Positions 1 through 64,000 of a DNA stretch of 64,000 nucleotides are shown in pieces. A program made the translations under genes and the position numbers. The stretch lies in the NCBI RefSeq assembly GCF_014905135.1, contig NZ_CP041406.1, positions 1,054,001 through 1,118,000 on the forward strand. The letters are read 5' to 3'. This stretch comes from Sulfurimonas paralvinellae (lineage in GTDB: Bacteria; Campylobacterota; Campylobacteria; Campylobacterales; Sulfurimonadaceae). The notes under the pieces were generated by a model. It ran no database searches. It was not told the DNA's origin and worked only from the letters and a program-made list of their open reading frames with translations. Positions within the stretch are counted from its first letter, which is position 1; each line of letters starts with the position of its first letter.

Positions 1-810
1 GATATAAAACTTATTGTACAAATCATGATATCGTTGAATTTTATAATTATATAAAAAGCTCATGTCAATGATGTGTTTTTTATGTGCGCGCAGTGTTTTA
101 GTGATCCAGCTCATAGTATTGTAGTATCTAAAAGGATGTAGCTTTAACGTATGGGCTTCTATCATCTTTTTCGAACGCGGTTTATCTTTTGGCTGTAGTT
201 TTTGCTTGTCAAGCTTCGTAATGTACTCCAGGACCTCTTTTGCTGAAAACTCTTTTGTAAACCATACTTTACAATAATCTGGAAACTGCTTCGTACCCGT
301 TGCACCCTCATTTAGAATAATAAGAGATTTAATTGTATAGTTTGGAAAAATAATCTCCAACAGCGCTTTTTTCTTACGTAAACGACGGCGAAGTTTTAAA
401 ACAGATTTCACAAGTGTCATCTCTACAAAATAGAGTTCATTGTTCTTAGTAATGAACATAGCATCAAATTCGGATATCTCACGCGATTTCGTTCTATAGA
501 CTATCTGTTCTTTTTCACTGATAGAAAGCGTATTGGCATATGCTTTATGTTTGGACTGGTGAAAACCTTTGAGTATAAACTTCGTTATATAGTCATTATC
601 CTGTGCATAGCGCAGTAACTTTTCATACAAAAAGTTTTCGTATACCTCCCCTTCAAAAGACCGATAGGAACTGAGATAAGAAGGGTCCTCAGTATCTATG
701 CCTTTTTTTATCAAAGAGAGCAGATGTTTTGTGTTATAGACATAGTGCAGTAAATTATCTGCTATGTCGTCTTTTTCGAGGTTTTTTATTGAGGGAGTTA
801 TTTCTAACAT
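1..810 (-). CDS. Uncharacterised protein, nuclease-fold-like, truncated by the window edge
   Basis: An open frame of 270 codons runs from an ATG at 810 off the left edge with no stop, so the C-terminus is missing. I do not recognise the family. The middle has the layout of a PD-(D/E)xK core: an acidic residue at 116 in an EFD context, a strand ending in Phe-Val-Glu-Met-Thr (Glu130), then a helix rich in Arg and Lys (about 135-150). The usual catalytic Lys after Glu130-Met is Thr; Lys135 could substitute, or the site may be dead. The ATG overlaps the dus stop by one base (TAATG), so the two are probably co-translated. The nuclease reading is inference; the open frame and the overlap are seen directly. 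Confidence 0.7.
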   Translation of the reverse strand, partial: MLEITPSIKNLEKDDIADNLLHYVYNTKHLLSLIKKGIDTEDPSYLSSYRSFEGEVYENFLYEKLLRYAQDNDYITKFILKGFHQSKHKAYANTLSISEKEQIVYRTKSREISEFDAMFITKNNELYFVEMTLVKSVLKLRRRLRKKKALLEIIFPNYTIKSLIILNEGATGTKQFPDYCKVWFTKEFSAKEVLEYITKLDKQKLQPKDKPRSKKMIEAHTLKLHPFRYYNTMSWITKTLRAHKKHIIDMSFLYNYKIQRYHDLYNKFYI

Positions 811-1763
811 TACAGAGCCATTTCACTATTTTTAAAGAAGTCATCAAGCAGTGCTCGAAACTCAGCTACATCATCAATAGTGTTGACCTGATTTCTGAGT
901 GCCGAAGCACCACGATAACCTTTGGAATAAGTATGCGTATGTTTTCTAAAAAGTATAACGCCATAATCACCATAAAACTCTATCATCTTGTCAAAATGTT
1001 CCATCACAATCTCATGCTTTATATCTTGGCTGACATACTCTTCACCTGTACGTAACTGGTGAAATATCCATGGAGCACCGACAGCACCCCGCCCTATCAT
1101 AACACCGTCAGCTCCGGTATGTTCAAGAACCCATTTCGCCTTTTCATAAGAGTCAATATCACCATTGGCGATAACAGGAATACTTACCGCCTTTTTTATT
1201 TCGGCAATAGCATCATAATCAACGGCAGCCTTAAATTTTCCGGCACGTGTTCTTCCATGAACAGCTAAAAAATCAGCACCGCTGTCTTCAACGACTTTGG
1301 CAATATCAACATGATTTTTCTCTTCAAAACCAAGACGAATTTTGACAGACGTCAGTTCTTTATTCGATGTTTCTTTAATAGTTTTAATGATGTCTCCCAT
1401 AAGAGGAAGATTTAAAAGGAGCGAACTGCCACTGCCGTGTCCTACTACTTTTGGTACAGGACAACCACAATTGAGATCAAGAATATCTATACCTTCTTGT
1501 TCGTTAAGAACCTCTACAGCACGCTTAACTATATCAACATCTGCACCGGCAATTTGGACAGAATAAGGGTCTTCAAGGGGAGATTTTTCAAGCATGTGGA
1601 GTGTTTTTTGTGAGCCGTGAGCCAAAGCATTTGAGCTGAGCATCTCACTAACTGTCAAGTCAGCTCCAAATTTTTTGACAACACTTCTAAATGGCAGGTC
1701 GGTAAAGCCCGCAAGCGGGGCTAGAACATAAAGAGGTTTTTCGAAGGAGAGATTTTCAATCAT
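810..1763 (-). CDS. dus: tRNA-dihydrouridine synthase
   Basis: FMN enzyme that reduces uridines in tRNA to dihydrouridine, using NADPH. The 317-residue length fits the family. The N-terminus carries the APLAGFTDLPFR segment, the middle carries NCGCPVPKV with the catalytic cysteine, and the FMN-phosphate region reads IANGDIDS followed by GADGVMIGRGAVGAPW, all Dus hallmarks. It is of the DusB/DusA type rather than DusC, but I cannot assign the modified position. Its start overlaps the stop of the next upstream membrane-protein gene by four bases, and its stop overlaps the start of the nuclease-like gene. It lies in the accD-led housekeeping run. Confidence 0.95.
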   Translation of the reverse strand: MIENLSFEKPLYVLAPLAGFTDLPFRSVVKKFGADLTVSEMLSSNALAHGSQKTLHMLEKSPLEDPYSVQIAGADVDIVKRAVEVLNEQEGIDILDLNCGCPVPKVVGHGSGSSLLLNLPLMGDIIKTIKETSNKELTSVKIRLGFEEKNHVDIAKVVEDSGADFLAVHGRTRAGKFKAAVDYDAIAEIKKAVSIPVIANGDIDSYEKAKWVLEHTGADGVMIGRGAVGAPWIFHQLRTGEEYVSQDIKHEIVMEHFDKMIEFYGDYGVILFRKHTHTYSKGYRGASALRNQVNTIDDVAEFRALLDDFFKNSEMAL

Positions 1764-2779
1764 ACAAAGAGATATATGCTAAAGTTTTTGCCACACTCTT
1801 TGAGTGCTCTGTAAGCTTTAAAGTTTTGAAATTCATCCGGCTGTGAATGTTCAAGCACTTCATCAGCCGGAGCAAGCATCTCTAGATCAAAAAGTGTAAA
1901 GAGATAAGCATCCATTGCATCCTCTTTCTCTTCACTGAGCATTTCAAAAAGTTTCATTCTCTGTTCTGGGATCATACCGCCTTTTGAAAGCGTTATTGAA
2001 AGTTCAATATAATCCTGCTTAGAGAGTTCTAATTTATTCAATAGTTCTATAAGCTCTTCGTTGGAAATACTCAATGTTCGCTCATCTGCATTGATACGTG
2101 CCATGATCTCATGAAGAGCTTCTTTTGTCAAATATGCTTTATATTTTAAGATATTGTGCAGTGATGCTGTTTTTACATACTCTGTATAAGCAAACTGGCA
2201 AAGTTCATCAGCATATTTTGTACAGTTTGAAAGAATATCTGATGCAGAGACATCACCTTTTTTCATACGATTTTTTTCATTTTGAATCACTAACGGGTTT
2301 TCCGGCAAAAGACTGAATGGTTTTAGATCCACAACTTCGCCATTTTTGATATCTTCAATAGCTTTTAAAACTCTGTCTATCTTTTCATTTCCTGTTGCAC
2401 CGATAAGTTCTGCATTTGGAAAGACAGTTGTCTTTTCAAGCAATGTTCCAAGTAATTTATAGCGATCAGTCTTAAAAGTATAGTGTCTGCTTTTTTTCCC
2501 TAAATAAGCGTCGATAATAGCATCAATGATTTTTTCAAAATCCTTTTCATAGCCGCGAAGCTTGAAATTACCTAACATAGAGTAAAAAGCCATATGTAAG
2601 ACACTCGCAAGGTAGAGAACCACTAATGGCACTACTACCCATAACGCTGTTTTCAATGATGGCATGGGGATACCAAACATATCAATACTCATGCTATCTT
2701 GAGTTACATATGCATACACATACCAACCGACCAAAGCTATCCAAATAAACGCAGCTATTGAGTATCTTTTAATGTACAT
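1760..2779 (-). CDS. Conserved membrane protein of unknown function
   Basis: A 339-residue protein with two predicted membrane helices near the N-terminus (about residues 8-26 and 44-70), separated by a short loop. A long, charged, mostly helical cytoplasmic part of about 270 residues follows. I do not recognise a named domain. The order dksA-like / this gene / dus, with four-base overlap to dus and 10 bases to the dksA-like gene, says it is co-transcribed with translation-related genes. It is likely a lineage-restricted Campylobacterota protein. No function is proposed. Confidence 0.75.
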   Translation of the reverse strand: MYIKRYSIAAFIWIALVGWYVYAYVTQDSMSIDMFGIPMPSLKTALWVVVPLVVLYLASVLHMAFYSMLGNFKLRGYEKDFEKIIDAIIDAYLGKKSRHYTFKTDRYKLLGTLLEKTTVFPNAELIGATGNEKIDRVLKAIEDIKNGEVVDLKPFSLLPENPLVIQNEKNRMKKGDVSASDILSNCTKYADELCQFAYTEYVKTASLHNILKYKAYLTKEALHEIMARINADERTLSISNEELIELLNKLELSKQDYIELSITLSKGGMIPEQRMKLFEMLSEEKEDAMDAYLFTLFDLEMLAPADEVLEHSQPDEFQNFKAYRALKECGKNFSIYLFV

Positions 2780-2789
2780 CTTTTCTTCC

Positions 2790-3140
2790 TTAGTTAGATT
2801 TTTCTACAATTTCTCTACAATCGATACAGTAAATTGCATGCGGTTTCACTTTTAAGCGTTGAAATCCGATATCGTCTTCACACATTTCACAAATGCCATA
2901 TTCACCATTTGCAATTTTTCCAAGAGCTTTTTCGATCTCTTGCAGCTCTTGCTGCTGCTGCTGTACAATTGCACTCTCTACCATTGAGTTGTTGTTAGCA
3001 GCAGCATGATCGCCCTCATCGCTGAGTTCTAAATTACTTATTTGATCTAATTCACTGCTTACACTATTGATATTCTTTAGAATCTGTTCTTTTCGACTCT
3101 CTAATATCTCTTTGAAATAATTTAACTCACTTGTTTGCAC
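2790..3140 (-). CDS. dksA: DksA/TraR-family zinc-finger transcription regulator
   Basis: Short (116-residue) DksA-like protein. The N-terminal half is a coiled coil whose tip carries DEGDHA, equivalent to the acidic DxxD tip that reaches into the RNA polymerase secondary channel. The C-terminal half has a four-cysteine zinc finger, CEMC and later CIDC. DksA works with ppGpp in the stringent response. E. coli DksA is longer (151 residues), but short forms are usual in Campylobacterota. It sits 11 bases from rlmH in a run of translation-linked genes. A poly-Gln stretch (QQQQQ) falls in the coil. The family call is firm; strict orthology to E. coli dksA is less so. Confidence 0.85.
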   Translation of the reverse strand: MQTSELNYFKEILESRKEQILKNINSVSSELDQISNLELSDEGDHAAANNNSMVESAIVQQQQQELQEIEKALGKIANGEYGICEMCEDDIGFQRLKVKPHAIYCIDCREIVEKSN

Positions 3141-3151
3141 GTATGCTTTCC

Positions 3152-3610
3152 TTATTTATGATATGGGTGATTGCTAAGTATAGAAAAACCTCTATAAATC
3201 TGTTCTAACAAAACTGCTTTTGCTATCTTATGACTCATTGTAACTTTTCCAAGGCTTATCACACTGTTGCTTTTTTTTAAAAAGCTCTCTTCAAAGCCAT
3301 AAGCTCCACCGATAAAAAATTTAACGGACATTTTATCATTTAATAGCTTACTAAATTCAAAACTATCGATTAATTTCCCATCTGGATGCAAAGTTATACA
3401 AAAATCTTTCCCAATATAACCTTCTAAAGCCTTTGTATATGCCTTTTGAGCGGCATCTGGGGAAATAGTGTGTGCTTTTGTTACATCTTTGGTGAAAATC
3501 TCGGTATCTTTTACTTTCGCAAACCGAGATATCATTTTTTCTAATTCTTTATAGAGTGGATCGTAGATAGATTTCTCTTTTTTGGCAATAGAGACTATTT
3601 CTATATTCAT
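3152..3610 (-). CDS. rlmH: 23S rRNA (pseudouridine1915-N3)-methyltransferase
   Basis: SPOUT-fold methyltransferase that methylates pseudouridine 1915 in helix 69 of 23S rRNA, using SAM. The 152-residue length matches the family. The C-terminal half has the SAM-binding knot sequence [14 protein letters not shown], then the conserved ending [19 protein letters not shown], nearly a signature for RlmH. It overlaps the thiE-like gene by four bases and is 11 bases upstream of the dksA-like gene, so it is in the middle of the accD-led operon. Confidence 0.95.
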
Positions 3611-4170
3611 GACACAAGTCCACTGCCAATTACATGATAGGTTACATTTTTAAACGTATCATCGAGTTTGACACCGCCTATCGCTGCGACATAATGTTTT
3701 GAAAGTTTAGCGATGTCATCAAGTTTATCATCAAGGACTCCTGATATATCCGTTTTTGTAGAACTGTTTCTATATGCTCCAAGGCCTATGTAATTCAAAT
3801 CCATTTGGTTTGCCTCTAAGACCTCTTCTTCGTTATGTGTTGAAATTCCAAGAATCTTATCGCCACCAATAACACTTCGCAGTATTTTGACAGCTTTATG
3901 GCTGTCTTCATCTATAACTCTCAAATCTTCCTGCCCTACATGAACACCGTCACAGAACTCTACAAGTTCATAGGAATCATTGACAATTAAAAATCCGTCA
4001 TACTGTTTTCTAATAGCGATAAGCTGTTGCTTGATAAAAGCTATATCTGCATTTTTTGCGCGATATTGTATGATCTCTGCTTTATGCTCCATTGCTTTTT
4101 GCAAAAAGTCCTCTATAGAAAGACCTTTTTTGTCAAGCATATCCTGGTCGCATAGAGCATAGAGTCGCAT
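3607..4170 (-). CDS. Thiamine-phosphate-synthase-like (ThiE/TenI) protein
   Basis: TIM-barrel protein of 187 residues, a little shorter than typical ThiE (about 210). Visible ThiE signatures: IQYRAK near residue 36, the VND and [10 protein letters not shown] segment, GISTHN, and IGGV near the C-terminus. The phosphate-loop region that is usually GPxFxTxTK reads [13 protein letters not shown], so it keeps TK but differs before it. It may be a genuine thiamine phosphate synthase or a TenI-type thiazole tautomerase; the altered loop makes me leave the symbol empty. It is one base from accD and overlaps rlmH by four bases. Confidence 0.75.
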
Positions 4171-4171
4171 A

Positions 4172-5020
4172 TTAGTCGTTATTTGTCATAAGTACAAGAA
4201 GATCAGCAAGTGTCTTTTTAAGTTCATTACGATTAACGATCATATCGATAGAACCATGATCGAGTAAGAACTCGGCTCTTTGAAAGCCTTCAGGAAGTTC
4301 AGAACCGATTGTCTGCTCAATTACCCTTGCTCCTGCAAAACCGACAAGTGCACCCGGTTCTGCTATAATAATGTCACCAAGATTTGCAAATGATGCTGAT
4401 ACACCACCCATTGTAGGGTCAGTAAGTACTGAGATAAACGGAAGGTTCTCATTAGAAAGCTTCCCAAGTGCCGCAGATGTTTTACTCATTTGAAGCAGTG
4501 AAAAAGTAGACTCCTGCATTCTCGCCCCTCCGGAAGCTGAAAGAATAATCAAACCTTCACGATTTTCTATAGCACGATTCACTGCACGTACAATTTTTTC
4601 ACCTTCAACGGAACCCAGAGACCCGCCCATAAAAGCAAAGTCAAAGATCACAAGCTGCACAGGTGTACCATTCATCTTACAGCTTCCGGCAACGACAGAA
4701 GATTTTCTTCCTGTCTTTTTTTCACCATCTTCAATTCTCTTTTTGTAAGGCTTGCTGTCAACAAATTTTAATGGATCTACAGGCTCGAGACCTGCGTCGT
4801 ACTCTACAAATGTACCTTCATCTGCAAGCAGTTTAATACGCTCTTTAACGCCGATACGAATATGATAGCCACATTTTGGACATACATAGTTTTGATTCTC
4901 AACCTCTTTGTAGTACATAAGAGAGTGGCAAGATTTACATTTTATCCAATGAGAACCAGCTTCTGCTTTTTCAGGTTGTTTATTTTCAAATGTCTTTTTA
5001 AAAAGGTTAAGAAAGTCCAA
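4172..5020 (-). CDS. accD: Acetyl-CoA carboxylase carboxyltransferase subunit beta
   Basis: Catalyses transfer of the carboxyl group from biotin-BCCP to acetyl-CoA, with AccA, to start fatty-acid synthesis. The 282-residue protein has the N-terminal AccD zinc ribbon (CKSC at about 28-31 and CPKC about 20 residues later), then the crotonase-like carboxyltransferase fold with GGSLGSVEGEKIVRA, SASGGARMQE and TDPTMGGVSASFA. The start is a TTG: a purine-rich AAGGA lies seven bases upstream and no better start is near. It is the first gene of the run down to the left edge. Confidence 0.95.
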   Translation of the reverse strand: MDFLNLFKKTFENKQPEKAEAGSHWIKCKSCHSLMYYKEVENQNYVCPKCGYHIRIGVKERIKLLADEGTFVEYDAGLEPVDPLKFVDSKPYKKRIEDGEKKTGRKSSVVAGSCKMNGTPVQLVIFDFAFMGGSLGSVEGEKIVRAVNRAIENREGLIILSASGGARMQESTFSLLQMSKTSAALGKLSNENLPFISVLTDPTMGGVSASFANLGDIIIAEPGALVGFAGARVIEQTIGSELPEGFQRAEFLLDHGSIDMIVNRNELKKTLADLLVLMTNND

Positions 5021-5050
5021 AAAATTATCCTTATATTATAATCATAGAGT

Positions 5051-5056
5051 ATTATA
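5051..5056 (-). promoter_or_regulatory. Candidate -10 box for the accD operon
   Basis: On the minus strand TATAAT lies about 30 bases upstream of the accD TTG start, in the only real gap (60 bases) between gltD and accD. No convincing -35 sits at 16-18 bases; TTGATG lies at 15. This is weak but positioned as expected for a sigma70-type promoter. Confidence 0.4.
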
Positions 5057-5080
5057 GCAAATTAATACTAACATCAAAAT

Positions 5081-6466
5081 TTATTTGAGCAAAGCATTTG
5101 CAATGCTGCGTGCCGCTTCACGACCGTCATAAGCGGCTGTTACAACAAGGTCGGCACCTCTGAAACAGTCACCGCCGGCATAGATTCCCGATGTTGTTGT
5201 CTCATGCGTTTCCTCATTGATGATAATGCCGCCCCATGAATTTGTCTCTATTCCGTTTTCAGCCAAGAATGAAGGCACAGCAGGGTCAAATCCAAGAGAC
5301 ATAATAATAACATCGGCATTGACTCTGTGTTCGCTTCCTTTGACCTCTTCCATTCGCTGACGACCGGATTCATCTTTTGCACCGAGTGTTGTTTTTACAA
5401 CTTCAACGGCAACTGCCTGGCCTGCTTCATTGAGTATAATCTCTTTTGGAGCAACGAAGAAAGTGAAATCAACTCCCTCTTCCATCGCATTCTTATACTC
5501 TTTTTTACTTCCCGGCATATTTTTTTCATCACGACGGTAGAGACATGTTACAGATTTTGCACCCTCACGCTTAGCAGTTCTAAGGCAGTCCATCGCAGTA
5601 TCACCACCACCGATAACGACAACATTCAAGTCTTTAAAGTCGAATTTTTTGTCATAGCTAAGATTAAAGTTCTTTCTCTGAATAGCTGTAAGGTAATCCA
5701 TAGCGGCATAGACATTCGGTGCATTTTCACCCGAAATTCCTGCAGATTTTGCTTTTGTCGCACCAACACCGATAAACATCGCATCATGCTGATTTGCTAT
5801 CTCTTCAAAATCAATGTCACGCCCTACTTCACAGTTAAGCACAAGCTTCATACCCGCTTCTTCAAGAAGTTTAATACGACGCTCGACAACTTTCTTATCA
5901 AGCTTAAAGTTTGGAATACCATATGTTAAAAGCCCGCCTGCACGGTCACTTCTTTCATACATTGTCACGGCAATTCCACTTCTTAAGAGATATGTTGCAA
6001 CAGAAAGCCCGGCAGGTCCGCTTCCGATGACTGCTACTTTTTTATCAGTAGTGATTCCTGGGAACTCAGGTTTATAACCAGCTTTAAATCCTGCTTCTGT
6101 GATATGCGTTTCAACAGAACCGATAGTAATGGCACCATGACCGTCATTAAGTGTACAGTCTCCTTCACAAAGTCTGTCATGAGGACAGACTCTTCCCATT
6201 ACTTCTGGGAACGGAGAAGGCTCATTTGAAAGTCTGAATGCAAATTCAAGATCTTTTTCACTTACCGCTTTGAGCCACTGAGGAATGTAGTTATGAAGAG
6301 GACATTTATTAAGACAAAACGGATCACCACACTGGATACATCTGTCACTTTGCGTGGCAGCATCATCACGGTCAAAAACTTCATAAATTTCACCAAAATC
6401 TTTTGTTCTCTCAACAACAAGTCTTTTTTCCGGATCAATTCTTTCAGTCGTTAAATATTCTCTCAT
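5081..6466 (-). CDS. gltD: Glutamate synthase small subunit (NADPH/ferredoxin-linked)
   Basis: Supplies electrons to GltB for glutamate synthesis from glutamine and 2-oxoglutarate. The 461-residue protein has the N-terminal iron-sulfur domain (CIQCGDPFCLNKCP and CPHDRLCEGDC), then an FAD Rossmann motif VIGSGPAGLSVA near residue 146 and a second dinucleotide motif VVVIGGGDTAMDC for NADPH. The C-terminus has the FAD-closing segment GIYAGGDCFRGADLVVTA. It starts two bases after the gltB stop, so the pair is one operon and is the main ammonium-assimilation route visible here. Confidence 0.95.
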   Translation of the reverse strand: MREYLTTERIDPEKRLVVERTKDFGEIYEVFDRDDAATQSDRCIQCGDPFCLNKCPLHNYIPQWLKAVSEKDLEFAFRLSNEPSPFPEVMGRVCPHDRLCEGDCTLNDGHGAITIGSVETHITEAGFKAGYKPEFPGITTDKKVAVIGSGPAGLSVATYLLRSGIAVTMYERSDRAGGLLTYGIPNFKLDKKVVERRIKLLEEAGMKLVLNCEVGRDIDFEEIANQHDAMFIGVGATKAKSAGISGENAPNVYAAMDYLTAIQRKNFNLSYDKKFDFKDLNVVVIGGGDTAMDCLRTAKREGAKSVTCLYRRDEKNMPGSKKEYKNAMEEGVDFTFFVAPKEIILNEAGQAVAVEVVKTTLGAKDESGRQRMEEVKGSEHRVNADVIIMSLGFDPAVPSFLAENGIETNSWGGIIINEETHETTTSGIYAGGDCFRGADLVVTAAYDGREAARSIANALLK

Positions 6467-6468
6467 TA

Positions 6469-9400
6469 TTAATCTCCATTCTCTAGGTTAAGTGGTAATT
6501 TTGTTAAATTTTTCGGTTTTACAAGCCAGAAATTTCTTACTTCCACTCTAAAATTATTCAATAATTCCTGTGCTTTTTTACTACCTGTCTCTACAACATA
6601 GTCTTTTAAAAGTCGTTTGAGGTAGTGTCGTGCTTCGTCACCCTCATCGGTATCTATTCTTACCGCTTCAACAAGTTCACCGTTTACATTTTCTATGAAA
6701 CTGTGTTCTTTATCATATACAAAACTGATACCACCTGTCATACCAGCACCAAAGTTGATACCCGTACGTCCAAGAATAACAACAACACCGCCTGTCATAT
6801 ATTCACAAGCATTATCTCCAGTCCCCTCGACAATAGCAAACGCTCCAGAGTTACGAACAGCAAAACGTTCACCAACACTTCCTGAGATATAAAGCTTACC
6901 GCCTGTAGCACCATAAAGACATGTATTACCACCTGCTGAGTACGTTTCACCTTCATTTTTTGATGTAATGATGATCTTACCTCCGTGCATACCTTTACCA
7001 ATGTAGTCATTTGCCACACCTTTAAGGTAGATAGAGACACCATTTATCAAAAATGCACCAAGAGCCTGCCCTGCAACACCTTCAAGATTGATCTTGATCG
7101 TATCAGGTTTGAGTCCTGTATCACCGTAATATTCTGCAATTTCACCAGAGACAAGTGCACCAAAACTTCTGTTTAAGTTACATATCTCTCGATTTATTCT
7201 AATAGGGTGTTCCGGATGTTTAATAGCAACATAAGCTTCTTTAAGCACATCTTTTTCAAATGCATTGTCATCAAAAGGAGGATTAAATGGCTGCTGATGT
7301 GTATTAACACCTTCTTCTTTATGCAATATTGCAGAGAAGTCGAATTTCTTCGCAAATTCATCCTCTTTAGCTTTGAGCAGATCAACACGACCTATCATCT
7401 CTTCCATTGTTTTATAACCAAGCTCTGCCATAATAGAACGTACATCTTCTGCAAGAAGCGTAAAGTAGTTGATAACCTGATCGACATGTCCTTTAAAGAA
7501 CTCTTCACGCAGCTTTTCGTTTTGTGTAGCAATACCGACAGAACATTTGTTGACATGACAGATACGAAGCATTTTACATCCAACGATCGTCAATACTCCT
7601 GTACCAAATGCAAAACTCTCAGCACCTAAAAGAGCAGCTTTTACAACATCAAGTCCGGTTTTAAGACCACCGTCTGTTTGTAGTTCTACAAGGCCGCGCA
7701 AGTTATTTGCTTTAAGGGCATTATGTGCTTCTGAAAGTCCAAGTTCCCATGGATTTCCTGCAAATTTGATGGAAGTAAGCGGAGCAGCACCTGTACCACC
7801 GTCTCCACCGGAGATGATGATTTTATCAGCATACGCTTTTGCAACACCCGCTGCGATCGTACCGACACCGACAGTAGAGACAAGCTTAACTGCAACACGT
7901 GCTTTTGGATTAACCTGTTTCATATCAAAGATAAGCTGCGCTAAATCTTCGATAGAGTAGATATCATGGTGTGGCGGAGGTGAAATAAGTGTAACACCAG
8001 GAACCGTATGACGCAGTTTGCCGATAAGCGGAGTAACTTTATGCCCTGGAAGTTGTCCACCCTCACCCGGTTTTGCACCCTGTGCAACTTTGATCTGAAT
8101 CTCTTCTGCACTTCTAAGATATGCAGGAGTCACACCAAATCGCCCGGAAGCAACCTGTTTGATCTTGGAAACTCGCTCAGTTGAAAAACGTGCTTTGTCT
8201 TCTCCACCTTCACCTGAGTTTGATTGTCCGCCAATTCTATTCATAGCAATAGCGATCGTCTCATGCGCTTCCGGAGAGATTGAACCTAAACTCATTGCAG
8301 CCGATGCAAAACGTTTAAAGATTGCCTCTTTTGGTTCTACTTCAGAGATATCGATCGGTTTTCTGTCTGATTTGATATCTAAGAAATCACGGATCATCTT
8401 CAGACCACGACCGTTAACGAGTTTTTTCAATGCTTCAAAATCTTCTGTTTTTCCGCTTGATGCCATTTTGTGAATAGCATGAATAACTGCAGGACCGAAA
8501 TCATGATGTTCCTGACCTGTATAGAATTTATAGAAACCACCGATATTAAGTGGAAAAATCTTTTTAAAGCCGTCATTTTTAAATGCTGATCTATGAAATT
8601 TTTCCAATCTTTCATCAATATCTTCATAGCTAAGTCCAGGAATGACGCAGTTAGAAGATTCAAAACAATCTTCGACGATCTCACGTGAGAGTCCCATAAC
8701 ATCAAAAAGACCTGAGTTTCTATACGATGCAATTGTTGCAATACCCATTTTTGACATAATCTTCAAAAGACCGCCATTAATAGCCGTATGAACAGATTTA
8801 AGTGCTTCATGAACTGCAATATCAGTGTTCTTTTTGCGTTTCAACTGATTGATAGCCGTTGCAAAAAGAAGATTTGGATAGATTGCACTTACACCGTAAC
8901 CAATAAGTACAGCAGCTGAGTGAGAATCAACCACTTCACCTGTAACAGCAATAATAGAAACAAGATGACGAATTTTTGCCTTTAAAAGTGCAAAATTAAC
9001 ACGTCCTACCGCCATAGCCATAGGAATTGTCTTTTTCGTCGGTCCAAAATCTGCATCATCCAAAATAACGATGCGTGTACCGTCATTCTTCACAGAACCA
9101 ATGATTTGTGCGACAAGCATATCAAGTGCTTCTCGAAGATTTCCTTCATAGGCTGTAGAAAATGTTTCATTTTGATAGAAACTTTGGTACGAAGGTGATT
9201 TTTTATCACCGAATGATTTCAAGACTTCAAGTTTCTCTTTTGTAATGATCGGTGAAATAGATTTGAGTCTATGCGCATGGGAAGGAATTTCATCTAAGAT
9301 ATTGTGCACTTCACCAAAACCTGTATTGAGACTCATAACAACTTTTTCACGGATAGGATCGATAGGCGGGTTTGTCACCTGTGCAAATTTTTGCTTGAAA

Positions 9401-10908
9401 AAGTCTGTAAAATTTCTCTGTTTTTGAGAGAATGCGGCAAGCGGCGTATCGTCACCCATAGATCCAACTGCCTCTTTAGAGTCATTTATCATCGGTTCAA
9501 TTACCTGCTCGACGATCTCTTCAGTGATGTTGTAAAACTTCTGTTTTCTTACAAGCGTATCTTCATCCATTGCTTCTGCTTCGCTGTACTGCTCTTCAAC
9601 ATGCTCTTGCAGATAAATCATATGTTCATTAAGCCATTTCATATATGGATTTGAAGATTTTAGATAGTCATCTATTTGATTTGATTTGAGAATTTTTCCA
9701 TATTTAAGGTCAAGCCCGATCATTTCGCCAGACTGCAGTCTTCCACGCTCTTTGATCTCATCTTCGTTAATATCAATAACACCATACTCTGATGCGATAA
9801 GAAGGTTGTTCTCATGCGTGATGATGTATTTTGAAGGACGCAATCCATTTCTATCAAGAGCACATCCGATATAACGGCCGTCTGTCACAGAGAATGCTGC
9901 CGGACCGTCCCATGCTTCAAATACAGTTGAAAAGTATTCATAGAATGCACGAAGTTCCGGGTCCATATGCGGAGCATTCTGCCATGCTGAAGGAATAACT
10001 GCACGAACTGCTTTGAAAAAGTCCATACCGTTGACAAGCAAAAACTCTAAAAAGTTGTCAGCTGAAGCCGAGTCCGAAGCACCAGGTTGTAAAATTGGGA
10101 GAAGTCTCTCTATCTCTTCGGCAGAAAAGACCTCTGATTTAATAGACTCTGATTTAATAGCGACATTAATTCGGTTCCCCTCAACCGAGTTTATCTCACC
10201 ATTATGCGCAACAGCTCTAAAAGGCTGAGCAAGACGCCATTCAGGGAGCGTATTTGTAGAGAATCTCTGGTGGAAAAGTGAAAAAGATATCTTGAACGAT
10301 TCATCTTGCAGGTCTTCATAGAACTCTTTAATATGCGTCGGCATAACAAGTCCTTTATAAGAGAGAACACGTGAACTCATAGAAGCTATATAAAAATCTT
10401 TGTCATCAACAAGCTGATGCTCAGCCTCTTTGCGTGAAAGATACAGAAGTGCATCAAATCTGTTTGTTGCCATAATTGAATTAGGCACAATAAAAAGTTG
10501 AATGATATTTGGAAGTGTTTCCAGTGCCTGTTCGCCAAGTGCATTTGTATTAACAGGTACGACACGGCGAAGGACGACTTTAAGATCGTTGTTAGCACAG
10601 ATATCCTCAACAACATCCAAATTTTTCAGATCTTTTGTAAATACAGATGCAACGGCGAACTGCTTTGAGAGCTCTACTCCATTTTCACAAGCTATTTTAC
10701 GAATAAACTCTTCCGGCATACCAAGAAGAAGTCCGCTTCCATCCCCCGTTTTTCCATCTGCTGCAACAGCACCGCGGTGCATCATACGCTCCAGTGCAGT
10801 AATAGCATCATTTAAAACCTTACGTGAAGGCTTGTTGTCAATGTTGGCAACAAGACCAAAACCACAGTTATCTTTAAACGATCTCAATAAATCATGATGT
10901 TCAACCAT
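6469..10908 (-). CDS. gltB: Glutamate synthase large subunit
   Basis: About 1,479 residues, the usual size. The chosen ATG at 10908 has GGGAG just upstream; a TTG 12 bases earlier is less likely. A short propeptide precedes Cys15 (in DNCGFG), which becomes the N-terminal nucleophile of the class-II glutaminase domain after processing. Further on come the FMN/2-oxoglutarate domain (SNSGEGGEDKARF, then ISGGDGGTGAAPL) and the 3Fe-4S cysteines in CKMLRICHVNKC. The C-terminal GxGG-repeat beta-helix (GANDY... HGGKIII... GGNTCLYGATGGKLY) is complete. It is the promoter-proximal gene of gltB-gltD and diverges from recO. The TGCGTGAG octamer found elsewhere is absent here. Confidence 0.97.
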   Translation of the reverse strand: MVEHHDLLRSFKDNCGFGLVANIDNKPSRKVLNDAITALERMMHRGAVAADGKTGDGSGLLLGMPEEFIRKIACENGVELSKQFAVASVFTKDLKNLDVVEDICANNDLKVVLRRVVPVNTNALGEQALETLPNIIQLFIVPNSIMATNRFDALLYLSRKEAEHQLVDDKDFYIASMSSRVLSYKGLVMPTHIKEFYEDLQDESFKISFSLFHQRFSTNTLPEWRLAQPFRAVAHNGEINSVEGNRINVAIKSESIKSEVFSAEEIERLLPILQPGASDSASADNFLEFLLVNGMDFFKAVRAVIPSAWQNAPHMDPELRAFYEYFSTVFEAWDGPAAFSVTDGRYIGCALDRNGLRPSKYIITHENNLLIASEYGVIDINEDEIKERGRLQSGEMIGLDLKYGKILKSNQIDDYLKSSNPYMKWLNEHMIYLQEHVEEQYSEAEAMDEDTLVRKQKFYNITEEIVEQVIEPMINDSKEAVGSMGDDTPLAAFSQKQRNFTDFFKQKFAQVTNPPIDPIREKVVMSLNTGFGEVHNILDEIPSHAHRLKSISPIITKEKLEVLKSFGDKKSPSYQSFYQNETFSTAYEGNLREALDMLVAQIIGSVKNDGTRIVILDDADFGPTKKTIPMAMAVGRVNFALLKAKIRHLVSIIAVTGEVVDSHSAAVLIGYGVSAIYPNLLFATAINQLKRKKNTDIAVHEALKSVHTAINGGLLKIMSKMGIATIASYRNSGLFDVMGLSREIVEDCFESSNCVIPGLSYEDIDERLEKFHRSAFKNDGFKKIFPLNIGGFYKFYTGQEHHDFGPAVIHAIHKMASSGKTEDFEALKKLVNGRGLKMIRDFLDIKSDRKPIDISEVEPKEAIFKRFASAAMSLGSISPEAHETIAIAMNRIGGQSNSGEGGEDKARFSTERVSKIKQVASGRFGVTPAYLRSAEEIQIKVAQGAKPGEGGQLPGHKVTPLIGKLRHTVPGVTLISPPPHHDIYSIEDLAQLIFDMKQVNPKARVAVKLVSTVGVGTIAAGVAKAYADKIIISGGDGGTGAAPLTSIKFAGNPWELGLSEAHNALKANNLRGLVELQTDGGLKTGLDVVKAALLGAESFAFGTGVLTIVGCKMLRICHVNKCSVGIATQNEKLREEFFKGHVDQVINYFTLLAEDVRSIMAELGYKTMEEMIGRVDLLKAKEDEFAKKFDFSAILHKEEGVNTHQQPFNPPFDDNAFEKDVLKEAYVAIKHPEHPIRINREICNLNRSFGALVSGEIAEYYGDTGLKPDTIKINLEGVAGQALGAFLINGVSIYLKGVANDYIGKGMHGGKIIITSKNEGETYSAGGNTCLYGATGGKLYISGSVGERFAVRNSGAFAIVEGTGDNACEYMTGGVVVILGRTGINFGAGMTGGISFVYDKEHSFIENVNGELVEAVRIDTDEGDEARHYLKRLLKDYVVETGSKKAQELLNNFRVEVRNFWLVKPKNLTKLPLNLENGD

Positions 10909-10999
10909 TTTCACTCCCAAATTTTCAAATTTTATGTAAAAAATTTTACAGTTTAATCTCTTTTTAAAGAAACTTAGTCTATTTAGACAAAGTGAGTTT

Positions 11000-11005
11000 A
11001 TTATA
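11000..11005 (-). promoter_or_regulatory. Candidate -10 box for gltB-gltD
   Basis: On the minus strand TATAAT lies about 92 bases upstream of the gltB start in the 178-base divergent gap with recO. No good -35 is seen at 17 bases. The long leader could hold regulation, but I see no named riboswitch or strong hairpin in it. Confidence 0.4.
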
Positions 11006-11026
11006 CTGCCTTTTAGTTTAAGTTAG

Positions 11027-11032
11027 TATAAT
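11027..11032 (+). promoter_or_regulatory. Candidate -10 box for recO
   Basis: TATAAT lies 55 bases before the recO start, back-to-back with the gltB -10 box only 21 bases away. The -35 region (TACTGC) is poor. The two promoters would compete for polymerase. Confidence 0.4.
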
Positions 11033-11086
11033 ATGCATTCATTTATGAAAATAATTTTAGTAAGATGTGTATAAAGGAAGCAGTGT

Positions 11087-11704
11087 TTGAAAGGTTTTAT
11101 CATAAGTCTTAACCGTGTTAAAGAAGAAGATCTGATAGTTACAATTTTATCAAACGGGAACTTAGAGACGCTTTATAGATTTTATGGAGCACGTCACGGC
11201 GTCATCAATCTTGGCTTTTTGATCGATTATGAGATCGAACCATCCTCTAAAAGTACAATCGGACGCTTGAAAGATGTCATTCATATCGGCTATCCGTGGA
11301 TAAACAATCATGAACAACTGAGACTTTGGCAGAGCTTTAGCGGACTTTTCTACCGACACCTCAAGGATGCAGAAGATATCGGCTCTTTTTACTATGAACT
11401 TTTAGAGCATGCTTCCCAGGAGTGGAATAGACAGAACCCAAAAAGAGTAGCAATAGAGAGTTATGTAAAACTGCTTGAACAGGAGGGTCGCCTTCATCAG
11501 GACAAATATTGTTTTTTATGCTCACGCAGACTTGAAGAAAATATTGCCCTTATTCGGGCATATCTGCCGACACATCCTAACTGCTCACATACCTATGCCA
11601 TCAACGCAAAAGGACTTTATGAACTCTATGAAAACAAATCTTCTCTTTTTTTAAATGACAAAGAGATCGATCGACTCTGGAATGTTCTTATGGAAGGGTT
11701 ATAA
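11087..11704 (+). CDS. recO: RecO recombination/repair protein
   Basis: RecF-pathway mediator that loads RecA on SSB-coated single strands. The 205 residues fit the shorter Campylobacterota form. It has an N-terminal OB-like part with KGFIISLNRVKEEDLIVTIL, and a C-terminal cysteine cluster, CFLCSRRL, with a later Cys in THPNCSH, resembling the RecO zinc site. The start is TTG with AGGAAG six bases upstream; no in-frame ATG is near. It converges on magIII with a six-base overlap of their 3' ends. One copy of the TGCGTGAG octamer lies inside (11521). Confidence 0.8.
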   Translation: MKGFIISLNRVKEEDLIVTILSNGNLETLYRFYGARHGVINLGFLIDYEIEPSSKSTIGRLKDVIHIGYPWINNHEQLRLWQSFSGLFYRHLKDAEDIGSFYYELLEHASQEWNRQNPKRVAIESYVKLLEQEGRLHQDKYCFLCSRRLEENIALIRAYLPTHPNCSHTYAINAKGLYELYENKSSLFLNDKEIDRLWNVLMEGL

Positions 11705-12023
11705 CTTCACTTTTTTATTATATTCCACTATCATGCCGTGAAACAGTGCAAAAGTTTCAAAGATTTGCTCTTTTGGAATAACCTCACGCAATCCCGACTC
11801 CAAATACTCTTTGTAATCATCATACTCTTTAAATTCTATCTCAAATCTCTTCAAAAGCCGTTTTGTGTAGCTGTCAACAACCACCTCCTCACGCAGACAC
11901 CCGTAGCATAGAATTGCATCAGCACTCTCTTTTCCTATCCCTTTTTGCTCCAGCAGCCATTTGCGTGAGACCTCTTGTCCAAAAGTCTCAAAGTTTTTAA
12001 ATTCATCTTTAATATTGCGTGAG
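11521..12023. repeat. Densest cluster of the dispersed octamer TGCGTGAG
   Basis: Five copies in about 500 bases: CTCACGCA at 11521, 11783 and 11888, and TGCGTGAG at 11962 and 12016. One is in recO and four are in magIII. They fall in different reading frames and both orientations. The window holds about 32 copies by my hand count, against roughly one expected from base composition. See the finding on a possible uptake signal. Confidence 0.8.
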
Positions 12024-12301
12024 AGCTGTAAAAGCCGAGGAGCTTTTTGATTGTAAAATCCGCTTGGTCGAATCTTCTCTTTTAGTTCAATTTCATCCAG
12101 TGTCAAGAAGCTTTCAAGTGTTAAAAATCCTTCTAGATTTTTCAGAGACTTTTCAACATTTTTCCAGGTGGTATTTTGTGTAAGAACAGCACTGACCACT
12201 ACTTCAAAAGTTCCTGCATTCGGCCACCATAGCGGTGGTGAATTTTGTAGCAGATCCTCTTTTCGTAAAAACTCATAAATTTCCGCTACAATTTTTGACA
12301 T
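11699..12301 (-). CDS. magIII: 3-methyladenine DNA glycosylase, MagIII type
   Basis: Helix-hairpin-helix/GPD glycosylase of 200 residues that removes 3-methyladenine from DNA. It follows the Helicobacter pylori MagIII sequence closely: PPLWWPNAGTFEVVVSAVLTQNT, then RPSGFYNQKAPRLL, then LLEQKGIGKESADAILCYG with the HhH, then VVVDSYTKR with the catalytic Asp, and FHGMIVEYNK at the end. It has no C-terminal 4Fe-4S cysteine loop, as expected for MagIII and unlike endonuclease III. It overlaps recO end-to-end by six bases and is followed by a methyltransferase gene seven bases upstream in the same transcript. Confidence 0.9.
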   Translation of the reverse strand: MSKIVAEIYEFLRKEDLLQNSPPLWWPNAGTFEVVVSAVLTQNTTWKNVEKSLKNLEGFLTLESFLTLDEIELKEKIRPSGFYNQKAPRLLQLSRNIKDEFKNFETFGQEVSRKWLLEQKGIGKESADAILCYGCLREEVVVDSYTKRLLKRFEIEFKEYDDYKEYLESGLREVIPKEQIFETFALFHGMIVEYNKKVKL

Positions 12302-12308
12302 GAAATTG

Positions 12309-12866
12309 CTAACAGGATCTTTTTTGCGCTACAAGCGAAGCTACACGGGTTTTCTCCCCACGAAGATTGATATCATCATGTTCTTCATAGTAGATAATAT
12401 CAAGACTTATAAATGTATGCAGCAATTCATTTTTGCGTAGTAAATATTCTGGGTTTTGAGGATTATCAAAATCTCCGTGAGCTATGATAAATGTCTCAAA
12501 AATCACTAAACCATCTGGCTTCAATGCCTCTTTTATCTGATGATAAAAACGACGGTTGAGATAGTTCATATTGACAACAAGATCATACTTGTTCTTTTCT
12601 AAATTATACTCATCGAGATCAGCCTCTATTTTATGAATATTTGGCTCATCTCTCACGCAAGAAAGTGCATAATCACTCAAATCAACTGCATCCACTTCAA
12701 AACCTTTCTCGGCTATAAAATGTGTATTTCTACCCTGCCCGCATGCGATATCTAAAGCACGTCCTTTATTTGCCAGATCTATATATTTTTCAATAATCGG
12801 CTCAACATAATCACGAAAAGGCTTCTCTTTATATCGAATATTCCATCTCTCTTTATCTTCTATCAT
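12309..12866 (-). CDS. Class I SAM-dependent methyltransferase
   Basis: A 185-residue Rossmann-fold methyltransferase. Motif I is ALDIACGQGRNTHFIA near residue 38, followed by the acidic end of strand 2 (VDAVDLSDYAL) and a motif IV-like YDLVVNMNYL. The overall pattern resembles TehB-like and small-molecule methyltransferases; the substrate cannot be told. It sits between nspC (eight bases) and magIII (seven bases). Confidence 0.8.
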   Translation of the reverse strand: MIEDKERWNIRYKEKPFRDYVEPIIEKYIDLANKGRALDIACGQGRNTHFIAEKGFEVDAVDLSDYALSCVRDEPNIHKIEADLDEYNLEKNKYDLVVNMNYLNRRFYHQIKEALKPDGLVIFETFIIAHGDFDNPQNPEYLLRKNELLHTFISLDIIYYEEHDDINLRGEKTRVASLVAQKRSC

Positions 12867-12874
12867 TCTTTCTC

Positions 12875-14029
12875 CTAACTCAATCTGTTTTTATAATCTT
12901 CATAACCAAATTCACGAATCAGCTCTACAGTACCATCTCTGCGTTTGATGGCAAGAGACGGCAGCTTTATACCGTTAAAAGTTGTATTTTTCACAAAGGT
13001 ATAGTGAATCTGATCTTCAAAAATGAGAGTATCGCCAACTTTTAAAGGTTTATCAAAAGAGTAATCTCCCATGATATCACCGGCAAGACAGGTATTGCCA
13101 CCTAATCGATAAGTGTACTTTTTCTCACCGGCTTCACCCGCACCCCTCACTTCGGCACGATAAGGCATCGCCAAAGTATCCGGCATATGTGCTTCAGCCG
13201 ATGTATCCAAAATAGCTATGTTCATACCGTTTTTAAAAGTATCAAGTACACTTGAGACCAGATACCCAGTCTCCCAGCCGACAGCTTCACCTGGTTCAAG
13301 ATAAACATCTATATTATTATATTTTTTCTTAAATTCTTTGATTATCCAAATAACTCCATCAACATTATAGCCTTTTTTTGTTATATGATGCCCTCCGCCA
13401 AAGTTAACATACTTCAAATTTGGCAGATATTGTGCAAATTTTTCCTCAAAACTCTCAAGAACTGCCTCCAAAGCATCAACATCTTGCTCGCAAAGTGCAT
13501 GAAAATTAAGTCCATCTACCTGTTTTAGGGATTCTTCATCCATATTTTCCAATGTTGTACCGAGTCTTGAATAAAGTCCGCATGGATTATAAATATCAAC
13601 AGGCGAAGATGAAACTTCAGGATTGACACGTAAAGAAATATCTATTTTTGGATTTATTTCTTTGACTTTACAAAGAAATTTCTTTAATTGATTTGGAGAA
13701 TTAAAAACAATATGATCAGAGATGGAAGCTATCTCTTCTATCTCACTCTCTTTAAAAGCGGGTGAGTAGGTATGGACCTCTGCGTGAGGATTGAATTTGC
13801 AAAACTCTTCTCGTGCCAGTTTTGCTTCATAGAGTCCACTTGCTGTACAGCCCTGCAGATATTTTGATACCAACTCGAAAGTAGACCACATCGCAAAACC
13901 CTTCAGAGCTAAGATCACTTTTACCCCGCTCTCTTTTTGCACCCGATCCAAAATCTTAAGATTGTTTTCTAAGAGCTCCTCTTCACAGAGATAATAAGGC
14001 GTCTCTAGTTCTTTAGGCTGATTCTTCAT
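12875..14029 (-). CDS. nspC: Carboxynorspermidine/carboxyspermidine decarboxylase
   Basis: PLP-dependent fold-III (alanine-racemase-like barrel) decarboxylase that makes norspermidine or spermidine from the carboxy form. Start chosen at ATG 14029 (sequence MKNQPKELETPYYL), because the GTG 42 bases upstream lies deep in the HDOD gene and would add an unconserved tail. With this start PLP Lys is residue 43 in ILALKGFAMWS. Further signatures are NFGGGHH, YLEPGEAVGW and GNTCLAGD with the catalytic Cys of the partner active site. Its enzyme partner, the carboxynorspermidine dehydrogenase, is two genes upstream in the same run. Confidence 0.93.
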   Translation of the reverse strand: MKNQPKELETPYYLCEEELLENNLKILDRVQKESGVKVILALKGFAMWSTFELVSKYLQGCTASGLYEAKLAREEFCKFNPHAEVHTYSPAFKESEIEEIASISDHIVFNSPNQLKKFLCKVKEINPKIDISLRVNPEVSSSPVDIYNPCGLYSRLGTTLENMDEESLKQVDGLNFHALCEQDVDALEAVLESFEEKFAQYLPNLKYVNFGGGHHITKKGYNVDGVIWIIKEFKKKYNNIDVYLEPGEAVGWETGYLVSSVLDTFKNGMNIAILDTSAEAHMPDTLAMPYRAEVRGAGEAGEKKYTYRLGGNTCLAGDIMGDYSFDKPLKVGDTLIFEDQIHYTFVKNTTFNGIKLPSLAIKRRDGTVELIREFGYEDYKNRLS

Positions 14030-14858
14030 ACTTTTTTCGTATCCTGTTGGCAACTGTTTCAAAATCTTCACTGCTTAGACCCATTTGAGCGACTTTTGCA
14101 GCAGCTTTTTGTATAGAGGCATCTGTCAAAACTTCTTTGAGATTAATAGCCGTACGAATGACATCTATCGCTTTGATATACTGCGAAAAGATTGCATCAA
14201 CCTCTTCATCATACTCTGATTCATTTCTGTCAAGGTTTTTCAAGACTATCGAGTAAATCGGTGTCAAATTCCAGTGTTCAAAGAGTAATGCACTCAGATA
14301 ATAAGAAGTAGTCGATAAAAACTCCTGCTCAAACTTCGGAATATTCTCACAAGCTAAAAAGCCTTTTCTATACTCTTCACGATAATCACTACCCATCAAC
14401 TCTTTTGAAATAATGATCTTGCCAGACTCCATAATAAGTGCTAAAGATGTCAGTATATGCGTGTCATGCAGATCGATCTTTGCATACCACTGCATCATTA
14501 ACGAGCTCTGCAGGATACACATCTCATTGAACTGTGCATTGTTAAAGCCGTATATCGTCGTATCTGCCGTTAAATGCTGCGATATGGCATAATGAATAAC
14601 AAGTGAGTATATCTGCTGTGTCCCTAAAAGTGTCACTGCCTGCGAAATAGAGGATATTTGGCTTCTAAAACCATAATAAGGTGAATTTATTGTCTTTAAG
14701 ATATTTGCCGTAAGCATAACATCCGCTTCTATCATACGAATCAACTTTCTTACATCAACATTTCGTGCTCCATTGGCATAGAGTCCCTGAATAACCATTG
14801 CAACTTTAGAAAGCGGCGGCATATCATCAATGTTTTTAACTAGATCTTCATAGGTCAT
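14013..14858 (-). CDS. HDOD-domain signalling protein
   Basis: A 281-residue protein that is one HDOD domain. It has the conserved opening DMPPLSKVAMVIQGL, the D-x-x-L segment IEADVMLTANILKTINSPYYG, then ISSISQAVTLLGTQQIY. HDOD domains look like HD hydrolases without all the metal residues and act as scaffold or signal modules. The gene is inserted exactly between the two polyamine genes: its stop overlaps the nspC start by 17 bases and its start is two bases after the dehydrogenase stop. That tight placement suggests a role linked to polyamine supply, but this is inference from position only. Confidence 0.85.
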   Translation of the reverse strand: MTYEDLVKNIDDMPPLSKVAMVIQGLYANGARNVDVRKLIRMIEADVMLTANILKTINSPYYGFRSQISSISQAVTLLGTQQIYSLVIHYAISQHLTADTTIYGFNNAQFNEMCILQSSLMMQWYAKIDLHDTHILTSLALIMESGKIIISKELMGSDYREEYRKGFLACENIPKFEQEFLSTTSYYLSALLFEHWNLTPIYSIVLKNLDRNESEYDEEVDAIFSQYIKAIDVIRTAINLKEVLTDASIQKAAAKVAQMGLSSEDFETVANRIRKKYEESA

Positions 14859-14860
14859 AA

Positions 14861-16045
14861 CTACTCCAACTCTTTAATCTTCCAAGGAAGTCCTTGCTTG
14901 TTGAGTTCATCCATGAACGGATCCGGATCGAACTCTTCCATATTATGCACACCCTCTTTATACCAGATCTTCTCAAGCATCAGCTTTGCACCTATCATGG
15001 CAGGTACACCCGTTGTATACGATACCGCCTGAGATTTCACCTCTTTGTAGCATGCTTCATGGTCGCTTACCTGATAGATGTATATTTTTCTCTTCTTGCC
15101 GTCTTTTATGCCTTCTGCAACAATTCCGATGTTCGTTTTTCCCTTTGTACGAGGTCCCAATGAAGCCGGATCTGGAAGTAGTGTCTTTAAGAACTCCATT
15201 GGAATAATCTTTTGTCCTTTATGTTCAACCGGTTCTATACCAAGCATGCCAACATTCTCCAAACACTTCATATGCGTGAGATAACTCTCGCCAAAGGTCA
15301 TGAAAAATCGGATGCGTTTGAGTCCTTTGATATGCTTCACAAGCGATTCCATCTCTTCATGATAGAGCAAATAACTATCTTTTGGACCAACTTCAGGATA
15401 GTCCCAGACCATTTTTATCTCCATCGGCTCTGTCTCTATCCACTTACCGCTCTCCCAATAACGCCCGTTAGCACTTACCTCACGTAGATTGATCTCCGGA
15501 TTGAAATTCGTTGCAAAAGGATAGCCGTGATCACCGGCATTACAATCAAGTATATCGATTGTGTGAATTTCATCAAAGTAGTGTTTTTGGGCATACGCAC
15601 AAAAGACATTTGTCACACCAGGATCAAAACCACTACCAAGCAGTCCCATAATACCCGCTTCAGCGAAAGCTTCATCACGAGCCCACTGCTCTTTGTACTC
15701 AAATTTCGCCTCATCAGGATGCTCATAATTCGCTGTATCGAGATAATCGACACCACACTCTATACAGGCATCCATAATACTCAAATCCTGATACGGCAGT
15801 GCTACATTGATGACAATATCTGCTTTATACTCTTTAATCAGCTCTACAATCTCCTGAACATTGTCTGCATCAACAGAAGCTGTTTTTATTACTACATTAG
15901 TAATCTCATCTGCAATCACTTCACATTTGGATTTCGTTCTGCTTGCCAGCACAATCTCTCCAAAAACATCTGCATTCATCGCACATTTATGTGCGACAAC
16001 ACGACCAACACCGCCTGCACCAATAATTAACGTTGTTTTTTTCAA
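14861..16045 (-). CDS. Carboxynorspermidine dehydrogenase (saccharopine dehydrogenase family)
   Basis: 394-residue NAD(P)H enzyme that condenses aspartate semialdehyde with a diamine (putrescine or 1,3-diaminopropane) to give carboxy(nor)spermidine, the substrate of NspC. The N-terminus has the Rossmann motif LIIGAGGVGRVVAHKCA, and the middle has GLLGSGFDPGVTNVFCAYA, typical of this branch of the saccharopine-dehydrogenase family. Co-location with nspC identifies it as the polyamine enzyme rather than lysine metabolism. It overlaps the patatin gene start region by four bases (start 16045, neighbour stop 16042). Confidence 0.9.
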   Translation of the reverse strand: MKKTTLIIGAGGVGRVVAHKCAMNADVFGEIVLASRTKSKCEVIADEITNVVIKTASVDADNVQEIVELIKEYKADIVINVALPYQDLSIMDACIECGVDYLDTANYEHPDEAKFEYKEQWARDEAFAEAGIMGLLGSGFDPGVTNVFCAYAQKHYFDEIHTIDILDCNAGDHGYPFATNFNPEINLREVSANGRYWESGKWIETEPMEIKMVWDYPEVGPKDSYLLYHEEMESLVKHIKGLKRIRFFMTFGESYLTHMKCLENVGMLGIEPVEHKGQKIIPMEFLKTLLPDPASLGPRTKGKTNIGIVAEGIKDGKKRKIYIYQVSDHEACYKEVKSQAVSYTTGVPAMIGAKLMLEKIWYKEGVHNMEEFDPDPFMDELNKQGLPWKIKELE

Positions 16046-18234
16046 AATTTCTCTCCTAAATATAAATAAAAACTGTCATTTCTTGAGTTTGCCCGTCCAT
16101 AGGTAAAATAAAAAGCTCCTAGAGGGGTATCAGCAGCTACAAATATCGAACCCGAAGATTTCAGATCAGATGCATGCAAATGCTTTCCTTCGTTCCAAGT
16201 TGTTCCGCTCTCTAAAGTGGCACCTGCATAAAGAGGCATACCTAAAGAACCAAAAAAACCGCCATTTTTAATGCGGTATCTGTACATGGCACTGGCAAAG
16301 GCAACATTATTTCCTGCAAATTTGTAGCGTTGATAGCCGGATAAGTTAAACATTCCGCCAAGTTCAAACTTATCATAAACTGTAACCTGCCCTGCTGTTT
16401 GACTTTTAATATTTGTCTTTCCCAGCTTTGCATTAAGAATGAATGTATTATCTTTGTATGTCAAGGGCTTTTGAATTTTCCCGTATAACTGTTCATAATC
16501 ATAATCGCTGCCCCATGCTTTTGCATCTTTTTTGAAGTTCACTTCTCCCAAGGCACCACTATTTGGAAAATTATAATTATCTAAACTGTCATATAAAAAT
16601 ATCAGATTGAGCTGTCTCGCATTAAATTTCTCTGAGTAATCAAAAACAGCGACGTCAGATCTATCTCTGTATGCTGCAATATTCAGTTCTGTTTTAAAAC
16701 TGCTTGTCAGGTTGGCACCAAATGCCAAACCACCGCCATATCCTGTACTTTTAAGCTCTTGATTTCCAAGAGAATCTGTTGGAACAACATAGGTCATCTT
16801 TTCATATGAGAGAAAAGGCCTCAGGTAAAACATCTGCATATAATCGATCGGTTGATAAAACTCTGTCATATAGTGCTGTTTCTTACCTATTTCCAAAGAA
16901 GTTCGCCACTCTGCACCCAGACTGTTGATACCGTACATCATATACCCTGCTTTGAGACTGTAAGACGAGTGTCCATTAAAATCATCATCTAAAGCTATGG
17001 AGAAAAGCAGATCACCATGATTATTCCAACTTGGAGTCGTTGTGATATGTAAGATATTTCTGCCATTTTTTTGAACTACTTTATAGCTAACACTGTCAAA
17101 AACAGTCAAATGATAAAGAGCCAATATATCCTCACGCAGCATGGTGTCATTTAATGGCATACCGACCTTTTGTCGAATGTGTCTTTTAATGATTTCATCT
17201 GAGAGATATGTATCGTTTTCAATTTCAATTGCATCAATAACCAACTCTTTTGCCTGATGTTTCATGCGGTGTTTCGCTCTATATTTTGCATATGCCTCTT
17301 TGCTTACAGAGAGAGTCTGAAGTTTTTTTTCACTTTTAAGAGCCTCCTGATAACCGGCTTCAACGATAGCTGCATAGTGCTCAACATCAAGTCCAGAGTA
17401 CGATTTCAGCTGCGGAACAATGAGAATATCTTTATCGCTGAGTAGCTTTAAGGATTCATTCGCATTTTTACGCATGAGTATATCAACAAGCTGTCCCATA
17501 ACAACCAAGTATGAATCCACATCAAGCGTCTCAGAAAAGTTCTCGCTCACATCGACTGCAATAATTATATCTGCACCCATTTTACGTGCTACATCTATGG
17601 GAATATTATCACTGACACCGCCATCTATCAGATCAATTCCATTGATATTTATTGGCTGTAGGCCTCCTGGAATCGCACTTGAAGCATAAATGGCCTTCGC
17701 AAGGGAGCCTGACTTGAGCACAACAGCATCCCCATTTTTAATATCCGTCGCAACTGCCCGAAAAGAAATGGAAAGTTCATCAAAATTTTGAATATCTTTT
17801 ACATTGGATGTTAATTGATCAAAGTACAAAAGCAGCGGTTCTCTTTTTAATACACCGGTAGGAAAAACAAGTTCATTTTCTGCATTTACACCAACTCCCA
17901 TCTTTCCTTGATATGTGTAATCCAATTTTTTTCGCTGCATAGGAATCTTTTCACGATCAAAATCAGCTTTGATATAGTGGTTCCAATCCGTTGTAACAAG
18001 CATCTTTTCCAACTCTTCAGGTGTCTCTCCTGCTGCATAAAGTCCTCCCATAAAAGAACCCATACTTGTTCCGATTATCATATCGATTGGGATGCGATTT
18101 TTTTCAAGCACCTTCAATACGCCGACATGCGCACCGCCCCGTGCACCGCCGCCACTAAGAACAAGTGCTATTTTTGGGCGATCTTGTGCGAACAGGATAG
18201 AGCCAAGCAAAAAAAGAAGAAGAAAAAATTTCAA
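16042..18234 (-). CDS. Patatin-like phospholipase with Omp85-type barrel (type Vd autotransporter, PlpD-like)
   Basis: A 730-residue outer-membrane protein. It has a signal peptide (residues 1-16, ending LFAQ), then a patatin domain with the oxyanion glycine run LVLSGGGARGGAH, nucleophile Ser57 in GTSMG and the catalytic DGG near residue 204. After it come a POTRA-like segment (about 325-400) and a 16-strand-type beta-barrel to the C-terminal Phe. This is the layout of PlpD, whose lipase domain is exported by its own barrel. The start is TTG with GGGAG six bases upstream. The dgkA and LplT-PlsC genes next to it suggest phospholipid turnover. Confidence 0.92.
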   Translation of the reverse strand: MKFFLLLFLLGSILFAQDRPKIALVLSGGGARGGAHVGVLKVLEKNRIPIDMIIGTSMGSFMGGLYAAGETPEELEKMLVTTDWNHYIKADFDREKIPMQRKKLDYTYQGKMGVGVNAENELVFPTGVLKREPLLLYFDQLTSNVKDIQNFDELSISFRAVATDIKNGDAVVLKSGSLAKAIYASSAIPGGLQPININGIDLIDGGVSDNIPIDVARKMGADIIIAVDVSENFSETLDVDSYLVVMGQLVDILMRKNANESLKLLSDKDILIVPQLKSYSGLDVEHYAAIVEAGYQEALKSEKKLQTLSVSKEAYAKYRAKHRMKHQAKELVIDAIEIENDTYLSDEIIKRHIRQKVGMPLNDTMLREDILALYHLTVFDSVSYKVVQKNGRNILHITTTPSWNNHGDLLFSIALDDDFNGHSSYSLKAGYMMYGINSLGAEWRTSLEIGKKQHYMTEFYQPIDYMQMFYLRPFLSYEKMTYVVPTDSLGNQELKSTGYGGGLAFGANLTSSFKTELNIAAYRDRSDVAVFDYSEKFNARQLNLIFLYDSLDNYNFPNSGALGEVNFKKDAKAWGSDYDYEQLYGKIQKPLTYKDNTFILNAKLGKTNIKSQTAGQVTVYDKFELGGMFNLSGYQRYKFAGNNVAFASAMYRYRIKNGGFFGSLGMPLYAGATLESGTTWNEGKHLHASDLKSSGSIFVAADTPLGAFYFTYGRANSRNDSFYLYLGEKF

Positions 18235-18247
18235 AAAAGCTCCCTGT

Positions 18248-18619
18248 TTAGACTATCTTAAATGCCACCAGTAAAACAGCACTCCAGATAAGCACCATCA
18301 CTATGAGGCTCAATAGTACCAGTGTCGCACCTGCATCTTTTGCCTGTTTTGCCAAAATATGATAATCCGTTGTTACCAGATCAACGACACGCTCCAAAGC
18401 AGAATTTGCCACTTCTGCCAGGATTGGAATGAAAAGTGAGAGAAACAGTATGCTCGAATACCCAAAACCAATAGGTAATATCCATGCCACAGTTCCCAAA
18501 ACAGCCAGCATCAGCAGCTGCCACTTGAACGATGTCTCATTTTTTACAATATCAATAAAACCCTCTACAGCATACATCCCGTTTCTAAAGAGATTATGCT
18601 TTGGTTTATTTAGCTTCAT
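18248..18619 (-). CDS. dgkA: Diacylglycerol kinase
   Basis: Small (123-residue) integral membrane kinase that phosphorylates diacylglycerol to phosphatidic acid with ATP. Three membrane helices are visible. The conserved motif ILAEVANSALERVVDLV (about residues 64-80) and the later KDAGATLVLLS are diagnostic of the DgkA family. It overlaps the end of the LplT-PlsC gene by 14 bases and is 13 bases upstream of the patatin gene, so lipid release, re-acylation and diacylglycerol recycling appear in a single transcript. Confidence 0.95.
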   Translation of the reverse strand: MKLNKPKHNLFRNGMYAVEGFIDIVKNETSFKWQLLMLAVLGTVAWILPIGFGYSSILFLSLFIPILAEVANSALERVVDLVTTDYHILAKQAKDAGATLVLLSLIVMVLIWSAVLLVAFKIV

Positions 18620-20435
18620 ACTTTTCCTTCATCTTCAAAATAAGCTCATGCAGTTCATCACTTGTCGTCTCTTTTGGAAGCGGTTTACCAAAATAGACAT
18701 CTATCACCCTGCGTTTAAATAAGTTAAGTTTAGCATTTTTCGGTTTATATTTTGAAAAAGAGCTGCCAAAAATACCGCTGTTTATATAAAATGGCACTAT
18801 TACGCCATCATAATCTTTCTCTATAAGCTCATAACCCTTTTTAAAACTGCCTAGCTCTCCTGTTTTTGTTATCTCTCCCTCTGGAAATATACCGACAATA
18901 CGACCGTTTTTAAGTCTTGCGTGAGCCTCTTTGAATGCATCTTTAAAGCCTTTCGGCGAAACAGGAATAGCTTCTCCTGCTTTAAAAAAAGCATGAAAAA
19001 CTCTCCAGTGGTATATCTCTTTGTCCATCATGTAGTTGATTCTTCGACGAAGAGGCAGCTGCAAAATGATCCAGTCTAACCAGCTCACATGATTACCAAG
19101 CAAAAGCACGGCTTTATCATCAGGTATATTTTGTAATCCATGATAAATATACTTATGTCGTAATGAACCAAGTAATCCCATAACAGCCCAAAAAACATCA
19201 ACATAATAGCGCTTAAAAAGTAGGTAAGAAAGATAAATACCGACAAGACCCATCAGATAAAAGAGTATCTCCGCATTCATTCCAAAATAGGCAAAAAGCG
19301 TTGTCAGCACCAAAAAAGAGAACATAAAAATGTTCTGTATAAAATTATTTGCCGCGATAATCGTTCCTAAATGAATAGAAGATGCCAAATGCTGTATGCG
19401 GGCATTGAGAGGTACAAGAAGAAATCCTGAGAGTATGCCAAAAAGTGTAAAAGCAAAAGCGATAACTGACATAGAGTGTAAAAATGGAATTGAAAATACC
19501 AACAGAGTGATACCTATAGCACCAATACCGCTGAGACCTGTGTTTATGTAGTACTTTGAAAATTTCGCGGCCATGATAGAGCCAATGACAATTCCGATAC
19601 CGGCAAGTGCCATCACTCCCTGCACATAGATTGTATTTGTTACACCAAGTTCATCTTTTGCATATTCGCCAAATATTGCTAAAACAACTTGAGAAATAGA
19701 CCAAAAGAGACCAAGCGCGATGATCGCTTCATAGACCTCTCTTTTTCGCGTGACCGTTTTGAGGTTCTTCACCAGATAAAAACCACTGAGATACTTTCGC
19801 ATATGGAATTTCTTTACACAAACGGTATGCATTTTATTTGGCAGTTTTGAAGCCATAAACCACTCTATGACAGAACTGCCGACCAGCAACCAGCCTATTG
19901 GAGCGATAGCTTCAAGAATGGCATCTTCTGTGAGTAGTGTATCATTGTACATACCTTCAAACAGCACTGTATAAAAGATGATACCGCCTAAGATAGCGAC
20001 AGTGGTGACAGCCTGAACAGCTCCGTTTCCGCCACTGATGTATTTATCACCAAAGAGCTCTTTGATATAGCCGTATTTTGCCGGACCATAGATGGCACTC
20101 TGCAGAGCAAGAACAAATGTCAGTGAAAAAGCAAGTAAAAAATGACCGTGATAATAGGCATAGGTGATGCCCAAAGTGATGACAACAGCAAAAAGCGCCG
20201 CATATTCCATAATCTTGTTTTTTGGAAATCTGTCAGCCAAAAATCCCGAAGGCGAAAAAACGAGAATGAAAGGAAAAAGAATGAGTGCATTGATGATTGC
20301 CGTCAAAACTATTTGCGTAGGACCGTCATAAACTTTAAAAACAGTATTTTGTATGATGATCTTATGCCCGAGATCGGTAAAAGCATTCAGAAAGACTACC
20401 AGCAGGTAGTTTATGGAACCGACAATCTTAAACAT
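18606..20435 (-). CDS. Lysophospholipid transporter LplT fused to PlsC-type acyltransferase
   Basis: About 609 residues in two parts. Residues 1 to about 400 are an MFS transporter with roughly 12 membrane helices, related to LplT, which flips lysophospholipids inward. Residues about 410-610 are an acyltransferase with NHVSWLDW (the HxxxxD box) and FPEGEITKTGELGSF, plus the PFYINSGIFG segment. E. coli has LplT and Aas as separate proteins and Aas carries an acyl-ACP synthetase; that AMP-binding third domain is absent here. Start is ATG 20435, overlapping the upstream stop by one base (TGATG). The fusion fits import and immediate re-acylation of lysolipids. Confidence 0.9.
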   Translation of the reverse strand: MFKIVGSINYLLVVFLNAFTDLGHKIIIQNTVFKVYDGPTQIVLTAIINALILFPFILVFSPSGFLADRFPKNKIMEYAALFAVVITLGITYAYYHGHFLLAFSLTFVLALQSAIYGPAKYGYIKELFGDKYISGGNGAVQAVTTVAILGGIIFYTVLFEGMYNDTLLTEDAILEAIAPIGWLLVGSSVIEWFMASKLPNKMHTVCVKKFHMRKYLSGFYLVKNLKTVTRKREVYEAIIALGLFWSISQVVLAIFGEYAKDELGVTNTIYVQGVMALAGIGIVIGSIMAAKFSKYYINTGLSGIGAIGITLLVFSIPFLHSMSVIAFAFTLFGILSGFLLVPLNARIQHLASSIHLGTIIAANNFIQNIFMFSFLVLTTLFAYFGMNAEILFYLMGLVGIYLSYLLFKRYYVDVFWAVMGLLGSLRHKYIYHGLQNIPDDKAVLLLGNHVSWLDWIILQLPLRRRINYMMDKEIYHWRVFHAFFKAGEAIPVSPKGFKDAFKEAHARLKNGRIVGIFPEGEITKTGELGSFKKGYELIEKDYDGVIVPFYINSGIFGSSFSKYKPKNAKLNLFKRRVIDVYFGKPLPKETTSDELHELILKMKEKYEAK

Positions 20436-21151
20436 CAATCCTCACAAGCGAGTGTTGTGCTCCAACCCTCGTAGTAGCCTTTTTTATTTTGAAGCATTTC
20501 AAAGAGTTCTTCAACAGCCGAAGCAACTGCCTCTGCCGTTACAGCATGCTCTTTTGTCAAAGCAATGCCGTTTTCAAACTCATCAGAACTGATCTCATCT
20601 TTAAAGATGAAATTTTCCTGCGTGAGGCTATCTAAAAAACGCTCTTTTTGTGTTGGTGTATCAAAAGAGATATAGTGTTCAACGATGCGGGGAGTCTCTA
20701 AGTTGTCTCCCTCTTCTTCTAAAAGGTAGATGATCTTTGCGCTCTGCATATGTGCGACTTCAAGCTCATTTGGCGTGAGATTTTTATAATGAAAATCCCA
20801 TTTTGAATCTCTCACAACACTACTTTCATATTTATAGCCGCTATCTTTTAAGATGGCATCAACCTGAGCAGTGAGCCCTTTTGAATCAGCAGTATAAAAA
20901 TAAAGTTCACTCCAGCCGTCAACACTGCGGCCGCCGACATATTTTGCCTTTTCATCATGCTCTAAAGCAATGATAAGCGACTCTTTGAGTTCAAGATACT
21001 CTTCAAAGCCATTTTGAGCCTCATTTGCCGCATCAAATTTGATAAAAACACTCAAAAGCCAGTCATACCGCTGTGAGTATCCATAAGCACTGCTGTCTAT
21101 CTCAACTATTATTTCATTGCCATCTTCAACACGTCTAAAAAAATCTCTCAT
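20435..21151 (-). CDS. DUF695 / RraB-like two-domain protein
   Basis: About 238 residues, cytoplasmic, no membrane segment. The first part (about 1-130) resembles DUF695 (W-x-x-Y-FYT pattern in GWSELYFYTAD). The second part resembles the regulator-of-ribonuclease-E-activity RraB domain: VEHYISFDTPTQKERFLD, and the end KKGYYEGWSTTLACE. Start at ATG 21151, with GAAGAG upstream, is preferred over a GTG six bases earlier. It is translationally coupled to the LplT-PlsC gene. The cellular role is unknown. Confidence 0.75.
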   Translation of the reverse strand: MRDFFRRVEDGNEIIVEIDSSAYGYSQRYDWLLSVFIKFDAANEAQNGFEEYLELKESLIIALEHDEKAKYVGGRSVDGWSELYFYTADSKGLTAQVDAILKDSGYKYESSVVRDSKWDFHYKNLTPNELEVAHMQSAKIIYLLEEEGDNLETPRIVEHYISFDTPTQKERFLDSLTQENFIFKDEISSDEFENGIALTKEHAVTAEAVASAVEELFEMLQNKKGYYEGWSTTLACED

Positions 21152-21206
21152 TACCACTCTTCATTATTTAAAATTCTCTTATTATACTCAGAGTTTGCTA
21201 AAGTTC

Positions 21207-22043
21207 TTATTGCACAAGCTCTGCAGTGTTTATCTTGTAAAAATCTTGAAGTTCTTTATAGAGTTCTGGGAAGTGTTTTTTCAGGCTGTGCGGAGATTCA
21301 AAAAAGCGTTCTGTGGCAACGGCAAAGAACTCTGCTTCATTGGTTGCGGCGTAAGAGCCAAGCAGTTTGTATTTGCCCCACTCTCTGTTTTTTAAAGCCA
21401 CATTATTGAGCTTTTTAAAGTCACCAAAGAGTACTCGGCTCCACTCATCATATTTTGAGCGCTCTATTGGAGGAATACCGTCTATCTCTCCGTCCATAAA
21501 GTCTATCTCATGCGCAAACTCATGCACTATGACATTATCATGACGCAGATGATAGGCCTCTTTTTTTGCATCATGCCAGACAATGATGACCGTATCATTT
21601 GCAGACTGCCCGTCAATGAGAAACTTCTCTTTTGTGTAGATGCCGTTGGTTGCCTGTACATTCTCAAAAGCAACAGCATTTGGATAGATAATGATGGTCT
21701 TTAGATTGTCATAGCAGTTCGTGGTCGTTTTATGTAAAAGAAGCAGACAGGCATAGAAGGCTATGATAACCTTCATCTCATCTGTCACTTCAATATCAAC
21801 ACCGATGAACTCTTTTGTATTTGTAAAAAAAGTGATGGATCGTTCAATCTTGGTTTTGTCTTCTTGCGTAAGCCTATTGTAATGCGGTGTTGCTTGCAGA
21901 TATTTTCTATATTCTTCTTTAAAAGGCTTGGCTAAGAGTTTTTGGATCCGTTTCTCTTCCCTTACCTTTAAGAATATCATAAGAGTGAAGATGAAAAGTC
22001 CAAGCCCTCCAAAAACCAGTAAAAGAGCTAAGTAGTAGCTCAT
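21207..22043 (-). CDS. mtfA: MtfA-like zinc metallopeptidase
   Basis: A 278-residue protein with one N-terminal membrane helix (about residues 3-24) and then an MtfA domain. The zinc motif is VHEFAHEIDFMDG (HExxH near residue 177), and a downstream Glu in NEAEFFAVATERFFESP is the expected third ligand. In E. coli MtfA is a cytosolic aminopeptidase and binds the regulator Mlc; the membrane anchor here is a difference. It overlaps the EI24 gene by four bases. Confidence 0.85.
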   Translation of the reverse strand: MSYYLALLLVFGGLGLFIFTLMIFLKVREEKRIQKLLAKPFKEEYRKYLQATPHYNRLTQEDKTKIERSITFFTNTKEFIGVDIEVTDEMKVIIAFYACLLLLHKTTTNCYDNLKTIIIYPNAVAFENVQATNGIYTKEKFLIDGQSANDTVIIVWHDAKKEAYHLRHDNVIVHEFAHEIDFMDGEIDGIPPIERSKYDEWSRVLFGDFKKLNNVALKNREWGKYKLLGSYAATNEAEFFAVATERFFESPHSLKKHFPELYKELQDFYKINTAELVQ

Positions 22044-22957
22044 GAATCTCTTTTTTCTTTGAGATAGTAAAACATTGCAAGTTCAGTAAAATATGGACCA
22101 AAAACGTTAAATACAGGTATAAAGTTAAAAAGCGAGCCTATAAAAGTCAGCCCCCAGATGGCACCTTTATACTCTTTTAGTTTTTCTTTGTCTACTTCTC
22201 CATAAACAAATGCCGCTGTATCACATGCAAGTGTGTCTTTCATCAGCCATATCCAGAGCCCGACCAGAATGAAAAAGTTAATGACAGGAATAAACAATAA
22301 AGGGAATGAAATGATGGAAGCTACCGTAAAAATAAGCGTATCTTTGATGGTTTGTGTAATGGTTTTATATTCATATTCATCATACATTCTGTCATACGGA
22401 AAATGTCTCTCTTTGACGCGCTGTAAAAAAGAACCTGAATAAGCACTTGTAACAAAGATAATGGAGACAATAATGCCTGTATAGATGATATAGAAGCCTA
22501 TGAGATAAGCCAGCCCTTTTTCTATCGTTTCAAAAGGCAGCCATGTTAAGAGTTTTAAAAACTGTGCATAGATATAGCCCCCTTCATAGAACCAGACAAC
22601 TCCCCAAAAAGCTGCACTTGTCAGCCCGATGTAGAGTGTAAGCGAAGCATATTTTTCCCGCTGTACTTTTTCCATGATCAAATTGCCTAAAAAAGCAAAG
22701 ACCAAAGCAAAGGTAACAAGAACAACCTGCAGCCATAAAAAGGTAGAGAGCATCCATGCACCGTTGGAACGGATCAAAGAAAACGGTATGTACGTCAAAA
22801 TAGAACTGCTAAATGAGATAATAGGATTCCATAATATGATACCTATTACAATCCATACTACACTGATTATAAGGCCGCCAAGCATAGCGAACTTCATTGT
22901 CTTTGCCCGAAGTATCTCTTTAAAACCAAATATTACCGCATCAAAAAAATCTTGCAT
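22040..22957 (-). CDS. EI24-domain (CysZ-like) integral membrane protein
   Basis: A 305-residue protein with about six membrane helices. It begins with an amphipathic FFDAVIFGFKEIL segment as in EI24/CysZ proteins, and ends with a CDTAAFVYGEVDKEKLKEYKG loop and a last hydrophobic pair. CysZ is a sulfate channel in E. coli, but many EI24 proteins have no known substrate, so I do not assign sulfate. It is the first gene of the run that ends at magIII. Confidence 0.8.
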   Translation of the reverse strand: MQDFFDAVIFGFKEILRAKTMKFAMLGGLIISVVWIVIGIILWNPIISFSSSILTYIPFSLIRSNGAWMLSTFLWLQVVLVTFALVFAFLGNLIMEKVQREKYASLTLYIGLTSAAFWGVVWFYEGGYIYAQFLKLLTWLPFETIEKGLAYLIGFYIIYTGIIVSIIFVTSAYSGSFLQRVKERHFPYDRMYDEYEYKTITQTIKDTLIFTVASIISFPLLFIPVINFFILVGLWIWLMKDTLACDTAAFVYGEVDKEKLKEYKGAIWGLTFIGSLFNFIPVFNVFGPYFTELAMFYYLKEKRDS

Positions 22958-22979
22958 CTGTTTTCCTTTATATTTTTAG

Positions 22980-22985
22980 ATTATA
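22980..22985 (-). promoter_or_regulatory. Candidate -10 box upstream of the EI24 gene
   Basis: On the minus strand TATAAT lies 23 bases upstream of the ATG at 22957, in the 46-base gap after gpmA. The -35 position overlaps the gpmA terminator-like hairpin and is weak. It would start the 12-gene run to magIII. Confidence 0.35.
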
Positions 22986-22989
22986 ACAA

Positions 22990-23010
22990 TAAAAGGCTCT
23001 CTTTTAGCCT
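22990..23010 (-). terminator. Terminator-like hairpin at the end of the gpmA operon
   Basis: On the minus strand AGGCT, a seven-base A-rich loop and AGCCT are followed by TTTTATTG. The five-base stem overlaps the gpmA stop codon. It is short, so efficiency is doubtful, but it stands at the end of a nine-gene operon. Confidence 0.4.
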
Positions 23011-23702
23011 AAAAGTATCTCTTTTTTATCTATTTGTATCTCTGTTGTAAAAGTATAGACGATGATCTCACCTGTTGGTATCTCAAGTTTTACGACATCT
23101 TCTTCACTTATCTGCTCAAGATGCATTACAAGTGCTCTTAACGAGTTTCCATGGGCAGAAACGAACACGGTTTTATCTTTTTTCAACTCTTTTTGTATCG
23201 TCTCTTGAAAGTATTCGACAACTCTTTTTTTCGTATCTTTCAGCGATTCACTTATCGGCAGCAGCGCTCTTTCAAATGTCGCATATTTTGCATCCCTCCA
23301 GACGACACGGCTGTCGTTTTCATCAAGTGGCGGCGGAGGCACATCATAACCGCGTCGTACAGCCAAAAACTGTTGTTCTCCATACTCCTGCAGTACCTTT
23401 GATTTGTTTTGTCCCTGCCATGCACCGTAATGACGTTCATTGAGCTTATATGAACGCAGTGAGTCAATATGTTCCCACTCAAGCTCACGCAGAGCTATCT
23501 GTGCCGTATGAATGGCACGTTTAAGCCAGGATGTAAAACAGATATCAGGGTAGATGCCGTTTTTTTTCAACAGCCTTCCCACATCCTGTGCCTCTTTTTC
23601 ACCCTGTGGACTCAATGCAACATCTGTCCATCCGGTAAAAAGATTTTCTTTATTGTAAACACTCTGCCCATGCCGTACAAGTACCAATCGTGCTTGTTTC
23701 AT
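23004..23702 (-). CDS. gpmA: 2,3-bisphosphoglycerate-dependent phosphoglycerate mutase
   Basis: Interconverts 3- and 2-phosphoglycerate. The 232 residues have the phosphohistidine motif LVRHGQSVYNKENLFTGW, the LNERHYGAWQGQNK segment, and the second catalytic His in VSAHGNSLRALVMHLE. Last gene of the operon encoding the 2-oxoacid dehydrogenase complex; it overlaps lipA by four bases. In an organism with the gluconeogenic operon at 34957-39888 it can serve both directions of lower glycolysis. Confidence 0.95.
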   Translation of the reverse strand: MKQARLVLVRHGQSVYNKENLFTGWTDVALSPQGEKEAQDVGRLLKKNGIYPDICFTSWLKRAIHTAQIALRELEWEHIDSLRSYKLNERHYGAWQGQNKSKVLQEYGEQQFLAVRRGYDVPPPPLDENDSRVVWRDAKYATFERALLPISESLKDTKKRVVEYFQETIQKELKKDKTVFVSAHGNSLRALVMHLEQISEEDVVKLEIPTGEIIVYTFTTEIQIDKKEILLG

Positions 23703-24532
23703 CTTCCCAACTCCTCTGCAAAATACGAACTTCTAACAAGTATTCCGGAAGCCACTGCATCAAATCCCATAGCATAGGCTTCTTCTTTTATAGCATCAAA
23801 AAACTCTTGAGAGTAATATTTTTCAACTTTATGATGCTTTGATGTCGGCTGCAAATACTGCCCAAGCGTCAGTTCACTCACACCTACATCCAACAGCTCA
23901 CGCATACTATAGCGTAGCTCATTCTCAGACTCTCCAAGTCCAAGCATCAAAGAGGATTTTACTCTTAAGTGACTTTTTTTAGCATAATACTCCAAAACTT
24001 TTAATGAACGGTCATAATCGCTCTGAGGCCGTACACTTTTACTCAGCCTTCTTACTGTCTCTTGATTGTGCGCAAGTTTATATGCACCGCTTTGTATGAC
24101 AATATCCAAAGCCTTTGTATCATAATGGAAATCAGGTGTTAGGAGTTCTATCTTGATATCTGGATTTTTCTCCTTAACAGCCCTCACGCAGTCAGCAAAA
24201 TGCCCTGCTCCATAATCTTTGAGATCATCTCTGTCAACAGAGCTAATAACGACATATTGAAGTCCCAACTCTTCTATGGCATTGGCAAGTTTTTTTGGTT
24301 CATCTGCATCGACACTCACGCCATGTCCGGTTTTGACATTGCAAAAAGTACATGCCCGAGTACACACATCACCCAAAATCATAAACGTAGCACTACTTCT
24401 TTCATAACACTCGGCTCTGTTTGGACACGCTGCTGCCTCACAGACCGTCATAAGCTCATTTTTTTGCAGTATCTTCTGCATATTTGCCACAAACTCTGGA
24501 TGAGGTGCTTTTACCTTTGGCTTAAACTGCAT
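23699..24532 (-). CDS. lipA: Lipoyl synthase
   Basis: Radical-SAM enzyme that inserts two sulfurs into protein-bound octanoyl groups. Both iron-sulfur clusters are visible: the auxiliary cluster motif CEAAACPNRAEC and the radical-SAM CTRACTFC, with the C-terminal RSSYFAEE ending (RSSY motif). Start is ATG 24532; TTG and GTG codons three and six bases earlier in frame are less likely. The start overlaps lipB by 11 bases. With lipB it provides the cofactor for the E2 protein in the same operon. Confidence 0.96.
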   Translation of the reverse strand: MQFKPKVKAPHPEFVANMQKILQKNELMTVCEAAACPNRAECYERSSATFMILGDVCTRACTFCNVKTGHGVSVDADEPKKLANAIEELGLQYVVISSVDRDDLKDYGAGHFADCVRAVKEKNPDIKIELLTPDFHYDTKALDIVIQSGAYKLAHNQETVRRLSKSVRPQSDYDRSLKVLEYYAKKSHLRVKSSLMLGLGESENELRYSMRELLDVGVSELTLGQYLQPTSKHHKVEKYYSQEFFDAIKEEAYAMGFDAVASGILVRSSYFAEELGR

Positions 24533-25103
24533 CACCAAAACTTTTCTTTATCATCATTATAAGTTCATCATTGACCTGCTCTTGCGTGAGATTGACTCCT
24601 TCAGCTTTGAGTGAAGTTGGTACAATACCTTCAAGATTGCACGGGCTTACCTGAGAGTGAAAATTCAGATCGACATCAACATTGAGTGCTACACCATGCA
24701 GTGAAACTCCCTGTGAATAACGAAACCCCAAAGAAGCGATTTTTCTGTTTTGTATATAAAAACCAGGACGGCCTTTATTATATGTGACTGCTGATAGATT
24801 TTTCATAAAGAAATCTTCAAAAGCATTGAGAACTTTTTTATAAAAAACCGCAGGATTTTGCACCAAAAAACAGAAGTAAAAAACAGACTGTCCAGGAGTA
24901 TGGCAGGTAATGGAACCACCTCTGTCACTCTGTACGACACGAACATCAAAACTCTCTTTCGTATCACTGCCAACCGTAAAAACATTGGGATGTGAGCAGA
25001 GAATGAGGTGGTTCTGTTTATCATACAACGCCCGTGTATGAATCTCCTGCATACGCTCTCTTGCGTGAGTATATTCTATCTCACCCCAATCATGTAGTAT
25101 CAT
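24522..25103 (-). CDS. lipB: Octanoyl-[ACP]:protein N-octanoyltransferase
   Basis: Transfers octanoate from ACP to lipoyl-domain lysines. The 193 residues show LipB motifs: SDRGGSITCHTPGQSVFY, the catalytic Lys in NRKIASLGFRYSQGVSLHG, and the catalytic Cys in SPCNLEG. It overlaps lpdA by four bases and lipA by 11. Two copies of the TGCGTGAG octamer lie within it. Confidence 0.94.
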   Translation of the reverse strand: MILHDWGEIEYTHARERMQEIHTRALYDKQNHLILCSHPNVFTVGSDTKESFDVRVVQSDRGGSITCHTPGQSVFYFCFLVQNPAVFYKKVLNAFEDFFMKNLSAVTYNKGRPGFYIQNRKIASLGFRYSQGVSLHGVALNVDVDLNFHSQVSPCNLEGIVPTSLKAEGVNLTQEQVNDELIMMIKKSFGDAV

Positions 25104-26416
25104 AACTTGTAAAATGTTCTCTCTAAGGCTTCTGAAAATGTCGGATGAGCCAAAATAGTGCGTTTTGCCTGCTCTTTGTCCATCTCTCCTGCCAAGCTCA
25201 TAGCGACCATAGCGATGAGTTCTTCAGCGTTTGGAGCCAATATCTCAGCACCCAAGATAAAGCCCTCTTCATCGACATAACTTACCATCAAACCTTTGCC
25301 GGCATGATTATAGACCGAGTATGTAAACTGGTTGAGTGTCACCAAACTCTCTTTGCAAGCTATCCCCTCTTTTTCAAGCTGACCTTTTGTTTTTCCAACC
25401 TCTGCATAACTCATTGGCAGTGTATGAATGAACTTCACAACATGTTCCAAATTCAATGCACGAGGATCGTTTCCAAGTATCTGCTGCGTAACATTAAGCG
25501 CCTGAGCACGTGCTGCATGAGCAAGTTGAAGTTTACCATTACAGTCTCCAATGGCATAATGCTGCGCCAAAGTCGTCTCAAAAAAAGCATCTGTTTTTAT
25601 ACCGCGTTCAACGACAATATCCTCACACGCAGCAACATCAACATTCGGTTTTCTTCCCGTTGCGACAAGCAGCATCGGCATATAGATACTTTTACCATCT
25701 TCAAAGGTGATATGCACTCCTTTTTGAGTGCTTTTTGCTTTTATAATAGGATGGTTTTCCAACAAAATAACGCCAAGTTTTTCAAGCTGTGTTCGTACAG
25801 CCAAAGAAATAGAGGCGTGAGCCTTGGGAAGCAGACCTTCCTTTCTGTTGATGAGTGTCACTTCCACACCGGCAGTCGCAAAAAAACTCGCCATCTCTAA
25901 TCCAATAGCCCCAACACCATAAATAGCCACTTTTTTGGGCAGCTCTTTTAGGTTTAAAACACCGTCACTGCTGATGATGTCCTTTTCATTGAGTTCAATA
26001 CCATCAGGTACAAAATGATGCGAGCCTGTTCCCATGACAATATATTCAGCCTCTAAAGTTTCACCGTTTACGTTCACTTTATGAGGAGCAACAACCTTAC
26101 CCTCTCCTTCTATCAGCTCAATATGAGAACACTGCTTCTGCAGCACTTTTGTCACACTTTTTAGCAGGGCATCTTTTTTCTCAAAGAGTGTGTTCATATC
26201 CAATTGCAGTGAACCTTTTAAAATCTCATTTTTGGATTCATAGACGACATTAGAGTAGTGTAAAAACATCTTGGACGGGATACACCCCTTATGCAGACAA
26301 ACCCCGCCAAGCTGATTCATATCTTTTTCAATCAAAGCTACTTTTTTTCCATTTTTCGCCGCAACGATCGCCCCTGCGTAGTTAAGTCCACCGCCAATAT
26401 AAATAATGTCATACAT
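25100..26416 (-). CDS. lpdA: Dihydrolipoamide dehydrogenase (E3)
   Basis: Re-oxidises dihydrolipoyl groups, passing electrons to NAD+. It has the redox disulfide Cys40/Cys45 in GGVCLHKGCIPSK, an NAD motif (YGVGAIGLEMASFFA), the FAD closing segment YAIGDCNGKLQLAHAA, and the C-terminal His-Pro-Glu region AHPTFSEALE. At 438 residues it is shorter than most (about 470). The first dinucleotide motif is odd: where GxGPGG is normal, residues 8-13 read GGGLNY. Four-base overlap with lipB and three bases from the E2 gene. Confidence 0.93.
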   Translation of the reverse strand: MYDIIYIGGGLNYAGAIVAAKNGKKVALIEKDMNQLGGVCLHKGCIPSKMFLHYSNVVYESKNEILKGSLQLDMNTLFEKKDALLKSVTKVLQKQCSHIELIEGEGKVVAPHKVNVNGETLEAEYIVMGTGSHHFVPDGIELNEKDIISSDGVLNLKELPKKVAIYGVGAIGLEMASFFATAGVEVTLINRKEGLLPKAHASISLAVRTQLEKLGVILLENHPIIKAKSTQKGVHITFEDGKSIYMPMLLVATGRKPNVDVAACEDIVVERGIKTDAFFETTLAQHYAIGDCNGKLQLAHAARAQALNVTQQILGNDPRALNLEHVVKFIHTLPMSYAEVGKTKGQLEKEGIACKESLVTLNQFTYSVYNHAGKGLMVSYVDEEGFILGAEILAPNAEELIAMVAMSLAGEMDKEQAKRTILAHPTFSEALERTFYKL

Positions 26417-26419
26417 GTT

Positions 26420-27670
26420 TCAATCCTTAAAGTTCAAAGGCTCACGCAACTCTTTTTTAACATCGTTCATAAAAAGTGCCGCTTCATAGCCGTTAATGAG
26501 TCTATGGTCTGCCGTGAGAGTAATACTAATTTTTCCATCTTCAATGCCTCCAATGGCCATAATGCCGCTCTCATCTCTGTTTATCATCGCATCAAATCGC
26601 TTCACGCCAAGCATTCCCAAGTTTGAGATTCCAAACGAGCCGCCCTGCATATCTTCTGCACTAAACGATGAAGATTGCAGCTTCTTTTTAAACGCGGCAA
26701 GCTGTTTAGATATCTCATCTATCGTCAGTTTGTTAGCATCTTTAATAACAGGCATATAGAGGTTGTTATCATCTGCTACGGCGATGGATAGTGAAGCATT
26801 TGGCGCAATGCTAATGGCATTTTCAAGCAGTTTTGCACGAAAATTCTCATGCTGCATCATCACTTTGGCAAATATTTTTACAAGCCATGCTGTAATACTA
26901 TGCTGTGTATGTTTTTCTAAAAGTGCGGCATCAATACTCTCATAGATATGAAAGGTTGGTTTTGCTGCCGAAGCCGTAACATTTAAAATGATAGCTTTTT
27001 GCATAGATGTCAATGCTTTTGGCAGACTTAGTTCATTTGTGTCGATGTAGTGCTGTACCTCATCGCTATCTATCTTATGATCAAGTACGAAGAGTGAACT
27101 ATCGAGATGATACGCTTGTAAAAGCTTACGTGCTTTTGGTGTAAAATAACGCTCTTTGGCATAAGCATCTACATCTTCAGCATGCACTGTCTGATTTGCA
27201 TTCTTTGTCATTACTTTTGCTACATCTACACCAAGTGCCGCCGCCTTTGCTCTGGCTTTTGGAGAGATACCGCCTTTTAAATGCACTGCTGTATGGCCTG
27301 ATTTCACTACTGCGTGAGGCTCTTCTTTTGGTTCCTCTTTTACAGATGCTACGGTTTCTTGAACCTTCACTTGTTTCACTACAGGTTTTTCTTTCGCTTC
27401 CACTTTTTTCGGCTCGTGAGCTTTACTCTCTTTTGCACCGGTATCAATCCGTGCAATCACACTACCGACAGGCACTGCATCACCCTCTTTGACATTCACT
27501 TCAGATAACATGCCAGCTTTAAAGCTCTGCACTTCCATAATTGCCTTATCACTCTCCACCTCAGCGATAACATCACCGACATTCACATGCTCACCCAGAT
27601 GCTTTTTCCATGCGATGAGCTTTCCCTCCTCCATAGAGTCAGAGAGTTGAGGCATCACTATCTCATACAT
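26420..27670 (-). CDS. 2-oxoacid dehydrogenase E2 (dihydrolipoamide acyltransferase)
   Basis: A 416-residue E2. One lipoyl domain (1-77) has lipoylated Lys42 in VESDKAIME, then a charged Ala/Lys/Glu/Pro-like linker. Two consecutive peripheral-subunit-binding-like stretches follow, starting ISPKARAKAAALGVD and FTPKARKLLQAYHLD. The catalytic domain fills the rest to residue 416. The catalytic motif HxxxDG reads HRLING: His389 is present but the Asp is Asn393. Both features are unusual. Eight-base overlap with the E1-beta gene. The substrate (pyruvate, acetoin or branched-chain oxoacid) cannot be fixed from sequence; pyruvate is most likely with lipA/lipB. Confidence 0.9.
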   Translation of the reverse strand: MYEIVMPQLSDSMEEGKLIAWKKHLGEHVNVGDVIAEVESDKAIMEVQSFKAGMLSEVNVKEGDAVPVGSVIARIDTGAKESKAHEPKKVEAKEKPVVKQVKVQETVASVKEEPKEEPHAVVKSGHTAVHLKGGISPKARAKAAALGVDVAKVMTKNANQTVHAEDVDAYAKERYFTPKARKLLQAYHLDSSLFVLDHKIDSDEVQHYIDTNELSLPKALTSMQKAIILNVTASAAKPTFHIYESIDAALLEKHTQHSITAWLVKIFAKVMMQHENFRAKLLENAISIAPNASLSIAVADDNNLYMPVIKDANKLTIDEISKQLAAFKKKLQSSSFSAEDMQGGSFGISNLGMLGVKRFDAMINRDESGIMAIGGIEDGKISITLTADHRLINGYEAALFMNDVKKELREPLNFKD

Positions 27671-28640
27671 CGTTTTTCCTGCCCCACTCTATAACATCTT
27701 TTGCGATAGAGTCCGGTGTCGGAATGCTTGCAAGTTCAAGTGTTCTGTTGTAAGGAATCGGCACATCAGCACCTGCTAAACGCAGCGGCGGTGCATCAAG
27801 GGCATAAAAGAGCTCTTCTGCCGCCCATGAAACTATCTGCGCACCATATCCACCCGTTTTATGATCCTCTTCGACCATCACCAAACGGGATGTCTTTTCT
27901 ATGGAAGCTTTGAGCGTTTCATAGTCCACAGGATTGAGCGAACAGAGATCTATCACTTCACAGGAACATCCAAGCTCTTTTTCTATCTCAGGAACTGCCG
28001 TCATCACATCATCGACCATCTTCAAGTAACTCACTATTGTAACATATCTTCCCTCTTTGGCAATGCGCGCTTTAAAAGGGTCAAGCTGCTCATCAAAGTT
28101 CACTCCTCCCTTTTTATTGTAAAGCAGTTCATGCTCTATAAAGATATACGGGTCATCAGAGAGTATGGCATGTTTAAGTGCATGATAAGCATAGTTCACA
28201 TCACAGACACTCAGTACACGAAGTCCCGGTACTGCGCAGAGCATCTGCTCATAACTTTCACTGTGCTGCGCTGCGAGTTGCTTACTCACACCTTGTGGGA
28301 AACGCACCACCATAGGCAGCGTAATTTTGCCGTTACTCATATAACGCAGTTTTGCCATATGGTTGATGATTTGATCAAAGGCTAAAAGTGAAAAGTTTCC
28401 AGTCATTATCTCCGCCACAGGTCGCAGTCCGCCTATTGCCATGCCTACCGCATTTCCAACGATACTGAGTTCCGCTATCGGTGTGTCCATAACCCGCTTT
28501 TCACCATACTTCTCTACAAGCCCTTCAGTGACACGAAAACTCCCACCATATAAGCCTACATCTTCGCCAAGTGTCACCACTGTCTCATCAAGTGCCATCG
28601 CTTCATCATATGCTCTGTTCAAAGCTTCACGGTATAACAT
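27663..28640 (-). CDS. pdhB: 2-oxoacid (pyruvate) dehydrogenase E1 beta subunit
   Basis: About 325 residues from ATG 28640 (MLYREALNRAYDEAM); GAGGAGG lies ten bases upstream, while a start 39 bases further up would add a non-conserved tail inside the E1-alpha gene. Signatures: ETVVTLGEDVGLYGG, RVMDTPIAELSIVGNAVGMA, VRFPQGVSKQLAAQHSES and MVEEDHKTGGYGAQIV. It pairs with the alpha subunit to decarboxylate the oxoacid on thiamine diphosphate. Stop overlaps E2 by eight bases; one base separates it from the alpha gene. Confidence 0.92.
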   Translation of the reverse strand: MLYREALNRAYDEAMALDETVVTLGEDVGLYGGSFRVTEGLVEKYGEKRVMDTPIAELSIVGNAVGMAIGGLRPVAEIMTGNFSLLAFDQIINHMAKLRYMSNGKITLPMVVRFPQGVSKQLAAQHSESYEQMLCAVPGLRVLSVCDVNYAYHALKHAILSDDPYIFIEHELLYNKKGGVNFDEQLDPFKARIAKEGRYVTIVSYLKMVDDVMTAVPEIEKELGCSCEVIDLCSLNPVDYETLKASIEKTSRLVMVEEDHKTGGYGAQIVSWAAEELFYALDAPPLRLAGADVPIPYNRTLELASIPTPDSIAKDVIEWGRKNDV

Positions 28641-28641
28641 T

Positions 28642-29601
28642 CTACACCTCCTCTGCAAACACATGCTCAAAAAGAGCATCTACTTCAGGTTCAGCAGCCG
28701 CTTTTGCAAATGTCACTGCATCATCAACCTCTTTTTGAGCTTTTTCTTCCAGTGTACTGATATCTGCATCGCTCAAAAGATACTTCTCACGCAACACAGC
28801 TTTAAAGTGTTCTATCGGATCTTTTGCCTTACAATGTTCCATCTCCTGCGCACTTCTGTACGCATTGGAATCACTCACAGAATGCCCTTCAAAACGACAG
28901 GTAAAGGCCTCTATGAAGATAGGACCGTGCCCTTCTTGTATCTTGGTCTGTGCCTCACGCACGACATTGTAAACTGCCTCGGCATCCATGCCGTCAACAC
29001 TGTATGTCAGCATATAAGGCTCTGCCTTCTTTACCTGCTCTTTAAAAGGAGCCGCACGGGTAATAGCAGTACCTATGGCATAACCGTTATTTTCACACAG
29101 AAACAGAAGCGGCAGTTTTTGTGTGGCTGCATTGTTGAGTGACTCAAAAAAAGCGCCGCCGTTTGTTGCACCGTCTCCGAAGATGACCATCACACCATCT
29201 TCACTGCCTTGAAGTTTTCTCGCATAAGCACATCCCACTGCGTTTGGAATGTGTCCACCGACAATGGCATCGCCTCCGTAAAAAAAATGTGAAGGCTCAA
29301 AAAGGTGCATACTGCCGCCTTTTCCACCGCTCACGCCGCTTGCCTTGCCAAAAAGCTCCGCCATAACGGCACTCGGTTCAATTCCTCGCGCCATTGCCAT
29401 GATATGCTCACGATAGGTAGAGAAGATGTCACCTTTTTCAAAAGCTTTTACAGCTGCGACACTGAGCGCTTCCTGCCCAATGTCCAAATGTAAAAACCCT
29501 GAGATATCTCCTTGCATATAGTGCTCTTTAGCTGCATACTCAAAGGCACGGCCGCGTACCATTTCAAAATAGATATTCTCTGCTTCTAGTTTATTCATCA
29601 T
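28642..29601 (-). CDS. pdhA: 2-oxoacid (pyruvate) dehydrogenase E1 alpha subunit
   Basis: 319 residues. The thiamine-diphosphate motif is GDGATNGGAFFESLNNAA ending in CENNGYAIGT (GDG to NN). GHIPNAVGCAYA and FEGHSVSD are family-typical. It is of the heterotetrameric E1 class (Pdh/Aco), not the homodimeric E. coli AceE. Two adjacent ATGs (29601, 29598) both fit the AAAAGG signal. Most studied Campylobacterota use pyruvate:ferredoxin oxidoreductase, so a full E1-E2-E3 operon here is worth noting. Confidence 0.92.
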   Translation of the reverse strand: MMNKLEAENIYFEMVRGRAFEYAAKEHYMQGDISGFLHLDIGQEALSVAAVKAFEKGDIFSTYREHIMAMARGIEPSAVMAELFGKASGVSGGKGGSMHLFEPSHFFYGGDAIVGGHIPNAVGCAYARKLQGSEDGVMVIFGDGATNGGAFFESLNNAATQKLPLLFLCENNGYAIGTAITRAAPFKEQVKKAEPYMLTYSVDGMDAEAVYNVVREAQTKIQEGHGPIFIEAFTCRFEGHSVSDSNAYRSAQEMEHCKAKDPIEHFKAVLREKYLLSDADISTLEEKAQKEVDDAVTFAKAAAEPEVDALFEHVFAEEV

Positions 29602-30341
29602 TAAGCCTTTTTAAAAGTAAATAATCGTTTTTTATTCAAAGCATCCAACTCACTGCTTAGCTTATCACTGAACTCAGCACTCTTTAACTTGAGGTCTTGT
29701 AAGAATTTTATACGACGCTCTACAAAGTGGAAATACAAAAGCCCACTGATAACCGCAGCATAAAGACACCAAAGTGATGTAAACCCGTAAGGGCGTAACA
29801 GATAAATTATCGTAAGACCTATGAGATTTAACACACCAAAGAGTGCCACGGCAATGGAACTGCTCAGCATCAAGGCTCCACAGGTCGTAAGCACATAGAT
29901 AGAAGCATCATAAATATTGGCTGTCCATGGATTGTTATAAAAAAGTGTGTTATTCACTACTCTTACCGTACTCGGAACCGTAGCAAGTCCATACATAGTA
30001 TAAACAGCAAGCCCAAGACCTAAGAACGTTAAAATGCCGACAAGTTTTTTTCTGTAACCGTCCTTTTCAATGAGCCAGATGGCAAGAGGTACTAAAAAAG
30101 GAAGAACTCCCTGTGCATAGTAAATGAATATACCGGCAGCAAGCTCCAAGGCTCTTGGTTCTATATGCCCGCCCACACCAAGCCATACAAACCCCTCTGT
30201 AAATTGATGCAGAGCAAAAAGTAGCGGCAGCGAAGCAAAAACAACCTCTCTTGGCGTACTAACCTTTGTCAAAGTAAGCAATCCTATAAGCCCGATAGCA
30301 CCTGAGAGTGTAAAATTCAACACTGCGAAATAGATATCCAT
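29601..30341 (-). CDS. DUF6629-like membrane protein
   Basis: A 246-residue protein with about seven membrane helices. The LPLLFALHQFTEGFVWLG segment near residue 40 resembles the DUF6629 family. The C-terminal 50 residues are a charged coiled-coil-like tail. No function is known. It overlaps the E1-alpha start by one base, so it is translated with the dehydrogenase operon, but I see no reason to tie it to the complex. Confidence 0.7.
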   Translation of the reverse strand: MDIYFAVLNFTLSGAIGLIGLLTLTKVSTPREVVFASLPLLFALHQFTEGFVWLGVGGHIEPRALELAAGIFIYYAQGVLPFLVPLAIWLIEKDGYRKKLVGILTFLGLGLAVYTMYGLATVPSTVRVVNNTLFYNNPWTANIYDASIYVLTTCGALMLSSSIAVALFGVLNLIGLTIIYLLRPYGFTSLWCLYAAVISGLLYFHFVERRIKFLQDLKLKSAEFSDKLSSELDALNKKRLFTFKKA

Positions 30342-30361
30342 TTATCTTCCTTTTGGCTCCT

Positions 30362-31279
30362 TTAATCAAAGAGCGGACTTCCTTTTTCTTTATGCCATGA
30401 GAGTACATGCTCCCACGCCTCATCGGCATTGTCTGCAAATTTAAAGATATCAAGATCTTCCGGAGCTATCACACCCTCTTCTTGTAAGAATGCAAAGTCG
30501 ATCGCTTTTTCCCAATAACTCCTGCCGACCAGAACTACAGGCATATTTTGTGTTTTTCGTGTCTGCATCAATGTCAATGTTTCAAAAAGCTCATCAAATG
30601 TTCCAAAACCGCCCGGATAGACTACCAAGGCTTTTGCCCGATTTAAGAAGTGCATCTTTCTTACTGCAAAGTAGTGAAACTGAAAACAGAGATCCGGCGT
30701 GATATATGGGTTTGGAAACTGCTCATGCGGCAGATGGATATTAAGACCTATGGTCTTTGCACCTACATCGTACGAACCGCGATTTGCGGCTTCCATAATA
30801 CCCGGCCCACCCCCGGTCATAACAACGACCTTACAATCATCAGCACTTTTCCCGCTCTCTCCGACAAGTCGTCCAAAACGGCGAGCATCTTCATAGTAGA
30901 TACTTTTACCGACCATTCTCTCTGCTATATAGAACTCACGCAGCAACTCTCTGTCTTCAGGCTTTTTATCAAGTTTTTCCTGAATGACCTTAAGCTTCTG
31001 CATCGCTGTTTGATGTTCCATAATGCGCGCACTTCCAAAGACAACGATTGTGTGTTCTATCCCGTGTTTTGCAATTTCAAGTTCTGCTTTAAGGTAATCA
31101 AGTTCAAGACGGATACCACGAGTTTCATTAGATTCCAAGAACTCACTGTCCTCAATTGCAAGTTTGTATGTCGGGCTGTTTTTGATTGTATTGATAAGTT
31201 CAATTGCCTTTGGCTCTTCATCTTCAAGTTTCGGATGTTCCCAAGGAAGTTTTGTCTCTCGTTTTTTTGTTCTTTTCAT
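30362..31279 (-). CDS. LOG-family protein (Rossmann-fold nucleotide phosphoribohydrolase)
   Basis: 305 residues, of the family once called lysine-decarboxylase-like. VVMTGGGPGIMEAANRG and VVYPGGFGTFDELFETLTLMQ are the PGGxGTxxE signature that binds the ribose-phosphate. Related enzymes (YgdH/PpnN, plant LOG) split nucleotide monophosphates into base and ribose 5-phosphate. It has an N-terminal helical extension of about 100 residues. First gene of the nine-gene operon ending at gpmA; divergent from the P-type ATPase. Confidence 0.88.
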   Translation of the reverse strand: MKRTKKRETKLPWEHPKLEDEEPKAIELINTIKNSPTYKLAIEDSEFLESNETRGIRLELDYLKAELEIAKHGIEHTIVVFGSARIMEHQTAMQKLKVIQEKLDKKPEDRELLREFYIAERMVGKSIYYEDARRFGRLVGESGKSADDCKVVVMTGGGPGIMEAANRGSYDVGAKTIGLNIHLPHEQFPNPYITPDLCFQFHYFAVRKMHFLNRAKALVVYPGGFGTFDELFETLTLMQTRKTQNMPVVLVGRSYWEKAIDFAFLQEEGVIAPEDLDIFKFADNADEAWEHVLSWHKEKGSPLFD

Positions 31280-31378
31280 AATTTATTGCCTTAAAACTTC
31301 AAAATATCTCATATAGTTTAAATTCTACTCCCTTTCATCTTAATATAATATTATCATTTAGCGCATGTTATATTTCAT

Positions 31379-31396
31379 TGGAGTATAATTACTCCA
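31379..31396 (+). promoter_or_regulatory. Palindrome centred on the -10 box of the P-type ATPase operon
   Basis: TGGAGTA-TAAT-TACTCCA is a perfect seven-base inverted repeat around a TATAAT (31384-31389) that lies 40 bases before the ATPase ATG. A protein binding here would block polymerase directly. No good -35 (TTGACA-like) is at 17 bases, so an activator is also possible. I do not recognise the operator. Confidence 0.5.
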
Positions 31397-31428
31397 TAGT
31401 GAATAAATTATTATAAAAAGGCTTGCAA

Positions 31429-33996
31429 ATGAGCGGTGCTAATGATTTAAAAGGTTTAAGTCAAGAAGAAGTCCAAGAGCGATTACAGCAGTATGGATAC
31501 AACGAGCTTAACGAAAAAGAAGAGAGTTGGCTGCATCGGCTCTTTAAAAGATTTTGGGGACCTATTCCCTGGATGATAGAAGCAGCGGCAGTGCTCTCTG
31601 CACTTGCACACCGATGGGAAGATTTTACCATCATTGTTATTTTGCTTTTTGTAAATGCTTTTGTGGACTTTTATCAGGAGTCAAAAGCGCTTAATGCCAT
31701 TGCAGTGCTTAAAAAGAAGCTGGCCCGCAAAGCCGTTGTACTGCGTGAGGATAAATGGCAGGAGATAGACGCCAAAGAGATCGTTCCCGATGATATCGTC
31801 AAGATAAAAATAGGAGATATCGTACCCGCAGATGTTATACTCCTTGAAGGAGCTGACTTTTTACTTGTCGATCAGTCTGCGCTTACGGGCGAGTCGCTGC
31901 CTGTACATAAAAAAGCAGGTGATGAGCTCTATGCCAACGCCATCATAAAACAGGGCGAGATGATAGCCAAAGTTACGGCAACAGCAAAGAACACCTACTT
32001 TGGAAAAACAGTAGGTCTGGTCGCCAAAGCCCAAAATGAAGAGGTAAGTCATTTTCAAAAGATGGTGCTCAAAGTCGGTAACTTTCTTATCATTCTGACA
32101 CTCTTTATGATAGCCATCATTGTCTATCACGGCATATCTACAAACCAGCCAACAATGGAACTGCTCATCTTCGCACTTGTTTTGACCATATCTGCAATTC
32201 CTGTCGCTATGCCTGCCGTATTGACCGTCACCATGGCCATCGGAGCACAGTCCTTAGCTGCAAAAGAGGCGATAGTAAGCCGTTTAGCAGCCATTGAAGA
32301 GATAGCGGGAATGGATGTGCTTTGTTCTGATAAGACAGGAACACTTACACAAAATAAAATGAGTCTGGCAGAGCCTTATACTGCTGATGGTTTTAGCAGC
32401 GATGACTTAATGATCTATGCTGCCTATGCAAGCAAAGAAGAGAATCAAGATCCGATTGAGAAACCTATTTTTGATTATTTGCATGAAAAACACCTTTCAA
32501 GCGTACTCACAACCAAAAAACTGAAAAAATTTCTTCCTTTTGATCCTGTTCATAAAAGGACAGAAGGAATCTATGAAGATAAAAACTGTGAAATCATCTA
32601 CACAAAAGGTGCTCCGCAGGTTATCATCGAACAGAGTGATGATAAAGAGTTTGACAAAGCCGCCGCTTATAAAGCAGTGGAAGATTTTGCTTCCAAAGGT
32701 TTTCGTACACTTGGCGTTGCGTTTAGAAAATGTGAAGAGGATGTGTATCATTTTGTTGGGCTGATTCCTCTTTTTGATCCGCCGCGTGAAGATTCCGTTG
32801 AAGCCATTGCCGAAGCAAAAGCTAAAGGTGTAACGGTAAAAATGGTCACCGGTGATAATCTCGCAGTTGCCAAATACATCGCTTCACTACTGAATATCGG
32901 TGATAATATTGAAGATATTCATACACTCAAAGGTGAATCTGTCGAAGAGTATATCTACCTTTCAAAAGTGCTTTCCAAAGCGATTGCCGAGTCCATGCAT
33001 CCTGATGCTTCTAAAGATGAAATTGAAGAAATCGTTAAAAAAATCATGCAAAAAGTGCAAAAAGAGCTCTATAATATGCCTCTGCCAAAAGGAAGCGTTA
33101 AAAAGCATGAGTCTGAGATCATTGCGCTTATCGAAGATGCGAACGGTTTTGCTCAGGTTTTCCCTGAAGACAAATACTTCATCGTAGATGAACTGCAAAA
33201 AGCTAATCATATCGTCGGTATGACAGGTGATGGTGTCAATGATGCACCGGCACTCAAAAAAGCAGACTGCGGTATTGCCGTAAGCGGCGCTACCGATGCA
33301 GCACGTGCAGCTGCTGACATTGTTCTTATGTCTCCTGGACTGACCGTCATTGTCGATGCCATTAAGCAATCTCGTCAAATTTTCGAACGAATGAAAAGTT
33401 ATACTATCTTCCGTATTGCCGAGACTATCCGTGTCATTATCTTTATGACGTTGGCTATTGTTGTCTATGATTTTTATCCTATTACAGCACTCATGATCAT
33501 CATCTTAGCTCTTTTAAACGACATCCCTATCATGACCATTGCCTACGATAACACAAAATTGCGTGAGAGTCCTGTTCGATGGGATATGAAAGAGGTTTTT
33601 GTACTGGCTTCATGGCTTGGTCTTGCAGGGGTAATATCTTCATTTATGCTCTTTTGGATCTTGATCACTTATATGCAGCTGCCGCTTGCATTTGTGCAGA
33701 GTGTTTTCTTTGCCAAGCTCGTTATAGCCGGGCATGGAACGATTTACAACACCCGTATAGATGATTGGTTTTGGAAACGTCCTTGGCCGTCTTGGACACT
33801 TTTTAATGCAACGTTTTTCAGTCGTGTTGCCGGAACAATCATAGCAGTCTACGGCTTTGGTTTGATGGAACCTATCGGCTGGGAATGGGGTTTAGGAATG
33901 TGGGCTTATGCACTTACATGGTTTGTATTCAATGATGCCGTTAAGATGGGTGTGTTACGTTATTACAGAAAAAAATACAATGAAGATATTATCTAA
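31429..33996 (+). CDS. P-type ATPase, proton-efflux (P3A) type
   Basis: About 855 residues, starting at ATG 31429 with AAAAGG seven bases upstream. It has the actuator loop DQSALTGESLPV, the phosphorylation site SDKTGTLTQNKM (Asp near residue 302), and the hinge GMTGDGVNDAPALKKAD. Membrane helices lie at about 57-100, 230-290 and 640-840. The sequence matches plasma-membrane H+-ATPases (P3A) better than metal pumps: there is no CPC motif. An insertion of about 70 charged residues (roughly 500-575) lies in the P-domain. The stop TAA directly abuts the next ATG, so it heads a three-gene operon with two half permeases. Confidence 0.9.
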   Translation: MSGANDLKGLSQEEVQERLQQYGYNELNEKEESWLHRLFKRFWGPIPWMIEAAAVLSALAHRWEDFTIIVILLFVNAFVDFYQESKALNAIAVLKKKLARKAVVLREDKWQEIDAKEIVPDDIVKIKIGDIVPADVILLEGADFLLVDQSALTGESLPVHKKAGDELYANAIIKQGEMIAKVTATAKNTYFGKTVGLVAKAQNEEVSHFQKMVLKVGNFLIILTLFMIAIIVYHGISTNQPTMELLIFALVLTISAIPVAMPAVLTVTMAIGAQSLAAKEAIVSRLAAIEEIAGMDVLCSDKTGTLTQNKMSLAEPYTADGFSSDDLMIYAAYASKEENQDPIEKPIFDYLHEKHLSSVLTTKKLKKFLPFDPVHKRTEGIYEDKNCEIIYTKGAPQVIIEQSDDKEFDKAAAYKAVEDFASKGFRTLGVAFRKCEEDVYHFVGLIPLFDPPREDSVEAIAEAKAKGVTVKMVTGDNLAVAKYIASLLNIGDNIEDIHTLKGESVEEYIYLSKVLSKAIAESMHPDASKDEIEEIVKKIMQKVQKELYNMPLPKGSVKKHESEIIALIEDANGFAQVFPEDKYFIVDELQKANHIVGMTGDGVNDAPALKKADCGIAVSGATDAARAAADIVLMSPGLTVIVDAIKQSRQIFERMKSYTIFRIAETIRVIIFMTLAIVVYDFYPITALMIIILALLNDIPIMTIAYDNTKLRESPVRWDMKEVFVLASWLGLAGVISSFMLFWILITYMQLPLAFVQSVFFAKLVIAGHGTIYNTRIDDWFWKRPWPSWTLFNATFFSRVAGTIIAVYGFGLMEPIGWEWGLGMWAYALTWFVFNDAVKMGVLRYYRKKYNEDII

Positions 33997-34446
33997 ATGA
34001 CGGAAAATATAGCCAAAAGACTCAAAACTGCAAGTAAAAATACACTCAAATCATTAGCTATGATTGCACCTATGATACTTGCTGTCATCGGTCTTGTCGG
34101 GCTTTTTGAGATCTTTATCACCCCAGAGATGATTCATTCTCTTTTTCATGATGCCGTCATTCATGATACACTCATCGGAACACTTGCCGGAGCTGTCTCG
34201 GTCGGACAGCCATTTTTGAGCTACATTATAGGCGGAGAACTTTTAAAAGAGGGTGTCTCTTTTTATGCGGTCACTGCTTTCATACTCTCATATGTTACCC
34301 TGGGTGTGATTCAGCTGCCTTTGGAATTTTCCATTTTTGGTATGAGATTTGCCGTTATTAGAAATCTACTGAGTATTTTGTTTGCTATATTAATTTCATG
34401 GACAACGGTCTATACGATCCATCTCATTGAAAGGATCTTTGCGTGA
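33997..34446 (+). CDS. Half-size permease, first member (permease/DUF318-like)
   Basis: 149 residues, about four membrane helices, starting with no gap after the ATPase stop. The stretch GAVSVGQPFLSYIIGGELLKEG resembles one repeat of the 300-residue permease family that also includes the protein at 42991-43941, but at half the length. It is translationally coupled to the second half (GTGA overlap at 34443). The pair may assemble as a heterodimer. The substrate is unknown; the ATPase context suggests a solute moved with or against protons. Confidence 0.7.
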   Translation: MTENIAKRLKTASKNTLKSLAMIAPMILAVIGLVGLFEIFITPEMIHSLFHDAVIHDTLIGTLAGAVSVGQPFLSYIIGGELLKEGVSFYAVTAFILSYVTLGVIQLPLEFSIFGMRFAVIRNLLSILFAILISWTTVYTIHLIERIFA

Positions 34447-34955
34447 GTACACAAAAATCACCAAAGAACAAAAGCGGCATTATTATGCTTGGCATTGTTA
34501 TTCTGCTCTATACCATACTCTACTTCTATCATCCCGATAAAATTATTGCATCGTTCAAAGCCAGTCTTGAAACATTAAAGATGATAGTCCCTATTTTACT
34601 TATCGTCTTTTTTCTCATGGCACTGCTGAACACTTTTATAGATGAAAAAAGTATTGCAAAGCATTTGGGAGAAGACAGTGGAGTAAAAGGCTGGACTATT
34701 ACCCTTTTTGGCGGCATATTAAGCCATGGACCAGGATACATCTGGTACCCGATGCTAGAAGAGTTACGAAAAAAAGGAGCCCTTGACGGGCTTATAGTGG
34801 CATTTTTATATGCACGTTCCATTAAGCTTCCATGGCTGCCGCTTATGATAAGCTATTTTGGACTTACGTTTACATTTGTTCTTAGTTTTTACGTTATTTT
34901 AGGCGCATTCTTTCAAGGCTTTATAACAAATAGACTTTCCAAAACTATTCACTAA
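34443..34955 (+). CDS. Half-size permease, second member (permease/DUF318-like)
   Basis: 170 residues with about five membrane helices. The segment GGILSHGPGYIWYPMLEELRKKG mirrors the corresponding part of the first half gene, supporting a split two-repeat permease. It starts at a GTG that overlaps the previous stop (GTGA). It converges with gap, leaving only one base between the stop codons and no visible hairpin terminator. Confidence 0.7.
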   Translation: MSTQKSPKNKSGIIMLGIVILLYTILYFYHPDKIIASFKASLETLKMIVPILLIVFFLMALLNTFIDEKSIAKHLGEDSGVKGWTITLFGGILSHGPGYIWYPMLEELRKKGALDGLIVAFLYARSIKLPWLPLMISYFGLTFTFVLSFYVILGAFFQGFITNRLSKTIH

Positions 34956-34956
34956 A

Positions 34957-35964
34957 CTACATATTCTCAGCGATATAGTCCGCTACTTCTAAGAGTCGTT
35001 GAGAGTAGCCATACTCATTGTCATACCATGCCATCACTTTGATCATTCTATTGCCCACTACAGAAGTAGAAAGCCCGTCGACTATAGAGGAGTGACGATT
35101 ACCTATGATATCTGAAGATACTATCTCATCCTGTGTAAATTCCAAAATACCATTTAACTCGCTTTGAGAAGCTTCTAAAAAGGCCTTATTGACATCATCA
35201 ATACTCACCTCTTTATTCAGCAGTGCCACAACTTCTGTGATTGCTCCATCAGGAACAGGAACACGAAGCGCCATAGCTTCCATTTTCCCTTCCAACGCAG
35301 GGATAACTTCTACTGTAGCAATAGCCGCACCTGTCGTTGTCGGAATAATATTTACTGCAGCTGCACGACCGCGTCTACGTTTTTTAGCACGCTTATCAAC
35401 AGTAACTTGTGAAGATGTGTAAGCATGTGTCGTTGTTATCATCGCATTCTCTACACCGAAGTTTTCCTCAAGCACTTTCATCACAGGAGCCAAAGAGTTT
35501 GTTGTACAAGAAGCATTTGAAATGATATGATGCTTTTCATTGTCATACTCTTTTTCATTAACACCTTTTACTATTGTCAAGTCAACATTCTTTCCAGGAG
35601 CTGAGATAAGCACTTTTTTCGCTCCCGCTTGAATATGCTGCACAGCTAATGTGCCATCGGTAAAGCGTCCCGTACAGTCTATGACGATATCTATGCCTAG
35701 ATTTTTCCATGGCAATTCCAGTGGATTATGATTACTTACGATTGTGATTTCATGCCCATCAATGATAAGTTTATTCTCAGCCGTAGCAATGTCAAAATCT
35801 GCTCTTCCATGGACAGAATCATATTTTAAAAGATATGCCGCATCTTCTACACTCGAAGTATTTGCAGCAACGATCTCACAGTTTTTTGGAAGGTTGTTTA
35901 TATAATGTCTAAGTACTTGATTTCCAATACGTCCAAGTCCATTAATTGCTACTCTTTTTTTCAT
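34957..35964 (-). CDS. gap: Glyceraldehyde-3-phosphate dehydrogenase
   Basis: 335 residues with the Rossmann start KKRVAINGLGRIGNQVLRHY, the catalytic Cys in NASCTTNSLAPV, and YDSVHGRADFD and WYDNEYGYSQR for substrate binding. After strand 2 the usual NAD-selecting Asp is missing (AANTSSVED), as in NADP-using Gap2/GapB enzymes, so an anabolic NADP role is possible. It ends the operon ppsA-hdeD-aldolase-gap, which runs pyruvate to sugar phosphates. Confidence 0.95.
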   Translation of the reverse strand: MKKRVAINGLGRIGNQVLRHYINNLPKNCEIVAANTSSVEDAAYLLKYDSVHGRADFDIATAENKLIIDGHEITIVSNHNPLELPWKNLGIDIVIDCTGRFTDGTLAVQHIQAGAKKVLISAPGKNVDLTIVKGVNEKEYDNEKHHIISNASCTTNSLAPVMKVLEENFGVENAMITTTHAYTSSQVTVDKRAKKRRRGRAAAVNIIPTTTGAAIATVEVIPALEGKMEAMALRVPVPDGAITEVVALLNKEVSIDDVNKAFLEASQSELNGILEFTQDEIVSSDIIGNRHSSIVDGLSTSVVGNRMIKVMAWYDNEYGYSQRLLEVADYIAENM

Positions 35965-35977
35965 TTTTTATTTCTCC

Positions 35978-36880
35978 CTATGCAAGTAATTTAAGTGCTT
36001 CTTTTACTGTTGCATCTTCAGCAGTTATCGCGTAGATGGCATTTGCCATTTTTATTGCTTCTTTAAGCGGTCTTTGATGGATATTTCTGCCCGTTCCGTT
36101 GCCACGGCTGCCGCCTTTATGTATCTGCTCATACAACTCTTCTAGAAACTCTTTTTCATCTATTTTTGCGCCGCCTTCACAGAGTACCCCTGTTCTGCCT
36201 GCTGCCATCGTTGCCTCACGCAATAGTTTTGAGCTGAATTTACCTTTTTTGTTAAAAGGTACTTTGAGTTTTACAAAGTCTGCACCAAGTGCAGCACCTA
36301 CACCTGCAGCACCCGCAATGAGATGCCCATCATGTTCATCTTTTACAAATCTTCCTTTTGGATAGATCCAAAGTACACATAGAAGACCGTTCTTATGGGC
36401 TTCATGCACAATGCTTGCTGCCTGCGTGAGCATCTCATGTTCATACGCACCGCCAAGATAGAGCGTGTAACCCACACCTTTGATGTCAAGACCGCTCTCT
36501 TTTGCAAACTTAACCACATCACCCACACTCAGCCAAGCCTTTGAATAAGGGTCTATTTCGTCATAAGGTACGAGGTTCGTTTTTGAATTGAGTTTGACAA
36601 GATACGGAATGTTGTTGTAATCTCGCCCATATCTGCTGATAAGCCCAAACTGCGTTGCAAAAACTCCAATCTTAGCCTGTGAAGCAATCTGAAACATATG
36701 TTCAGGAGAGTTATCTTCAAGTGGGATATCTTTGCCGTAAAAATCATTGTTAAGATGCTCGACCTTTTGGTCACCTGCAAAAAGCATCAAGCGGTTTTTC
36801 CCGTTTGTTGCCTCTTTCAAATTTTTTTTATATATAGAAACTTTGTTTGCGGGAACATCCGCCGGAATATTGAACTTCAT
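35978..36880 (-). CDS. Class I fructose-bisphosphate aldolase, DeoC/FbaB (archaeal) type
   Basis: 300 residues, TIM-barrel aldolase. Visible are the LMLFAGDQKVEHLN opening, LCVLWIYPKGRF, the Schiff-base strand ADFVKLKVPF with its Lys, and LCEGGAKIDEKEFLE. It is related to archaeal FBP aldolase rather than to class II FbaA. Placed between gap and the HdeD gene, it gives the sugar-forming step of the gluconeogenic operon. Bifunctional aldolase/phosphatase identity is not supported: that family has a different fold and metal ligands. Confidence 0.85.
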   Translation of the reverse strand: MKFNIPADVPANKVSIYKKNLKEATNGKNRLMLFAGDQKVEHLNNDFYGKDIPLEDNSPEHMFQIASQAKIGVFATQFGLISRYGRDYNNIPYLVKLNSKTNLVPYDEIDPYSKAWLSVGDVVKFAKESGLDIKGVGYTLYLGGAYEHEMLTQAASIVHEAHKNGLLCVLWIYPKGRFVKDEHDGHLIAGAAGVGAALGADFVKLKVPFNKKGKFSSKLLREATMAAGRTGVLCEGGAKIDEKEFLEELYEQIHKGGSRGNGTGRNIHQRPLKEAIKMANAIYAITAEDATVKEALKLLA

Positions 36881-37470
36881 TATTTATCTCCATCTTTATC
36901 TTCATCATCTATATCTTGCACAAAGGCACCGCCAAGCAGTAATGCAACACCATCAAAGAGCAGACTGATACCGACTAAAATTCCAATAAGAAAAAGTGAA
37001 CTCATCGGCCAGCCGATAACAAACAGTACACCAAGAGCCAAAGAAGTTATAGCGTTAAAGAGCCATACAAGCCATATCTTTTGTGGTCTGAGTGAAAGAG
37101 CAAGTGAAAAACCTGCAAACGCATCTGAAAAGAAGTAGATAGCAAAGACAAGCCCCAATGCTGCTGCACCTTGAATAGGATAGTAAAGAATGAAAAATGA
37201 GGAGAGAACAAGTATAAAGCTCTTGAGCCATCCATGCCAATCTTCTTTATTACTCCTGTAAGTCATCACACCTGCAGAAATTCCGGCAAACATCATCAGA
37301 TAAGCAACCAGCATAACTGTAGTAACACTCATAAAAGTAGGAAAGAAAATCCCGATAGCACCAAAAAGGACAAATATACTCCCACTTATCTTTGCATGTT
37401 TTTTGAAATTGTCTACAAGGTTTTTATTGATATTCATCTCAAGATTTAAATTTTTATGCCATTTCCACAT
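36880..37470 (-). CDS. HdeD-family (DUF308) membrane protein
   Basis: 196 residues with about six membrane helices in three similar pairs, as in HdeD/DUF308 proteins, with the acidic C-terminal tail DIDDEDKDGD. In E. coli HdeD is linked to acid resistance at high density. The strong AGGGAG before ATG 37470 decides the start; an internal ATG 33 bases down is less likely. It lies three bases after ppsA and overlaps the aldolase gene by one base, an unusual insertion in a carbon-metabolism operon. Confidence 0.8.
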   Translation of the reverse strand: MWKWHKNLNLEMNINKNLVDNFKKHAKISGSIFVLFGAIGIFFPTFMSVTTVMLVAYLMMFAGISAGVMTYRSNKEDWHGWLKSFILVLSSFFILYYPIQGAAALGLVFAIYFFSDAFAGFSLALSLRPQKIWLVWLFNAITSLALGVLFVIGWPMSSLFLIGILVGISLLFDGVALLLGGAFVQDIDDEDKDGDK

Positions 37471-37473
37471 TTT

Positions 37474-39888
37474 CTATCTCCCTAACTCGGTTTCGAGTTT
37501 ACCGATATTTTCTATCGTTTTTAACACAGTGTCCGGATTGAGACTCATAGACTCGATTCCAAGACGCACAAGATACTCTGCCATTTCCGGATAATCTGAT
37601 GGTGCCTGACCACAGATGCCGCTGTGACGATTGTTGCGTTTACACCCTTCAACTGCGAGACGGATCATCTCTTTGACGCCCTCATCTCTCTCATCGTAAT
37701 CAAACGCGACCACTTCACTGTCACGGTCAACACCTAAAGTAAGCTGCGTGAGGTCATTACTTCCGATGCTAAAGCCGTCAAAAAGTTTACTGAAGTTGTC
37801 TATCTGAATGACATTGTTTGGAATTTCACACATCACATAGATCTTCAGTCCGTTTTCACCCTGTTTGAGTCCATATTTTGCCATAGTATCAAGAACACGC
37901 TGTCCTTCATCTATACGGCGGCAAAATGGTATCATCAGTATGACATTGTCAAATCCCATTTCATCCCGTACACGCTTCATAGCTGCACACTCAAGTGCAA
38001 ACCCCTCTTCATAACGTGGATGCGCATATCTTGAAGCACCGCGGAAACCTATCATAGGATTATCTTCTTTAAGCTCAAAAGTACTGCCGCCAAGCAGTGT
38101 CGCATACTCGTTTGACTTAAAGTCACTCATACGAACGACACATGGTTTTGGATAGACGGCAGAAGCGATGGTTGCAACACCTTCGGAGAGCGTTTTTACG
38201 AAAAAATCTTCCATATTTTCATAAGCTTGGGTAAGCTCTTGCAGTTTCGCGCGTGTTTCATCATCGACTTGTTCAGGATGTTTGAGTGCCATTGGGTGTG
38301 CTTTGATGTATTCATTGATGATAAACTCCATTCTAGCCAGACCGATACCGTCAACCGGTAAAGATGCAAGGGAGAAAGCGATGTCGGGATTACCAAGGTT
38401 CATCATGATCTCTGTTTTTGTTTTAGGCAGATGAGAGAGATCTGTTTTGATGATCTCAAAATCCAAAATCCCTTCATAGATATGCCCCTCTTCCCCTTCT
38501 GCACAACTCACGGTAACGGCATCTGCATCTTTGAGCACTTCGGTCGCATTGTCACAGCCAACGACAGCTGGAATGCCTAGCTCACGTGAAAGTATCGCCG
38601 CATGGCACGTTCGTCCGCCTTTGTTAGTGATGATGGCAGCAGCTATCTTCATAATAGGTTCCCAGTCAGGGTTAGTTGTATCAGCGACAAGCACTTCTCC
38701 TGCTTTAAAGGTGTCAAGCTCTTTGACACTTGCAATGTAGTGTGCTTTCCCCTGCCCTATCTTCGTACCAATAGCCTGTCCGGTAACAAGCAGTTTGCCT
38801 TTTTCTTTGAGATGATAGGTCTCTAGGATCGTGCCTTTTTTCTGACTCTGCACTGTCTCAGGACGAGCCTGCACCATATAAAGCTCTCCGTCTATACCGT
38901 CTTTTGCCCACTCCATATCCATCGGTTTATGGAAACCGGCTTTTTGAGAATAGTGGTTTTCAACTTTGATGGCATAACCGGCAAGCACCATAACATCATC
39001 GTCTGTTATACAAAAGTGGGATTGTTCTTCTGGTGTTGTCGGGATATTTTTCGTATATTCAACGGCAATGTTGTCAAGGTTGATGGTATCGGTAAATATC
39101 ATCTTTTTCTCTTTTGAGCCAAGTGAGCGTTTTAAAACAGTGCGGAAACCTTTGCTATATGTCGGCTTATGCACATAAAACGCATCCGGATTTATCGTTC
39201 CCTGAACGACATTCTCACCAAGCCCAAGCGCTGCATTTATAAAGACAACATCTTTAAAACCTGTTTCCGTGTCGAGAGAAAACATAACTCCACTTGCACC
39301 AATGTCACTGCGAACCATTTTCATCACAACAACAGAGAGATAGACCTTCAGATAATCAAAACCGTTATCATATTTATAGTGAATGGAGCGGTCTGTAAAG
39401 TTTGAGGCAAGACAGCGTTTGTAAGCATCGAGGAGTTCATCTGCATTTGCGATATTTAGGTAAGTGTCATTCTGTCCGGCAAAAGAGGCTTCGGGAGAAT
39501 CTTCAGCAGTTGCAGAGGAACGTACGGCAAGTGAGAGACTCTCGCCATATTCTTCTTTGAGTTTTTCATATGCGGCTAAGATATCGGCTTGTAGATCATC
39601 GGGCAGTCTGCAGCTGTAAACTATATCGCGGCAGTTCTCTCCTGCACGCTGCAGAGCATCGACATCATTTACATCCAAACTATCAAGCTGTGCATGCAGT
39701 TTTCCCCATGCACTATTACTTTCAAGTACATATCTGTAGGCACTCGATGTTACGGCAAAGCCGTTGGGAACGCGGACACCTTCACTTGTCAGGTTTTGAT
39801 ACATCTCTCCAAGCGAAGCATTTTTACCGCCGACTTCGGCAACATCTTCTATGCCTATTTCATTAAACCATTTAATATTTTGTGACAT
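37474..39888 (-). CDS. ppsA: Phosphoenolpyruvate synthase
   Basis: 804 residues. It converts pyruvate + ATP to PEP + AMP + Pi. The N-terminal nucleotide-binding domain (SLAVRSSATAEDSPEASFAGQ) is followed by the swivelling phosphohistidine domain GGRTCHAAILSRELGIPAVVG, with His in TCHA, and the C-terminal TIM barrel with GSNDLTQLTLGVDRDS and the catalytic Cys region HSGICGQAPSDYP. First gene of the ppsA-hdeD-aldolase-gap operon; it serves net sugar synthesis in an autotroph. Confidence 0.96.
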   Translation of the reverse strand: MSQNIKWFNEIGIEDVAEVGGKNASLGEMYQNLTSEGVRVPNGFAVTSSAYRYVLESNSAWGKLHAQLDSLDVNDVDALQRAGENCRDIVYSCRLPDDLQADILAAYEKLKEEYGESLSLAVRSSATAEDSPEASFAGQNDTYLNIANADELLDAYKRCLASNFTDRSIHYKYDNGFDYLKVYLSVVVMKMVRSDIGASGVMFSLDTETGFKDVVFINAALGLGENVVQGTINPDAFYVHKPTYSKGFRTVLKRSLGSKEKKMIFTDTINLDNIAVEYTKNIPTTPEEQSHFCITDDDVMVLAGYAIKVENHYSQKAGFHKPMDMEWAKDGIDGELYMVQARPETVQSQKKGTILETYHLKEKGKLLVTGQAIGTKIGQGKAHYIASVKELDTFKAGEVLVADTTNPDWEPIMKIAAAIITNKGGRTCHAAILSRELGIPAVVGCDNATEVLKDADAVTVSCAEGEEGHIYEGILDFEIIKTDLSHLPKTKTEIMMNLGNPDIAFSLASLPVDGIGLARMEFIINEYIKAHPMALKHPEQVDDETRAKLQELTQAYENMEDFFVKTLSEGVATIASAVYPKPCVVRMSDFKSNEYATLLGGSTFELKEDNPMIGFRGASRYAHPRYEEGFALECAAMKRVRDEMGFDNVILMIPFCRRIDEGQRVLDTMAKYGLKQGENGLKIYVMCEIPNNVIQIDNFSKLFDGFSIGSNDLTQLTLGVDRDSEVVAFDYDERDEGVKEMIRLAVEGCKRNNRHSGICGQAPSDYPEMAEYLVRLGIESMSLNPDTVLKTIENIGKLETELGR

Positions 39889-39920
39889 CTTACAACTCCA
39901 TATATCTGTTATAAGATAAT

Positions 39921-39940
39921 TTTACTCCTTTTAGAGTAAA
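39921..39940. promoter_or_regulatory. Inverted repeat between arsC and ppsA
   Basis: TTTACTC-N6-GAGTAAA is a perfect seven-base inverted repeat, 32 bases upstream of the ppsA ATG and 17 bases after the arsC stop. It lacks a T-run, so it is less like a terminator than an operator for ppsA. I cannot name a regulator. Confidence 0.4.
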
Positions 39941-39956
39941 TGGAAGATGACAAATA

Positions 39957-40361
39957 TCAACAAAGCTCTTTTTTGATGATTGGCAGCAGTTCTTTCTCCA
40001 TTCGGTCATATGTTTTTTCATACTCTTCTTCAGCCTTGCCGCTTGGATCTTCAAAACCGACATGAATGGTTTTAACAGCTTTTGGAAACATAGGACAGGT
40101 CTCTTTTGCTGCATCACATACGGTTACAACAAGGTCAAAAGGAGTATCAAGTACGGTTTCGATTACTTTCGAGTGATACTCGTCTTTCCATTCTCCTTTT
40201 GACTCAAGTAGAGCCTTTGCATGAGGGTTCACTTTTCCGCTTGCTTTCACACCTGAGCTTTGTGCATGAACACAATCACCTAGTTTTGCATTGATCATCG
40301 CTTCAGCCATAATAGAGCGGCAACTATTTCCTGTACAAAGTATCAGCACATTTTTTTTCAT
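39957..40361 (-). CDS. arsC: Arsenate reductase, thioredoxin-coupled (low-MW phosphatase fold)
   Basis: About 134 residues. It reduces arsenate to arsenite with three cysteines: the P-loop nucleophile Cys9 in CTGNSCRS, then the pair in VVTVCDAAKETCP. This is the thioredoxin-type ArsC, and thioredoxin-like genes lie nearby. ATG 40361 is chosen: it overlaps the arsR stop as ATGA and has GAAGG nine bases upstream; an ATG at 40370 sits directly on that signal. Confidence 0.95.
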   Translation of the reverse strand: MKKNVLILCTGNSCRSIMAEAMINAKLGDCVHAQSSGVKASGKVNPHAKALLESKGEWKDEYHSKVIETVLDTPFDLVVTVCDAAKETCPMFPKAVKTIHVGFEDPSGKAEEEYEKTYDRMEKELLPIIKKELC

Positions 40362-40681
40362 ATTTTGCATCCTTCATTTTCTGATGTTTTATTTAATTTT
40401 GGAAGTTTTACATCAAGATGACGTATCTCTTCTATAGCTTCACTTCTAAATCTGTCTATGGGACTGCGTAATGAATAATATGCCCACGTTCCTTTTCTCT
40501 CAACACGCAAAAATCCTGCATCTTTGAGTATCTTTAAATGGCGAGAAAGACGGGATTGTATCATATCGAGTGAATTTTGCAGATCACAGACACAACACTC
40601 TCCATTCTCATCTAAAAAACGCAGTAAAAGCACCCGTGTTTCATCATTTAATGCAGCGACTGTTCTTAAAAAATCTTCCAT
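40358..40681 (-). CDS. arsR: ArsR-family metalloregulator
   Basis: About 107 residues, winged-helix repressor. The arsenic-binding cysteines are in ECCVCDLQ (Cys29, 30, 32), in the position of the ELCVCDL site of ArsR. The recognition helix follows (SRLSRHLKILKDAGFL). ATG 40681 is taken; a GTG two codons earlier is possible. Its own promoter (40710-40752) carries an operator shared with the permease promoter at 43966-44014. Arsenite (As(III)) binding would release it. Confidence 0.93.
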   Translation of the reverse strand: MEDFLRTVAALNDETRVLLLRFLDENGECCVCDLQNSLDMIQSRLSRHLKILKDAGFLRVERKGTWAYYSLRSPIDRFRSEAIEEIRHLDVKLPKLNKTSENEGCKI

Positions 40682-40709
40682 ATTCACTCTCTTTTATTCA
40701 CGTTATACA

Positions 40710-40752
40710 AGTATAGCAAATTTATTCCAATATATCAATATATCTTGATATA
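40710..40752 (-). promoter_or_regulatory. arsR promoter with ArsR operator
   Basis: On the minus strand TTGATA (40733-40738) and TATACT (40710-40715) are 17 bases apart, 29 bases before the arsR start. The operator TATATCAA-N6-TTGATATA (40731-40752) has perfect eight-base arms and covers the -35. Binding would exclude polymerase. The same core and geometry recur at 43966-44014. Confidence 0.75.
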
Positions 40753-40761
40753 TAATATTTC

Positions 40762-41652
40762 TTATGCGATGATATTTTTATTATCATCTCTCTCATATTC
40801 ACACTGAAAAGTCGTGTGTTCAATGTCAAAACTGTCATGCAGCTTTTTCTCGAGTCTCTCAATAACGGCATTTGACACGGATAGCGGCACATCTTCGTTA
40901 AAATCCAAATGTGCTTCTAAATGGATATGATTATCATCAAGTTTCCATACGTGAATATGATGTACATTCTTAATCTCAGACTCTTCTTCAATAGTTTTGG
41001 CGATCTCTTCTATATCGATCCCTTCCGGAGTGAACTGCATCAGTATCGCACTGCTCTCACGAACAAGACCAAAAGATGCCCAGATAAGATAGAGTGCTAT
41101 TAAGGCAGAAACCACAGGATCGATCCAAAAAAGTCCGAAGTAGTACATCAAAACACCACCGCCGACAACAGCCACACTTGTCATAACATCTGTTAAAAGA
41201 TGCAGATAGGCCGCTTTTATGTTCATATTGTCATGAGCGTCATCTTTGACAAGTAGTACACTGGCAGCATTAAGTACAATACTTAAGGTTCCAAGCCCGA
41301 TAACCCAGACAGAATTAATCGGCTCTGGATGATAAAACTTGTGAAAAGCTTCTATGACAAGAAAGATAGCAATTCCAATAAGCACCGAAGCATTGAAAAG
41401 TGCCGCCAATATCTCGGCACGTTTATAACCAAATGTCTTTGACTCATTATTTGGACGGGCTGCCAAACGGTTGGCAAAGTAAGCGATAAAAAGTGCCAAT
41501 ACATCACTGAAATTATGCATTGCATCGCTCAAAAGAGCCAGTGATCCTGACATTATTCCTCCCACAATCTGTGAAAGTGTAATGATGATGTTCAAAACGA
41601 TAGTGATAAAAAGATTTTTACCACTTACATCGTGATGGTGATGTTCACTCAT
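40762..41652 (-). CDS. Cation diffusion facilitator, ZitB/CzcD-like
   Basis: 296 residues, six membrane helices, exports divalent cations (Zn2+, perhaps Cd2+ or Co2+) against protons. The His-rich N-terminus HHHHD and the conserved HNFSD and HLLTDVMTSVAVVGG (HD pair in helix 5) bind metal. The C-terminal cytoplasmic domain has HIHVWKLDDNHIHLEAH, as in CDF ferredoxin-like domains. Last gene of the run from the permease at 43941; its stop lies just upstream of the arsR promoter. Confidence 0.93.
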   Translation of the reverse strand: MSEHHHHDVSGKNLFITIVLNIIITLSQIVGGIMSGSLALLSDAMHNFSDVLALFIAYFANRLAARPNNESKTFGYKRAEILAALFNASVLIGIAIFLVIEAFHKFYHPEPINSVWVIGLGTLSIVLNAASVLLVKDDAHDNMNIKAAYLHLLTDVMTSVAVVGGGVLMYYFGLFWIDPVVSALIALYLIWASFGLVRESSAILMQFTPEGIDIEEIAKTIEEESEIKNVHHIHVWKLDDNHIHLEAHLDFNEDVPLSVSNAVIERLEKKLHDSFDIEHTTFQCEYERDDNKNIIA

Positions 41653-41661
41653 ATTTTTTCC

Positions 41662-42030
41662 TTAATTAAAAAATTTTTTTATTTCTTGAGCTTCCAAGAT
41701 ACCGACATGTCTATAGATTTCATTGCCTTGGCTATCTACGACAATCTGTGTCGGAATCATCTGAACACGCAGTCTGTAAGCCGCTTCCCGCTCTTTATGA
41801 ACATTGACAAAATAGATAGGATACTCGGGATGTTTCTGTTTTATCACATAAAGTTTTCTACCCATTACCTGACAGCTGCGACAGGTATCCGAGCCAACTT
41901 CAATAAATGTTCTCTTATGCTTACCTATCTGCTGCAAAACTTCTGCAAAAGGAGTCTCGCGCAACATTGGTTCCTGTCCAAAAAGATTGAACACCATAAA
42001 AAGTGTTACTAACAATATTTTTTTCATCAC
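41662..42030 (-). CDS. Exported thioredoxin-like protein
   Basis: 122 residues with a signal peptide (about 1-18, ending NLFGQ) and a short thioredoxin fold. The redox site is CRSC in VGSDTCRSCQVMGRK; the cis-Pro is in VQMIPTQIV. It would act in the periplasm, receiving electrons from the CcdA-like protein encoded just upstream (six bases). Function is inferred as a thiol reductase linked to the ArsR-controlled operon. Confidence 0.85.
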   Translation of the reverse strand: MMKKILLVTLFMVFNLFGQEPMLRETPFAEVLQQIGKHKRTFIEVGSDTCRSCQVMGRKLYVIKQKHPEYPIYFVNVHKEREAAYRLRVQMIPTQIVVDSQGNEIYRHVGILEAQEIKKFFN

Positions 42031-42036
42031 TTATCC

Positions 42037-42738
42037 TTAAATTTGTAAATATGCTTCATAGAAGAAATAGACTCCAAAAAGCAGTAAAAGAAGTGCAAAA
42101 CTCTTATTTATATAATTTGAAAATTTTGTCACTCTTTTGTTTGACACAATACTTTGCGTAAATCCGACTGAAACACCTGCTAAAAGTAGTAAAAGCGAAT
42201 GCCCAAGAGAAAAACTTAGTATCAAACCATACGCATACAAATATCCACTGCTGCCTGCCGTCGTTATGATGGCAAAAAGCGGTGCCGATGCACAAGGCGT
42301 ACTCACAAGTCCAAAAATCAGACCGATCATCAAGCCGCCAAAGAGTCTATACTCGATAAAGTGCTCGATGATAGAAGATTTATCCAACTCACCCAAATAT
42401 CCAAGCGCATACAGAGCGATCAAGATACTGACAACACCTGCAATGACATACGCCCACATCGGCGCAACAGAAAAAAAGCCGCCGAATTTTGCAACAATGA
42501 AACCAAGCACAGAAAAACTAAGTGCCACGCCAAGTGCAAAAAGAGCTGTAAAAGCATAAGTATAAAGCACTTTTTTATGCCCGCTCAAATCTTTGTTCAC
42601 AGCCACTGCACTTGCAACAAGCAGAGGGACAGCAACAAGTGAACACGGTGCTACAGCGGTAATACTCCCTGCTCCAAATGCTCCTAAAAAGGCTAAATAT
42701 GAGTGAGCATTAAGAAGTGCTAACAGCGTTTCCTGCAC
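42037..42738 (-). CDS. CcdA/DsbD-type thiol electron carrier
   Basis: 233 residues with six membrane helices. Two conserved Pro-Cys sites, TAVAPCSLVAVPLL (helix 1) and VSTPCASAPLFA (helix 4), form the membrane disulfide that moves electrons from cytoplasmic thioredoxin to the periplasm. It lies between two thioredoxin-like genes (one exported, one cytoplasmic), so the three form a complete relay. One base separates it from the redox-active disulfide gene. Confidence 0.92.
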   Translation of the reverse strand: MQETLLALLNAHSYLAFLGAFGAGSITAVAPCSLVAVPLLVASAVAVNKDLSGHKKVLYTYAFTALFALGVALSFSVLGFIVAKFGGFFSVAPMWAYVIAGVVSILIALYALGYLGELDKSSIIEHFIEYRLFGGLMIGLIFGLVSTPCASAPLFAIITTAGSSGYLYAYGLILSFSLGHSLLLLLAGVSVGFTQSIVSNKRVTKFSNYINKSFALLLLLFGVYFFYEAYLQI

Positions 42739-42739
42739 T

Positions 42740-42982
42740 TTATTTTTGTGCTTCTTCTATCATCTTGACCACTTCATCGACTGTTGGTACTTTACCTGTT
42801 GATTTAACAACACCGTCAATCACAAGTCCGGGAGTGCTCACTACATTGTACTCCATAATTTTCATGATATCTTCCACTTTTTCCACCTGATGAAAACCAC
42901 CGACTTTTGCAACCGCCTGTTTCACAACTTCTTCAAGTGTTTTGCATTTTGCACAACCTGTTCCTAAAATTTCTATTTTCAT
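42740..42982 (-). CDS. Small thioredoxin-family protein (redox-active disulfide protein 2 type)
   Basis: 80 residues, glutaredoxin-size, with CAKC near the N-terminus (ILGTGCAKCKTL) and the cis-Pro in VVSTPGLVIDG. It belongs to the TM0996/MTH895 thioredoxin group often encoded next to ArsP-like permeases and CcdA. It is cytoplasmic (no signal peptide) and sits eight bases from the permease gene. Confidence 0.9.
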   Translation of the reverse strand: MKIEILGTGCAKCKTLEEVVKQAVAKVGGFHQVEKVEDIMKIMEYNVVSTPGLVIDGVVKSTGKVPTVDEVVKMIEEAQK

Positions 42983-42990
42983 TTTTTCTC

Positions 42991-43941
42991 CTATTGTAAT
43001 ATAAAGTTAAAGAGATAACCTATACAGATTATCCCAAATCCGACAATTCCAAAGAATATGCCTATGAGTCTGACATGCAGAATTTTTTTAAGAATCATTG
43101 CTTCTGGAAGGCTGAGTGCAGTAATTGCCATCATAAAGCTAAGTGCCGTTCCAAGAAGCATGCCTTTTTCTGTCAACACTTCAACAAGCGGCATAACACC
43201 CGCTGCATTGGAGTACATTGGAATACCAAGAATAACAGCTAGAGGTACGCCGTACCAGTTATCGCCGCCGGCATATTTGGCTATAAAATCCGCAGGTACA
43301 TATCCGTGAATCAATGCACCAATGCCAACACCGACAAGAACATAAAGCCAGATCTGTTTAAAGATGTCATAGGTATAGTGCCAAGCCTCTTTTGCACGCT
43401 GTTTTTGCGACATCTTCACTTCGCCTACATCTTCAAGCTCTCCTTCCATCGGTTTTACATCGAGTAAGATGTACTTTTCTAAGTTCATCTTACCTATAAC
43501 AAAACCTCCAATTATCGCGACAAGCAGTCCAAAACCAATGTAAATTGCCGTAATCTTCCATCCAAAGAGCGTAAAAAGCAAGGCAATAGCTACCTCATTG
43601 TTCATAGGTGAACTTATAAGAAATGAAAAGGTCACACCTAATGGAATTCTTGCCTGAATAAAGCCCAAAAACAATGGAATGGCACTGCATGAACAAAATG
43701 GTGTGATGATACCGAAAAATGCTGCGAGAATATTTCCGTATAGTTCCGATTTTCCCTGTAGGTGAGCTCTTACATATTCGGTATTGAAGTGTGTTCGCAG
43801 GTATGAGACGACAAAAATAATGACAATAAGCAAAAAAAGAATCTTTACCGTGTCATAGATAAAAAAGTTGATAGTGTCATTGAGCCTGCCGCTCAATCCT
43901 AACATATCAACCGTAAAATAGTTAACTAATGACTGCCACAT
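42991..43941 (-). CDS. Permease of the ArsP/DUF318 family
   Basis: 316 residues, about eight to nine membrane helices. The Cys-rich signature TPFCSCSAIPLFLGF and FLISSPMNNEVAIALLF mark this family, which includes ArsP (trivalent organoarsenical efflux). First gene of the five-gene ArsR-type operon. Its start is 25 bases from the -10 box of a perfect TTGATA-N17-TATAAT promoter. Arsenic efflux is likely but the true substrate is not shown. Confidence 0.85.
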   Translation of the reverse strand: MWQSLVNYFTVDMLGLSGRLNDTINFFIYDTVKILFLLIVIIFVVSYLRTHFNTEYVRAHLQGKSELYGNILAAFFGIITPFCSCSAIPLFLGFIQARIPLGVTFSFLISSPMNNEVAIALLFTLFGWKITAIYIGFGLLVAIIGGFVIGKMNLEKYILLDVKPMEGELEDVGEVKMSQKQRAKEAWHYTYDIFKQIWLYVLVGVGIGALIHGYVPADFIAKYAGGDNWYGVPLAVILGIPMYSNAAGVMPLVEVLTEKGMLLGTALSFMMAITALSLPEAMILKKILHVRLIGIFFGIVGFGIICIGYLFNFILQ

Positions 43942-43965
43942 ATAAATCCTTTACAAATATTATAA

Positions 43966-44014
43966 ATTATAACAAGATTTTATTAATATATCAATATATA
44001 TTGATATATTAATA
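43966..44014 (-). promoter_or_regulatory. Permease operon promoter with ArsR-type operator
   Basis: On the minus strand TTGATA (43989-43994) and TATAAT (43966-43971) are exactly 17 bases apart. A perfect palindrome with 14-base arms, TATTAATATATCAA-N6-TTGATATATTAATA (43981-44014), covers the -35 box. The core matches the arsR operator at 40731-40752 with the same overlap, so one ArsR should repress both. Confidence 0.8.
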
Positions 44015-44026
44015 AAGAAAAATTCA

Positions 44027-44332
44027 CTAAATGAGCTTTTCAAATGCCTCTGTTATCGCTTCCGCCTGCGTGAGACCTTCTAAAAATATCTCACCGTCCA
44101 AAACCAAAGTCGGATCTTTTGTTATACCCTGTTCTATAGCTTTTTGCGGGTCATGTTCAAAAGAAAAACGCACACGAATCGGTAAGTGCTTAATAGCACA
44201 ACTTAAGCGTTTAGAAAACTTTGCACAATCGAGTCTACTTCCGTAAATAAGAGCTTCATGGAGTGGATACTCTGCGTGAGAGGCATTGAGAACCTCCCCA
44301 GCACTCATTTCGTGACAAACATTATCTTGCAT
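44027..44332 (-). CDS. Small thioredoxin-fold-like protein
   Basis: About 101 residues from ATG 44332 (MQDNVCHEMSAGEVL), with AAGGAG seven bases upstream. A longer frame extends upstream but overlaps the previous gene deeply and lacks such a signal. The core GSRLDCAKFSKRLSCAI and KDPTLVLDGEIFLEG (cis-Pro-like DPTLV) suggest a thioredoxin-like fold with no CxxC; cysteines are spaced farther apart. Function is unknown. It is the last gene of the run from 51143. Confidence 0.65.
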   Translation of the reverse strand: MQDNVCHEMSAGEVLNASHAEYPLHEALIYGSRLDCAKFSKRLSCAIKHLPIRVRFSFEHDPQKAIEQGITKDPTLVLDGEIFLEGLTQAEAITEAFEKLI

Positions 44333-44654
44333 TTTGCATCTCCTTAGATATGATATGAAGGTAATCATGCATGTCAAAGTAGCCTATCATAGCTTCAAAC
44401 ATCATTCTCCAGCATAACTCCATACATACAAACATCGTTATCATAACAAACCAAAAAACTTTTTTCTCAGTCACAGAGAATGAATTGTAAAAATCATACA
44501 ATTTTTCATATCCCGCTTTAACTAATGCAAAATGTTCCATCAAAAAAGATCTGAAAAAGTACATAAAAGCAGGCATAAGCACAGCTCCGATATAATAAAA
44601 GAAAATCAAAATATCTTGCGTAATAAAATTGTTAAAAGTTAAAAATTCCCACAT
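44322..44654 (-). CDS. Small membrane protein of unknown function
   Basis: 110 residues with two predicted membrane helices (about 12-40 and 65-90); FLTFNNFITQDILIFFYYIG at the start faintly resembles DUF4282. The stop overlaps the thioredoxin-like gene start by 11 bases. It follows the globin gene by 30 bases, so it is probably part of the same transcript. I do not propose a function. Confidence 0.65.
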   Translation of the reverse strand: MWEFLTFNNFITQDILIFFYYIGAVLMPAFMYFFRSFLMEHFALVKAGYEKLYDFYNSFSVTEKKVFWFVMITMFVCMELCWRMMFEAMIGYFDMHDYLHIISKEMQNAR

Positions 44655-44684
44655 AATTCAGTTCCTTAGCAAATAATAACACAA

Positions 44685-45818
44685 CTATTTATTATATAAA
44701 AAAATAGTCATTTTAATGATTTCACACAATAAATCAACTGATTCAAGAACATAAATACGATTTGATATTTCTTTGACTGAAACACCTACATAAATTATTT
44801 TTTCTTCATCTCCTGGCAGCATGATGTGTTTCACTATATCATAAGAAGAAGTTTCAGGTTTGTCATCAGAGATAAGCATCTTTTCTATTGCCCAGGCAAA
44901 ATTTTCCTGTAAAAGTTTTGTAATATTTTGTTTGACAATTTTTTCATCAGTTTTTTGGTTGTCCCGTATTGTTCTGTTATAAATAACATCCGTTATAGAA
45001 CGAATAACATTCAGTGAACTGTTTAAACTTAAAAATGAAGTGATCTGCAGATCGTTCAAAGACCTTTTGATATAGTTTTTCAAAGTCAATGCCTCTTTCT
45101 GGCGTTTTTCGCCTTCTTGTGCATTTTCGATCAAAGTGCAGTATCTTTTTACAGTCGCTATATCTAATCCTACCGCTTTAAGTATATCTCGGTATGGATC
45201 GATCTTTTGCAAATGTCTTTCAAATTTCTCTTTTGCATTTATATTGATCTCGTCACTTTTACCTTCTATAAGAGCATCTATATTTTTAGAGCAGTGCATA
45301 TAAGCGGCATTAAATTCATTCATAGCCAAAGAGAGATTATTTGCACGGTAAGGGGAATTTTCAATATTCTTTTGTTCAAAATACTCTTCCACCATGATTG
45401 TCTCTGCAACTTTTAAATATTTTATCACAAGCTTCAAATCACTCATAAGTGATACATCTCTTGCTGCTTGTGCAAGAATCAGTTTTGAAAGCAGATGGTA
45501 TCCGTACGACATATGAACAGGGTCCAGCCTGATGTGGTAGTGAACTATTCCTACTTTGGCAATTTTTTCATACAAAGTTTCATCAAAAGGCTCACTCAGT
45601 AAAGAGATGATGAATGCAATCTGTTTTTTCTTTAAGAGATCAATTTTATTTACAGGTATAAAAACTGAAAATTCAGGTTGTGTCAACAACTCTTCATAAA
45701 ATTTGTCCATGATTTCATCGACATATTTTGCTATTTTTTCAATAGCCTCTTTCCGCTTTGGCAAATCTTTTGGATCTAAATCATATATCTCTTGTATTAA
45801 TCTAATTTTATTTTTCAT
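44685..45818 (-). CDS. Globin-coupled-sensor-like protein with unknown output domain
   Basis: 377 residues. The N-terminal 160 residues look like a protoglobin/globin-coupled sensor: the segment KVGIVHYHIRLDPVHMSYGYHL places a proximal haem His at 93 (in VHxxIxLxP), and helices fill the globin fold. The C-terminal 200 residues are mostly helical, ending in a beta-like stretch (KIIYVGVSVKEISNRIY). There is no GGDEF, methyl-accepting or kinase motif, so the output is unknown. It is one base from the cNBD gene. It may sense O2, NO or sulfide. Confidence 0.65.
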   Translation of the reverse strand: MKNKIRLIQEIYDLDPKDLPKRKEAIEKIAKYVDEIMDKFYEELLTQPEFSVFIPVNKIDLLKKKQIAFIISLLSEPFDETLYEKIAKVGIVHYHIRLDPVHMSYGYHLLSKLILAQAARDVSLMSDLKLVIKYLKVAETIMVEEYFEQKNIENSPYRANNLSLAMNEFNAAYMHCSKNIDALIEGKSDEININAKEKFERHLQKIDPYRDILKAVGLDIATVKRYCTLIENAQEGEKRQKEALTLKNYIKRSLNDLQITSFLSLNSSLNVIRSITDVIYNRTIRDNQKTDEKIVKQNITKLLQENFAWAIEKMLISDDKPETSSYDIVKHIMLPGDEEKIIYVGVSVKEISNRIYVLESVDLLCEIIKMTIFLYNK

Positions 45819-45819
45819 A

Positions 45820-46269
45820 TTAAAGCACCTCTTCTAATGTTTTATACATCTCTGTTAATTTCTTGTCACTGTTTCGTAAAAATCTCATAAGCATATTCAT
45901 ACTTCTTTGCATTATTTTCACACCGATTTGTGGATTTTTTTGGCAAAATTCAAAAAATTCCTTGTCACTTATTTCCGCTATTGTACAGGAAGTTTTTGCT
46001 TTAATTGTTGTTAAGCTCATACCACTGTCTATAAGAGAAGAAAAAGAAAAAAATATATCATCATCTTTTGTAGCTTCTATAACCTCGATATCCTCACTTG
46101 AAGAGTTTTTAATAACAGCTATTTTCCCTGAAAGCAGATAAAACCCGCTTTTATATTTTTCTCCTTCACTGCGGATCAAATCATCTTTGTTTATCTCACG
46201 GTTTGTAAACATTTGTAAAAACTCCTGTTTCTCACCCGTATCTAAATCATTGAAAATTTCTTTCTCCAT
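45820..46269 (-). CDS. Cyclic-nucleotide-binding-domain protein without DNA-binding domain
   Basis: 149 residues that form a single Crp-type cNBD beta roll (SEGEKYKSGFYLLSGKIAVIK) and a C-terminal helix. It has no helix-turn-helix. In the phosphate-binding cassette the usual Gly-Glu...Arg is replaced (FFSFSSLIDSGMSLTTIKA), so cyclic nucleotide binding is doubtful. It lies three bases after the K+-channel gene and one before the globin gene. The order suggests a separate regulatory subunit for the channel; this is inference. Confidence 0.8.
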   Translation of the reverse strand: MEKEIFNDLDTGEKQEFLQMFTNREINKDDLIRSEGEKYKSGFYLLSGKIAVIKNSSSEDIEVIEATKDDDIFFSFSSLIDSGMSLTTIKAKTSCTIAEISDKEFFEFCQKNPQIGVKIMQRSMNMLMRFLRNSDKKLTEMYKTLEEVL

Positions 46270-46272
46270 TGC

Positions 46273-47373
46273 TTACCTTTTCATCAAAATTATTGCACTA
46301 AATTCTGTTATTGTAAAATCATCATCAGGATTGATGATAACATTCTTTTGGATTTCACTGTTTTTTATCTTATTTAAAAGTGTTTTATATTTTTGGGCAT
46401 CTTTACCAAAGTGCATATTATTCAAAATAATCTTTTTCAACTCTTTGGCTGTTACATCATTTTCAATAACACCAAGTAAGATCTCTCTTTTGTCTAACAA
46501 TGCATCAAAAGCTTCCTTATATGTTTTACCTGTAAAAGGATGTTTTTGCTGAATTTTAAAGTTGGAAGTTCTTAGCAGTTTTCGTATAACCTTTGACATC
46601 CCCGGTTCAGTAATTGATTTTGAAAGTAAAAAACGGTTATACTCTTCACTCATCACTATTTCATCGCATTTGCTTTTTAAAAGATAATTTTCATATTGCG
46701 GATTGATAATCTCTGCAATGATATATACTTCATTATTTAATGAACGGATGATGATTACAGTTTCCAATACCTTTGCATCCGAATACTCATCATGTGCATT
46801 AAGAATCATAACTCTGTCTGCTTTTTCAATATTTGCGCGTTTTAAAACTTCTTCTTCATTATAATTTCCCTGTACAAACTTTAGATCATATTCATTGAGT
46901 ACATCTTCAAGTTCCGGAGGAAAATCATGATAAACGATGACGATATTTTTTCCATATTTCTCTACAAAACCTGCGAGAATATCTTTTCTAGGTGTTTTAA
47001 ACCCGCATATTACAAGGTGATGATTTAGATTTTCTGTCATAAGATACCTCTTTTTAGAAAATATTTTTTTTGTAACCAACTGTGTTGTAAGCTGTGCAGT
47101 GAGTACTGCAACAGCGACAACGCCGCCAAAAATTGCCAACATTGCCATCAGGCGTCCAAATTCACTGTGAGGAACAACATCCCCATAACCGACAGTGGAC
47201 ACAGTCACCACCATATACCAAAAAGCATCAAAAAAATCTTTAAAGTTCTGAGGTTCAAGATATGGTAGGACAATAGCAATAACAACAACAAATACAGAAT
47301 ATACAAACAGATAAAAATTAGCTAACGAAAATTCAAATTTTTGCATCAATCTCTCTGTTTTTTCACGTATCAT
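46273..47373 (-). CDS. Two-helix potassium channel with RCK/TrkA-N domains
   Basis: 366 residues. Two membrane helices flank the pore, whose selectivity filter reads TVGYGDVVP (Thr60-Pro68). A cytoplasmic RCK part follows with Rossmann-like LVICGFKTPRKD and VMILNAHDEYSD, then a weaker second lobe to residue 366 (TrkA-C-like, TITEFSAIILMKR). This is an MthK/Kch-type K+ channel gated by ligands or redox. It sits 29 bases after the SQR-like gene in the run from 51143. Confidence 0.9.
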   Translation of the reverse strand: MIREKTERLMQKFEFSLANFYLFVYSVFVVVIAIVLPYLEPQNFKDFFDAFWYMVVTVSTVGYGDVVPHSEFGRLMAMLAIFGGVVAVAVLTAQLTTQLVTKKIFSKKRYLMTENLNHHLVICGFKTPRKDILAGFVEKYGKNIVIVYHDFPPELEDVLNEYDLKFVQGNYNEEEVLKRANIEKADRVMILNAHDEYSDAKVLETVIIIRSLNNEVYIIAEIINPQYENYLLKSKCDEIVMSEEYNRFLLSKSITEPGMSKVIRKLLRTSNFKIQQKHPFTGKTYKEAFDALLDKREILLGVIENDVTAKELKKIILNNMHFGKDAQKYKTLLNKIKNSEIQKNVIINPDDDFTITEFSAIILMKR

Positions 47374-47402
47374 GTAATATGCTCACACATTCATATTTTG
47401 AG

Positions 47403-48623
47403 TTATAAAAATTTTACCAGTTTATCTGTCATTTCCAATGCAAAATCCGGTGGCATATGACCTTTATTAAAGTAAAGATAGTTATCAAATCCCCATTTCA
47501 TCATTTTTGAAATGGGTGAATAAAAGGCTATATCTCTTTTTCCGCCATATAAAACATCTGATGCAATTAGTGTCGCTTCATGTCCACCCATATTCATAAT
47601 ACAAAAAACTTCCAATTCGTGCGCTGGGATTTCCACATCTTCGCCAAGCTCTTTAAGTAAACTAGCAGCTGCTATTGCACCTTGTATGATAGCAACATGA
47701 CCAAGTTTAGGTTGTGCTAATGCTGCAATATCACCGGCTGCAAAAATATTGTCAAAGTCTAAATGGCGCATTGTTTTATCTGTCGGGATAAAACCTTTTT
47801 CATCGCCGATATTTGAATCTTTTAAAACTTGTGGAGCAGCATACGGAGGAATAATAATTGCCAGATCACAATCCATTTTCGTACCGTCTTCAAAAGCTAC
47901 AAAATCTTTTCCTATTTCAGTCAGTACTTTATCATTTGAGAGATTCATCTGATACTCTGTCATAAACTTACCAATGGCCTCACGCGGAGTATCGCCTACA
48001 TCTTCAAAAAATACTTCACCCGGAGTGAAAACATTTATGCTGTAATCTTCACCTCTTTTTTTGTCTTTGTCTTTTTCAAGATAATAATCCAGCATAAACA
48101 TAATCTCACCAATAGGACCTTCACAAGGGGCACTAAGCGGCGGTGCATCAACACGTGTTCCCCATGTACTTTTTGCAGCACCTGTAACTACTTTGCCACC
48201 TTCGAAAGTTTTTACTCTCTCCCAAAGTCTTTGTGCCTGCTCATCATCACAGACAGAATAACCATACTCTCTAAAACCTTTTATAGCATCATAATCTTTG
48301 ACAGCACCAAGTGTCACCATAAGGTAATCATATTCGACATTTTCACTATTTTTCAGCATTAACATATTGTTTTTTTCATCAATATGTGTTACTTCATCTT
48401 GAATAAATTCAGCTCCACGACCCTCAAGAGTATGCTTAAGTTCAACAAGTGAATGCGATAATGGCGCACCCTCGAATGCCACCTCAGGCAATGAAGGTTT
48501 TAAAAGTGAATGAGAGCGTGAGTCAATAACTGTAACATCTATTTTTTTACCTATAAGGTGACGAATTTTGTAAAATATATGCAACCCTGCAAATCCTGCA
48601 CCTAAAATAACTACTTTTTTCAT
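47403..48623 (-). CDS. Sulfide:quinone oxidoreductase-like flavoprotein
   Basis: 406 residues with the FAD motif VVILGAGFAGLHIFYKI and a second motif FDNIFAAGDIAALAQPKLG. Three cysteines fall near the SQR active-site positions: Cys125 (YSVCDDE), Cys167 (APCEGP) and Cys341 (VFCIMNMGG), which is the SQR pattern rather than NADH dehydrogenase II. It should oxidise sulfide to polysulfide and reduce quinone at the membrane face. Nearby rhodaneses and the TSUP exporter fit this use. NDH-2 remains an alternative. Confidence 0.8.
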   Translation of the reverse strand: MKKVVILGAGFAGLHIFYKIRHLIGKKIDVTVIDSRSHSLLKPSLPEVAFEGAPLSHSLVELKHTLEGRGAEFIQDEVTHIDEKNNMLMLKNSENVEYDYLMVTLGAVKDYDAIKGFREYGYSVCDDEQAQRLWERVKTFEGGKVVTGAAKSTWGTRVDAPPLSAPCEGPIGEIMFMLDYYLEKDKDKKRGEDYSINVFTPGEVFFEDVGDTPREAIGKFMTEYQMNLSNDKVLTEIGKDFVAFEDGTKMDCDLAIIIPPYAAPQVLKDSNIGDEKGFIPTDKTMRHLDFDNIFAAGDIAALAQPKLGHVAIIQGAIAAASLLKELGEDVEIPAHELEVFCIMNMGGHEATLIASDVLYGGKRDIAFYSPISKMMKWGFDNYLYFNKGHMPPDFALEMTDKLVKFL

Positions 48624-48646
48624 AATATATTCCTTTTTTTCCTATT

Positions 48647-49027
48647 TTATTTATCTTCATGTTCTTTGATAATTTTAAGAACATCTTCTGCTGCACCGAC
48701 GATACCACTAAACGCAGCATGTCTCACTATTTTTACCACTGAGAGAAGTTCTTCTTTAGAAACACCGGCATTTAATGCAGCATATGTTAAAGTATCAATG
48801 CATGACTGATCTTTCATTCCAAGTGCGGCAGAAAAATAGACCAAAAGAGAGGTTTTTGGATCAAGTGCATTTGTATCACTCTGCATACTCATTTTAGAGC
48901 TCATTGCCTGTTCAACAAGCATTTCCGGCGCTACACCCTGTGCTAGACGAATTGAATTAGGAACACCCTCATGTCCAAACTTTTCTTCCATTTGTGCTAA
49001 AACTTGTTCTGGCGTTGGCATTTGCAT
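48647..49027 (-). CDS. Carboxymuconolactone decarboxylase-like (AhpD-fold) protein
   Basis: 126 residues, helical AhpD-like fold. DPKTSLLVYFSAALGMKDQS then CIDTLTYAALNAGVSKEEL is the CMD pattern. The paired cysteines of AhpD are reduced to one (Cys in QSCID), so classic disulfide peroxidase reductase activity is unlikely. AAGGAG precedes the ATG. It follows a long hairpin (49076-49101) and leads to the SQR gene 23 bases on. Confidence 0.85.
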   Translation of the reverse strand: MQMPTPEQVLAQMEEKFGHEGVPNSIRLAQGVAPEMLVEQAMSSKMSMQSDTNALDPKTSLLVYFSAALGMKDQSCIDTLTYAALNAGVSKEELLSVVKIVRHAAFSGIVGAAEDVLKIIKEHEDK

Positions 49028-49075
49028 GACAAACTCCTTGTAAAATTAGATTGAGACAGGTGAAATCCTATCTTC

Positions 49076-49101
49076 AAAACACTCTGGAAGCAGAGTGTTT
49101 T
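49076..49101 (-). terminator. Perfect 10-bp hairpin inside the sulfur operon
   Basis: AAAACACTCT-GGAAGC-AGAGTGTTTT is a perfect ten-base stem with a six-base loop in the 84-base gap between the small-protein pair and the CMD gene. Its arms end in A4 and T4, so it can act as a factor-independent terminator in either direction or as a stability element. It may set lower expression for the downstream SQR, channel and globin genes. Confidence 0.6.
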
Positions 49102-49111
49102 AAGCATAGTT

Positions 49112-49357
49112 TTACTTCTCTTTCTGCGCACATTTTTTTGCACGTATCGTTTCCAAGTTTTTAACTTTTTTATCCAATTCAAGCAACATATCATATTGCT
49201 CGCTTCCACTGAGATGATTCTTTTTCATAGATTTCTCTCTTTCTTCTATGGTTTCTTTCCATTCATCAAGAACTTCATCAGGTATAGTACAATCAAGTGC
49301 AGATTTTTTTTCATGATCAATAAGCCAATCAGCTATTCTAGCCATTACATGTAACAT
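49112..49357 (-). CDS. Small conserved protein, tandem paralogue 2
   Basis: 81 residues from ATG 49357 (MLHVMARIADWLIDHEK), which aligns with its neighbour's MLHILKAIATKMLENEK; an ATG three codons earlier sits on the AAAAGG signal. It shares with the next gene SALDCTIPDEVLDEW, then ETIEEREK, then SEQYDMLLELDKKV and ends with RAKKCAQ. Two cysteines are conserved (ALDC, AKKC). Helical, highly charged, cytoplasmic, function unknown. Confidence 0.75.
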   Translation of the reverse strand: MLHVMARIADWLIDHEKKSALDCTIPDEVLDEWKETIEEREKSMKKNHLSGSEQYDMLLELDKKVKNLETIRAKKCAQKEK

Positions 49358-49372
49358 TGTAACCATCCTTTT

Positions 49373-49615
49373 CTAATCAGATTTCGTGCATTTTTTCGCG
49401 CGAATCTCTTTGATTTGTCTAACCTCTTTTTCCACACCTAACAGCATATCATACTGCTCGGTGTCAGTTTTATGATGTTCCTGCATTCTTTTTTTTCGCT
49501 CTTCTATAGTATCTAACCATTCATCTACTACTTCATCTGAAATACTACAGTCTAAGGCATCCTTTTTCTCATTCTCAAGCATTTTTGTAGCTATTGCTTT
49601 CAATATATGTAACAT
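49373..49615 (-). CDS. Small conserved protein, tandem paralogue 1
   Basis: 80 residues. Nearly the same pattern as the following gene: ALDCSISDEVVDEWLDTIEE, TEQYDMLLGVEKEV and AKKC at the end. The tandem duplication with conserved Asp-Cys and Lys-Lys-Cys suggests a thiol or metal role, for example as a sulfur-carrier or homodimeric binding protein. I recognise no family. It starts two bases after the TSUP gene stop and is part of the run from 51143. Confidence 0.75.
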   Translation of the reverse strand: MLHILKAIATKMLENEKKDALDCSISDEVVDEWLDTIEERKKRMQEHHKTDTEQYDMLLGVEKEVRQIKEIRAKKCTKSD

Positions 49616-49617
49616 CT

Positions 49618-50370
49618 TTACGCTCCTATAAGCTTATAAATCATTTTTGCTGCTAAAAGCAGTAATACAACGGCAATAAGCTTTTTCACCTGTGAAGGCG
49701 TTAAACGGTAGTGCATTATTCTGTCACCCAAATAACCACCGATTATGGCTGCTACTGTCACGACACCTAAAAGCATCCAGTCCATATCTACAAAACTCAG
49801 ATAAGTCGCAAATGCACCAAGCGTTGAAAACGGTATAACGAAACTAATGGCATAGGCAGCTTTTTTCGCATCAAAACCCAAAAGAATCAAAAGCGGCATA
49901 ATAAGAGAGCCGCCGCCGACACCGATAGTCCCAGAGATAAGTCCTACACTGCCGCCAATAACATATAAAATCCATGCTTTGTCATATACAACTTTTTGTT
50001 CTCTGTTGGAAAACAGCAGTAAAAAAGCACTAATAACAATAAAAGCGACCAATATCCATTCAACTATCTCTTTATTGACATATTGACTTGCATAAGCACC
50101 CAAAGGTGTTGCAATCATAATAGAAACAATAAGAGGAATAGCAAATTTAATATCTAAAACACCACGAAAGAAATTCATAATTGATGCTGTAATTGTAGAT
50201 GCAGAATTTATGAACAGTCCTATAGCTTTTGCAAGATTTAAAGACATATCCATCATCGAAAAAATAGGAACAAGCCCTATGGCAGAGCCGACTCCACCCA
50301 TTGAAAAAAGAGTAGAAAGTCCCAATGTCAAAAAGAAATATATTGTATAATGTAATAATTCAGGACCCAT
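49618..50370 (-). CDS. TSUP (TauE/SafE) family anion exporter
   Basis: 250 residues with about eight membrane helices. The repeat glycine motifs GGVGSAIGLVPIFSMM and GTIGVGGGSLIMPLLILLG mark the TSUP family, which moves sulfite, sulfoacetate, thiosulfate or similar anions. Its neighbours (two rhodaneses, SQR) point to sulfite or another sulfur oxyanion. It starts 11 bases after the first rhodanese gene stop. Confidence 0.92.
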   Translation of the reverse strand: MGPELLHYTIYFFLTLGLSTLFSMGGVGSAIGLVPIFSMMDMSLNLAKAIGLFINSASTITASIMNFFRGVLDIKFAIPLIVSIMIATPLGAYASQYVNKEIVEWILVAFIVISAFLLLFSNREQKVVYDKAWILYVIGGSVGLISGTIGVGGGSLIMPLLILLGFDAKKAAYAISFVIPFSTLGAFATYLSFVDMDWMLLGVVTVAAIIGGYLGDRIMHYRLTPSQVKKLIAVVLLLLAAKMIYKLIGA

Positions 50371-50381
50371 CCATTACCCTT

Positions 50382-50744
50382 TTATAGATTGATTTTTTTT
50401 GCTTTGCCGCCTTTAAGTGCGTCCATCAGGCCTAACAGCCCACCTACAAGATACTTCACTTCAAAACCTTCACTTGCAAGATAGATTCGCGCCATGTTCG
50501 AGCGATCCGTTTTTGGACAAGCAACGACTATTAATTTGTCTTTTGGCAGTTCGTTCAGACGTTCCGGCAGCTCATTTGCCGGAATTTTCAAACCGAAATT
50601 CACTTGCCACACAGCTGTCTCAAAAGGTACACGAACATCAACGAGTTCACATTTTCCTTCATTATATAAAGAGACAAAATCTTCAATCTCTATACGCATA
50701 TTGCTCATTTCACTTGGTACTATTTTTCTCGCTAATTCTTGCAT
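50382..50744 (-). CDS. Rhodanese-like sulfurtransferase
   Basis: 120 residues, single rhodanese domain with active Cys76 in VVACPKTDRSNMA. The short N-terminal extension (MQELARKIVPSEMS) precedes the domain, which has KCELVDVRVPFE. It carries sulfane sulfur on Cys. It is a paralogue of the next gene three bases upstream. Possible roles are persulfide delivery from SQR or thiosulfate handling. Confidence 0.9.
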   Translation of the reverse strand: MQELARKIVPSEMSNMRIEIEDFVSLYNEGKCELVDVRVPFETAVWQVNFGLKIPANELPERLNELPKDKLIVVACPKTDRSNMARIYLASEGFEVKYLVGGLLGLMDALKGGKAKKINL

Positions 50745-50747
50745 GAT

Positions 50748-51143
50748 TTATCCTTTAAGTTTGTTCATATAATCCCGTGCTTTATCACCACGCAGACCTT
50801 CAATAACTCCTAACATCCCATCTGTGAGATATTTTGCGTCAAAGCCCTGCAGTTTTAAATAGAGTCGTGCTATTTCAGCACGGTCATAGTGAGGACACAT
50901 TGTTACTATGGTTTTGTTTTTATCTATCTCATCAAGTCTGTCCGGCAGCTCATTAAGCGGTATATGATCGCCAAAACCCAAGCTCCATGCTTCATGCTCT
51001 TCATTGAAACGAATATCTATGATTTGAATCTCGCCTTTTGTATACTGTTCAAACAACTCATCACGCTTTATTTTCATATCCTGTCGTTCTTGATAATCAA
51101 AACTTCTAAGATATTTATCAAACTCTTCTATTTTACTTTTCAT
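50748..51143 (-). CDS. Rhodanese-like sulfurtransferase, first gene of the sulfur run
   Basis: 131 residues with active Cys83 in IVTMCPHYDRAEIA and the rhodanese strand IQIIDIRFNEEHEAW. A Lys/Glu-rich 25-residue N-terminal extension precedes the domain. The start has AAAGG upstream. It is the promoter-proximal gene of the run, under the TetR-type operator at 51162-51179. The pair of rhodaneses probably act on a persulfide made by the SQR-like protein. Confidence 0.9.
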   Translation of the reverse strand: MKSKIEEFDKYLRSFDYQERQDMKIKRDELFEQYTKGEIQIIDIRFNEEHEAWSLGFGDHIPLNELPDRLDEIDKNKTIVTMCPHYDRAEIARLYLKLQGFDAKYLTDGMLGVIEGLRGDKARDYMNKLKG

Positions 51144-51157
51144 AATTGATCCTTTGT

Positions 51158-51179
51158 ATTATAACTAACTATTTAGTTA
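51158..51179 (-). promoter_or_regulatory. TetR-type operator over the sulfur-run promoter
   Basis: On the minus strand TATAAT (51158-51163) lies 15 bases before the ATG, with no strong -35. An 18-base palindrome, TAACTAACTATTTAGTTA (51162-51179, plus strand), with perfect seven-base arms overlaps the -10 box. It differs at one position from TAACTAACTAGTTAGTTA, and a related site lies at 60393-60410 before tetR, so the TetR at 59749 may repress this promoter. Confidence 0.7.
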
Positions 51180-51208
51180 ATTATATAACCCTTTGACTAA
51201 AAATAAAC

Positions 51209-52177
51209 TTAGAATTTATAGCTATATAAAAAACCTCCAAAATAATTATTACTATTATCTTCTTTTATTGCCGGTGTCTGCCCCTGATAATAAAAACTTA
51301 GCTTGTGATTATCATAATATACATCAGCAGCAATAAATCCGGTCATTTTAAAATTTTCTTTTTCTGTTTGATAACCCTCGTCTTTTGCTTCATTAAGAAT
51401 ATAATTATAAGCGACACCAACCCCACTGATGCCCGTATCAAAAGAGTAGCCAAAGCCTTTATGGTTTTTAACACCTACCAATGTTGGCTCTTCACGCAGA
51501 CATGGATAGTGTTCATTAAAATTTCTAACATAATTGCGACCTACACGAAATGCAGTTCCCACTAAGACTGAAGTATTAAAATTACCAAGAGAAACAGCGG
51601 CATTGTTAAACCAGTCGGCATCTAAATCATCACCAAGTTTACCTTCCCATGAAATTTCTCCGCAATTAACCAAAAGATTAGCGGTAAGCTGTGTGCCTAG
51701 CTGTGTATTCCAACCTGCAGGTTTGTCATTTCCTATGATTGCGTGAAAGGTGTCTTGTGTACTCTCAGCTAAAGATGCAGGCCCTACAATACCCAAATCA
51801 AATGCGTATTCTATAAAACTGTTGCTGTCTGATTGGATTAAATACGTTGAGAGTGCCAAATACCCTGCATAAGGGATATCATTGTATTGAGGAGTTACAA
51901 TTGTTGTATCATCAGGTGTAATTATTATCTGTGTTAAACTTACACCCGCATTATAGTTTTTACTCTTATCAAGCTCTATTGAAAATTTATGAAGAGTATC
52001 TATCAAAAAATCAGTATAACCATTTTGCTCATTATCTTCCAACCATGCAAAGGTAGCACCATTTGTAAAGTGCCCGTCCTTACCTACAAAAAAATCATTA
52101 TCAACGGCAAATGCAATCTGATCTGCGTTAAGAGAGATTGTACTCAATAAGAACAAAGACATTACTTGTCTCTTCAT
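51209..52177 (-). CDS. lpxR: LpxR-family lipid A deacylase
   Basis: 322 residues with a signal peptide (about 1-18, ending LNADQ) and an outer-membrane barrel. LpxR signatures are visible: FAVDNDFFVGKDGHFTNGAT near the N-terminus, IVGPASLAESTQDTFHAIIG with the active His, and GWNTQLGTQL. The enzyme removes a 3'-acyloxyacyl chain from lipid A at the cell surface. The C-terminal aromatic (YSYKF) is the usual barrel end. It sits upstream of the sulfur run and has no obvious co-operon partner except the porin 115 bases upstream. Confidence 0.88.
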   Translation of the reverse strand: MKRQVMSLFLLSTISLNADQIAFAVDNDFFVGKDGHFTNGATFAWLEDNEQNGYTDFLIDTLHKFSIELDKSKNYNAGVSLTQIIITPDDTTIVTPQYNDIPYAGYLALSTYLIQSDSNSFIEYAFDLGIVGPASLAESTQDTFHAIIGNDKPAGWNTQLGTQLTANLLVNCGEISWEGKLGDDLDADWFNNAAVSLGNFNTSVLVGTAFRVGRNYVRNFNEHYPCLREEPTLVGVKNHKGFGYSFDTGISGVGVAYNYILNEAKDEGYQTEKENFKMTGFIAADVYYDNHKLSFYYQGQTPAIKEDNSNNYFGGFLYSYKF

Positions 52178-52278
52178 TTATCACCTTTTTTCAATAGACT
52201 CTAACACAATAAAACTTAATTATATCTATACATCAATAATTTTATATAAAAATGAGACTTAATTAAAAAGTATTACCT

Positions 52279-52292
52279 GTCTAAAAATAGAC
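52279..52292 (-). terminator. Small hairpin after the alginate-export-type porin gene
   Basis: GTCTA-AAAA-TAGAC lies directly after the stop codon at 52293. The stem has only five bases and no T-run, so as a terminator it is weak. Confidence 0.25.
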
Positions 52293-53582
52293 TTAGAGCT
52301 TATATTCAAACTGTAAAAATATATGTTGTGCATTATTGTCTGCAACACTATTTTTCACAAATGCTCCTGCTTTAAAATAGGCATAGATAAAGGAGAGTTT
52401 TATGTTCTTTACAGGCTTATAAAAAAACTCTGCGTCCATTTCATCTCCTAACTTCTTATCGGTGTAACCTGGTTTATTTTTATATCCATAATATGCCCAC
52501 TTTCCATCTGCATCAGCCAGACTAAAATCATGATAGGTGAATTTTGTATCTATTTTACTATTTGGGTACAAATAAAGAGCAATTTGATTATCCTGCATAT
52601 TCGACCAGCTCATCAAATCCATTCGCCCGTAGTGACTGCCGTCCGTTGAGCCAAAAGGCGTAGTGAAATCTTTGCCGGCATAGACTCTTCCAAGCACTAT
52701 TTTTGGTTTGAGTAGTGTTTTTTTAAATTGATAACCGCCTTTGAGAACATAAGCAAAATCATTGATTTTTTTGCTGCCATCTTTGCCTGATTCATTTACA
52801 TAGGTTGCATCATAAGTAAAACTGTTATAATCTTTTTCATATAAACGCGCACCTGTATAGCTAAGATACTCATAACTTTTATGCCCTGAGCTCATCTTTG
52901 GAATTAAATTATGTTTGTAAACATAAAAAGGCTCAACTGCTCCCTTTTGTGTCGTTTTAAAATGGCTGTAAACTACAGCACCTTCATAGAGATGCTTCTC
53001 AAACATACTAAATTTATTAGGATCTTTCGTTCTTGTTTGTCCGTACCAGGCATCTATGAAATTGTCATGAAACTTGTAAGAGAATCTCCCTGCATCCCAA
53101 AGCCAGCCAATAGTATTACCCCATTTTCCAGGGCCTATAATACGATTGTCACCATAAGCAATATCCTGACGCCCCACTTTAAAAGAGAGATTATCTATAC
53201 CAAGCGATTTAAAAGTAAGAGAAGCGTCATAAAGTTCAAAATGTTCATGGTAAGGATTCATGGCATAAACATAAGGGGTATTTTTATTTTTTATGAAATC
53301 AAGATCAGTTAAAGAACTGCCCCACTCTCTTGCGTCATACATAATGAGTGAGTAGTCTATATTGGAAGTTTTATACTCTCCTCCAAGCATAATACGTTGG
53401 AGCAAGATAGTATCATCACTCTCACCTACTTCATCACCTTTGGCATTTATAGAATCATTTCCATACGCTTTTTTGTTAAAGCCATGCCAACTCTCTGCGC
53501 GCTCACGTAAAGAACCTAGTATGTTAAGAGTATCAGCATACACAAAAGATACCAAACTTAATACAAGCAGGATGTATTTCAT
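52293..53582 (-). CDS. Outer-membrane porin, alginate-export family
   Basis: 429 residues with a signal peptide (1-16, ending VYADT) and a beta-barrel ending in FEYKL. LGSLRERAESW, KVGRQDIAYGDNRIIG and WLWDAGRFSYKF are conserved in AlgE/alginate_exp-type porins, which in many bacteria serve as general or substrate-specific channels rather than alginate export. It is nine bases downstream of the DUF4395 gene, which follows the RND operon, so it may be its last gene. LpxR follows after 115 bases. Confidence 0.85.
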   Translation of the reverse strand: MKYILLVLSLVSFVYADTLNILGSLRERAESWHGFNKKAYGNDSINAKGDEVGESDDTILLQRIMLGGEYKTSNIDYSLIMYDAREWGSSLTDLDFIKNKNTPYVYAMNPYHEHFELYDASLTFKSLGIDNLSFKVGRQDIAYGDNRIIGPGKWGNTIGWLWDAGRFSYKFHDNFIDAWYGQTRTKDPNKFSMFEKHLYEGAVVYSHFKTTQKGAVEPFYVYKHNLIPKMSSGHKSYEYLSYTGARLYEKDYNSFTYDATYVNESGKDGSKKINDFAYVLKGGYQFKKTLLKPKIVLGRVYAGKDFTTPFGSTDGSHYGRMDLMSWSNMQDNQIALYLYPNSKIDTKFTYHDFSLADADGKWAYYGYKNKPGYTDKKLGDEMDAEFFYKPVKNIKLSFIYAYFKAGAFVKNSVADNNAQHIFLQFEYKL

Positions 53583-53591
53583 AATTAACTT

Positions 53592-54311
53592 TTAAAAATC
53601 ATCCGCTTCAAACTCGGCATCAGCTTTGGCATCTTCTATGCGCTGCAACTCTGCATCACTCATCATCAATACTTTCATCTTTTTGACAAACATTGTTTTA
53701 TCCGGCAGTTTTGTAAAGTATGCATAGATTCCATAGACCATTACAACAATGGTTAAAACAGTTATAGCTGCTTGCGCAGGAGTAAACTTCTGCACAGGCT
53801 CTTTGATGTTCATCTCACAGACACCACCCGGGCAGTATTTCGGGTCTTTTCTTTTGATCCAGCCAAATATCTTACAACCTAGACAGATAGAAAATGCCGC
53901 TTCAAAAAAGAGCAGTGCCATACAGATCAAACAGACCAAAACTTTCAGTGGATTTGGCTGAAAATCAATAACAAGATAGTAAAACATAGGCCATGCAAGC
54001 ACCATCCCCAATGCCCAAGCAAAACGTTTTTGTACTGCACCCACATACTCTGGTGTTTGGTTACGGACAAAAAAGCGTCCAAGCAGTAAACTTGGTGCAT
54101 ATCTCGGCTGAATCACCCTTAAAGTAAAATCGATCGCAAAAAATGTAACGAAATACTTTGAAAAAACAGCCGTCCCAAGCATAACACCGTTTACAAGACC
54201 TAAAAAAGCGCCGACAAATAAAATTGCCGCCGCCGCTCTGGCCTCACGCTCATTTAAAACCCGAATGTCATAACTCGGAACCTTTTCACCATATGCAAAA
54301 AATTCATTCAT
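53592..54311 (-). CDS. DUF4395 membrane protein
   Basis: 239 residues, about five membrane helices. The Cys-containing stretch FSICLGCKIFGWIKRKDP then CPGGVCEMN carries two Cys pairs (CLGC, CPGGVC) that may bind metal or cycle as thiols. This family often accompanies thioredoxin-like or rhodanese proteins. The start overlaps the RND stop by one base (TAATG), so it is expressed with the pump. Confidence 0.8.
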   Translation of the reverse strand: MNEFFAYGEKVPSYDIRVLNEREARAAAAILFVGAFLGLVNGVMLGTAVFSKYFVTFFAIDFTLRVIQPRYAPSLLLGRFFVRNQTPEYVGAVQKRFAWALGMVLAWPMFYYLVIDFQPNPLKVLVCLICMALLFFEAAFSICLGCKIFGWIKRKDPKYCPGGVCEMNIKEPVQKFTPAQAAITVLTIVVMVYGIYAYFTKLPDKTMFVKKMKVLMMSDAELQRIEDAKADAEFEADDF

Positions 54312-57300
54312 TACGCCAATACCTCTTTTATCTCGTCCTCAACTTTATTAAGGGGATTTGTTTTTTTGTTATCTTTGTCAAATATATATGCATACATAGG
54401 AACATAGACAAGTGTCAAGAGTGTACCGACTAAAAGACCGCCGATGGCAACATCTGCCAACGGTGAAAGTCTCTCCAGCCCAACTGCCTGCTCCAGTGCA
54501 ATAGGAATCATTCCTGCAATAGTACCAAATGCCGTCATCATAACAGGACGGAATCTCACGCGGACCGCCTCTTGAGCACTGTCAAACGGAGATTCACCTT
54601 TTTCTCTATAGCCTTGGTAAAAGTCTATTAAAAGTACCGCATTTTTGATGATAATACCAAAAAGAAGCAGTATCCCCAAAAGACTCGGCATACAGCTCGG
54701 TTTCCCAAAAAGCAACATGCCCCACGCCGCACCAATAAGTGAAAGCGGAAGCACAACGATCATAATAAACGCCATACGAACAGAACGATAGATGGCAATA
54801 AGCGCCATAATGAGGATGATAACACCCAGTCCTATCGCTTTTAACATACGTTTAAAACTATCATGAATCTGAGCGATATCACCTGTCTGCGTGAGCTCAA
54901 TATCTTGAATATTCGCTTTTTTCAAAGCGTTCAAAGTATCATCTGTCAAGTGTGTGACCGGTCGTTTTGCGCGGTAACCGTTGACATCCAAAGAGTAAAG
55001 CATTTTATCGCGTTCTATCTTTGCAAAGGTCAAATGACGTTTTAGTTTTGCAATGGCTTCAAGTGGAATCTCACCCGATGGTGTTGCAATCGGTAAAAGT
55101 TTGAGTGTCTCTATATTTTTAGAGAATTTCCCTTTGAGATAGAGTCTCACAAACTGTGTATTCATCGACTCAAGATTGGCATTAAGCCCTACTATCTGCC
55201 CTTTAAGAGGAATCTGCATCGCTATTTGATACGGTGTTACTCCATAGCTAAGCGCTTTATTTTTATCAATATCGAGCTCTATTTCCGTAAAATCTTTGTC
55301 CCAGCTAGTTGAGACAGATGTCAAACCATGAACTTTTTGCATTGCATCTTGAACTGTGTGAGAGGCATCTGCTAAACCATCGACGTATGGCGAGCTCAAA
55401 CGGGTATCTACCGTTGCTTTAATGCTCGAAAGCGCTGTCGCACCAAAGTCAAAGACATCATTTCGTTTAATACCCTCCAAATGAGATAGTTTGTCACGAA
55501 TAAGATCTTCAAGCTCCCACATTGTTCGTTTTCTTTCAAAGCGGTTAACCGCATTGATGGTTATTGTCGCTTCAGAAGGAAGATTTCCGCTTCCAAGACT
55601 AAGTACCCCAGGTTCTGTACCAAAAGCAACTGAGCTCATCTTCACCCATTTTTGGCTGTCTAACCATTTAAGTATCGGCTCAATCTTCTTCTGGGCACTC
55701 TCTACATTTTCATTGGAGCTAAATGCGATCTGTGCTTTGATGATTCCCGTATCCATAGGAGGCATTGCATCTTTTCCGATTGTCGGCATAATATTTTTCA
55801 AACTCAACATCAAAATAGCGATAACACCCATTGTCAACATCATACGACGTGCAAACCAGAACTTTCCGTTTGAAAACTTAATAATTCCCTCATACGGAGC
55901 TACAAGTCTGCCAATCGTATTTTGGTAAAACTTCTCAAAATAACCTTCAATCTTCGTCTTACCTGTTCCATTTTTATAAAGCCATTTTGAAAGTGACGGA
56001 ATGAACGTAATAGACAAGAACCAAGAAACTAAAAGTGCAATAATAAGCGTCTCAATAAGCGGTTTAAATATCTTCTCCGGAAATCCACCGACAAACATCA
56101 ACGGAAATAAAATAGCAATCGTTGCAATCGTTCCGGCAAACACAGGAGAGAGAACCTCTTTTGTACCATGTGTAATGGCATCTTCAAGTTTCTCATGCCC
56201 TTCGTTAAGGTGTCGTTCTATATTTTCCAATACAACAACCGCATCATCTGTCAGCATTCCAAGCGCTAAAATAATAGCTGTATAGATAACGATGTTCAAC
56301 TCACCGCCTGTCAGCCATATAATCGCCATAGTTGAGAAGAAGACCATAGGAATCGAAAGCCCTGCCGCGACAATTGCACGGAAATTTCCAAGGAAAATCA
56401 TAATGACTAAAAGCGTGTAGATGATAGCATCACGCAGAGCTTCAAGCATATTGTCATTTGCCTGCTCTATCAGATCTCTTTGCGTATCAGAGATCTCAAA
56501 CTTGATATTTGGATATTTTTGCTCTAAGATCTTCATTTCGGCACGAGCCGCTTTGGAAACATCCAAAACACTGCCGCCAGGTGCACGTTGTACTGCTAAA
56601 GCTATGGCATCTTTACCGTTACCAATGTAACCACTTGTACGTTTTTTGTATGACCATTTCACATCGGCGATATCACCAAGACGCACATTTGGCATGATTT
56701 GAAGCTGTTTTAATTTTTCAATATTATCTTTTTCACCATAAAAAGTGATGGTATAAAAGCTGTTATCACCTTTTACAAAACCTATCGGCATATCACGGTT
56801 AAGTGTGTTGAGCGCTTTTGCGATAGTATCGAAGTTTACATTGTAGCGTTTTGCTTTAAAAGGATCGACTGCAATATTAATAGCACTTTGATAGCCGCCA
56901 AAAACTTCAACATTTCCAATCTCTTTGTTGCTTAAAAGTGACGGTTTAATGAACGAATCTGCGATCTTTCTAATACCGGCAAGATCTATGTTCTTATTTT
57001 TTGGACTCAGAGCAATCACATCGACAGGAAGTGTAAAGTCACCTGCTGTATAGATTGCCGGATTTGTTCCTTTTGGAAGTTTTGCTTTTACAATAGAGAG
57101 CGCATTGGCAACATCAACTGCCGCAGCATTAAGCCCTTTTTTGTAACCAAAGTCTGCTTTGACGATTGAAAAACCTGCGACATTTACACTGCTGACATCC
57201 GTCACCAAACCAAGACGTGAGATCTCCTGCTCAATTGGCTTCGAAACTGTAGAGGCTGCAACCTGTGCTGTAGCACCCGGTACCTGCGTGATGACAATAA

Positions 57301-57427
57301 CCTCCGGAGGATTTGCATCTGGGAAAAGATTTTTTGGCAGTGTTACCAAAGCAATGATTCCCATAATGAAAAAAGCCGTAATCAGCGAATAGAGCAGATA
57401 CGGTCGTTTATAAAAAAAATCAAACAT
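54311..57427 (-). CDS. RND-family efflux transporter, inner-membrane component
   Basis: 1,038 residues, AcrB/MexB-like: 12 membrane helices, two large periplasmic loops, and LGMLTDDAVVVLENIERHL (helix 4 Asp pair) at the expected place, with GNFRAIVAAGLSIPMVF. It exports hydrophobic compounds, or possibly metals, using the proton gradient. Overlap with DUF4395 and a three-base gap to the adaptor define an operon. Substrate is not visible; it is not clearly CusA/CzcA-type, since no Met-Met-Met-like metal site is seen by eye. Confidence 0.93.
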   Translation of the reverse strand: MFDFFYKRPYLLYSLITAFFIMGIIALVTLPKNLFPDANPPEVIVITQVPGATAQVAASTVSKPIEQEISRLGLVTDVSSVNVAGFSIVKADFGYKKGLNAAAVDVANALSIVKAKLPKGTNPAIYTAGDFTLPVDVIALSPKNKNIDLAGIRKIADSFIKPSLLSNKEIGNVEVFGGYQSAINIAVDPFKAKRYNVNFDTIAKALNTLNRDMPIGFVKGDNSFYTITFYGEKDNIEKLKQLQIMPNVRLGDIADVKWSYKKRTSGYIGNGKDAIALAVQRAPGGSVLDVSKAARAEMKILEQKYPNIKFEISDTQRDLIEQANDNMLEALRDAIIYTLLVIMIFLGNFRAIVAAGLSIPMVFFSTMAIIWLTGGELNIVIYTAIILALGMLTDDAVVVLENIERHLNEGHEKLEDAITHGTKEVLSPVFAGTIATIAILFPLMFVGGFPEKIFKPLIETLIIALLVSWFLSITFIPSLSKWLYKNGTGKTKIEGYFEKFYQNTIGRLVAPYEGIIKFSNGKFWFARRMMLTMGVIAILMLSLKNIMPTIGKDAMPPMDTGIIKAQIAFSSNENVESAQKKIEPILKWLDSQKWVKMSSVAFGTEPGVLSLGSGNLPSEATITINAVNRFERKRTMWELEDLIRDKLSHLEGIKRNDVFDFGATALSSIKATVDTRLSSPYVDGLADASHTVQDAMQKVHGLTSVSTSWDKDFTEIELDIDKNKALSYGVTPYQIAMQIPLKGQIVGLNANLESMNTQFVRLYLKGKFSKNIETLKLLPIATPSGEIPLEAIAKLKRHLTFAKIERDKMLYSLDVNGYRAKRPVTHLTDDTLNALKKANIQDIELTQTGDIAQIHDSFKRMLKAIGLGVIILIMALIAIYRSVRMAFIMIVVLPLSLIGAAWGMLLFGKPSCMPSLLGILLLFGIIIKNAVLLIDFYQGYREKGESPFDSAQEAVRVRFRPVMMTAFGTIAGMIPIALEQAVGLERLSPLADVAIGGLLVGTLLTLVYVPMYAYIFDKDNKKTNPLNKVEDEIKEVLA

Positions 57428-57430
57428 CCT

Positions 57431-58480
57431 CTACTCCTTTACTTTAAGAGCATAACCGCTTGTAAGTTTCAATAAAATATCCGGTTTTGCAACAACTATC
57501 TTCTTGCCTTCTAAAGCATCTGAAACAACAACACCCTGCTGGGCACTCTGAACTATATGAACCTCTTGCGCCTTCGCTTTGTTCCCTTGAGCAACAAGAA
57601 CATAACTTTTACCATCTTTATTTAAAATGGCGTCAAAAGGAAGCAGTGTCGCTTTTTGATTGAACGTCACAACATCCACCTCTACTCTGTCTCCACTGAC
57701 AAGATTTACATTACCCGTATAAACCTTGTACTCTGCTAAACCATGAAAAGTCGTATTAAGCGGTGTAGCTGCATAGAACCTACCATGAAATTTCACACCG
57801 CGAATTGGAAGATCAGTTGGCACACGCACCATCAGATAAAACCCGTTTTTAGAGCTGATAGCTACAAGTGGTTTGCCTGGAACACTGATAGCACCCTGAC
57901 TAGCAAATGTCTTTGCTATAACACCATTTACAGGTGAGACTATCGTTGCATAAGATAGATTGTTTTTCAACTCTATCTCTTTTTGTTTCAAAGCATTTAA
58001 CTGCGCCTGAGTATTTGCTATCATCGTCATCTCTTTTTGCGACTCTTCTATGGAAGCGCCCTGCACTTTTAAGAGATCCAAAGTTCTTTTATGTGTTGCT
58101 TCAAGATTATCAAGAGCAATTTTTGCTGCCTGCATCTGCTCTTGAACACTTGCAAGGGAGCTTTTAATTGTCGTCGTGTCTAGTCTGACAACAACATCAC
58201 CCTTTTTAACACTTGAACCACTCGGCTTTATCATTTGAATTCTTGCCGCAATTCTTGAAGCCAATTGAACATCTTTATCATTAGCAACTTCTGCGAGATA
58301 TGGTAGTGTCAATGTCACCGGAGCTATTTTTGGTGTCATCGTAGACACAACGATTGGGTAGATTTTCGCTTTTGGAAGATTGGCATCATGAGCTCTTGCC
58401 TCTTTTACCTTCTTCACACCCGCTACACCTAAACCTGCCACTACTGCTACAGCTATTGTTATCTTTACATATTTATTCAT
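57431..58480 (-). CDS. RND periplasmic adaptor (membrane fusion) protein
   Basis: 349 residues. An N-terminal signal-anchor (about 7-25) precedes the adaptor: barrel-sandwich hybrid (LASRIAARIQMIKPSGSSVKKGDVVVRL starts it), long coiled-coil hairpin (about 95-175), and the second half-lipoyl segment YATIVSPVNGVIAKTFASQG. It bridges the RND pump and the TolC-like protein. Four-base overlap with the TolC gene. Confidence 0.92.
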   Translation of the reverse strand: MNKYVKITIAVAVVAGLGVAGVKKVKEARAHDANLPKAKIYPIVVSTMTPKIAPVTLTLPYLAEVANDKDVQLASRIAARIQMIKPSGSSVKKGDVVVRLDTTTIKSSLASVQEQMQAAKIALDNLEATHKRTLDLLKVQGASIEESQKEMTMIANTQAQLNALKQKEIELKNNLSYATIVSPVNGVIAKTFASQGAISVPGKPLVAISSKNGFYLMVRVPTDLPIRGVKFHGRFYAATPLNTTFHGLAEYKVYTGNVNLVSGDRVEVDVVTFNQKATLLPFDAILNKDGKSYVLVAQGNKAKAQEVHIVQSAQQGVVVSDALEGKKIVVAKPDILLKLTSGYALKVKE

Positions 58481-59748
58481 TTTACCATCTCCTCTATATT
58501 ATTTGCATATATGACTGCTAACTGCATCTGTGTCTGCCACTTTTGTGCCTTTGCCTGATATAGCTTTGCTTTTGCATCGACCACATCATCTTCGTATCTT
58601 AGATACTCTTCGGTAGAGAGTCTTCCGCTCTTATAGTTCACTTTTGCGATTTGAAGTAACTTCTCTTTATTCTCTATACTCTTTTGTGAAAGTTTAATGG
58701 AGTTATCCAGTAAGGGCAGAGAGCTTTTGAGCATATCAGCTTTTGCAGATAGCTCCTCACGTAGCTTCTCCAACTCAACTTCATCCGAGCGCAGCTCTAT
58801 TTTTGACTTTTTAATGGAGTCATACTGGCTCATTGCCAAAAGCGGAATGTTGATAACCACACCGATATCTCCATACTCTTCGTTGACATCTTTATTATTG
58901 TTGTAAGCAGTAGCCGATGAATAGGCATAGCTTCCATGTGCCACAACGGAAGGATAGAGCTTCTCTTTCTCTGCATTCACTTCCAACCGTGAAGCTCTGA
59001 GTTTCTCTTCAAGCGGTTTAAGTGAACCGAGTTCTCCTTCTTTAACAGAAGAGACCTCTTGCATATCGACAGGAACATCAAGTTTGATGCCTGTAATAGC
59101 TTCAATGGAACTGATGAGTTTTTGCTTTTGCAGATCAATATTGTTTTTGGCAATGCTTACCTGATTAAGCCCGTCATCTATCTTATAAAGTGCAGACGCC
59201 GGAGCACGCCCGTTATCGACCTTTATCTTCAATGTTTTTTGTGTTTCAAGCAGTGACTTTTCTTTTAATTCGAGTGATCTTTTCAGCTCATGCAGGTATT
59301 GAAGGTTTGCATTGCTGCCGACGATCAACGCTTCATTTTGCAGAAGATTGATGTGCTTTTTGGCCTGTGCACTTTTTTGCATCGCTTTTGCTTTGTCTGC
59401 CATCGTATAGATTGATTTTACAAAAATAGGCATCGTAAACTGTGCACCACCTTTGTAAATATTGTAACTATACGGTTGAGAGATAGCATTATCGACTAAC
59501 ATTTGTTTCATCACATTTGGTGCAATCGGCTTCATATTTGTCGGACTTGAATAGTTATCATACGTTCCAAAGAGACTGATAGTCGGGTAAAGCTGTGAAG
59601 TGGCCTGCGAAGCAGCAACCTCTGCTTTTTTGACCACCATCTCATCAGACTTGGTCTGGGCATGGGACTTGAGCGCATCAAAGAGCTCGGGAATTGAATG
59701 AGCACTGAGTAAGTAAGGAATACTCAGTGCTAAAAGTGTTTTTTTCAT
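58477..59748 (-). CDS. TolC-family outer-membrane channel
   Basis: 423 residues with a signal peptide and repeated helical hairpins. The two repeats have the characteristic alpha-barrel heptads and the GTYDNYSSPTN and GSYAYSSATAYN beta-segments. It forms the outer exit duct of the RND system. Its start lies one base from tetR, so tetR-tolC-mfp-rnd-DUF4395 is one operon of at least five genes. Confidence 0.92.
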   Translation of the reverse strand: MKKTLLALSIPYLLSAHSIPELFDALKSHAQTKSDEMVVKKAEVAASQATSQLYPTISLFGTYDNYSSPTNMKPIAPNVMKQMLVDNAISQPYSYNIYKGGAQFTMPIFVKSIYTMADKAKAMQKSAQAKKHINLLQNEALIVGSNANLQYLHELKRSLELKEKSLLETQKTLKIKVDNGRAPASALYKIDDGLNQVSIAKNNIDLQKQKLISSIEAITGIKLDVPVDMQEVSSVKEGELGSLKPLEEKLRASRLEVNAEKEKLYPSVVAHGSYAYSSATAYNNNKDVNEEYGDIGVVINIPLLAMSQYDSIKKSKIELRSDEVELEKLREELSAKADMLKSSLPLLDNSIKLSQKSIENKEKLLQIAKVNYKSGRLSTEEYLRYEDDVVDAKAKLYQAKAQKWQTQMQLAVIYANNIEEMVK

Positions 59749-60378
59749 CTATTTAATCTCCAACATTAGTTTTACTTTTTTAAATATATAAGCAGCTATC
59801 TCATCGATATCACAGTCACTGCAAGTATTGATATCCGGTTCCATTTTTGCTGCATTCTCACGCAAAGGCTTTGTTGTGATAAGCAGATTGATCGTGCCGA
59901 CTATCATAAAGTGAATGATCATCGGCTCTATATCATGAAATAGTCCCTGCTTCTCACCCTCACGCAGAATCTCACTCAAGAGCATAAAAAGTTTTCTTAG
60001 ACTCGCGAACATCAATTCAGGCAGATGTGCTCCGCTGTCACTCAGCTCACGTAAAATGAGCGAAGGCAGATAAGGGTTCTTGTCACAATAAGCGGCATAA
60101 GTTTTTATAAATGCCTCCAAATCTGCCAAAGGTGATACACAGCATTTATCCGTAACTATGATCTCATTATGAATAGCCTCTAACGCATGTGTCATGACTG
60201 CGGCATAAAGCCCTGCTTTGTTCTTGTAGTAGTAAAAAAGCATCGCTTTGTTCACACCGCACTCTTTGGCTATCTCATCAGCCGTCGTCGCATCATAACC
60301 GTTTTTCGCAAAAAGCAGCATCGCATTTTCGATGATCTTCGCTTTTGTCGCTTCGGCATCTCTTGTCTGTTTTGCCAT
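59749..60378 (-). CDS. TetR-family repressor, cysteine-rich
   Basis: 209 residues with an N-terminal HTH (AMLLFAKNGYDATTADEIAK, then GVNKAMLFYYYKNKAGLY) and a helical ligand-binding domain. Six cysteines are present: Cys40 in the HTH, adjacent Cys79-Cys80, Cys98, and Cys186-x2-Cys189 (TCSDCD). Such thiols suggest redox, persulfide or metal sensing. It is first in its operon, so it regulates itself, and its operator is matched at 51162-51179 before the rhodanese/SQR genes. The ligand is not known. Confidence 0.9.
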   Translation of the reverse strand: MAKQTRDAEATKAKIIENAMLLFAKNGYDATTADEIAKECGVNKAMLFYYYKNKAGLYAAVMTHALEAIHNEIIVTDKCCVSPLADLEAFIKTYAAYCDKNPYLPSLILRELSDSGAHLPELMFASLRKLFMLLSEILREGEKQGLFHDIEPMIIHFMIVGTINLLITTKPLRENAAKMEPDINTCSDCDIDEIAAYIFKKVKLMLEIK

Positions 60379-60392
60379 ACTTTAAACTCCAA

Positions 60393-60440
60393 TAAATAAC
60401 TAGTTGGTTAATTATACACAATTTTCTACAAATATATCAA
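60393..60440 (-). promoter_or_regulatory. tetR-RND promoter with TetR-type operator
   Basis: On the minus strand TTGATA (60435-60440) and TATAAT (60411-60416) are 18 bases apart, and the operator TAACCAACTAGTTATTTA (60393-60410) directly follows the -10 box. It has two differences from the ideal TAACTAACTAGTTAGTTA palindrome and is the counterpart of the 51162-51179 site. GGAG for tetR follows. Confidence 0.75.
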
Positions 60441-60476
60441 GAAATTTGAAATAAAATTTATCTTTTTAATAATAAT

Positions 60477-60560
60477 ATGATAATAATTATCATAACTATT
60501 GACATTCATATAGTTTTTTTGTACTATTTCGACATAAACAATTATGATAATAAATATCAT
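60477..60560 (+). promoter_or_regulatory. Fur-boxed promoter of the porin/flavoprotein/cytochrome operon
   Basis: A consensus promoter, TTGACA (60499-60504), 17 bases, TACTAT (60522-60527), is flanked by two Fur-like boxes. The first, ATGATAAT-A-ATTATCAT (60477-60493), is a perfect eight-base-armed palindrome five bases before the -35. The second, ATGATAATAAATATCAT (60544-60560), lies after the start site. Fur-iron binding at both would shut the promoter, so the operon is expected to respond to low iron. Confidence 0.75.
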
Positions 60561-60584
60561 GATTGAAATAAAAGGATTAAAAGT

Positions 60585-61808
60585 ATGAAAAATACAAAAT
60601 TATCACTGGCTCTTGCCGGTATACTAGCATGTAGTAGTGCATCTTTTGCGGATGACAGAGAAGATATTGCACAGTTAAAAAAAGAGATAGCCGAGTTGAA
60701 AGAGACAACACAGTCGCTTATTGATGAGACAAGTGACCTTAAAACAGGTTTTAACTACACAACGGTAGATACAGACAAGTCACATAGCGGTCTTGGAGCT
60801 GCTGCTTCAAAGGTTTACTACTCTAAATCACCGCTTAGTATCGGGGGATATGGTGAGATGTACTACTCTACGACAAATTCGGATGATGACACAGAGGATA
60901 GTTCTGAAACTCAGGTCAAAAGACTTATAACATATCTTGGATACAAATTTTCTGACAATATTATCTTAAATACAGAAATAGAGTACGAAGGCGGCGGCGT
61001 GACAGCAAGCGGCGGCGGTGATGAAGTTGTCGTTGAATTTATGTATATAGATTTTTTAATGAACAAGAACTATAACTTCAGAGTTGGAAATATGCTTATG
61101 CCTGTAGGTTTAACAAACCAAAGACATGAACCTACACTCTTTACAACTGTTCAACGTCCGCAAACTGCCTATTATTTGATACCTACAACATGGAACGAAA
61201 GTGGTGCGATGATTTATGGTGAAATTACGGAGGGCTTAGAGTATAAACTCGCAGGTGTGAGTGCATTGCAGCCGGATGACACAGCGGGTGCAAAATGGCT
61301 CAGAAAAGGACGCGGCAGCTCTTTTGAAGTAAAAAATCCTGGTTTTGCCGGTGTAGCACGTCTTGACTATACTGGCATCAACGGTCTTTTGGTCGGTGCC
61401 TCTGTTTATAACGACAGCAAAATAACAATGTGGGATGCTCACATGAACTATGAGAACAGTGGAGCGAGACTCTATGGAACATACACGCAGACAAAACGCT
61501 CCGACACAACGGCTGCACAAGTAAAAGAGATGAGCGGTGGCTATATCAATGCAAGTTTTGATCTGTTAACTCTTACTTCATATAATAAAAAACTTCCTGT
61601 TTTTATTCAGTATGAGCGTGTAAACCCACAAGAAAAACTGGCTGACGGGACAACAAATAGTGCTATCAATACAACAACCGTAGGTATCAACTTCTTTCCT
61701 CACGAGCAGGTAGTCTTAAAAATGGATTATGCAATGGCAGACAATGATTTTGCCAATACAGGCACAAATGCGGATACGTTTAGTATCTCGATGGGCTTTA
61801 TTTTTTAG
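60585..61808 (+). CDS. Iron-regulated outer-membrane porin
   Basis: 407 residues: signal peptide to about 22 (SSASFAD), a coiled-coil/trimer segment (about 25-48), then a beta-barrel (GGYGEMYYSTT, GATLEG-like strands) ending with SMGFIF. It resembles phosphate-selective porins (OprO/OprP type, DUF3138-like). AAAGGA precedes the start by eight bases. It is the first gene under the two Fur boxes and opens the outer membrane for a substrate that the following redox proteins presumably act on. Confidence 0.85.
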   Translation: MKNTKLSLALAGILACSSASFADDREDIAQLKKEIAELKETTQSLIDETSDLKTGFNYTTVDTDKSHSGLGAAASKVYYSKSPLSIGGYGEMYYSTTNSDDDTEDSSETQVKRLITYLGYKFSDNIILNTEIEYEGGGVTASGGGDEVVVEFMYIDFLMNKNYNFRVGNMLMPVGLTNQRHEPTLFTTVQRPQTAYYLIPTTWNESGAMIYGEITEGLEYKLAGVSALQPDDTAGAKWLRKGRGSSFEVKNPGFAGVARLDYTGINGLLVGASVYNDSKITMWDAHMNYENSGARLYGTYTQTKRSDTTAAQVKEMSGGYINASFDLLTLTSYNKKLPVFIQYERVNPQEKLADGTTNSAINTTTVGINFFPHEQVVLKMDYAMADNDFANTGTNADTFSISMGFIF

Positions 61809-61856
61809 AGTTTTGATATAATAACGGCAAAAATTAACATAAGCGAAATATGAAAA

Positions 61857-62387
61857 ATGAAATATATTCTTCTCCTATCCCTGCTCATTTTTTCTCTCAC
61901 AGATTCTCTATCGGCGAAAGTTCTTGTTTCTCCGATAGATGCCATGAAAGAGAACTATTCACAAACAGCAGTTATTACTAAAAAGAACATCCTGCTTTCA
62001 GGCGAGCAGTTTAAAAAGATACAATCAACTGCAAAGGCGAAACTAACGACAAAGATCTACCGCATTTATGTCGCAAAGGAGAAAGGAAAAACTTTAGGTT
62101 ATGGTATATTGATCAATCATAAAGTCCGTTCCAAGAATGCTGTTGTTATGTACCTTATCACTAAAGGTAAACTGCTCGGCATCGAGATCATCGCTTTTAA
62201 CGAACCGCACGAATATATTCCAAGTAAAACATGGCAGGAGCAGTTTCAAAACATTCCGACAGATAAAATGCTGCATCTCTCACGCGACATTCCTACCATT
62301 ACGGGAGCAACTCTGAGTGCTAGAAGTGTTACAGAAAGCTCACGCATCGCATTTGCCATATACAATGAACTCTTAAAAGGAAAATAG
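61857..62387 (+). CDS. Exported FMN-binding-domain protein with covalent flavinylation motif
   Basis: 176 residues with a signal peptide (about 1-20, ending SLSAK) and an FMN-bind fold. The flavinylation motif is near the C-terminus: DIPTITGATLSA, where Thr152 would be linked to FMN by ApbE, as in NqrC/RnfG. FMN would face the periplasm. It lies 48 bases after the porin, with no strong Shine-Dalgarno sequence. Its partners in electron flow are likely the two membrane proteins and the cytochrome encoded next. Confidence 0.85.
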   Translation: MKYILLLSLLIFSLTDSLSAKVLVSPIDAMKENYSQTAVITKKNILLSGEQFKKIQSTAKAKLTTKIYRIYVAKEKGKTLGYGILINHKVRSKNAVVMYLITKGKLLGIEIIAFNEPHEYIPSKTWQEQFQNIPTDKMLHLSRDIPTITGATLSARSVTESSRIAFAIYNELLKGK

Positions 62388-62864
62388 TTGCGTTTTACCC
62401 TCATTAAAAATGTAAAACAGGACAAGGCTATGAAGCCTCTGCTCAACAGCCTTTTAGTCTTTATTTTTCTCTACATCATTTTTGACATCTTTGTAAAGTC
62501 GCATACTATGGGACTCACTTCCTCACAGGTCAATACAACGCTTTTTGGCAATGCCGATGAATTTTTGGACCCGATGAACAAGTCTGTCTTTCTTGAATTT
62601 GTCCATATGCAGATATTTTTCTTAATGATGCTTCTGCTCACACTCTCAGCAGTCTTTATTCGTCTACTGCATCAAAAAAGAAGCACACTACTTGTGATGA
62701 ACCTGCTTATGATCTTTGGGCTGCTCTGCCCTGTTAGCCTGATGGTATCATATTTTTATGCTCCTGAATTTACAACTATCTACCTCTTTGCTTTTTTTAC
62801 CTGGCATATTGTCGGATTTTACATGACGCTTGCATCTTTCTGGGAGCTCAATATTGCTAAATAA
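62388..62864 (+). CDS. Small four-helix membrane protein, possible electron carrier (1)
   Basis: 158 residues from a TTG directly after the FMN gene stop (TAG-TTG, with AAAGG upstream), or 144 from ATG 62430. Four membrane helices. Two histidines lie in helix-facing positions (FVHMQIFF in helix 2 and FFTWHIVGF in helix 4), so haem b binding is possible but not shown. I recognise no family. Next to the second membrane protein with which it shares 11 bases. Confidence 0.6.
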   Translation: MRFTLIKNVKQDKAMKPLLNSLLVFIFLYIIFDIFVKSHTMGLTSSQVNTTLFGNADEFLDPMNKSVFLEFVHMQIFFLMMLLLTLSAVFIRLLHQKRSTLLVMNLLMIFGLLCPVSLMVSYFYAPEFTTIYLFAFFTWHIVGFYMTLASFWELNIAK

Positions 62865-63306
62865 AGCGTACAGATATGCTATAGGTTATTTCTTACTTTT
62901 TAGCCTCTTGCTGCTTGTAAGCGGTGCACTTATCTTTTCTGACAAAATAGGCTTTTCCTATGAGTCTATCCTGCACTACTACCTTGGTGATGAAGCGGCA
63001 TTTATACCGGCGAAATCCTATGCAGGTCTTTTAAAGATAATCCTGCCTCATATCTTTGCTTTTGGACTTTTTGTCATGGTTGTGCTGCATTTTCTCATCT
63101 TTACGCAAAAGCGCAATACAAAAGAGATGCAGATCATCATCGCTCTCTCTTTTTTCAGTGCTTTTTTGGAACTCTTTTCTCCCTTTGGCATCCTTGCAGG
63201 TCTACACTTTCTTATCTATGTCAAACTTATCTCATTTTTTCTTTTTGAGTTCACTTTACTATATGTACTATTTATATTGTTTAAAAGTATTCTTTATACC
63301 AAATAA
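62854..63306 (+). CDS. Small four-helix membrane protein, possible electron carrier (2)
   Basis: About 150 residues from TTG 62854, chosen over an earlier TTG at 62830 because GGGAG sits seven bases upstream and the overlap is then 11 bases. Four membrane helices. Helix 2 carries two histidines 13 residues apart (LPHIFAFGLFVMVVLHFLIF), the spacing of b-type cytochrome helices, and a further His lies in ILAGLHFLIY. This could form a haem-b carrier with its neighbour. It is an inference from residue spacing. Confidence 0.6.
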   Translation: MLNKAYRYAIGYFLLFSLLLLVSGALIFSDKIGFSYESILHYYLGDEAAFIPAKSYAGLLKIILPHIFAFGLFVMVVLHFLIFTQKRNTKEMQIIIALSFFSAFLELFSPFGILAGLHFLIYVKLISFFLFEFTLLYVLFILFKSILYTK

Positions 63307-63321
63307 GCTATAATCTTTTTT

Positions 63322-64000
63322 ATGAAAAAATTTACACTCCTGTTATCACTACTTCTTACAAGCGTTTCTTTATGGTCGGCATCACAAACAAAAGTATGCC
63401 AAAAATGTCACCCTCTCATCTATAAAGAGTATTACAACTCCATACATAGAAAATCATCACTGCAAAACGATATGATCTATAAAGCCATATTTGAAAAAGA
63501 GCATGCCGATAAACAAAAATGTGCAAACTGTCACTCACCGAGTGCAACAGACAAATTACAGGCAAAAGAAGAACCTATCTCCTGTATCTACTGCCATACG
63601 ATCACAGATGTTAAAGAGAATGATACAAGCAATCAAAACATGCTCAGCGGCAAGAAAAAGGATTTTTATACTGCCGAAGTTTCCAAGAAAAATGAATCGA
63701 AGGTCAAATTTGAAACAACAAGCTCCTTTTTCGGTCTTATAAAAAACGCAAAAAACTCCCCTTACCATCAAATAGAGTATAACAATGAAAACTACTACAA
63801 CGGCAATGTCTGCATGGGATGTCACTCTCACGTGAACAATGAGCACGGTTTTGATGTCATCATGCTCGATGCTTACATTGACAAAAAAGACAAAGAGACC
63901 TGCATCTCCTGTCATATGCCAAAGATTATGGGCTCAAAAACAACACTGAGAGATACAAAGACACATGCCTACCATGGTATGGCAGGTGTACATAATATGA
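63322..64000 (+). CDS. Multihaem cytochrome c, truncated by the window edge
   Basis: An open frame of 226 codons runs from ATG 63322 off the right edge. Signal peptide (about 1-20, SLWSA) and five CxxCH haem-c sites: residues 26-30 (CQKCH), 67-71 (CANCH), 88-92 (CIYCH), 164-168 (CMGCH) and 194-198 (CISCH). More may follow. This resembles the cytochrome c554/NrfB-like group, with distal His candidates in HAYHGMAGVH. It would take electrons in the periplasm. A TATAAT at 63309 lies only eight bases from the ATG and is unlikely to be its own promoter. Confidence 0.88.
   Translation, partial: MKKFTLLLSLLLTSVSLWSASQTKVCQKCHPLIYKEYYNSIHRKSSLQNDMIYKAIFEKEHADKQKCANCHSPSATDKLQAKEEPISCIYCHTITDVKENDTSNQNMLSGKKKDFYTAEVSKKNESKVKFETTSSFFGLIKNAKNSPYHQIEYNNENYYNGNVCMGCHSHVNNEHGFDVIMLDAYIDKKDKETCISCHMPKIMGSKTTLRDTKTHAYHGMAGVHNM

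Follow-up and report, generated by a model that had tools for sequence, protein, structure and literature searches.

In some sulfur-loving relatives of deep-sea vent species, a globin-coupled sensor gene follows directly on a K+ channel gene: a possible gas-controlled ion channel

What could a haem sensor and a K+ channel have to do with each other in a run of genes for sulfur handling? This question is raised by twelve genes of Sulfurimonas paralvinellae, located in a stretch of 64,000 nucleotides (contig NZ_CP041406.1, positions 1,054,001 to 1,118,000; here called the window). The answer proposed here is that the run belongs to a stress island under TetR control, in which a haem gas sensor would gate the K+ channel via a repurposed cNBD subunit; we give this reading a probability of roughly 0.4.

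The run within a longer island

An ORF check of the window gave twelve open reading frames, all on the minus strand, from 51143 down to 44027 (Table 1). The co-directional, closely spaced arrangement described in the earlier note was thus borne out. Intergenic distances, read 5' to 3', are 3, 11, 2, 6, 84, 23, 29, 3, 1 and 30 bases, and the last pair overlaps by 11 bases, if ATG at 44332 is taken as the start of gene 12. The only long gap, of 84 bases, lies between the second small paralogue and the CMD-fold gene. Rfam (gathering threshold) and tRNA scans of the window yielded no matches.

Minus-strand genes extend on both sides of the run, from 60378 down to 34957. The twelve genes form the central part of a longer island, whose first genes encode a TetR regulator and a TolC-MFP-RND efflux pump; we assigned the stretch from 60378 to about 40762 to this island. 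Relatives of the TetR protein, with 27-34% identity, head trio islands (those with adjacent channel, cNBD and globin genes) in other families, and identity of the RND pump is 72-76% across those trio islands whose sequence includes it. Of the 8 long-flank trio islands, 3 (the window among them) encode the Alginate_exp-type protein.

Among the sulfur and thiol members, the SQR-like flavoprotein resembles 3h8i over its full length (residues 1-391), and its Cys125, Cys167 and Cys341 align with three Cys of that protein, which we take to be the type V SQR of Acidianus ambivalens. The three Cys of type V SQR have a redox role. By its sequence the protein would be a type V SQR, with putative sulfide:quinone activity. 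A published comparison reports type V SQR only for vent strains among 11 Sulfurimonas genomes (PMC7952632). The Thioredoxin_3 match of gene 12 is marginal (23.0 bits, cut-off 24.8), and its Cys36 and Cys45 do not form a CXXC motif.

Table 1. Features of the island and its surroundings in the window, in order of decreasing coordinates; operators are predicted sites
Feature	Position	Strand	Evidence
19-bp TetR-type operator upstream of TetR gene	60393..60411	-	exact pattern match; PWM 20.5
TetR-family regulator, island head	59749..60378	-	Pfam TetR_N 1.2e-15
TolC-type outer membrane efflux protein	58477..59748	-	Pfam OEP 1.1e-32
Membrane fusion protein (MFP)	57431..58480	-	HlyD_D23 2.5e-6, 27.4 bits, under cut-off 30; between TolC and RND genes
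RND efflux pump	54311..57427	-	Pfam ACR_tran 1e-165
DUF4395 membrane protein	53592..54311	-	Pfam 4.8e-24
Alginate_exp-type outer membrane protein	52293..53582	-	Pfam 1.5e-24
LpxR-type outer membrane protein	51209..52177	-	Pfam 2.9e-68
19-bp TetR-type operator upstream of rhodanese 1	51162..51180	-	top PWM site of window, 23.6
Rhodanese 1	50748..51143	-	Pfam 4.5e-8; Cys83, Cys of CPHYDR
Rhodanese 2	50382..50744	-	Pfam 9.9e-7; Cys76 in CPKTDR
TSUP permease	49618..50370	-	Pfam TauE 5.4e-39
Small two-Cys protein, paralogue A	49373..49615	-	Cys23 and Cys76; no family above cut-off
Small two-Cys protein, paralogue B	49112..49366	-	Cys26 and Cys79; no family above cut-off
Hairpin in 84-base gap, terminator- or attenuator-like	49074..49103	-	-15.8 kcal/mol, z -4.8
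CMD-fold protein	48647..49027	-	Pfam CMD 1.4e-8; single Cys (Cys76), no CxxC
SQR-like flavoprotein, 3h8i kind	47403..48623	-	1.5e-59 to 3h8i
K+ channel, pore and RCK domain	46273..47373	-	Ion_trans_2 1.6e-16, TrkA_N 9e-13
Stand-alone cNBD-fold protein	45820..46269	-	Pfam cNMP_binding 4.4e-9
Purine-rich, ribosome-binding-site-like stretch for globin gene, in cNBD gene end	45826..45834	-	
Globin-coupled sensor, globin and middle domain, no kinase	44685..45818	-	Pfam Protoglobin 1.2e-16
DUF4282 membrane protein	44322..44654	-	Pfam 4.7e-17
Gene 12, thioredoxin-fold protein	44027..44332	-	Pfam Thioredoxin_3 8.4e-5, marginal
20-bp palindrome between gene 12 and ArsP unit	43988..44007	.	exact palindrome
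ArsP_1 permease, next unit	42991..43941	-	Pfam 6.2e-72
Thioredoxin_3 protein	42740..42982	-	Pfam 8.3e-26
CcdA/DsbD-type membrane protein	42037..42738	-	Pfam DsbD_TM 7.2e-13
Thioredoxin-like protein	41662..42030	-	Pfam Thioredoxin_2 7.3e-8
CDF cation efflux transporter	40762..41652	-	Pfam Cation_efflux 7.8e-51

Predicted regulatory sites

Three elements had not been mentioned in the earlier note: a TetR-type operator before gene 1, the hairpin in the 84-base gap and a palindrome after gene 12. The operator is a 19-bp palindrome, whose pattern was derived from the two window sites themselves; exact matches in the whole genome are these two sites only. When up to three mismatches were allowed, 18 matches in the genome compared with 11 in the reversed control, which is not clearly above it, so that the exact matches alone stand out; a shortened version of the operator, searched with two mismatches, gave 7 matches in the window versus 6.24 expected, which is not above chance. 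A PWM built on the TetR sites of other families ranked the two window sites first and second in the 64 kb, and the maximum score over 20 shuffles was 18.0. This matrix was made from 8 of 17 upstream stretches, omitting the window's own and eight in which no 19-mer reached a score of 13 against the consensus; the consensus had been composed after the window sites were known, and three of the eight sites, from one genus, are identical. Some upstream stretches ended before the site, and one (L096) has a good site. Operators of a different appearance are seen in Nitratiruptor-like genomes; the PWM does not include them.

In another genome of the same genus (G128) the TetR orthologue (62% identity) was absent from the first stretch studied (L148) and was located 68 kb from the rhodanese unit; an identical site is present before both. 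Since the same site stands at both genes at this distance, the run very probably belongs to a TetR regulon, and it appears to be controlled by the TetR protein. The common operator can be read directly from the sequence; the TetR protein would bind it and would be released by a ligand.

The stability of the hairpin was reached by none of 200 shuffles, and its stem is kept in G128. It may divide the trio from the rhodanese promoter. A consensus terminator scan did not list it (9 terminators versus 6.6 in shuffles), and a consensus promoter scan was uninformative (52 sites versus 46.7). The 20-bp palindrome, which we take to be ArsR-operator-like, recurs twice with one mismatch, at 40732-40751 and near chromosome position 187 kb.

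The channel, cNBD and globin genes

The channel, cNBD and globin genes are contiguous and co-directional in all 15 distinct loci with readable sequence beside the globin gene, which span five GTDB families and one named MAG; eight of these loci are from one genus (g15), and two genomes (G028 and G030) are closely related. The earlier note's association of a haem sensor with a K+ channel is therefore upheld as to the genes, and a coupling of the proteins would be our inference. Five duplicates (L021, L022, L023, L024 and L025, of G302, G288, G220, G247 and G434, respectively) were removed before counting. Left out were G185, whose contig begins within the globin gene, and G213, G125, G124 and G142, which hold larger kinases or another protein; kept were G312, whose globin match is spread over two frames, and G215, whose channel is split over two contig ends and whose globin match reaches residue 158 in a frame of 170 amino acids. 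Few genomes have the trio: at 1e-20 the sensor is matched in 15 of 398 genomes of the order, its own genome and one kinase included. A search of a plasmid collection with the sensor gave only seven Azospirillum records, annotated as MCP, at 30% coverage, and no plasmid copy.

The island itself is also present in other families of Campylobacterota, where its content is similar and its gene order shuffled. Blocks of the gene order are found beyond close relatives and the full order of twelve genes in none of the other mapped loci; together with the regulatory elements within the run, this gives a mixed answer to the idea of a single conserved unit. The trio may ride along in the island, because other islands do without it: 18 of the 20 further loci are in genomes with no match to sensor or channel. 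The whole could then be a TetR-regulated resistance and sulfur island whose parts come and go and work separately, the trio having been gained as one piece that answers the same stress, uncoupled. We consider this less likely than a coupled trio, since the trio stays together in every readable locus while the remainder shuffles, and since the ligand site of the cNBD is altered throughout, as described below.

The selectivity filter TVGYGD is present in 12 of 12 aligned channels, and the channel matches MthK at 2e-13 in the RCK domain. RCK domains carry a glycine-rich nucleotide motif, which is missing here; CGFKTPR (pattern CGFK-P) is in that position of the alignment. The cNBD is not fused to the pore, the genes being separate at the 15 loci, and no HTH domain was found in the cNBD-fold protein. 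A second possibility is that the cNBD has kept the capacity to bind a small ligand, be it a nucleotide or another compound (cAMP, c-di-GMP or haem), and so gates the channel, the globin being a separate gas sensor or scavenger. DNR, a protein of cNBD fold, binds haem, and the fold is kept here, with profile matches to PKA regulatory subunits, CRP, MloK1 and DNR. However, the Glu and Arg of the phosphate-binding cassette which hold the cyclic nucleotide are missing in 12 of 12 trio cNBDs compared, although the residue opposite the Glu varies with gap placement in the alignment, and the stretch that replaces them is partly invariant, which makes this possibility improbable. Four channel-cNBD pairs without globin are known from the comparison: both residues are present in G163 and G155, Glu only in G203, and neither in G104. 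The ligand residues could be lost independently of the globin, as G104 has a trio-type cNBD with no adjacent globin gene (a decayed one was sought behind its cNBD gene and none was recognised), and the contrast with globin-less pairs may reflect one evolutionary event.

The cistrons of the trio almost touch or overlap. At 12 of 12 trio junctions a ribosome-binding-like stretch is found, which follows from conserved codons; similar codons are present in G104. Conservation at the end of the cNBD gene was rejected as proof of protein contact or of translational coupling, since the same codons could serve both, and the argument is also weakened by the similar cNBD end of globin-less pairs.

The best Foldseek matches of the sensor were 5ohf and 5ohe (5ohf: 5.0e-4, TM by target 0.74), with a predicted structure that is only moderate (pLDDT 73, pTM 0.46). 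Its globin domain resembles AfGcHK (5.0e-4), followed by HemAT (0.015) and DosC (0.017). His93, Tyr41 and Gln66 align with residues of solved globin-coupled sensors, His93 with the His of 2w31 and 5ohe, and it is invariant in both alignments. The protein is probably a haem gas sensor, with haem and gas binding deduced from its residues; those of the pocket are of a kind usually linked to binding of O2 or NO. A fused output domain (MCP, cyclase, kinase or PDE) was absent from its 377 amino acids in the Pfam scan. Residues 160-377 match the segment preceding HisKA in three kinases (5.2e-16, 8.4e-15 and 1.2e-8), one of which has a Pfam globin above the cut-off; PDB matches at E <= 0.001 were all to globin domains, and none covered the fold of the C-terminus.

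The SQR was rejected as a constant part of the island, since it occurs in 3 of the 8 islands that hold the trio with long flanks and in 4 of 20 further loci. The model of the earlier note, with sulfide oxidation as its core, sulfide or persulfide sensed by haem, a K+ flux altered by the channel, and sulfur oxidised and exported by SQR, rhodaneses and TSUP, has these proteins together in the run, including an SQR with three aligned Cys, but appears very improbable in view of that inconstancy, of a widespread island part made up of efflux, sulfurtransferases, TSUP and CDF, and of the presumed O2/NO-type pocket, in which no pointer to sulfide as ligand was found. Persulfide-responsive operons of the BigR, CstR or FisR type combine a cognate persulfide regulator with a persulfide dioxygenase; the regulator here is of the TetR family, and a Lactamase_B domain, the mark of persulfide dioxygenase, was absent from the window proteins scanned with Pfam. 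An ORF of another locus (L024, 7421-8341) resembles the Lactamase_B fold by eye.

Proposed mechanism and comparison with known systems

The reading which we prefer is that of gas control. The island would be a TetR-controlled stress island for envelope efflux, sulfur and thiol handling and metals, with a TetR-TolC-MFP-RND head; in some lineages it would hold a three-protein module of RCK K+ channel, detached cNBD-fold subunit and kinase-less globin-coupled sensor. Gene content, contiguity and the missing ligand residues are plain from the DNA; for complex formation, gating and the direction of K+ flow we infer the following. The sensor haem, with His93 proximal and Tyr41 and Gln66 distal, would bind O2 or NO, and the middle domain would touch the cNBD subunit and so relay the change to it; this subunit lacks the nucleotide-holding residues and would open or close the channel. 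K+ flux could then immediately shift the membrane potential and the cytoplasmic pH, as a Kef-like protection against electrophiles. A slower arm would follow on release of TetR, with RND export, sulfur handling by rhodaneses and TSUP, thiol-redox reactions and metal export. The narrower claim, that a K+ channel is gated directly by a sensor built from the sensory half of a globin histidine kinase, with a cNBD subunit that gave up its cyclic nucleotide as intermediary, is put forward tentatively.

If true, these bacteria would possess a K+ channel gated by gas, and globin-coupled sensors, which to our knowledge act on enzymes or chemotaxis domains, would have a new class of output; no paper linking such a sensor to a K+ channel was found among the open-access papers searched. 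Gas sensing would act on membrane potential with neither transcription nor a second messenger in between, and an evolutionary series could be seen that starts with a nucleotide-type cNBD next to a channel and ends with a cNBD re-used as adaptor. With the operator finding, the island should be testable through one regulator.

The system shares features with several known ones. As in TetR-controlled RND operons, for example CmeR/CmeABC, a TetR gene with its own (predicted) operator-like site is followed by TolC, MFP and RND genes; here 20 more genes (porins, sulfur, thiol, metal, channel) and a second copy of the site are present. The putative type V SQR gene differs from its counterparts in lying inside an efflux island. 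Like MthK and Kch, the channel has a TVGYGD pore domain followed by a TrkA_N/RCK domain, but the glycine motif is replaced and a cNBD gene stands directly behind. MloK1, a cyclic-nucleotide-gated K+ channel, also brings together a K+ pore and a cNBD fold, which here is on a separate protein without the Glu and Arg. KefC and KefB are antiporters triggered by a glutathione adduct and give fast protection in thiol stress; a similar role is proposed here for an RCK-type K+ system, which is a channel (Pfam found an ion-channel pore domain and no KefC-type antiporter membrane domain) with a haem sensor as proposed trigger. With HemAT, DosC/YddV and AfGcHK the sensor shares a sensor-class globin, whose proximal His and distal Tyr align, and a middle domain; in contrast to these, it has no output domain and would be the sensory half of a globin kinase alone, encoded behind a K+ channel gene.

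The twelve-gene run and its surroundings

The ORF map bore out the twelve genes, all running in one direction on the minus strand, and family scans upheld the families assigned to them. Ten of the eleven junctions were overlaps or gaps of at most 30 bases; the remaining junction, which separates small paralogue B from the CMD gene, measured 84 bases and contained a stable hairpin. The stem of this hairpin was conserved in G128, another genome of the same genus, and a consensus terminator scan did not include it among its listed terminators. The end which the earlier note had set for the run was too early: genes for ArsP, Thioredoxin_3, CcdA, thioredoxin and CDF continue beyond it on the same strand. 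Upstream were found a TetR regulator, a TolC protein, a fusion protein, an RND pump, two outer membrane proteins and DUF4395. The two small paralogues directly behind the TSUP gene contain two Cys each; a family scan placed them in no family above cut-off, and they are perhaps a sulfur carrier.

Positions of features in the window
Feature	Position	Strand	Remarks
19-bp palindrome	60393-60411		before TetR gene
19-bp palindrome	51162-51180		before rhodanese 1
Twelve-gene run	51143-44027	-	
Small paralogues	49373-49615, 49112-49366	-	
Hairpin	49074-49103		-15.8 kcal/mol (z -4.8); matched by none of 200 shuffles
RCK K+ channel	46273-47373	-	
cNBD protein	45820-46269	-	
Globin-coupled sensor	44685-45818	-	377 aa
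HTH-like gene	40358-40687		
HTH-like and ArsC-like genes	39957-40751		palindrome in common with pre-ArsP region
GAPDH, aldolase, HdeD-like, PEP synthase genes	34957-39888		tight same-strand run just past the island
Proton-efflux-type P-type ATPase, then two half-length ArsP_1-like proteins	31423-34955		pair within the island in G028, G030, G035

The channel-cNBD-sensor trio in related genomes

Removal of duplicates left 15 distinct sensor loci with readable sequence beside the globin gene: the window, the relatives' genomes G073, G057, G028, G030, G035, G220, G247, G288, G295, G302, G434, G215 and G312, and the fetched locus L020. GTDB families f1, f4, f8, f9 and f11 are represented (L020 carries no family number), and genus g15 contributed 8 of the 15. 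G215 and G312 were counted though imperfect; G185, where the sensor end lies at a contig edge, was not. The trio of channel, stand-alone cNBD protein and globin-coupled sensor, in that order and on a single strand, was found in all 15 loci.

Eight loci had long flanks (window, G073, G057, G028, G030, G035, L022 of G288 and L023 of G220), and the island head TetR, TolC, MFP, RND was present in all eight loci reaching that far. Behind the head follow rhodaneses, TSUP, the small Cys protein, CMD, CDF, CcdA, thioredoxins and DUF4282, in varying order and incomplete sets. Where a trio locus had TSUP on the same stretch, the small Cys protein stood directly behind it (9 of 9), and rhodanese 1, rhodanese 2 and TSUP were unbroken in six of these nine. 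SQR was found in three long-flank loci (window, G220, G288), as was an Alginate_exp-type gene (window, G073, G220).

With the TSUP protein as query, 79 genomes of an order sample of 396 matched at E <= 1e-60. Twenty TSUP loci, mostly high scorers outside trio genomes, were chosen by hand for comparison; they contained the whole island or portions of it, some on short contigs. One of them, L111, is the second contig of G215, itself a trio genome, and a channel gene is present elsewhere in G104; the other 18 genomes were absent from the match lists for sensor (1e-20) and channel (1e-30). In G060, G162, G104 and G289 the recognised genes, i.e., those resembling the query set, were approximately TetR-TolC-MFP-RND-rhodanese(s)-TSUP, with CDF added in G162 and G289. 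G128 possesses CMD and SQR 98% and 91% identical to those of the window, followed by a short ORF, which we read as Feo-like, FeoB and DUF4282, and no trio at this stretch. The more widespread island thus also occurs without the trio, which is therefore an accessory cassette of that island.

In a class sample (n = 150) the sensor was matched in nine genomes altogether: full-length relatives with 48-51% identity in five genomes besides the window's own, and weak matches in the remaining three. An order sample (n = 398) gave 15 matches at E <= 1e-20, own genome counted, those in G185, G215 and G312 being partial or split and that in G213 limited to positions 1-154 of an open frame of 783 aa. All eight matches in a phylum sample (n = 298; own genome and G213 included) came from the same order. 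A named collection yielded six MAG loci with the sensor, titled Nitratifractor, Nitratiruptor (2), Campylobacterales, Epsilonproteobacteria and Helicobacteraceae. The distribution is patchy, since at least 20 other genomes of the window's genus in the order sample were without a match at E <= 1e-20. The channel was found at 1e-40 in two genomes of a family sample (n = 200) and at 1e-30 in 17 of 396 order genomes, own genome included in both.

Candidate operators and a probable TetR regulon

A 19-bp palindrome precedes the TetR gene and rhodanese 1. A pattern derived from these two sites matched exactly only there in the 2.08-Mb genome; at up to three mismatches there were 18 matches versus 11 for the reversed control. 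A weight matrix was built from eight TetR upstream sites of other families, window and G128 excluded. It ranked both palindromes as the top two of the 64 kb (23.6 and 20.5; best of 20 shuffles 18.0), in a test not fully independent because the eight sites had been selected by a consensus composed after the window sites were seen. The genome of G128, which had contributed to neither the pattern nor the matrix, contained two exact sites and one with one mismatch (reversed control 0 at up to two mismatches). One exact site (413821-413839) directly precedes the TetR gene at 413861, an orthologue with 62% identity, and the other lies 68 kb off, before rhodanese 1 at 482.6 kb. Matrix sites also stood ahead of rhodanese 1 and of a Bax1-I gene in G223 and ahead of CDF in G334; from both genomes the site at the TetR gene had gone into the matrix, but not these internal ones. 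Candidate operator sites, matrix ranking and the sites in G128, G223 and G334 thus indicate that the rhodanese-headed unit very probably belongs to the TetR regulon; transcription may continue past the hairpin into the CMD-SQR-channel part.

A second, distinct palindrome is situated between gene 12 and the ArsP unit, with a one-mismatch copy upstream of the small HTH-like gene adjoining an ArsC-like gene. The ArsR-like reading was made by eye, not by family scan. A third copy occurs near chromosome position 187 kb. In L096 (G277) a palindrome resembling the pre-ArsP one stands ahead of rhodanese 1, and the rhodanese unit diverges from the RND unit; a switch of regulator is possible.

The proposed device and known systems

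All 12 aligned channel sequences contain TVGYGD, and the glycine motif of the RCK domain is replaced. Glu and Arg of the phosphate cassette are missing from the trio cNBD proteins (12 of 12, alignment A3). Four channel-cNBD pairs from the channel search of the 396 order genomes had no adjacent sensor: L142 (G163) and L143 (G155) with both residues, L144 (G203) with Glu alone and L141 (G104) with neither. At all 12 trio junctions examined the cNBD stop and sensor start overlap or almost touch, and the last cNBD codons include a purine-rich stretch resembling a ribosome-binding site for the sensor gene; similar codons end the cNBD gene of G104, which has no globin gene.

The globin domain matched AfGcHK structures (E 5e-4 to 1.6e-3), and HemAT, DosC and others at E >= 0.015, with probability 1.00; the sensor model had pLDDT 73 and pTM 0.46. 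His93 lines up with the proximal His of 2w31 and 5ohe, Tyr41 with their FY, and Gln66 with the distal E11 position. All three are invariant in the sensor alignments A1 and A2. Residues 160-377 match the pre-HisKA segment of three kinases (5.2e-16, 8.4e-15, 1.2e-8), of which one scored above the Pfam globin cut-off, one below and one not at all.

Since the trio is strictly kept in a shuffling island and its cNBD lacks the nucleotide residues, the simplest account would be a three-part device, with a haem sensor acting on the channel. The earlier note had proposed that haem senses sulfide or persulfide stress and that the channel changes K+ flux. This model is partly supported: the constant trio supports the tie between sensor and channel, and the pocket residues speak against sulfide, the gas being more probably O2 or NO. 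Kef-type K+ release is protective, and by analogy K+ release could here be the fast protective arm.

According to PMC7952632, of 11 Sulfurimonas genomes only those of vent strains carry type V SQR, and three clusters of rhodaneses are likewise unique to these strains; SQR is therefore already known. Sulfurovum indicum has two rhodanese genes with neighbouring tags that rise about 2.8-fold when it oxidises sulfur (PMC10045233); they may be those of the island. PMC10092412 reports the TetR/AcrR gene NIS_RS00380 of Nitratiruptor SB155-2 up about twofold with Cd and with Cu, and a permease-thioredoxin-ArsC set up under both. The island TetR gene of G035, at 68990, may fit this tag if G035 is that strain. 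In the table common to Cd and Cu the tags from NIS_RS00385 up to the RS004 numbers are absent, so that upregulation of the entire island by Cd and Cu alike is not favoured.

Kinases, MCPs, DGCs and PDEs are among the partners of globin sensors named in PMC12805357 and PMC8846402. The sulfur genes belong to ordinary kinds; the new part is the trio of haem sensor, cNBD protein and channel, together with the probable TetR regulon.
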